Positions 1 through 26,956 of a stretch of 26,956 bases of DNA are shown here, one piece after another; positions within the stretch are counted from its first letter, which is position 1; every line of letters begins with the position of its first letter. Made by a program: the position numbers and the translations under genes. The stretch comes from a virus, in IMG/VR virus record IMGVR_UViG_3300045738_002244, positions 1-26,956 of that record; one strand, 5' to 3'. The notes under the pieces were generated by a model that was not told the DNA's origin, made no database searches, and was given only the letters and a program-made list of their open reading frames with translations.

Positions 1-1
1 A

Positions 2-148
2 GTGGCAAGCGTGAGTACAGCTGTTTCTGCTGACATTTCTAGTGTTGCCGCTTTTGGCATAGCTGGCTGGGTCGGCGGATTGGCTTACGCTTGGATAGCG
101 AACTGGGTATTAAAGCTCACCAAAGGCGTGAACTTCGAAACAAAGTAG
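2..148 (+). CDS. C-terminal end of a small hydrophobic (membrane) protein, 5' truncated by window edge
   Basis: Reading frame 2 is open from the window edge to a TAG at 146-148, giving 48 residues. It starts in the window with VASVSTAVSADISSVAAFG and ends GVNFETK. The middle is rich in Ala, Gly, Trp and Ile (IAGWVGGLAYAWIANWVL), which looks like a single membrane-spanning helix, and a short basic/polar tail (LKLTKG...ETK) follows. A holin-like or other small phage membrane protein is possible, but nothing diagnostic is visible, so the function is unknown. A terminator follows closely, which supports this being the true end of a transcribed gene. The start lies outside the window unless the GTG at position 2 is used. 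Confidence 0.55.
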   Translation: MASVSTAVSADISSVAAFGIAGWVGGLAYAWIANWVLKLTKGVNFETK

Positions 149-183
149 AATAAAAACGTATCCCATTTTTGGATGCGAAAAAG

Positions 184-216
184 CAAAATCCTCCACTTGA
201 TCGTGGGGGTTTTTTT
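184..216 (+). terminator. Rho-independent terminator after the first gene
   Basis: A 7-bp GC-rich stem (CCTCCAC at 190-196 pairing with GTGGGGG at 203-209, with one G-T wobble) encloses a 6-base loop. It is flanked by an A run before and a run of seven T's at 210-216. This is the classic intrinsic terminator layout, and it sits 36 bases after the TAG of the first gene. It separates that gene from the HSP20-led block. The rest of the 149-349 spacer holds a second, much weaker A-rich/T-rich pair (about 293-320) and the promoter-like element before 350. Confidence 0.85.
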
Positions 217-334
217 GCCCTAATGAGACTAAAAGTCCCACCTTTTCGGGAAAACAATACTTAAATCTAGGGAAATTTTGTCACACACTATTAAAAAACC
301 CTTTGTTTTACGGCTTTTTTGTTGGCATGGAGCC

Positions 335-343
335 TGCTATAAG
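335..343 (+). promoter_or_regulatory. Extended -10 promoter-like element before the HSP20 gene
   Basis: TGC-TATAAG matches an extended -10 box (TGn-TATAAT, one mismatch). No good -35 is present; the position 17 bases upstream is only a T run. Exactly six bases separate the box from the ATG at 350, so the predicted start of transcription falls on or next to the A of the start codon. That would give a leaderless message. There is no strong Shine-Dalgarno sequence before 350, which fits this reading, but the match is short and unproven. Confidence 0.4.
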
Positions 344-349
344 TAAAGC

Positions 350-739
350 ATGAGTGCTACAATTAATACTACTAGATTATTCGAGCCCATCCTTAACACC
401 TTGGTTGGCGTTATAGATTCAGAGTTTCAACCTTTTTCCTTTCCTCATGGGAGGAGATGGGGACATTCAGACTTCGAGGAGAAAGAAAATGACCATTTCC
501 TAGAGCTTGAGGTTCCGGGGTTCTCCAAGAAAGACTTAGCTATAACTATAGACCAAGATAATTTAAGGGTAAAAGGCAAAGTTAAAAGAAACGAAAAAGA
601 TCACGCTATCGATAGAGTTTTCTCTATCCCCAAAGGTGTTGATACTAAAGGAGTTAGCGCAAAGCTAGAGAACGGCCTGCTTACGATTACCCTTTCTAAA
701 CTCACCCCACCGAAAGAGTCGGTAATTAAAATAAGCTAA
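350..739 (+). CDS. HSP20-family small heat-shock chaperone
   Basis: A 129-residue protein with a short N-terminal arm followed by an alpha-crystallin domain at about residues 40-120. Visible hallmarks are the segment LELEVPGFSKKDLAITI, the family signature LENGLLTITL near the end of the domain, and a C-terminal I-x-I type motif (VIKIS) that in this family docks on a neighbouring subunit. Small heat-shock proteins are ATP-independent holdases that keep unfolding proteins soluble in the cytoplasm. In phages they are known mainly from T4-like cyanophages, where a role in virion protein folding or host stress is assumed. Here the gene leads a block of accessory genes after a terminator. The ATG at 350 is the only sensible start. 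Confidence 0.93.
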   Translation: MSATINTTRLFEPILNTLVGVIDSEFQPFSFPHGRRWGHSDFEEKENDHFLELEVPGFSKKDLAITIDQDNLRVKGKVKRNEKDHAIDRVFSIPKGVDTKGVSAKLENGLLTITLSKLTPPKESVIKIS

Positions 740-753
740 AGACGAAAAAAGCC

Positions 754-782
754 TTGACTTAAAAGCAAAGATGCGGTATACC
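754..782 (+). promoter_or_regulatory. Sigma-70-like promoter overlapping the kinase gene start
   Basis: TTGACT (754-759) and TATACC (777-782) are separated by exactly 17 bases: 5 of 6 and 4 of 6 matches to the bacterial consensus with ideal spacing. The promoter lies over the ATG at 771 and would start transcription near 789, which is itself an in-frame ATG. If active, this promoter could only express the shorter form starting at 789, as a leaderless message. It could also be a chance match inside an operon read from upstream. Confidence 0.4.
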
Positions 783-1442
783 CTTCATATGGGTTGCCGC
801 GTTTCTTTTGTCGGCCTAACTGGTTTGGCAGGATCCGGAAAAGACTTATTCTTTTCTTTGAGTAGGGACATCTTAAAGAAGAAACGCAAGGTTGCGTGTC
901 GAGTATCCTTAGCCGACCAACTAAAAGAACAAACAAAGTCTACGCTGAAAGATATGTTTGATATAGATCCCACCAATTGCTCCAGAGAAGAAAAGGACAA
1001 AATAAGGGACTTTCTGGTTTTTTATGGAGCAGTAAAAAGAAAGGAAACTAAAGGTAAGTATTGGATAAAGAAGGCTGAAAATACCATAACAGCTATAAGA
1101 CAGAACCTTTTGGCGGCGCATGTAAAAAGCGCTGTTATTTTTGTGACGGACATAAGGTACGATCATTATGTTAATGATGAGAGGCGTTGGCTACAAGAAG
1201 AACTAGGAGGAAAGCTAATTCACATATCAAAGTACAAAAGAAAACTATCGCTTGACGAATCACTAAAACTTAAAGAAGCCAATGAGTACGACGTCGCACC
1301 GAACAAACAAGAAGCTAGGTTTGACCCTCTTCTTTCTGAGGCTGCGGATGTAAATCTAATATGGGGAGAGGAGGATTCTCCCAAAAATCCGGATTTAATT
1401 AAAGTAGTTAATTCAACTTTGAAAAAGATAGGTGTAATTTAA
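771..1442 (+). CDS. P-loop kinase, probable phage deoxynucleoside monophosphate kinase family
   Basis: A 223-residue protein with a Walker A loop, GLAGSGKD (residues 18-25), directly after a short beta strand (VSFVGLT). This is the arrangement seen in phage dNMP kinases such as T4 gp1, whose length is similar (about 240 residues). Such enzymes phosphorylate dNMPs to dNDPs for phage DNA synthesis in the cytoplasm. A later segment, VKSAVIFVTDIRYDHYVNDE, resembles the substrate/Walker-B-like strand of that family, where a conserved 'D(I/V)R' is usual. The start is uncertain. ATG 771 gives MRYTLH before MGCRVSFVG, while ATG 789 begins closer to the core and just after a promoter-like sequence. 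The stop TAA overlaps the next ATG by one base, implying coupled translation. The exact substrate is not provable from sequence alone. Confidence 0.7.
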   Translation: MRYTLHMGCRVSFVGLTGLAGSGKDLFFSLSRDILKKKRKVACRVSLADQLKEQTKSTLKDMFDIDPTNCSREEKDKIRDFLVFYGAVKRKETKGKYWIKKAENTITAIRQNLLAAHVKSAVIFVTDIRYDHYVNDERRWLQEELGGKLIHISKYKRKLSLDESLKLKEANEYDVAPNKQEARFDPLLSEAADVNLIWGEEDSPKNPDLIKVVNSTLKKIGVI

Positions 1443-1648
1443 TGAGTATAACCGTGAACAGGTTTGTCTTCAACTCCGAGGCGATTAAACTCAAGCAGGT
1501 AATCTGCGACATACACATCCTTGTAAACATCCTGATAAACAATCGCGGCCAAAAATTAAACGGCGAGCTGAAATCGATGGAAGAGATAGCAGATAAGACC
1601 AATAAAATTAAAAAAGAACTAGAACTGTCGAACGATAACCTTCGCTAA
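1442..1648 (+). CDS. Hypothetical 68-residue helical protein
   Basis: I do not recognise this gene. It encodes 68 residues with a mostly helical look. A first hydrophobic, amphipathic stretch (QVICDIHILVNILINN) is followed by a charged Lys/Glu-rich half (KSMEEIADKTNKIKKELEL) that could form a short coiled coil. Its ATG overlaps the stop of the kinase-like gene by one base (TAATG) and its own stop overlaps the next ATG in the same way. It is therefore embedded in a translationally coupled chain. Real coding is supported by this tight packing on both sides rather than by homology. Confidence 0.65.
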   Translation: MSITVNRFVFNSEAIKLKQVICDIHILVNILINNRGQKLNGELKSMEEIADKTNKIKKELELSNDNLR

Positions 1649-1848
1649 TGAGCACGAACATATCAGAATTCGAAAGGACCAAACCTAGCGTAACTTATAA
1701 GCTCCTTAATTGTCTTATAGAAAAATATTCACTAATTTGCGCTGACATAGAGGAAATGGACGACGAAGACGCTATAACAAAAAAAATGTCGAAAGACATC
1801 ATAAACGATTTAACAGAATTTAAGCAGGTTTTTTTAAGCGGGAAATAA
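1648..1848 (+). CDS. Hypothetical 66-residue acidic helical protein
   Basis: I do not recognise this gene. The 66 residues are predicted-helical and acidic in the middle (CADIEEMDDEDA), with no membrane segment and no metal-binding or catalytic motif that I can name. Its size and helical character resemble the preceding 68-residue product, but I see no convincing sequence similarity between them. The ATG overlaps the upstream stop (TAATG) and the next gene begins one base after its own stop, so it is part of the coupled small-gene chain. Small acidic phage proteins of this kind often bind host proteins, but that is only a general inference. Confidence 0.65.
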   Translation: MSTNISEFERTKPSVTYKLLNCLIEKYSLICADIEEMDDEDAITKKMSKDIINDLTEFKQVFLSGK

Positions 1849-1849
1849 A

Positions 1850-2026
1850 ATGAAAGAAGTAACTCTGAACGACATCTTGTTTACCATTGGAAAATGGAGA
1901 ATAGAAGCGTACAGCCCATATAACGACGGATGGACCTCAAATGCTTATCGTGATCAATTAAAAGAAATCGAAGAGGAACTCGAAAAAGGTGAACGACCCT
2001 TCGCTGCTCTACCGCAGAAACAATGA
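1850..2026 (+). CDS. Hypothetical 58-residue protein between coupled genes
   Basis: This short frame begins ATG AAA GAA GTA and ends TGA at 2024-2026, encoding 58 residues. The first half has aromatic and polar residues (LFTIGKWRIEAYSPYNDGW) and the second half is a charged helix (RDQLKEIEEELEKGERP). It fills the gap exactly between the stop at 1848 and the next ATG at 2023, and its stop overlaps that ATG (ATGA). This packing is the main support. No function is recognised. It is easy to miss with a 60-residue length cut-off. Confidence 0.7.
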   Translation: MKEVTLNDILFTIGKWRIEAYSPYNDGWTSNAYRDQLKEIEEELEKGERPFAALPQKQ

Positions 2027-2541
2027 CTGAAGACGTACTAGAAATAACCAAAAAAGGTCTCGAGGGTTACCTCGCAGAAGTCGAAAATAAATTTTTTTCG
2101 GACTCAGCATACGCAGTTCTAGAAGAAATTTGGTTGCTCAACGAAGGCTACAGGGCCTATAGGAAATGGCTTAACCTTGGAGGCCTAGGGAAATGGAAAA
2201 ATAATTGGGATTGCGACAACCTAGCTGTATCCTTCAAGCTGTTTTTTCAAATGCTTCACGCGAAACATAATCCCTATACTTTTACGGAGAGGTGGAACAA
2301 AAAAGGGGAAAACATAACGAATGTGGAATCTGTTGCCATAGGAGTCATTTATTACAAGATGGAAAGAAAGGGCAATTCGTCAATGCACGCCATAAACTTG
2401 GCTTTTTGTCCCTCCGGTTTAGGGTCTTTACCAAAGGGCAACTTTCACACCTTGCGAAGATTATATATAGAACCCGAAGATGGAACCGTAAAAAAACTTA
2501 CAAAAAAAGAGGAGGCATCAATATGGTACGCAAACTTTTAA
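2023..2541 (+). CDS. Probable papain/transglutaminase-fold (Cys-His-Glu) phage protein
   Basis: A 172-residue protein. Three spaced motifs suggest a thiol hydrolase or transglutaminase-like fold. The first is WDCDNLA with Cys64 at the start of a helix, then MHAIN with His122 at the start of a strand, then YIEPEDG with Glu150. The C...HaxN...EP order is the pattern I associate with small phage transglutaminase-like cysteine peptidases, where the acidic residue completes the triad. I infer peptidase, amidase or related activity; the substrate is unknown. The N-terminal 60 residues are helical and contain many aromatics. It starts with an ATGA overlap with the preceding gene. Its last codons overlap the next gene in another frame. 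An inactive lectin-like or binding protein of the same fold is also possible. Confidence 0.5.
   Translation: MTEDVLEITKKGLEGYLAEVENKFFSDSAYAVLEEIWLLNEGYRAYRKWLNLGGLGKWKNNWDCDNLAVSFKLFFQMLHAKHNPYTFTERWNKKGENITNVESVAIGVIYYKMERKGNSSMHAINLAFCPSGLGSLPKGNFHTLRRLYIEPEDGTVKKLTKKEEASIWYANF
2508..2515 (+). promoter_or_regulatory. Strong Shine-Dalgarno that sets the start of the 56-residue gene
   Basis: AGAGGAGG lies seven bases before the ATG at 2523. It is one of the few strong ribosome-binding sites in this block and lies inside the end of the upstream gene. It shows that the following small gene starts at 2523, not at the earlier in-frame ATG at 2292. Confidence 0.75.
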
Positions 2542-2693
2542 TTAAAGCTTTTGGCCTTAAGGACTATATGAAAAACAAGCAGGAAGAGGAAATTTTCCCC
2601 AAACCTCATTATGTCCGTTGCTGTTCTGAAGAGGAGCACAGACAAGTAAAAGCCGAAAGAAAGAATCTAGAAAAAAAGGCCGAGAAAGGTTAA
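2523..2693 (+). CDS. Hypothetical 56-residue basic protein
   Basis: The frame is open further upstream (to 2292), but the true start is almost certainly the ATG at 2523, which has an excellent ribosome-binding site seven bases before it. The upstream part only overlaps the previous gene. The product has 56 residues. It is basic, with an amphipathic N terminus (MVRKLLIKAFGLKDYM), a Cys-Cys pair in VRCCSEEE and a charged helical tail (VKAERKNLEKKAEKG). I do not recognise a family. The overlap of 19 bases with the upstream gene and the 4-base gap to the next gene suggest one polycistronic message. Confidence 0.65.
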   Translation: MVRKLLIKAFGLKDYMKNKQEEEIFPKPHYVRCCSEEEHRQVKAERKNLEKKAEKG

Positions 2694-2697
2694 TTAC

Positions 2698-3306
2698 ATG
2701 GGAATGTTCGACGATATAATAGTTCCGAAAGCTTATCTAAAGAACTTGTTGCGTAAAGAGGACGAGAAGCTCCTCGACACCAAACACCTTTTCCAAACTA
2801 AAGATTTGGACAACGTATTGGATGTGTACAAAATCCATAAACAACAACTTTACAGACTTGATCGTTCAGAATTTCTCCTAAAAGAGGGGGTTCAGCATAC
2901 AAAATTAACAGAGAAATGGATTAAAGTTAATAACGACTCGGAGGTAAATTTTTATTCTAATGCCCAAGATGCGGAAGATAACGAATACTGGTTTGAGTTT
3001 AAGTTTACTTTTAAGAACGGTAAAATTGACAAGAAGGAGCTTGTCGAGTGTGAGCTTCAGACCTCAAAAGAAGAAAGGGACTCTATAAATGCAATGTGGG
3101 ACACAGAACAGAAAATATTTGATGACTACCGCGGAAACTCTTTTAGTTATAGGCTTTTTTCATGGCTGGAAAGACATTTGCAAAAAATGACAAACTGGGC
3201 GCGAAATAAACATCAGCTCCCTTTCGAACTCAGGAAGATGGCATATAAGAAGTCCGGCAGACTAAAGAAAGATCCTGACGCTTTGAAGCTTTACAAAGAC
3301 GTATAA
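2698..3306 (+). CDS. Phage protein of the 'MGMFD' type, function unknown
   Basis: A 202-residue protein beginning MGMFDDIIVPKAYL. A 'MGMFD' start followed by a short strand and a later 'FQTKDLDNVLDVYKI' segment is a combination I recall from a widespread, uncharacterised phage protein family whose members read roughly 'QTK.L...L..Y.I...G.L'. The middle (about residues 80-120) is a beta-rich, acidic region (YWFEFKFTFKNGKI). The C-terminal third is helical and basic (RLFSWLERHLQKMTNWARNK). There is no signal peptide or membrane segment, so a cytoplasmic role is likely. It follows the previous gene by four bases. Family function is not known to me and I assign none. Confidence 0.65.
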   Translation: MGMFDDIIVPKAYLKNLLRKEDEKLLDTKHLFQTKDLDNVLDVYKIHKQQLYRLDRSEFLLKEGVQHTKLTEKWIKVNNDSEVNFYSNAQDAEDNEYWFEFKFTFKNGKIDKKELVECELQTSKEERDSINAMWDTEQKIFDDYRGNSFSYRLFSWLERHLQKMTNWARNKHQLPFELRKMAYKKSGRLKKDPDALKLYKDV

Positions 3307-3310
3307 AAAA

Positions 3311-3658
3311 ATGAAAGACCTAGCACCAGATATTGTGAGGCAGAGAATGGTCGTTGAGGGAACCCTCCACAAACCCTTTGGCCCATTGGATATGGTTAAT
3401 TATTGTAACGAGGTAAGCAAAGAACTAAACATGACTTGCGTTACCGCTCCCATATGTAACTATGATCCCGCTTACGGCTGGTGCGCATACATGCACTGGA
3501 AAGAGTCCGGAATACATATTTATGCTTGGGATGATAGAAAGCCTCCGTTTTTTTCGATAGATATCTATACTTGCAAGGCATTTAAGGAAGAAGAGGTCTC
3601 AAGATTTACGAAAGATTTTTTCGGCGATAACCTTATAGACTTGGAGTGGACAACTTAA
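3311..3658 (+). CDS. SpeD-like protein (S-adenosylmethionine decarboxylase fold), specificity uncertain
   Basis: A 115-residue protein whose centre aligns with the bacterial SpeD core. GWCAYMHWKESGIHIYAW followed by SIDIYTC matches the SpeD pattern 'G.......ES....HTWPE....(V/I)D.FTC'. In SpeD the chain self-cleaves before the Ser of 'ES' to make a pyruvoyl group, and the later Cys is a catalytic proton donor; here these are Glu65-Ser66 and Cys88. Differences are clear. The essential His before Trp (SpeD His68) aligns with Tyr71, the residue after Ser is Gly not His, and there is a two-residue insertion before the D-x-Y-T-C strand. The enzyme may thus decarboxylate another substrate (such as arginine or ornithine), or be inactive. 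Known SpeD genes are polyamine-synthesis genes carried by some phages. No other polyamine gene is visible. Confidence 0.6.
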   Translation: MKDLAPDIVRQRMVVEGTLHKPFGPLDMVNYCNEVSKELNMTCVTAPICNYDPAYGWCAYMHWKESGIHIYAWDDRKPPFFSIDIYTCKAFKEEEVSRFTKDFFGDNLIDLEWTT

Positions 3659-3676
3659 AATAGTGTAATTTTTATC

Positions 3677-4333
3677 ATGAAGAAAATATTGTCCTTATTT
3701 TTAGCTTTTGTTTTTAACGCGTATGGTGGGGCCAACGAAAACCCGTATCAAAAGATCACAGAAAGAAACGCTTTTGAGCTCACAGACAAAGAGCCAGCAC
3801 CCCCCCTTCCTCCGGCCGAAAAGATTCTAGCCCCAAACATCTTCCTCACTGGTATTACCCGCTGGAAGGGCACCAACAAGGTTCATCTCGTGTTAAGAAA
3901 AACCGGAGAACCGGATAAGTTTGTCTCTCTTGGGGTGAACGAAAAACAATACGACATAGAACTTAAAAAAATACTCCGAGACGCTGTCCTCGTTTCGACC
4001 GACGGCAACAACAAACTACTAAGCTTTGAAAACAACGGCCTTCCCACTATCATCACCAAACCTGCCACCGCAAAAAGAAGCCCCTCTTCAAGCAGGTACT
4101 CACGAGACAGGAGAGAAGACAGCAACAAAAAAGAAGAAAAGAAAATCTCTCCACAAATCCCCAAACCACAAATCGTAACCGTCCCTTCTCGCAGACCCCA
4201 AGTAGACCCAAGAATTATTGAAAAAGGGTTGGAATATTTAAGCAAGATGGAAGATGGAGAAAAGAGAGATTACCTGCTTAAGAGAATGGAATCCCTCCAG
4301 TCAGGTGAAGGACACTCTCGGCGTAGTAAGTGA
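3677..4333 (+). CDS. Secreted/periplasmic protein with a secretion- or pilus-protein-like domain
   Basis: A 218-residue protein. It has a Sec-type signal peptide: basic MKK, a hydrophobic core ILSLFLAFVFNAY, and probable cleavage after GGA (about residue 19). The mature part begins with a Pro-rich linker (NAFELTDKEPAPPLPPAEK). A beta-rich domain at about 50-120 follows (FLTGITRWKGTNKVHLVL ... VLVSTDGNNKLLSFENNG). That 'NpF.L...tGI...g..kv.L...V.v...G....L.f' layout resembles the periplasmic regions of GspC- and PilP-like proteins. The tail is low-complexity Ser/Arg/Lys/Pro-rich, then helical. It may have been picked up from a host envelope gene and could modify the host surface, but function is inferred from resemblance only. 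Its stop overlaps the GTG of the next gene. Confidence 0.6.
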   Translation: MKKILSLFLAFVFNAYGGANENPYQKITERNAFELTDKEPAPPLPPAEKILAPNIFLTGITRWKGTNKVHLVLRKTGEPDKFVSLGVNEKQYDIELKKILRDAVLVSTDGNNKLLSFENNGLPTIITKPATAKRSPSSSRYSRDRREDSNKKEEKKISPQIPKPQIVTVPSRRPQVDPRIIEKGLEYLSKMEDGEKRDYLLKRMESLQSGEGHSRRSK

Positions 4334-4542
4334 AAATAGATAAAGAGAATTTAATTCAATTCGTTAATATCGTAAATGATTGCTGTGCGGTTATGGATGA
4401 CGACCATGTTGCGGAGTGGTTAACTAAACCCAATTCTGACCTTAACATGGAAGCCCCCATAGAGCTTGTAAATACCCAAGCGGGAAGGGAGAAAATACTT
4501 CGACTACTTTATTTTATAGAGATAGGCGAAGCTGATCTTTAA
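4330..4542 (+). CDS. Stand-alone MbcA/ParS/Xre-type antitoxin toxin-binding domain
   Basis: Seventy residues starting at a GTG that overlaps the previous stop (GTGA). Residues 25-68 read as the C-terminal domain of Xre/MbcA/ParS antitoxins (DUF2384 family). Visible features are a short helix then 'AEWLTKPNSDL' (Trp30, Leu31, Pro34-Asn35), 'EAPIELVNTQAGREKI' (Pro43, Leu46, Gly52), and a final helix ending 'FIEIGEADL' (Ile63, Gly66). The family consensus runs 'a..WL.tPN..L.g..P.eLl.t..G...v...L..ie.G'. In known systems this domain plugs the active site of RES-domain NAD-degrading toxins. The usual N-terminal DNA-binding part is missing, and no RES toxin gene is adjacent, so this is an orphan antitoxin-like protein. 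I infer a possible anti-defence role. Confidence 0.65.
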   Translation: MKIDKENLIQFVNIVNDCCAVMDDDHVAEWLTKPNSDLNMEAPIELVNTQAGREKILRLLYFIEIGEADL

Positions 4543-7500
4543 GGAGCCGGAACAGACGAACCTCGAGCGACAGTTCCATCAGAAAACCTTTCGTAAGTTA
4601 CTACATAAGGGACTCCATTTACGTTTTCTATGATACTAAAAATTCCTACCTGATTGTCTCCGATAGTAATCGTTGCGTCAGCCTCAAGAACGTTACTAAT
4701 GAAAACGGGAGCGTCCGGTAAAACAGCAAAAGTACCTATGGAATCATGAGTCCCCCCCGAAAGGAGTATGTCCATGGCTGTTTGTTCACTTACGGTTACC
4801 TTAGGCACTTTTACGGTTATCTTGTTATCGGAATTTAAAGTAAAGTCTCCAGCCAGAACCGCATAAGCTACGGATTCTGACACCGGCGAAAAGTAAACAG
4901 TATCAACAGCGCTAAAACCTTGCCCCGAAATCTCTACCGAACTGCCAGTCACCCCCATTTCGGGCCCAAAGCCGGTAGCATCAACCCACGTTCCATTGAA
5001 AACCAAAGGATCGCTAAAATAATCTTTTTGCCTAGGAGCAAAATCATAAGAATCTGAATCTCTGTAAGAATTATACAATGACCCATATCCCCCATCGATG
5101 ACGGTACTTTCTCCCCCGTTTAATAACAAAAGATGACCCGTTCCGATAAAACTATCTTTTGAGACGCATTGTGCTACGCTAACAAACGTATTATTAACTC
5201 CCGACATCCCCGTCTCGTACAGTTCAGAAAAAATTCCTCCGGTAGCTTCTCCTGTTACCCCTAAATTATATCCGGTCCCCGAAATAAGAGCAATTGGGGC
5301 CCCCGAAACAACCTGAGAAGGAGACATATAAAAATTTACCCCTGTAACCGATAAAGGAGCCCCCGTAGCAATAGCCCCCCCTACCCCTGTCCCGTCTATA
5401 CCCGTCACGACTGCGAGAGAATTTATCATCTCGGAAGGCTGGTAAATTGCAGAATTGGACTGACCACTGAAGATCATATGAGAAGCATTCCTTATCCCAG
5501 TGGGAACCGAAAACGAAACAGTTTGAATGTTATTCACTGGATCAAAATCTATACCACTACTTGAAGTATTCAAAGCATGTACGTAATCCCCAGTTGCGCC
5601 GGTAAGCAAAACATTAAGACCAGACAAATTATTTCCGCTGGCCACTATAGACCCTCCCGGAACTTCCCACCCTTCATAACCACTCAAAGAAAACACATTT
5701 AATCCACTTCCGTCGCATGAAGAATCAAAAGTTCCAGTTCTCCCAAGGTAATCTACAAAATTAAATAATCCACTATTAGGATTTATTTCCGTCGGCACTG
5801 AGAAATCCAACCCCTCATAATTTCTCTCCCCCAAAATGTTGGTTGTGAACTTATTGCTTTCTCCTGATACCTCGAGTTTCTCAATTAAATATAGCCTTCG
5901 CCCAGACACATGAACGTTTCCTCCCACAGCCACCACCTGATTGTAATCTATAGTAGTAGGCTTTTCTGAATTCTTTTCCCCCACCCAATAACCACTAACA
6001 ATGGGCTTACCGGGAACCACCACCAAATCCGTTTCCGAAAACACATTGCCACCACGAGTAAAAATTCCTATTTTATCGCTTGTAACATCCTCGTTCACCG
6101 TAAACAAAATACCACTGATACTACTCCCGTCAGACTGGGTTGCAAAACCTGCCACATCCACCTCCCCTATACGAACCCCAGTGACCTGTTCGAAAAATCC
6201 CGATACAGTCACTCTCGTATCAGCTACGGTGACTTTAGAGGGAGCAAACCCACTTAATTCTGGTGAATGATAAACACCTAGCACGGTATTTTCTAAGGCT
6301 TGTCCTCTTTGATTTTTAACTTTTATTTTGTACTGTCCCGTAGTAAATGCAGTGGGATACGTAAACTTGCATTCGGTGTAATCACTCACGAATCCGCTGC
6401 ACGGCATCTCTCTATATTCGTTACTCATGGTGTCTTTAACCAGTATCGCTGACGTACCCGAATAAAGATTTGTTCCTGTTATAACCCCGGTTGCGTTTGG
6501 GGCTATATTAGTAATAGGATCCACGGCGGAGATAGAAGGGTTTCCATACCCAACGAATTGATCTACACCCGTAACATCCCCATAGGTCCCAGACAAAGTT
6601 ACATTATAGGCTTGATGAACGTAAATTGTGCTGATGTCTGTTCCCACGATAACCCTCACAGAGGTTCCTTCCGGACTGCCAATCAAAGCGCTAGTTCCAT
6701 AGGTCCCGATTCCCAAGGCCCCCCCCGTTATCGCTGCTCCTGTTATGTGGAAGAGATTATTTCCCTTTATTGTAAGCATATTTCCAGCTATTCCCGAAGC
6801 AGGATCAGTAGTGTTGTTATACTCATTTACAACGGATGTTATCAAAGGGGGGGAGTATTTAGGAAAGAAATTTATATCAGAAGGAAAGGTTTCTGGATAA
6901 TGATTAGAATAAAGAAACAGAGAGCCGCTTCCGGTGGGGACCGTGGACGGAACTATACCTGTCATAACCCTATCGTCCACCAAATTAAACAAACCTGTTG
7001 TTCCCTCTCCACCAAAACCAACCAAATACCCACTCGCAGACAAATCAGTCTCCTTCGAATCATAAAGAATTTCTGGAATAAAGTTTTCTCCCGATAAACG
7101 AATAGTGTCCCCCGCTCCGACATAAGTAGTGACTCCATCTATAACTTGCGAAGAAGACGAAGCGTTGGGGCCGTACCCGGTGAGTTTGGCCAATGATTTG
7201 AACTCTAAATCTGTATTTCCAGAGACAACTAAACCACTCCGCAACAAGACGCTCACTTTACCCCAAACATCTCCGCTCGGAACAGTGGTCTGAAGATTTG
7301 CTCCTACCACAGACGCTGCAGAAATTATATCATTAAAACTAACGCCAGTAGCGCCACCGAAATTTCGCCCAATAATATCTACTGTCTCTCCCGTCACCTG
7401 TTGACCCGTACTCAACCCCACTATCTCAGGAATAGGAACAAACTTATTGGAAGCAGGAGAGTTTCCGCTAGAAATAGATGTGCTCCCGTTCAAACCAGTT

Positions 7501-7931
7501 CGCAAAGAGGAACGCACCCTTATAACATCCCACAATGAATTTTGCGGAACGACTAGATTTAATTGCTGTTTGTTAACTTTATAAAATTCAGCACTTGCAT
7601 CCCCAAAATCTACGTTCGTTATTTGGTGGAAGTTGGACCCTGTTATCAACACCAAGTCTCCGGCTCGTCCCGACCACTGTTTAACTTCTCCCACGGAAAC
7701 TTGATCATCGGGCCTCAAAATAACATTAACCTCCCCCGCTGAAACTACAGAGGTACTTGTGTCCACAAAAACCTCATTACTAAACGCTCCCTCGGGAACT
7801 TTACCCGAAATGCCCGTGGTATCCAAATAGGTCAAAGCCTTCACCGGCTCTTCACCCACCCTAACTTTCTCCACGAAATTCAAATTAACCCCGCTAACTA
7901 AGAAACCGCTATTTGGATAAAGAGTAGGCAT
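4539..7931 (-). CDS. Large IPT/TIG (Ig-like) repeat protein, probable virion tail component
   Basis: An 1130-residue protein made almost wholly of immunoglobulin-like IPT/TIG units of roughly 80-110 residues. Each has the core '(V/I/L)x(I/V/L)(S/T)Gxn(F/L)' followed by a short strand. I count about eleven such cores, for example VLITGSNFHQITNVDFG, VDIIGRNFGGATGVSF, IRLSGENF, LTIKGNNLFHITGAAI, VHVSGRRL, LSVTGVNF and VEISGQGFSAVDTVYF. There is no signal peptide. TIG units in phage virion proteins typically decorate tubes, sheaths or fibres and mediate weak carbohydrate or host-surface contact. The gene follows three tail-tube-like genes on the same strand with a seven-base gap, so I infer a tail surface or fibre protein. 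Its stop overlaps the stop of the convergent upstream-block gene (shared TTAA). Confidence 0.75.
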   Translation of the reverse strand: MPTLYPNSGFLVSGVNLNFVEKVRVGEEPVKALTYLDTTGISGKVPEGAFSNEVFVDTSTSVVSAGEVNVILRPDDQVSVGEVKQWSGRAGDLVLITGSNFHQITNVDFGDASAEFYKVNKQQLNLVVPQNSLWDVIRVRSSLRTGLNGSTSISSGNSPASNKFVPIPEIVGLSTGQQVTGETVDIIGRNFGGATGVSFNDIISAASVVGANLQTTVPSGDVWGKVSVLLRSGLVVSGNTDLEFKSLAKLTGYGPNASSSSQVIDGVTTYVGAGDTIRLSGENFIPEILYDSKETDLSASGYLVGFGGEGTTGLFNLVDDRVMTGIVPSTVPTGSGSLFLYSNHYPETFPSDINFFPKYSPPLITSVVNEYNNTTDPASGIAGNMLTIKGNNLFHITGAAITGGALGIGTYGTSALIGSPEGTSVRVIVGTDISTIYVHQAYNVTLSGTYGDVTGVDQFVGYGNPSISAVDPITNIAPNATGVITGTNLYSGTSAILVKDTMSNEYREMPCSGFVSDYTECKFTYPTAFTTGQYKIKVKNQRGQALENTVLGVYHSPELSGFAPSKVTVADTRVTVSGFFEQVTGVRIGEVDVAGFATQSDGSSISGILFTVNEDVTSDKIGIFTRGGNVFSETDLVVVPGKPIVSGYWVGEKNSEKPTTIDYNQVVAVGGNVHVSGRRLYLIEKLEVSGESNKFTTNILGERNYEGLDFSVPTEINPNSGLFNFVDYLGRTGTFDSSCDGSGLNVFSLSGYEGWEVPGGSIVASGNNLSGLNVLLTGATGDYVHALNTSSSGIDFDPVNNIQTVSFSVPTGIRNASHMIFSGQSNSAIYQPSEMINSLAVVTGIDGTGVGGAIATGAPLSVTGVNFYMSPSQVVSGAPIALISGTGYNLGVTGEATGGIFSELYETGMSGVNNTFVSVAQCVSKDSFIGTGHLLLLNGGESTVIDGGYGSLYNSYRDSDSYDFAPRQKDYFSDPLVFNGTWVDATGFGPEMGVTGSSVEISGQGFSAVDTVYFSPVSESVAYAVLAGDFTLNSDNKITVKVPKVTVSEQTAMDILLSGGTHDSIGTFAVLPDAPVFISNVLEADATITIGDNQVGIFSIIENVNGVPYVVTYERFSDGTVARGSSVPAP

Positions 7932-7938
7932 AATTAAA

Positions 7939-8763
7939 TCAATGGTCTAAACCTGTAACGCTGTTCACAACAGGCTCGGGGCCGGAAAGAGCGCTTTGGG
8001 TTATGTTAACTGTCTGTTTGATGTAGTCACCAGCAGAGGAAGCTAAATTTCTGCTGTTTATAACCCCCGAACAAACGAAGCTCTCCACTACATTTAAACT
8101 GGAGTCTTTAAGGTTAACCGATATCTTGGCGGCGTCTCCAGATATAGGTAAATAACCCGTGGGATTATCTATTTCAAAATTTATATTAACGGTTTTTGCC
8201 CCGAAACTGATGTCGCTCGGGACAGTTTCGTTCATTAGGTAAACGGGTCTCACTTCCGAGCTATAGTTATAGGTTCCCGCTATGAAGTTGTCTACGGCAC
8301 CCGTAGTAAACTCACCCTCGACTGCAGCATGAGCCATGTTTAAAATTTGAGTATTGGACGGAGCTGGTTGGTTTACGGGAGAAAAAACCCCTCTAGCATA
8401 GTCGAAAAAATCCACTGTCGCACTGGCTGAAGTAGGCGAATTGGGAGAAAAATTAACCGAATATGAAGTCAAAAAACCGCTCGAAAAATAAAGCCCACCA
8501 AAATTCCCTGACAATTGCTGACTACCTGAAAATGGTATCTCGCCTTGACCCGTAATAAACTCCTTAAAATAATCTTTTCCCGTAATATAGTAACTAAAAC
8601 TAAGCTGTCCCCCAATCCCATTCCCGGGAACCTGATCTTGGGTATGACGCTGGGTCATTAAATACTTGGGAGACAGACTTGTCCCAAGAGATATTTGAGC
8701 GCTGGAAGCTAAAATCTCATTATCATTGATGAGTAATCTTGAATTGTCAGCCGAATAAACCAC
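7939..8763 (-). CDS. Tail-tube-like protein, paralogue 3
   Basis: A 274-residue beta-rich protein. It starts with a GTG (MVYSADNSRLL), one base after the previous gene's stop. It shares a layout with the two upstream genes: an N-terminal strand pair with 'SAQISLGTSLSPKYLM', a central 'FSSGFLTSYSVNFSPNSP' matched by 'FSEGYLETYSVSCGIG' in paralogue 1 and by 'GSGYLNSYGVGIQGN' in paralogue 2, and a second half opened by 'VRPVYLMNETVP'. Large tail tube proteins of this type form stacked rings around the tape measure. Which paralogue is the main tube protein is not certain. No Cys-rich or metal site is visible. Neighbouring tube-like and TIG genes on the same strand support a structural role. Confidence 0.6.
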   Translation of the reverse strand: MVYSADNSRLLINDNEILASSAQISLGTSLSPKYLMTQRHTQDQVPGNGIGGQLSFSYYITGKDYFKEFITGQGEIPFSGSQQLSGNFGGLYFSSGFLTSYSVNFSPNSPTSASATVDFFDYARGVFSPVNQPAPSNTQILNMAHAAVEGEFTTGAVDNFIAGTYNYSSEVRPVYLMNETVPSDISFGAKTVNINFEIDNPTGYLPISGDAAKISVNLKDSSLNVVESFVCSGVINSRNLASSAGDYIKQTVNITQSALSGPEPVVNSVTGLDH

Positions 8764-8764
8764 A

Positions 8765-9625
8765 TTAATAAGCCGCCGTTAGATTTTTTTGGGTTCTTAC
8801 TATGTCATCCATTCCAGCAGACATCGCAGTAGAAACCTGTTTCGCACCACTAAGCCCAATTGTCATACCATTAGCATCCCCTAAACCCTTAACGGTTAAA
8901 GTAAGATCATTGGCTGCTGAATCGAAAGCCAAACCCGACTGGAAAATATCCTCTGTTATCCCCAACGTTTCTTGTGCATTCGTGTAAAGACACGTCATCG
9001 GAAATTCCTGTCCCACTTTATATACAGGGTTGTGGTTGAAAGTTATCGAATAATCAGCGCCAAAAACATTGGCGGAGCTGCTATCGCCCGCTATTGATGT
9101 TGCAAAATTATCTAAATTAGTATAACGTCCATGTGCGACACCGGTGGCTAGCTTCCCTGTTTGAATAGTCTGTCCTGCAAAATCATCCAGCCTTCCTGTT
9201 ACCGGAAGTTGTGTTCCTGACCCAAAGAAAGTAAATCCACAACTAGAGGAAGACACTGAATTGCCCTGTATCCCCACTCCGTAAGAATTCAGATAACCAC
9301 TTCCTGTAACACCAGCGAATCTAATCTCCACCCCACTTACTTCTGAATTATTAGCAGCCGCCTCCTTTATACCACTGGCTAAAGAGTTAATTATATTACC
9401 ATTAACCCCAAAATACGTTCCAGTAATAGTAGTTAAAAAAGAAAAAGATAAATCCCCCTGTCTTGCTCCAGCCGGAAACTGTCCTAACGTGCCCTTGCTT
9501 CCAATAGCGTAAAGGGGAGCTTGAGCGCTGGAAAAACTTAAGGAACAATCGGTAGCTAAAAGTTGCTCAGACACACCGTTGTGCGTGACCTCTACCGCTG
9601 CCTTATCATAAAATACCGTTGCCAT
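8765..9625 (-). CDS. Tail-tube-like protein, paralogue 2
   Basis: A 286-residue protein rich in Gly, Ser, Thr and Ala, as expected for a beta-barrel tube subunit. The N-terminal half contains 'QAPLYAIGSKGTLGQFPAGA', a pattern I associate with phage tail proteins, and 'GSGYLNSYGVGIQGN', the element shared with the paralogues. The second half includes 'FNHNPVYKVGQEFPM', equivalent to 'RPVYLMNETVP' and 'VPIYTLNADKP' in the others. It ends with a helical Ala/Thr-rich segment (KQVSTAMSAGMDD). The ATG at 9625 has AAGGA nearby and lies 18 bases after the GTGTAA element shared with other tail genes. It has its own 30-base upstream gap, so it may be separately expressed at high level. That would fit the major tube protein, but this is an inference. 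Confidence 0.6.
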   Translation of the reverse strand: MATVFYDKAAVEVTHNGVSEQLLATDCSLSFSSAQAPLYAIGSKGTLGQFPAGARQGDLSFSFLTTITGTYFGVNGNIINSLASGIKEAAANNSEVSGVEIRFAGVTGSGYLNSYGVGIQGNSVSSSSCGFTFFGSGTQLPVTGRLDDFAGQTIQTGKLATGVAHGRYTNLDNFATSIAGDSSSANVFGADYSITFNHNPVYKVGQEFPMTCLYTNAQETLGITEDIFQSGLAFDSAANDLTLTVKGLGDANGMTIGLSGAKQVSTAMSAGMDDIVRTQKNLTAAY

Positions 9626-9635
9626 GACCTTTTCC

Positions 9636-9652
9636 TTGTTTTATTACACTTT
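9636..9652 (-). promoter_or_regulatory. AGTGTAATAA promoter-like element before tube paralogue 2
   Basis: On the minus strand the 30-base spacer reads aaaAGTGTAATAAAAC then an AAGGA ribosome site. The same AGTGTAA-A/T-rich core precedes tube paralogue 1 (minus strand, 10511-10516) and, as CGTGTAATATAAT, precedes the M-like gene on the plus strand. It could be a TG-extended -10 box. No convincing -35 accompanies it. Confidence 0.3.
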
Positions 9653-9655
9653 TTT

Positions 9656-10495
9656 TTACCTTAATATAAAGGATCGTAAATTAAAATTAGCTACCGCATT
9701 AGATTTTGCATCGCCCTGAAACGATTCTGACGTCAAAAGCATATTGTCAAACGAGTACGAAAGTAATGTAGTATCAGAATTGTTTTTTTTCAAAGTTATT
9801 GTAGCGTTGCGGAAAACGGTCTCGTCTGGGACGAATCTCATGTTTTTTATCTCATAATCATCAACATCCAATGAAAAATTGACATTTACCTCTATCGGAG
9901 TACCGGCAATCACCTTAGCAGGCTTGTCGGCGTTAAGGGTATAGATAGGAACCCGAGGAGTGGCGATGTCTACGCTGAAAGAACGCATACGATTGGTGGT
10001 GAATTCATCTAAATTTACTTCCATGGAATTATAACTAGCTATATTTAGACTGGGAATAAGCCCGGGTGCTTGAGCATACTCAGAAAACAGCACCCCAGTT
10101 CCAAAATCTCCAAAAATTGTAGAAGTCGTAGAAGTTTGAGGAACCTCACCTATACCACACGAAACAGAGTAGGTTTCCAAATAACCCTCTGAAAAATAAA
10201 TTTTTTCAGCTCCATAGTCAATTATCCCACTAAAAGGAATATTTCCCGTTAAGTTTTGCATTACATCAAGGGACATTTGGCTACTGTATCCCTCTTCAAG
10301 AGTGTGGGTTAGCAAAGTGTTTAATTGTAGACTTGCTGTTTGGGCCCCTTGAGGCGCGTATTGTATTTCTGTAATTCCCAAGGAATCCAACGGCCGCGCT
10401 ACCGATTCGTACTGAGTAGAAATAGACTGAACCCCCAATATTCCGGTCCTATTGATGGTGATATTCTCAGCCTCTCTCCTAATTCTTCCTAACAT
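9656..10495 (-). CDS. Tail-tube-like protein, paralogue 1
   Basis: A 279-residue beta-rich protein. Unlike the other two it begins with a basic arm (MLGRIRREAENITINRTG). The shared central element is 'FSEGYLETYSVSCGIG' followed by a Thr/Ser-rich strand and 'GDFGTGVLFSEYAQ', comparable to 'VDFFDYARGVFSP' in paralogue 3. The second half opens with 'RVPIYTLNADKPAKVI' and ends in a strand-rich tail (FNLRSFILR). I infer a tail tube, tail terminator-like or tube-cap role, because two clearly related genes follow on the same strand and the tail-tip module lies divergently next to it. It is first in the minus-strand operon and reads from the 63-base divergent promoter region. AAGATAAGG lies shortly before the ATG as a ribosome-binding site. 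Confidence 0.58.
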   Translation of the reverse strand: MLGRIRREAENITINRTGILGVQSISTQYESVARPLDSLGITEIQYAPQGAQTASLQLNTLLTHTLEEGYSSQMSLDVMQNLTGNIPFSGIIDYGAEKIYFSEGYLETYSVSCGIGEVPQTSTTSTIFGDFGTGVLFSEYAQAPGLIPSLNIASYNSMEVNLDEFTTNRMRSFSVDIATPRVPIYTLNADKPAKVIAGTPIEVNVNFSLDVDDYEIKNMRFVPDETVFRNATITLKKNNSDTTLLSYSFDNMLLTSESFQGDAKSNAVANFNLRSFILR

Positions 10496-10509
10496 TACCT
10501 TATCTTTAT

Positions 10510-10538
10510 TTTACACTTGTTTTTACGTGTAATATAAT
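10510..10538 (+). promoter_or_regulatory. Promoter of the tail-tip operon
   Basis: TTTACA (10510-10515) and TATAAT (10533-10538) are exactly 17 bases apart. The -35 has one mismatch and the -10 is perfect. Transcription would start near 10545, leaving a short leader with AAGGA (10551-10555) just before the ATG at 10559. This is the best promoter in the window and likely drives the M-L-K-I-J series. Confidence 0.75.
10511..10532. repeat. Inverted repeat in the divergent tail promoter region
   Basis: TTACAC (10511-10516) and GTGTAA (10527-10532) are perfect inverted copies separated by ten bases. The pair lies between the -35 and -10 of the plus-strand promoter and faces the minus-strand operon. 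It may be an operator for a dimeric regulator binding one helical face (centre-to-centre spacing 16 bases), or two divergent copies of a promoter element. It is an observed repeat with an inferred role. Confidence 0.5.
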
Positions 10539-10558
10539 AAATAAAGGTTTAAGGAAAA

Positions 10559-11128
10559 ATGGCTGAGAGTATTTATACCGTAGAAGATTGGGCATCGGGC
10601 ACATCCTATCTAAAAAACAACATTGTTTTGAGGAGGGAAGACATCGGAGACACCGGAATTCCCAAGAAAATTAAATATTATTATGCCGCGAAAAGCAGCA
10701 CCGGCAAAACACCCCCCACCAACAATGACCAATACTGGGCTGGATACGTGGACTCAAACGGAGTCTCTGTCCCTCTTTTTACATGGACTCCTTCTTACAA
10801 CGTAACCACCAGTCACAAACCAAGAACTTTGACTGTAAATTTCGGAAATGGCTATGAGGAAAGAATTCCTGACGGCATCTTTAATACATTAATATCTCTA
10901 AGCGTTTCCTTTGATTTGCGAAACGAAACGGAAACTACAGCTATTTTGCATTTTTTGAGAACCCGCAAAGGATCAGAAAGCTTTATTGTTCAAAATCTCC
11001 CACAACCATACGCCGATATACCGGAAGGTGGCTACAGGAAAAAGTTCATATGTGATAACTTTTCTAGTACTTTTTCTTTTCACAATAATTACAGCATAAA
11101 GGCTACATTTATACAGAAAAATAACTAA
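10559..11128 (+). CDS. M: Lambda M-like minor tail protein with N-terminal carbohydrate-binding-like module
   Basis: A 189-residue protein. Residues about 75-187 match the lambda gpM-type minor tail protein: 'TLTVNFGNGYEERIPDGIF', then a strand with 'SVSFDLRNETETTAILHFL', then 'TRKGSESF' and a final 'STFSFHNNYSIKATFIQ'. In lambda gpM links the tube end to the tip. Residues 7-62 are extra. DWASGTSYLKNNIVL ... KYYYAAKSSTGKTPP ... QYW has the W-x-Y-xx-N/D-x-V ... YYA-K ... PP ... W pattern of small type 5/12 carbohydrate-binding (chitin-binding type 3) modules. The ATG is preceded by AAGGA and a strong promoter. Next gene follows after two bases. The module is an inference from spacing of aromatics. 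Confidence 0.8.
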   Translation: MAESIYTVEDWASGTSYLKNNIVLRREDIGDTGIPKKIKYYYAAKSSTGKTPPTNNDQYWAGYVDSNGVSVPLFTWTPSYNVTTSHKPRTLTVNFGNGYEERIPDGIFNTLISLSVSFDLRNETETTAILHFLRTRKGSESFIVQNLPQPYADIPEGGYRKKFICDNFSSTFSFHNNYSIKATFIQKNN

Positions 11129-11130
11129 AA

Positions 11131-13074
11131 ATGCCATATACTCCGACCAAGAGCATAGCCCAGTCCTCTTTCAAATCTGTTAGCGCGGAACTCGCCAACC
11201 TAAACCCTTCCGCGATCATAACCTTTTTTGAAATAGACGTTAGCGATGTTATGGAGTCAAATAATATAGCCAATTTGGGAGTGGAGGCGGATGCTTATGG
11301 AGTAACCCAAGATGTTCAAGATAATATTTTACGTTTTCATAACAGCATTAATGTTTTTAACTCGTTTTTAAAATGGCAAGGTAACACCTACTACCCATCC
11401 GCGATACAAGGAGAGGGCTTTGAAACTTCCTCCCGAGGAACCCTCCCAACGCCAACCCTAACAATAGTAACTCAAGGTTCCCAGAAAGACTTAATGGGGC
11501 TCCTCCGACATCAAATAAGAAAGTTTGGAGACATTGTAGGAGCCAAAGTAACACGCATAAGAACTTTTGCTAAATATTTAGACGTAGATAATTTTTTAGC
11601 GGTGGACGCCGAGGGGAAAGTTTCCCCGAACGCCTTACAAGATATGGCGACCGAAAACTTGGGAGAAATACCCGCTGGCTTTGAGCCTGACCCCTATGCG
11701 GAACTTCCCCGTGATATATATTATATAGAAAGAAAAGAAGCGGAAAACAAATCAATTTTAAAATACCAACTTTCTTCTAATTTAGACTTGGAAGGAATAC
11801 AAATCCCCAAAAGAATGATATTGGCCGACCGTTGCATGTTCGATTACCGCGGACCGGGATGTTGGTACCAACACAAGTACGAGACTGAAAGCTATAAGCT
11901 TGTATCATCGGTTTGGGCTGGAAGCGGGGCCGGAAACTGGGCTAATGCGACCACTCGAGATCAGGTTATATCTAACGGCGCACACAGTGGATCCCCTTAC
12001 ATGATATCAGTCGACCCCATCAATAATATTTTCCACACTGGTTACGTTGTTAATTTTTCAAGCGGCGCTACTTTTACCCTAAGCGATAACGTCTCTCTTT
12101 CTCCCGCCTCTACCCAGTATCCTGTCGGATCCACCAACCTTTTCGGATCCTTAAGTGGGTCTATTGCCAATGACGAAACGGGAACAATAAACTACAGTTA
12201 TGATACCCTTACAAGCAACACATCTAACGCTGAAATAACTGTTGCCTTAAGAAGTGGAGGAGGCTCAAGTACTAATGTAAACTTTTCAGTAGCCAACTCT
12301 CCCGCTTTCCCCGCCACCCCTAAGGAAGAATATGAATTAAAATTTAATTTTGCCTTCCTTAACGCCTCTAGCGAACAGTATCCCAATTTTCAAATCCAAA
12401 ATGCCACTGACATCAACAGTAAAGTAGGATGGAAGCAGGGATGGTCAACTATAACCCGAGCCGCCCAAGAAGGAACCACCATATTAAGATTCACTGTTAA
12501 TAATAAGGCGACAGGAACGGGAAACAACGCCATGCTTGTAGCCTCAAATACCAAATATGCAAATTGGAAAATAACAGATGTCACCCTCAACAAAGTAACC
12601 TCAAGACCACCCATTTTAAACAAAGCTGGATTAGATTATGGCAACTACGGAGAGACCCTATTACCCGAAAAAGCGCCACCAGTAGCGACAGACAACGATG
12701 AAAAAATAACCGAAGCGCTAGGAACCCAACTTCAGAAATCTAGATTTGATGATAAAGGACTATGGAACACCGCCCTTCAATACGAAACTGGAGATTACGT
12801 CTACCAGTTAAAAGATGATTTAAAATATTATTATGTTTGTAAAAAATCTCATTCAGGATTTCCCCCTCCTCACTCCTCTTATTGGATACCTGACCAATGC
12901 TCAAAAAGCCTTACTGGATGCCGGTTGAGATGGGGAACTAAAGCTTCAGGAGGGGCGGTCATAGGCTCAAAATGCATTATAGGTGGAGCCGCTACGGCAG
13001 GCGGAAAGGGTGGGCTTCCCTACGGAGGATTCCCAGCAGCCACCCAAGTACAACAAAGATTTATGTCCCGATGA
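11131..13074 (+). CDS. L: Lambda L-like iron-sulphur tail-tip protein with a large insertion
   Basis: A 647-residue homologue of lambda gpL (232 residues). The N-terminal part (1-246) follows lambda: a 'FFEIDVSD' strand, 'KWQGNTYYPSAIQGEGFE' (lambda: WQGRQYQPYPIQGSGFE), then 'KYLDVDNF' and 'LADRCMFDYRGPGCWY'. The last matches lambda LANTCTWTYRGDECGY. The C-terminal end has 'DQCSKSLTGCRLRWG' and 'LPYGGFPA', matching lambda KCSKCLSGCKFR and FGGFL. The four cysteines (235, 244, 590, 597) have lambda's spacing within each pair and in lambda hold a 4Fe-4S cluster. Between the pairs lie about 345 residues instead of about 22: a jelly-roll-like region (to about 520, ending WKITDVTLNKV) and a carbohydrate-binding-like module (W545-W585). 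The stop overlaps the K gene start (ATGA). Confidence 0.88.
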   Translation: MPYTPTKSIAQSSFKSVSAELANLNPSAIITFFEIDVSDVMESNNIANLGVEADAYGVTQDVQDNILRFHNSINVFNSFLKWQGNTYYPSAIQGEGFETSSRGTLPTPTLTIVTQGSQKDLMGLLRHQIRKFGDIVGAKVTRIRTFAKYLDVDNFLAVDAEGKVSPNALQDMATENLGEIPAGFEPDPYAELPRDIYYIERKEAENKSILKYQLSSNLDLEGIQIPKRMILADRCMFDYRGPGCWYQHKYETESYKLVSSVWAGSGAGNWANATTRDQVISNGAHSGSPYMISVDPINNIFHTGYVVNFSSGATFTLSDNVSLSPASTQYPVGSTNLFGSLSGSIANDETGTINYSYDTLTSNTSNAEITVALRSGGGSSTNVNFSVANSPAFPATPKEEYELKFNFAFLNASSEQYPNFQIQNATDINSKVGWKQGWSTITRAAQEGTTILRFTVNNKATGTGNNAMLVASNTKYANWKITDVTLNKVTSRPPILNKAGLDYGNYGETLLPEKAPPVATDNDEKITEALGTQLQKSRFDDKGLWNTALQYETGDYVYQLKDDLKYYYVCKKSHSGFPPPHSSYWIPDQCSKSLTGCRLRWGTKASGGAVIGSKCIIGGAATAGGKGGLPYGGFPAATQVQQRFMSR

Positions 13075-13817
13075 AACTAACGCAATACATAAAAGAACAC
13101 ATTAAATCCCACGCTTTGAAAGACGCCCCAAAGGAGTGCTGTGGTTTGATAGTGGAAAAAGATACCGCCCGCAAAGTCTTTAAATGCAAAAACATCTCTA
13201 CTTCCCCCCTAACTAGCTTTTCTCTAGACCCATTGGATTATTTAAAGTGTGCCTCTCAAGGAAAAATAAAAAGTGTTTACCATTCGCATTTGGAAGAAGA
13301 GGAGTTCTCAGAAGCAGACAAGACGAACAGTTCCTATCATAATGTTAACTATATAATGTTTAACATCAAAAATAATTCTTTTCGAGAATTTAATCCCAAG
13401 AAACAACAGACTTTATACCTCAACAAGCCCTTCAAGGTGGGGGTGAATGATTGCTTTACCTTGGTTCGAGACTACCTAAGCGAAAATACAAAAATACAAC
13501 TTCCACCCGAAGTTTGTGAAGCTTATTTTTTTGGAGCCCGAAAAGAAAATCTACAGAAAGCCATAGACCTCATTGACGAAGTGGCGTTATCTTATGCCAG
13601 AAAAGATTTTTCGAAGATATTTGTATCACACCTCGACGAGTTAAAGAAGAATGACATTTTGGTAATAGGGCTTCGGGAAAATAATACCCCTCTGCACTTA
13701 GCGGTGTATTTAGGAGACAATATGGTTATCCATCACCCCAGAAACAAATATGTTACCACCGAAAAAGTAATTTCCTCCTTTGCTAACCGAATCATTTATG
13801 CTTATAGACCCCAATGA
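13071..13817 (+). CDS. K: Lambda K-like tail-tip peptidase: JAMM metalloprotease domain plus NlpC/P60 domain
   Basis: A 248-residue homologue of lambda gpK. The start is the ATG at 13071, overlapping L's stop; a longer in-frame start at 12972 would lie inside L and only add non-homologous residues. The N-terminal half is a JAB/JAMM metalloprotease-like domain with Glu22 in KECCGLIVEK and the zinc motif HSHLEEEEFSEAD (His71, His73, Ser80, Asp83). The C-terminal half is NlpC/P60: catalytic Cys128 in VNDCFTLVRDY, His209 in PLHLAVYLGD, and His221/His222 in the later HHPRN. In lambda K is needed to assemble the tip and may cut peptidoglycan or other proteins at infection. All key residues appear intact. 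Its stop overlaps the I gene start (ATGA). Confidence 0.9.
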   Translation: MKLTQYIKEHIKSHALKDAPKECCGLIVEKDTARKVFKCKNISTSPLTSFSLDPLDYLKCASQGKIKSVYHSHLEEEEFSEADKTNSSYHNVNYIMFNIKNNSFREFNPKKQQTLYLNKPFKVGVNDCFTLVRDYLSENTKIQLPPEVCEAYFFGARKENLQKAIDLIDEVALSYARKDFSKIFVSHLDELKKNDILVIGLRENNTPLHLAVYLGDNMVIHHPRNKYVTTEKVISSFANRIIYAYRPQ

Positions 13818-14590
13818 AAAAATTAACACACATAACTTTGCATGGCATCCTGTCTGAACAGATAGGAAGACAAAATTTTGACTTGGCTGTAAGCAGCGTA
13901 GGGGAAGCCATGAGGGGAATTCAGGCCAACTGTAAAAAACTCTACAAATCACTTATAGAAAATGATGAGAAAAATATAAAATATAGAGTGTTAATAAATA
14001 AGAAAGATTTCTTGGTGGAAGAAGGTAAAGACCTCAACACCGAAGAAGGGATCAGATCATCAGAGTTAACGATGAATTTTCAGGATCTTAAGACGATAGA
14101 TATTGTTCCAGTAATGGAAGGCGAATCATCTCAGGAAAGAAAAGCAGATTCAAAATCTATTTTTGCAATAATAGCGGGTATTTTCTTGATAGCTCTTGGA
14201 ATTTGGATGGGGGGTAATCCGTACTTAATAATGGCGGGCTTAGGGCTACTGTTGGCAGGCGTATCGAACCTTCTTACTCCCACTCCTAAATTCGAAGATG
14301 TAAGGGAAATTGAAGGGGGAGGGAAGCCTTCCTACATGTTTAGCGGTCCCCAAAATACCGTACGGGAAGGTGGCCCCGTTTTTGTGGGGTACGGCAGACT
14401 TCTAGTTGGAAGTCATGTCATTCAAACTTCTCTAGATACTCTTGACACGGCTGCAGACATTATCCTAAACGATACATGGGGAATGTCTGACCACGGACTA
14501 CTCTATAGGATAAATAATCCGTCGGGAGGAGAACGCCTAAGACGACGAGTGCAACACGATTCCGATTGGACAGGGGGCCCTACAGGATAA
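13814..14590 (+). CDS. I: Lambda I-like tail-tip assembly protein
   Basis: A 258-residue homologue of the lambda gpI family. It starts with a ubiquitin-like beta fold (MKKLTHITLHGILSEQIG; 'FDLAVSSVGEAMRGI'), ending near 'IDIVPVMEG'. Two closely spaced hydrophobic helices follow (about residues 116-131 and 136-153), then the conserved C-terminal part 'FSGPQNTVREGGPVFVGYGR' and 'VGSHVIQTSLDT', matching lambda's 'GPVNT...G.PV...YG'. In lambda, I helps assemble the J tip and its hydrophobic segments are thought to pack in the tip or reach into the host membrane. A further 50-residue tail (NPSGGERLRRRVQHDSDW...) is variable. ATGA overlap with K; J starts 13 bases after the stop. Confidence 0.85.
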   Translation: MKKLTHITLHGILSEQIGRQNFDLAVSSVGEAMRGIQANCKKLYKSLIENDEKNIKYRVLINKKDFLVEEGKDLNTEEGIRSSELTMNFQDLKTIDIVPVMEGESSQERKADSKSIFAIIAGIFLIALGIWMGGNPYLIMAGLGLLLAGVSNLLTPTPKFEDVREIEGGGKPSYMFSGPQNTVREGGPVFVGYGRLLVGSHVIQTSLDTLDTAADIILNDTWGMSDHGLLYRINNPSGGERLRRRVQHDSDWTGGPTG

Positions 14591-14603
14591 GGAAAAAATT
14601 TAA

Positions 14604-17600
14604 ATGGCAGAATATGTAGAACAAGCACGACCTCAGGTAACTGACATAGGGGCAGTGGTAACAGGGGGAAATACTGGCGCTCCGGTCGTTTCCGAATCCC
14701 ATGTAGAAGTTGCCGATTTGTTGTGCGAAGGCCCAATAGAAGGTATCGTAAGCGGACGCTACGACTATTACGGCACAAAAGGAGAAACCGGATACCAAAA
14801 GGTAGTCACCCCCGATGAAGGTTCCCCCTTTGGGAGTTATGATCCCAATAACCGCTATACAGCCACAGGAACCACTGTGGACCCAGCAAACCCCTTAACA
14901 TCCTTGGGCTTTCTCCGATCCATCTATTGGAACCAAGTACCGGTTGTAGACGAAGACGGTTATTACAATTTCCAAAATATTAATGTTGAATGGGTCAACG
15001 GCGAACCGGGAGGAAGCCTACCCGCTTTAAACGCCAACATGGGGGGACTTACCGCTTCGGAAATTTTAGATTTGAGCGTCAACCGAAACATCGGGGAAAG
15101 GCTTTATGGCCCCGATATTAAAGGAAGCGACAACGCCCCGACATTCACACGGGGCGCAGAATTAAAAGACGGGACTAAAATAGATAAAAACGCCAAGACC
15201 TATACTATACTAAACCGCGAATGCAGCTCAATAATTGTTAACGTAAAAGTGTCGTCCCTTAGTGAAAGTATACAAAACGATGATGCCCCCAAGGTTTTCA
15301 AAAGAAACTATCAACTAGAACGGGGCGGTGATGCTGCGGTAGGATACGGTGATGTAAAAGCCCGCACAGTAGAATATTGGATATATTATCAGCCTGTTTT
15401 CGATGAAAGGTTCAATATGCCGTCTGACAGCGAGTTTAAAAACCCAAACGATAATACGAAAGTAGATGTAAAGAAAAGACAAACTAAATGGTTCGGCCCA
15501 GTGACAGAAAGAGTATGGGGACAAATAAATCAAGGATATGTTCGTTCAACAAAAATAAACCTAGAAGCGGGCGTTGGGGACTATAAAGACGAGGATGGTT
15601 TCGATGGATGGAGAATTAGGATAGTCAGACTTACCCCCGAACCACTTACATCCTTTTTCAGAGCGGTAACTTTTGTGGATTCAATCGTAGAAATTTACGG
15701 AACAAAATTGCGCTATCCTTATAGCGCAATGGTTTATTCTAAATTTGATGCCACTAATTTCAGCAGAATTCCCGCGCGAGCTTACGACACAAAACTACAA
15801 AAAATAAAAATTCCAAACAATTATGATCCCATAACCAAGACTTATGGCCAAAGCGGAGGGATAAGTCCCACCACCGATCCATCGAACCTTTACGGAACTG
15901 ATCCTGCTAATTTTTGGGACGGAAACTTTGTGGAGAAAAGGGTGTGGTGCGACAACCCGGCTTGGTGTTTTTATGACATGCTTACCAACTCAAGGTACGG
16001 ACTGGGAGGATATTTAAAAGAATCCGAAATAGATAAATGGTCTTTGTATGAAATAGCGCAATATTGTGATGTTCTTGTTCCTGATGGATACGGATCAGTT
16101 GAACCCCGTTTTACCCTTAACCACCTCATAGTATCCAGAAATGAGGCTTATAAACTAATAAACGACTTGGCCTCTGCCTTCCGAGGATTAACCTATTATT
16201 CGAACGGCTTGGTTTTTGCAGTTCAAGACGCCTACAAAAAACCCACCTACCAACTTAATAACTCCAATGTAGTTGATGGAGACTTTACATACGCATCATC
16301 TGCCAAAAAGGCTCGCCATACAGTGGCCCTTGTTAGATACATAGATAAAAGAAACTTTTTCCAACCAGCTATAGAATACGTTTCCGACGAGGAAGGCATA
16401 AAGAAATACGGCATAAGACAAATAGAAACCGCCGCTATAGGGTGCACGAGCCGCGGACAAGCAAGAAGATTTGGGTTATGGATATTGGCCAGTGAAAAAA
16501 ATGAAACAGACTCAGTAAGCTTCAAGATGGGAACCGCAGGGGCCTATCTAAAACCCGGAGACATAATCCAAATTTATGACAACAATATAAGCCCCTTAAA
16601 ATATAGCGGTAGAACCAATATAGTCAGCGGACTGGCATTCGCTGCCGATCCCGGTGAGAGCGTTATAGGCAATACCGCATACAATAGCGTTATATTGGAT
16701 TCAGCCTTGAATTTCACCGCTGATAAAGCTTATAAATTTTCTCTTCTCACCCCAACGTATAACTATGATGCCAGTATAAAGGAGCTAAATTCTAGCGGAA
16801 TAAAGGAGCTTAATAGAAGCCACCTGCAAACCTTATACTTTAGTGGAGCTCATACTACCACCATTACAGGAGACTACCGCTCAGACTTTGAACTGGGGGG
16901 GAGCGGGGTTAATACACAGATATTCTTTAAAACCGGAGTTCCATTTGACCAATCTTATTTTTCTAACGCGGATTTCAGCGCACCCACCGGCAATCAACTG
17001 GATTTTGAAAATTATGTGATAACAGGATATATCAACAGCGGGGTAAATGTTGACGAAAACTCAAATACTTCGGCGGAATATTCCGGAGGATATTTCAATG
17101 GAGAAAATCTGGTGTGGAGCGTGGAGCCATATGACGAAACCGACAAGGAGTTTTACAGCGGAAACTTTTCTAATTTCAGAATAATAAACTCTAAAGAAAA
17201 CACAAATCAAACCTATGATATTTCGGCGCTTTCCTATTTCAGTGGAAAATATGATAACGTAGAACAAAAAGTCACCTTTGAAAATCCTTTCTTGAAAAGT
17301 AAACCAAATTGCGTAGAACAAGCGGGCTTCACAGTAGGACGCAGAGACCCGTCTATTGGAGGGGTGGAACAAGCACAATACGAGCTCCTGAACTTTTCTT
17401 TCACAGCAGTTGGCTACAGCTCTGAACCCGGAACAATAAATAGCGGCATAGATTATTTAATTGCTCTTAAAACAGGTAAAGATTTTACAACAATCCCCGG
17501 GGACACCCCCACAAATCTGGGATATAATGGCATAGATGCCACCGGATATAAACTTTATCACGACCCATACCATCAACTGGTAATACCCGGCTCAGACGAA

Positions 17601-20243
17601 TCCCAGAGACAGCGTACAACTAATACAGAAGGGGATATTGTCCCATCTGATATAATAAGCGGAAGCTTCTTCATCTCGGAACAGGTAGACCATTACGTTA
17701 GCGTCTTCTCCATTTCTCCCTATGGGGTACTCTCTCCTTGTGGTGTTACGGGAGTGCTTCCTGCAGAGAAAATTTTTGGAACTCAAAGTCTAGTTAATTT
17801 AATTGATATTTACGGATTAACAACCTCCGATATTCCCATCGGACCGGGGGGAACTCCCGGAGCAAAACCCACTTCATCTAACACTATACCTATTCCCGGA
17901 AACACCCCCAGTTTCAACTGGCAAGCTGGCATTAATATACAATTTGACACACCGGGAATTTATATAACCAACGATGAGGTAGAGTACCGAATAACAATAA
18001 GGGAGCCCGCGAAGGAAGAATTGGGGATAAATACGCCCAACTCCAACATATATTTCGAGTTCACCGGTTACAATTCGACCGTAATGAATTCTCCTTCGTT
18101 TACATTCGGCACCGATTACAATAACCCGGATATTTATGATGCATACAACCACTCAAACTCCGTGGAGGGAGGAGGAGCAGCCAAAGGGAAACTGTACTTT
18201 AGAAACGATGCAAGTGGGTATTTGGTGCAGTCGGGACTTTCATTACCGATTCGTAAATTTGACATTGTGGTGGAAGCTCATGACTTCTACGGAAGAACAA
18301 GCGTAGGCGGTTCCTCACTAGAGAAAACTAAAAATTCCAACAAGGTATATGACAACACCATAAACCCCTCTACTGCTGACAGTATTGAAGGAGGAAGCAG
18401 TGAGGGGTGGAACTATAGAAATGCAGATAACAGCGCAGGCCATCTGGGGGGCTATGATATTCTTGGCTGCTACATAGAACCAATATCGGGAATAGTCTTC
18501 CCCACTTCTGGAAATTTATTAAACAACGCCTATGTTTCCACCGAAGAAGCCTTTAATCGGGATTACCCTTACTTGGCATCGATGAAAACCTTCCCTAACG
18601 GGATGACCCAACTGGCCATAGATGAATCTGAAAGTTCTCAAGAAGGCAACTTTATACTTAACCAAACTCAAATTGACGATATATTTGCTGAAGCGGCTGG
18701 AATCGTTTACTACTATACCACAGGTAACGAAGACGTGGTGGAAATAGATTCGGCTGGAAATGTTATTAACGATCCGACAACCCAAACGGTAGCAGACAGA
18801 GAATCCCGTTGGCGTGCGCCTCAATTTACAATTGATCCAAGTAAAATACCCAATTCTATAAGCGGTAGAAAGTTTGGAAACGTACCAGACGCAGGTGGAG
18901 GGGCCGCTCAAAAAGCCGCCAGCGTATTGATTCAACCCGACACTTCGGCCGACGGGCTTGTTCCCGGCTATAACGAAACCAACAAAGAAAACGCAATCGT
19001 CTTTAGAGATTATGCACTTTTGGATCCCGGGCAAAAAGTTTCTAACCTCTTAAGAGTGCTGCCGGGAGCTGGTGCAAAATCAAAAGAAGTAAATATCGAC
19101 AACGCCCAGTTCTGTATTGGAGCTTTCGATCAACTCTCTTATCTCTCTCACTTTAACGATGACGGATCCGCCAAGAAAAAAACGGTAACATATACCTCAA
19201 AAAGCCCAGACGGTGAAACCCCACCGGGGTTTATAACAGATGCGACCGCCACATACGACGTCCCCACCATCTTTACAGACGGAAATATTAAATTCTCAAA
19301 GATTGCAAGCAAAGTAGAAATTACTAACGCGGACAACGACAGCATAGGGTTTGGAGGAAATCTGGACGCAAGATACAAAACCACCGAAAGTCCAACTTCA
19401 TTTCTTGTTGTTGAAGAAAGTTTAATCACAACCAAAGACAAGGATTTAAGCTATAAAGCATGGTTTGATTTCGATTTCGCCCCCATGCAAGCAACTAATG
19501 GAAAACAATATTTCGCAGTAACCAAGCCAGAACTCTTCATTGACGGAGCAGCAGACCGCGAAAGACCTTGGGACTGGTGCCTGAAACATACAGATGGGAA
19601 CACGAATTTAAAAGGTATTGTTTATGGCGATAAGGATATTAAACAAGGAAATATCCTAAACGGGAGAAACATTAAAGACATAAGAGTAACAAAAAACGTG
19701 ATGGCTGACTCCCTTTATTATGGAAACAGGGATGAGTCTGGTCGCGCTCAAAACATTTATCCTTCAGTAGGTTGTGAAATAGAAGTCTTTTTTTATGAGC
19801 CTCTTAACACCACTAAACAACCCACTCCGATACTTCAAGTGTATTCAAATGCTCCTTTCGGGGGAGAGAATTATAAATATACTCAACCCACCCCTACCAT
19901 GGAACAACAATACCATGTTCGCGGCGCATACGAGGGTCACGGGTTTTGGCGCGCTTGGACCTCCCTTCATGAATCGCCAAATGCCGGTATTGGGCCAGAG
20001 CCGTGGGATATTAGCGCGTATACCAGTATAATTTGGGGGCTCGGAAATAATTTTCTGGGGCCCCAACCCGATGTTCAAATGTTGGACGCTGATTTCAATC
20101 AGGATTTCGCAAGTAGTGTGAAGTTTTCTGTTAGGTTTTCTTATTTTGAGGACGCGAGCCATTTCGATCTAGCTCCATCCATTCCCCCTAACCTGAAAAT
20201 CGTATGCGGATTTTTAGAGAACTCCTACCACAGAAGCGTATAA
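14604..20243 (+). CDS. J: Lambda J-like tip attachment / host-specificity protein, long version
   Basis: An 1879-residue protein, well above lambda J (1132). The conserved core occupies roughly the first 700 residues. It includes 'SHVEVADLLCEGPIEGIVSG' after a short leader, 'RIVRLTPEP', 'IYGTKLRYPYSAMV', 'NPAWCFYDMLTNSRYGLG' (about 451-468) and 'YLKPGDIIQIYDN' near 648. These correspond to the hub domains of lambda J that form a trimeric tip around the tail end. The remaining about 1180 residues are beta-rich with Fn3-like stretches (for instance 'KFDIVVEAHDFYGRTS'), and lack recognisable lambda similarity, as expected for the receptor-binding part. A short repeat 'IKELN' occurs twice near residue 725-735. 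AAGGA precedes the ATG by about ten bases. The C-terminal 300 residues should determine host range, by analogy with lambda. Confidence 0.9.
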   Translation: MAEYVEQARPQVTDIGAVVTGGNTGAPVVSESHVEVADLLCEGPIEGIVSGRYDYYGTKGETGYQKVVTPDEGSPFGSYDPNNRYTATGTTVDPANPLTSLGFLRSIYWNQVPVVDEDGYYNFQNINVEWVNGEPGGSLPALNANMGGLTASEILDLSVNRNIGERLYGPDIKGSDNAPTFTRGAELKDGTKIDKNAKTYTILNRECSSIIVNVKVSSLSESIQNDDAPKVFKRNYQLERGGDAAVGYGDVKARTVEYWIYYQPVFDERFNMPSDSEFKNPNDNTKVDVKKRQTKWFGPVTERVWGQINQGYVRSTKINLEAGVGDYKDEDGFDGWRIRIVRLTPEPLTSFFRAVTFVDSIVEIYGTKLRYPYSAMVYSKFDATNFSRIPARAYDTKLQKIKIPNNYDPITKTYGQSGGISPTTDPSNLYGTDPANFWDGNFVEKRVWCDNPAWCFYDMLTNSRYGLGGYLKESEIDKWSLYEIAQYCDVLVPDGYGSVEPRFTLNHLIVSRNEAYKLINDLASAFRGLTYYSNGLVFAVQDAYKKPTYQLNNSNVVDGDFTYASSAKKARHTVALVRYIDKRNFFQPAIEYVSDEEGIKKYGIRQIETAAIGCTSRGQARRFGLWILASEKNETDSVSFKMGTAGAYLKPGDIIQIYDNNISPLKYSGRTNIVSGLAFAADPGESVIGNTAYNSVILDSALNFTADKAYKFSLLTPTYNYDASIKELNSSGIKELNRSHLQTLYFSGAHTTTITGDYRSDFELGGSGVNTQIFFKTGVPFDQSYFSNADFSAPTGNQLDFENYVITGYINSGVNVDENSNTSAEYSGGYFNGENLVWSVEPYDETDKEFYSGNFSNFRIINSKENTNQTYDISALSYFSGKYDNVEQKVTFENPFLKSKPNCVEQAGFTVGRRDPSIGGVEQAQYELLNFSFTAVGYSSEPGTINSGIDYLIALKTGKDFTTIPGDTPTNLGYNGIDATGYKLYHDPYHQLVIPGSDESQRQRTTNTEGDIVPSDIISGSFFISEQVDHYVSVFSISPYGVLSPCGVTGVLPAEKIFGTQSLVNLIDIYGLTTSDIPIGPGGTPGAKPTSSNTIPIPGNTPSFNWQAGINIQFDTPGIYITNDEVEYRITIREPAKEELGINTPNSNIYFEFTGYNSTVMNSPSFTFGTDYNNPDIYDAYNHSNSVEGGGAAKGKLYFRNDASGYLVQSGLSLPIRKFDIVVEAHDFYGRTSVGGSSLEKTKNSNKVYDNTINPSTADSIEGGSSEGWNYRNADNSAGHLGGYDILGCYIEPISGIVFPTSGNLLNNAYVSTEEAFNRDYPYLASMKTFPNGMTQLAIDESESSQEGNFILNQTQIDDIFAEAAGIVYYYTTGNEDVVEIDSAGNVINDPTTQTVADRESRWRAPQFTIDPSKIPNSISGRKFGNVPDAGGGAAQKAASVLIQPDTSADGLVPGYNETNKENAIVFRDYALLDPGQKVSNLLRVLPGAGAKSKEVNIDNAQFCIGAFDQLSYLSHFNDDGSAKKKTVTYTSKSPDGETPPGFITDATATYDVPTIFTDGNIKFSKIASKVEITNADNDSIGFGGNLDARYKTTESPTSFLVVEESLITTKDKDLSYKAWFDFDFAPMQATNGKQYFAVTKPELFIDGAADRERPWDWCLKHTDGNTNLKGIVYGDKDIKQGNILNGRNIKDIRVTKNVMADSLYYGNRDESGRAQNIYPSVGCEIEVFFYEPLNTTKQPTPILQVYSNAPFGGENYKYTQPTPTMEQQYHVRGAYEGHGFWRAWTSLHESPNAGIGPEPWDISAYTSIIWGLGNNFLGPQPDVQMLDADFNQDFASSVKFSVRFSYFEDASHFDLAPSIPPNLKIVCGFLENSYHRSV
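15707..15730. repeat. Perfect 10-bp inverted repeat (hairpin) inside the J gene
   Basis: ATTGCGCTAT, a four-base spacer CCTT, and ATAGCGCAAT form a perfect 10-bp stem. It lies wholly inside the coding region of J, where it encodes part of KLRYPYSAM, and is not followed by a T run, so it is not a terminator. It may be accidental or could slow ribosomes or an RNase. Confidence 0.7.
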
Positions 20244-20244
20244 T
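20239..20244 (+). promoter_or_regulatory. TATAAT box six bases before the ATG of the post-J gene
   Basis: A perfect TATAAT spans the J stop codon (GTA TAA T). It ends six bases before the ATG at 20251, so transcription would begin at the start codon. No -35 is seen. The same six-base spacing occurs at 338-343/350 and 777-782/789. Coincidence with the stop codon weakens the case. Confidence 0.25.
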
Positions 20245-20250
20245 ACAGTA

Positions 20251-21123
20251 ATGAAAGCTGAAGTATTTGAAGGTTCAATCCTCAGAAGCTCCAACAAGCT
20301 CTATATAACCTTCAACAACAGGAAGATAGCGACCCCACACAACGCCCTCTTAAAAATAGCTTCCAATGAAACCCTATTCAAAATAGAAAGCTCCGAAGAA
20401 TTAAACATAAAAAGACGCTTTACCTCCCTTAAAGAAAACGAAATAAAAATAAAAGGAAATTATAATTATAAAATAACACCGGGAGACAGTCTTGACATTT
20501 ACTATGAGGAATGGAGAGCTTCCAGTGTTGAACTTGTTAAAGGCGGTTATAATCTGGAGGTGGGAGAAATTCTTTACTGTCAGGAGGGAATAGTATCTAA
20601 CTCCACTCAAAATATTACAGGACAACAATGTGAAATAAAAGTCACAAAAGTTACTAAAAAAGGAGAAGCCTCTCAAATAGAAATCCACCAACCGGGCGCA
20701 TACACACAGATCCCCGAAGGCAAAGTAACCGCCATAAACGAAAAGGATATTCCTCTCGAAATAAAACTCCAATTCGAACCGGCAGAAAGCACTCCTCTGG
20801 TTCAACGGGAAGTACAGAGCATTGAGAGCACCCCCATGGAATCCACCATAAGGCTTTCGTACAGGCTCCCTCTCGGTGTAGAAACGGGCGAAATGATGGT
20901 AACCAAACAAGTCATATACATTGATCGCGAATACAACTTTGAAGACTGCTATTGTAAAGTATGCACTATAACAAAAGATTTTTCCCCTAAAAACCATCTT
21001 CCATTGATGGCTCCGAATACTCCCAACGCACATACCATCTATAACCACGCCATCGAGATGCTGGAGCAGAAATTTTCGCAGATAGAAAACAGGATTAAGG
21101 ATTTAGAAAGAAGCCGCCATTAA
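20251..21123 (+). CDS. Probable tail-tip accessory or fibre-like protein with C-terminal coiled coil
   Basis: A 290-residue protein. I do not recognise a specific family. The N-terminal two-thirds is beta-rich. 'LVKGGYNLEVGEILYCQEG' followed by 'KVTKVTKKGEASQIEIHQPGAY' recalls phage structural repeats of the type 'GY.vGd.v....G.......v..v...G.i..v.i..pG.Y'. A central acidic linker (PAESTPLVQREVQ) follows, then a strand-rich part with a Cys cluster 'EDCYCKVCTIT' that might bind metal. The last 28 residues (HAIEMLEQKFSQIENRIKDL) are a clear heptad coiled coil, suggesting a trimer. It follows J by seven bases, where lambda carries side-fibre or outer-membrane genes, so a tail-tip role is inferred. 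Its stop overlaps the stop of the convergent tape measure gene. Confidence 0.65.
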   Translation: MKAEVFEGSILRSSNKLYITFNNRKIATPHNALLKIASNETLFKIESSEELNIKRRFTSLKENEIKIKGNYNYKITPGDSLDIYYEEWRASSVELVKGGYNLEVGEILYCQEGIVSNSTQNITGQQCEIKVTKVTKKGEASQIEIHQPGAYTQIPEGKVTAINEKDIPLEIKLQFEPAESTPLVQREVQSIESTPMESTIRLSYRLPLGVETGEMMVTKQVIYIDREYNFEDCYCKVCTITKDFSPKNHLPLMAPNTPNAHTIYNHAIEMLEQKFSQIENRIKDLERSRH

Positions 21124-24100
21124 GGTCTTGCGTTTTGAAGCAGTCCTCCCGGACGCTGCTGCTTTGTTATTTCGCTTAAGACAACACCCTGTAGTAATTC
21201 TGCCATGGCCTTGTTGTCTTGTGCTTCATTATTAGTGTCCCTCTCGTCCTGTCCTCCGTCAGAAAGCGGTTCGGTGCTTGCACCAACCTCGCTCTTGCCG
21301 CTCTTGTCGATATTGATATTGATTTTCACATTGTTGGTAGTCAGGGCAGATCCAGACATTGCGGCTCCGCCACCTCCAGAGAAGAAACCGCCACCCGCCC
21401 CGCTGGGAACATTGCCACGATTCAATTCGCTCATGAAGTTTACGCCATGAGTCCTGACAGTCTCGGGGCTCATCACATACTCACCACCCATTAACATTGC
21501 GGGAGAAACCCTGCCGCCTCCACCAAACTTAGGAATCGAACCACCTCGCGCGTTCGTCGGAAGAGGGGTAACATACCCCGGCCCTCCAACGCTCCCTCCA
21601 CCACCGCCTCCACCACCGCCTCCTGTTCCCCCCCCAAAACCGCCGCTCCAGTAGCCGCCTCCAATTATCATCGCGGCATTCACCCACGCTCCAATGGTAC
21701 GAGCATTCTGGGCCTTGTAGTGAGCCGTAAGGGTGTCTTCCTTGTTCTTTTTCCAGTCAGCCCGGGTTTGCTGGTATTCGGCCATTTTCCCTTCCTTGCT
21801 GAAAATCCTAGCGGTTTGTGGATCGTCTTCCCGCAACATAGCTCTAGTGGATAGGAGGCTACTCGTTTCGAAACGTCCCTCTGTTGGACGAGCCCTTTCG
21901 CTAATCAACTGACCCGTTACAGGATCACGCCTATAATAAACAAAAGCCTTGTTTAAAGAAACGCTTGCCCTCCGGCCTCCACCACTAATAGCATCCCCAC
22001 CCCCGGCATCAGGATCGGCTCCTCCAAAATAACCATATTCGTCTCTTCCCAATCCATAGTTACGGGAAGTTTGCTTCTCTGTCTTGTCGGGACGATTAAT
22101 ATAACCTGAAGCCATGCTTGCTACTGCTGAAATGCCGTACATTTTTGCCATGTCCATTCCCGTCCACTGCCTATTACCTCCGGCACCACCCGTGGTGGAA
22201 CTTCCCCCTCCTGTAGCCCCCGTAGAGGTGGTGTTGAAACCACCATATTGAAAATGCGGAATAGAACCTCCACGACTATTCCCACCGCCATTTATTGCAT
22301 TTAAAGTGCCGTAACCAATTTTTTGAGCGGAAGATTTTTTTATGACGTACTCCCCTCCACTCATCATTGCCGGAACATCATCTTTAAACCCTGAACCTCC
22401 CTCCACTACCCCTCCCCCTTGGAACCGTGGAATATAACCACCTTTAGCGTTACCTCCCATACTCGAAAACAACATATTAGTTGCCATCTTGGCGCTAATA
22501 TCAGAGATGCTGTTTAATATACTATCGGCAAAAGCTTTCAAAGCTTCCTTTCCTGAAGAGGCACCACTTGTCAGAGACTTAAAGGCGTCAGCGAAAGAAT
22601 CCTTCATTGTGTTTGCAACACCAATTACTCCCTCTTCAAACTCATCCATATGGTCCTGACCACTGTATAAAAATTGATCCCTGAAAGCCTCCATCATGTC
22701 GCCGGATTTAGCGTCACCCCTCCTTCTACGAGCAAACCTATCAGCCGCCCTACGACCACGTAACTGATCTGAAGAAATAAGACCTTTTTTGTAATAGCCT
22801 TCGGCTGCTTCTCGGGCTGTTGCGGCTCCGCTAGCCTCTGCAAAACTTACCAAATCACTGGCTGCATCCCTTAGGGCTGCCGTAAAAATTCTTGTAGTGT
22901 CTACAATATTGTTACCCGCCCCACTAAAGGAATTATCCAACTCTTCTATGGTTAGCTTTAAGTCATCTGCGGCTATTCCTGCCGGTGTTAAATCCTGCCC
23001 CTTAAGGAGGGCAGACACCCGTGGGTCGTTGTACTCTGCCCTAATCTCGGCTTCAGTCATGCCCGTAGCGGCCCTCCTAGCCTCCAGAGTGGCCCTTTTG
23101 GAGCTCATTAATCCCCCAAACCCTATCTGGCCCTGACCGAAACGCGTACGAGCCTCAGCTTCTTCCTGAATGGCTAGTAGCGCTTTTTTTCCTCGCGCCA
23201 TTCGCCTCTCTTCCGTGTTTAATTCAATTTCGCTATTATATCTAGCGATAGCCAATTTCTTGGATTTTTCGGCTGCCGTTGTTTGATCTTCTTCTGCGGC
23301 AAGTATTAATTCTCGAGCACTAATGGTATCTCCCATTATTTTTTGCAACTCAGGAAGTATGACGTTTAACGCCGCCAAGCGGTAACCTTCGCCTCTTCCT
23401 ATTTCAGCTCCCTCTTTACTTGTCGCTGCTAGTAATTTATTTTGTTCGCCCATGTATCCAGCCAATAAAGCGGCCGCTTCTTTTGGCGTTTTCGCAGCTC
23501 CGAACTGAGCCGTTATTTTTTCCATCATCTTGTTGGCCTCGTCCATCCCCTTCTCCCTCTCTTCACCACCTTCACCCGCAAGTTTTCCTCCTTCCATTAG
23601 TTTCAAGAATTCCACACCCGCCTTTGACGCGGCCTTCACTTGAGCCTTTGTAATGTCTCTAGTCCTCTGACCTCCTAGATTCTCAATCCCCTTTATGCGT
23701 GTTTCTACCGCAAGGTTTTTAGCCTGAGTTTCCTCCAAACCTATCATAGTGCGTCTCGTCACCATTTTTGAAGCTTCGGTTTTGGAGATTTGTTGATCAA
23801 CCTTGTACATGGCCAAGGACTGTTTGTTAGCCTGCACCTGAAGCTTGTATGAAAGCTCCGCTCCTTGCCCCAGCAGGAGAAAACTTCTATTTAGAGAGCT
23901 AACTGATTTTATTAAACCTAAATTTCTGTCAATGATTATTTTTGAATCAATGGCTTTTTGGTTTTCTATCCCTTGAGCCTTCTTCACGAAGGCGTTATAA
24001 GTGTCTAGGTCAGTTACCCCCGCAATAAGAGACGCTCTAAATTCCTCTAGCTGCTTTGGATCTAAAAAGCTCTTAATAAATTCAGCTTGTTTTTCAAAAT

Positions 24101-26956
24101 CTTTGGCGTCTGCACCCGTAGCCATTCCCATGATTTGGGGAATTGTACTTTTTTGGAGTTGGGTGGTGTAAGCATCATTCATCGCGAGTGGCGGTTGCCA
24201 CTTGTCATACTCCCCTCCGAAAACCCTGTCTTTATCTGCGTCAGAATACTGGTCACCTACTTGTAGACTCTTGGCCCTTCCGGCTATGTATTCCGACCTT
24301 TGCTGTTTTCTTTGTTCTCTTCTTGCTTCTAAACCCGCGTCAAAGCCTTCATTTTTCCTAAGTCTCGCCATTATTTTATCGGAACTGAAAGCTTCGGTCC
24401 CCATTACTGCCGATAAATACTGCTTGCCCGCGGTTGTTCCCACCCCTTTAACACCCTTGAGCGTCGTCGATTCCGTAATCTCTTTCGTGGCTCGTGAATG
24501 CTCCACTACTCTATTAATAAAATCTGGGCTCGGCTGCCCTCCCGGTCCTCCTCCCGGCACCCATATAGGGGGTTTCCCCAAAGCTTTCAACTTTGCGTCT
24601 CTGGATGGATCAGGGACACCGAATGTTTCCATTAACTGTTTTCCCATACCTTGTCCGAACGTAGGTAAACCTTTGCCCATTATACTAATGCCCCCTTGCG
24701 TTCCGGACTTGCCCTGAGTTATTCCCCTAATAGCTTTTTGTTTGGTCGCCCTCTCTCCATATTCCCCCATTCTTTCTGCAAATCGAGCCGTAGTGGGGGC
24801 TTGAAGAACCGCCTTATACTCCTTGGTGTCGATCATGCGGGCAAAACCTTCGGGATCCTCTTTTTTGAGACTTGTTAGAGTTTTCTTTCTTAGCTCTATA
24901 AGGGACAAGGCATCCAATTCTACCCCCAAAGTTTTTATTTGTGCTGCTGCTGCTAGAGCTAATACTCCCAAGGTTCTCTGCGCGTCGGCTTCTGCCTCTA
25001 GTGCCTCCACAAGCCCGTCAGCTTCCTCCGACGCATCACCCAACAATTCTGATATGTTAGACCACTGCGTTATGGCTCCAAACCCCATCCCCATCGCTGC
25101 TCCCTTCATCCTCTTCCCCTTTCCCGCAAACGTTGCCCCCATCGCGGTACTAAACCCTAAAGTAGAAGCCAATTCCCCCCCGGGGCCTGCACCTGATATT
25201 GCATTCATCGCCATATAACCCATCGAAGAAGCTATCATGGGATTCCTTTCGGCAAAGCCCGCCCCTTTCGTTTTCGCCGCCTTAGCGGTCTTAGCGGTTG
25301 CGATTGCTGTTTTTTTGGCCAATGGCTTCAGCGCCTTAACAGCAACCCAAATCCCCGTCGCTATGCGGCCTATCCACGCCACGGCGGCACCGATGGCGAT
25401 GGGCACTGCCATATTAGGAACAAAACCCGTAGCACCCCCATGAGTTTTAGGGTTCATCCCTTGAGATCTGGACCTTGAAATTCCTTGCCCAAGACCGCCG
25501 GGCTCATCTATAGTATTATAAACCCCCAACCCTCCCTTGTTGCCTGAAGATTTCAAAGCGGGGCTAGACCCCACTCTTATGGCAGAAGATGGAACCCCAG
25601 CAGCCATTTCTCTCCCTACAGCGTCAGTTAGAGGAGAAAAACTCGGAACAAAGCCCATTGCTGCTCCTCTGATTCCGGCCTTAGTCTTAAATTGCTTTGT
25701 AATATTGGCCATGATACTCGACCACTTAGACCCTACTTGCTCACCTTTGCCTTTTTGAGCAGCTAACGCGTCATTAATAAATTTTTTAGGAAGGTTACCA
25801 CTACTCGCCGCTTCGAATCCTATCTTACTTTCTATCTTGGATCTCACATCCAGCAGGTTTGCTTTTTTTGTATTTAAAAATTCTATAAGGCGCTCGGGAG
25901 CGTAATCAGCTCCACTAAAATCAAATGCGGCTGCCTTGTCTTCTGCGGGATTCCCCCCCACGGCAGACCTTAGTCCGGCTTCGAAAATATCCCCCATTGT
26001 TCCTCTGTTTAAATCTTTGGTTTTGAAGGGTGCGATCTCCGGAGCGGTTCCAGCAGCAAACATTTTTGCAGACAGAGTCTGAGCATATTTATTTAAAGCC
26101 CCCTCCAAAGGCTTAAAGCCTTCAACCTTGTCCCGGGCGAAGACTCCTCCTGCGTTTTCATCAATGGGGAAAAGGGGAACAATCGGGATACCACGTACGT
26201 GAAATTTTATATCCTTAAGTTTATGAAGACGTCCATCAGAATCCCTTCTTCCCTTTTGCATCAAACTCTTGATACCCTGCTGCTTCAATAACTGAGGGAC
26301 TCCTTGTTTGCCCATCATACTTTGATTAAATTCAATTGGGCTAGCATCGGAACCGTGTTCGGTAACAATACCGATATCTCTTTTCTTGCTTTGTAAACTT
26401 ACATGTATGGTATGGGGTATCTCCTTATACCTTCCTGTTTTGTCCCTCATCATCTCCGCCTCTTCGATCTCAGCCGTGGTCCTTTTCCTCTTCGTCGAGA
26501 CCCTAGGGAAATTAGGAACAAAACCTGCGCCAGCATAAGGATCAAAACCATGAGCCGCGCCGAAAGCGCCCTTATACCCCGCTCCCGCTGGACTTCCCTG
26601 TGGCGGCATGATTGCTGATTGAGACATTCCGGGAAAACGTTTAACGGTTTCGGCAGAGTTATACATCATAGTACCAGCTCCCGGCTGATTCATGGTCTTT
26701 ATAGTACCGGCAGCATAACCCCCAGCCGCTGCTGCGCCCCTTTCGTCGCTTGCTGCAAAACTCGGCACAAATCCTCCCGCTCTTCCGGGTGGTTTTATAG
26801 TAACGCCTTTGGAGCCAGCTCGTGCTCCTCGTCTCCCCAAAGACGCAGCAAGAGGGACTGCATAAGCCTGCATCTTGGCTCTTTCGGCGCTTTGTAATTT
26901 AAGAGTATTTAAAATATCTGTTTCAAGCTGTTTAATATCCAGCGTCCCCTTCTTCA
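21120..26956 (-). CDS. Giant tail tape measure protein with embedded domains, 5' end beyond the window
   Basis: The minus-strand frame is open to the window edge. The first in-window Met is at 26873, but 27 further codons upstream are open (TLDIKQLETDILNTLKL...), so the real start lies outside. At least 1944 residues. Tape measure signs: Ala/Gly/Lys-rich helices, hydrophobic segments near residues 489-515 (numbered from that Met), long charged coiled-coil-like region about 620-1450, and the usual C-terminal 'P.M.SGGEYVI' and 'MLMGGEYVMSPETV' motifs. Four 'GFVP(S/N)(F/M)' motifs at 34, 117, 407 and 483, and three related 'G(Y/S)IP(R/H/K)F' at 1479, 1536 and 1778. A domain at about 150-400 looks enzyme-like (see findings). 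Acts inside the tail tube and is ejected at infection. On the strand opposite J. Confidence 0.9.
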   Translation of the reverse strand, partial: KKGTLDIKQLETDILNTLKLQSAERAKMQAYAVPLAASLGRRGARAGSKGVTIKPPGRAGGFVPSFAASDERGAAAAGGYAAGTIKTMNQPGAGTMMYNSAETVKRFPGMSQSAIMPPQGSPAGAGYKGAFGAAHGFDPYAGAGFVPNFPRVSTKRKRTTAEIEEAEMMRDKTGRYKEIPHTIHVSLQSKKRDIGIVTEHGSDASPIEFNQSMMGKQGVPQLLKQQGIKSLMQKGRRDSDGRLHKLKDIKFHVRGIPIVPLFPIDENAGGVFARDKVEGFKPLEGALNKYAQTLSAKMFAAGTAPEIAPFKTKDLNRGTMGDIFEAGLRSAVGGNPAEDKAAAFDFSGADYAPERLIEFLNTKKANLLDVRSKIESKIGFEAASSGNLPKKFINDALAAQKGKGEQVGSKWSSIMANITKQFKTKAGIRGAAMGFVPSFSPLTDAVGREMAAGVPSSAIRVGSSPALKSSGNKGGLGVYNTIDEPGGLGQGISRSRSQGMNPKTHGGATGFVPNMAVPIAIGAAVAWIGRIATGIWVAVKALKPLAKKTAIATAKTAKAAKTKGAGFAERNPMIASSMGYMAMNAISGAGPGGELASTLGFSTAMGATFAGKGKRMKGAAMGMGFGAITQWSNISELLGDASEEADGLVEALEAEADAQRTLGVLALAAAAQIKTLGVELDALSLIELRKKTLTSLKKEDPEGFARMIDTKEYKAVLQAPTTARFAERMGEYGERATKQKAIRGITQGKSGTQGGISIMGKGLPTFGQGMGKQLMETFGVPDPSRDAKLKALGKPPIWVPGGGPGGQPSPDFINRVVEHSRATKEITESTTLKGVKGVGTTAGKQYLSAVMGTEAFSSDKIMARLRKNEGFDAGLEARREQRKQQRSEYIAGRAKSLQVGDQYSDADKDRVFGGEYDKWQPPLAMNDAYTTQLQKSTIPQIMGMATGADAKDFEKQAEFIKSFLDPKQLEEFRASLIAGVTDLDTYNAFVKKAQGIENQKAIDSKIIIDRNLGLIKSVSSLNRSFLLLGQGAELSYKLQVQANKQSLAMYKVDQQISKTEASKMVTRRTMIGLEETQAKNLAVETRIKGIENLGGQRTRDITKAQVKAASKAGVEFLKLMEGGKLAGEGGEEREKGMDEANKMMEKITAQFGAAKTPKEAAALLAGYMGEQNKLLAATSKEGAEIGRGEGYRLAALNVILPELQKIMGDTISARELILAAEEDQTTAAEKSKKLAIARYNSEIELNTEERRMARGKKALLAIQEEAEARTRFGQGQIGFGGLMSSKRATLEARRAATGMTEAEIRAEYNDPRVSALLKGQDLTPAGIAADDLKLTIEELDNSFSGAGNNIVDTTRIFTAALRDAASDLVSFAEASGAATAREAAEGYYKKGLISSDQLRGRRAADRFARRRRGDAKSGDMMEAFRDQFLYSGQDHMDEFEEGVIGVANTMKDSFADAFKSLTSGASSGKEALKAFADSILNSISDISAKMATNMLFSSMGGNAKGGYIPRFQGGGVVEGGSGFKDDVPAMMSGGEYVIKKSSAQKIGYGTLNAINGGGNSRGGSIPHFQYGGFNTTSTGATGGGSSTTGGAGGNRQWTGMDMAKMYGISAVASMASGYINRPDKTEKQTSRNYGLGRDEYGYFGGADPDAGGGDAISGGGRRASVSLNKAFVYYRRDPVTGQLISERARPTEGRFETSSLLSTRAMLREDDPQTARIFSKEGKMAEYQQTRADWKKNKEDTLTAHYKAQNARTIGAWVNAAMIIGGGYWSGGFGGGTGGGGGGGGGGSVGGPGYVTPLPTNARGGSIPKFGGGGRVSPAMLMGGEYVMSPETVRTHGVNFMSELNRGNVPSGAGGGFFSGGGGAAMSGSALTTNNVKININIDKSGKSEVGASTEPLSDGGQDERDTNNEAQDNKAMAELLQGVVLSEITKQQRPGGLLQNARP
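21597..21620. repeat. Two exact tandem copies of a 12-base unit (poly-glycine coding)
   Basis: TCCACCACCGCC occurs twice in direct succession. On the minus strand it encodes a run of glycines in the flexible C-terminal part of the tape measure protein. Such units change copy number easily by slippage without breaking the frame, so length may vary between related genomes. Confidence 0.8.

Follow-up and report, generated by a model that had tools for sequence, protein, structure and literature searches.

Can a phage make use of the toxin-binding half of an antitoxin when it carries neither the other half nor the toxin? The question is raised by a gene for a 70-residue protein in the 26,956-nucleotide stretch of viral DNA analysed here (IMG/VR record IMGVR_UViG_3300045738_002244, positions 1 to 26,956; hereafter the window). 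A first-pass annotation had described the product as an orphan MbcA/ParS-type domain in a phage accessory block, and had proposed that it is a minimal, pre-trimmed antidote against host RES toxins. The features on which the argument depends are as follows.

3677..4333, + strand: upstream gene of family C1, 218 aa, with a signal-peptide-like start and weak GspC similarity
4327..4329, + strand: in-frame stop TAA directly 5' of the GTG start (sequence)
4330..4542, + strand: antitoxin-like open reading frame, 70 aa, GTG start (ORF list, PF09722, 57 complete relatives of similar length, dN/dS)
4342..4392, + strand: N-terminal helix, residues 5-21, with the lineage-invariant N13, C18 and C19 (AlphaFold2 model, column counts over 58 sequences, hhalign)
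4396..4512, + strand: match to PF09722, residues 23-61 (29.5 bits, cut-off 24.5)
4477..4521, + strand: predicted C-terminal helix, residues 50-64 (AlphaFold2 model, Foldseek matches, mechanism in PMC11535050)
4525..4539, + strand: C-terminal tail G66-E-A-D-L70, with E67, A68 and D69 invariant (58/58)
4539..7931, - strand: convergent downstream neighbour of family C2, a TIG-like protein of 1130 aa that marks the edge of the tail block (ORF list, profile match)

Domain Identity and Predicted Fold

All sequence motifs quoted by the first-pass annotation are present in the protein, and the domain that they suggested was recovered by profile, profile-profile and fold comparison. The PF09722 match lies above the curated Pfam-A cut-off (E 7.5e-7), and the NCBIfam model of the RES/Xre antitoxin (NF049845) aligns residues 5-66 with its positions 47-109 of 112, at a score of 41.3 that falls under the full-length cut-off of 90, as expected of a half-length protein. 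Among the 19 relatives found first, 18 match PF09722 independently at E<=0.1 and 10 exceed the cut-off; the most divergent clade scores under it and is missed by Pfam. When the phage family was aligned by hhalign with three plasmid antitoxins that adjoin RES genes and whose domains were checked by profile, residues 5-66 paired with residues 82-144 (95.4%, E 1.7e-8), compared with 0.2% and 0.1% for two unrelated alignments that served as negative controls. In the full antitoxins this alignment starts where the HTH domain ends, and the N-terminal helix corresponds to the segment directly after it. The assignment of the protein as the toxin-binding half of an Xre/MbcA/ParS antitoxin is solid.

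The DNA-binding half is missing, as had been proposed. The N-terminal Xre-like HTH (PF20432) is present in the RES-paired controls and absent from the 70-residue protein, where the in-frame TAA just before the GTG excludes such a half. Loss of this half raises the possibility that the protein mixes with full-length host Xre or with its toxin, breaks the DNA-binding complex and alters how the host toxin-antitoxin operon is expressed. The repressing form of Xre-RES on DNA is a 4:2 assembly in which HTH domains are paired (PMC12204516), and a truncated subunit could poison it. However, de-repression would yield more toxin, for which a phage has no evident use, and the effect could accompany the action of an antidote instead of replacing it; we consider this explanation improbable.

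The predicted structure agrees with the profile evidence. AlphaFold2, run on the family alignment, gave a four-helix model (pLDDT 92) whose best 13 Foldseek matches in the PDB are all antitoxins of this family taken from complexes with RES-class toxins, including P. putida Xre, VPA0769, MbcA, ParS and NatR. The query TM-scores are 0.82 to 6gw6_B and 0.83 to 6fkg_C, and the E-values, 0.03 or weaker, reflect the short chain. A second model, of the most divergent clade, reached the same pLDDT of 92, and MbcA was again the top PDB match. The 70-residue domain is thus predicted to fold like the solved antitoxins in their toxin complexes, and in the model its C-terminal helix corresponds to the one with which antitoxins reach into the active-site groove of RES toxins.

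Relatives and Selection

A scan of IMG/VR with the single sequence found 19 related loci with 60-94% identity over the whole length, and an alignment-based scan raised this to 59 relatives, of which 57 are complete and two run off the end of their contig. Together with the window protein, the complete relatives make up the 58 members considered here. Every one of them is stand-alone (58/58), with at most 39 open codons upstream, too few for an HTH half. Eleven positions are invariant over the 58 members (L8, N13, C18, C19, P43, L59, L60, F62, E67, A68 and D69), and the most conserved segment of the family is C-terminal, L59-L60-Y-F62-I ... I-G-E67-A68-D69. The family also looked more conserved than most of its neighbours, a comparison to which we give no weight, since the loci had been chosen through conserved peptides of the same protein.

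For most close pairs dN/dS is about 0.03-0.06, with a highest value of about 0.12; the open reading frame is coding and is subject to strong purifying selection. The small size of the protein and the loss of one domain might suggest a functionless relic of an acquired antitoxin, or a spurious reading frame. Against this stand a dN/dS of about 0.03-0.1 in several pairs, the 11 invariant positions and the retention of the gene in two genome contexts; the dN/dS values led us to reject this explanation, and we regard its chances as close to nil.

The carriers form a lineage of uncultured phages, most of them large. Their origin is presumed to be marine or aquatic; the contig names carry no habitat. 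A scan of GTDB genomes (84,980 species) with the family confirmed no relative, and tblastn of the window protein against isolate phages (INPHARED) returned no match. A weak match of the relative L005 in a 634 kb uncultured phage lies inside a 320-aa protein and was rejected as chance; PHROGs likewise gave the 70-residue protein a chance match only. An uncultured phage protein of 73 aa in the UniProt/BFVD library of predicted structures has been named automatically for the same domain.

Genome Context and the Search for a Toxin Partner

The gene occurs in two unrelated genome contexts, which correspond to two well-supported, separate clades of the protein. Directly upstream, over 58 loci, lie the GspC-like secreted protein of family C1 (23 loci), a 2OG-Fe(II) oxygenase (14 loci), a putative sugar kinase, judged by eye (7 loci), and other genes in the remainder. 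In the window the C1 stop overlaps the GTG of the antitoxin-like gene by 4 nt, and most of the 23 loci with C1 upstream have the same overlap. Directly downstream, 27 of the 58 loci carry a convergent TIG-like tail-block gene (C2) of about 1.1 kaa. There is no obligate neighbour across loci and both contexts, a pattern that would fit a partner outside the phage genome, in the host.

The absence of a RES gene nearby, claimed for the window by the first-pass annotation, holds on a wider scale. Neither the window nor any contig of the 59 relatives, the largest of which reach 170 kb, gave a RES match (PF08808; 0/60 records), and the same search detects RES in control genomes. Both neighbours of the antitoxin-like gene are visible in the window, which rules out a partner gene just outside it. 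A toxin could instead be encoded elsewhere in the phage genome, so that the small protein would provide immunity to a RES or other ADP-ribosyltransferase of the phage's own. Phages can indeed carry RES-Xre pairs (PMC9503650), and the records of the window and its relatives are classed as linear and are often fragments. However, the partners of RES-Xre pairs are normally adjacent, and the RES genes found on plasmids adjoin full-length antitoxins; in addition to the empty RES search, the ADP-ribosylating family PF03496 had no match in the contigs of 20 of the larger relatives. We give a pair split in this way little credence.

How firmly the gene belongs to the lineage was assessed from the tail protein C5, which makes the test independent of the antitoxin-like gene. 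Of 38 informative tail-module loci, 34 carry this gene near the tail block; three further gene-less loci were left out as uninformative, their subclade having the gene about 4 kb away or elsewhere on the contig. In the four loci without the gene (L101, L106, L108 and L144) the block usually situated between families C3 and C2 is missing as well, and no diverged copy came to light there in a sensitive profile search. The gene is near-core in the lineage, yet it can be lost, and the earlier description of its surroundings as an accessory block understates its status.

Several other features of the window deserve mention in their own right. The tail module is divided between the strands in an unusual way: a very long glycine-rich tape-measure-like reading frame (21120-26873, - strand) and the TIG-like tail block (4539-10495, - strand) run counter to the tail-tip genes (10559-20243, + strand). 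Positions 3311-3658 encode a member of the S-adenosylmethionine decarboxylase family (PF02675, 33.7 bits, cut-off 25), possibly a polyamine-synthesis gene, and positions 350-739 a phage-encoded small heat-shock protein (HSP20, 60 bits).

The C-Terminal Tail

The segment that is most conserved in the phage family is also the one in which it departs from RES-paired antitoxins. The three RES-paired antitoxins compared end in R[IL]ExG-[VM]-[FYI]-[AS], whereas the phage family ends in FI[ED]IG-EAD, so that its invariant E-A-D stands where the others have a V-[FY]-[AS]-like ending and F62 occupies the position of the Arg. The R[IL]ExG ending is not a strict criterion, as some solved antitoxins do not have the Arg. 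The pair of cysteines in helix 1 is specific to the phage lineage. Together, the different tail and this CC pair suggest that the protein may have a partner other than an ordinary RES toxin; with a different plug, the target would be either a particular RES-like toxin or something else that the domain now binds.

The latter case would describe an antitoxin domain taken up long ago that has since acquired another partner, such as a host metabolic enzyme (Prs, for example) or a phage protein, and that has nothing to do with neutralising a toxin. Such a history would agree with the lineage-specific invariant residues unlike those of RES-paired antitoxins (N13, C18, C19, F62, E67, A68 and D69), with strong purifying selection and near-core presence, and with a position that, through much of one context, is conserved next to the tail block and the GspC-like gene. 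However, no neighbour is constant in both contexts, so that a phage-encoded partner gene is not evident, and all solved fold relatives found are antitoxins from complexes with RES-class toxins. We judge a change of partner to be a serious but somewhat unlikely account.

Pilus- and Secretion-Like Neighbours

Related phages have one to three genes for prepilin-type proteins (N-methylation, GFxLxE), which lie a few genes away from the antitoxin-like gene and in most cases upstream of it. Examples are L040:6933-7904 and 7889-8881 and L006:11795-12766, and short versions also occur (e.g., L048:2341-2637). They match TIGR02532 above the cut-off. Genes of this type are unusual for phages and are a possible clue to the host: their start, GFTLIELLVVIAIIAILAALLLPAL, is one that we take to resemble those of Verrucomicrobiota-type bacteria, and a weak TIGR02596 (Verru_Chthon cassette) match among them points to Verrucomicrobiota. 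A host of the Verrucomicrobiota type may be taken as a lead only. A second scan of GTDB, made with the prepilin-like protein, confirmed no relative, the peptide patterns used having fallen outside the pilin start, and the plasmids and phages searched gave no match. The C1 protein of the window carries an ERNAF.L motif and its similarity to GspC is weak (TIGR01713, E 7e-4); its presence with the prepilin-like genes suggests that these phages may interfere with type II secretion or pili of the host.

Discussion

The most likely reading is that the 70-residue protein serves as a ready-trimmed antidote to some host toxin with the RES or ADP-ribosyltransferase fold, and we give this an even chance. 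The protein would be made during infection and would bind a host toxin of this class, with its C-terminal helix and tail pushed into the toxin's NAD-binding groove. As takeover of the cell depletes the host antitoxin, NAD would then stay available, or the target of ADP-ribosylation would stay unmodified, to the benefit of the phage. The proposed plugging has parallels in studied pairs: in NatR-NatT the antitoxin extends its C-terminal helix into the groove of the toxin's active site (PMC11535050), a model of GndX shows the same arrangement (PMC12457610), and SlvA has been modelled as blocking SlvT through its C-terminal residues (PMC7301842). Moreover, in PDB entry 6D0H a ParS chain of 72 residues, labelled as an antitoxin fragment, is bound to ParT, which indicates that the domain alone can bind a toxin.

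RES toxins are not established as an anti-phage system. Deletion of NatT did not change the sensitivity of Pseudomonas aeruginosa to more than 50 phages (PMC11535050), and PADLOC (2023) models do not match the RES toxin tested. Low dN/dS and near-core status, too, would sooner be expected of a gene with a fixed function than of one caught in an arms race. A more specific form of the antidote proposal is that the near-core, domain-only family inhibits a not-yet-recognised class of anti-phage toxins with the RES/ADP-ribosyltransferase fold through the invariant LLYFI-x-IG-EAD plug; we advance it tentatively, as rather unlikely. If it were true, the hosts of these phages would routinely oppose phages with RES-like NAD-consuming toxins. 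Modules of the RES-Xre type occur widely, but the case for their acting against phages is weak, and a trimmed RES-antitoxin domain kept under strong selection would indirectly indicate that such toxins harm phages somewhere. The 70-residue protein could then serve as bait for fishing out the toxin, and would show that antitoxins can be naturally reduced to their toxin-binding half.

The protein shares its toxin-binding domain with the Xre/MbcA/ParS antitoxins (COG5642, DUF2384, PF09722) of the RES-Xre, MbcTA, ParST, SlvTA and NatRT systems, and differs from them in the absence of the HTH half and of an adjacent RES gene and in its other invariant tail. Similar in architecture is an orphan 62-aa PF09722 protein on plasmid p2SUD7 of Sulfitobacter sp. 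D7 (L163:2001-2189), likewise domain-only and without the HTH half; the incomplete annotation of the surrounding 4.2 kb shows no RES gene near it. It resides on a bacterial conjugative plasmid and its ending, RIEAGFAV, is nearer to the RES-paired type than to that of the phage family, of which it is possibly the plasmid counterpart. Plasmid leading regions are rich in orphan antitoxins (PMC11541004).

Toxin-less genes of antitoxin families, likewise proposed to act in counter-defence, have also been reported in other aquatic phages, the moraphages (PMC12619734) and cyanophage S-CREM1 (PMC9964418). In the accessible portions of these two reports the antitoxins are CcdA/HicB-like, YefM, TacA and MazE, and no family consisting of the Xre/MbcA/ParS C-terminal domain only was found among them. 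The earlier claim that the protein is of a kind not described was too strong, given these reports, the published antitoxin mimics (PMC11481870) and the 73-aa protein already auto-named for the domain; what stands is that the open-access literature searched yielded no report of an Xre/MbcA/ParS family in phages that consists of this domain only.

Other comparisons concern function. The folds of the phage antitoxin mimics Dmd and AdfB differ from the Xre/MbcA/ParS domain. T4 Dmd, directed against RnlA (PMC5308261), and ICP1 AdfB, directed against DarT (PMC11481870), are free-standing like the 70-residue protein and bind their toxins directly, as is proposed here; their toxins are other ones, and their function has been demonstrated, whereas that of the 70-residue protein is proposed. 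Inhibitors of NAD-based defence, such as DSAD1 against DSR2 (PMC11263360) and the counter-defence described in PMC11984713, act on effectors that degrade NAD, SIR2 ones among them, and not on RES toxins; like them, the 70-residue protein would protect NAD during infection.
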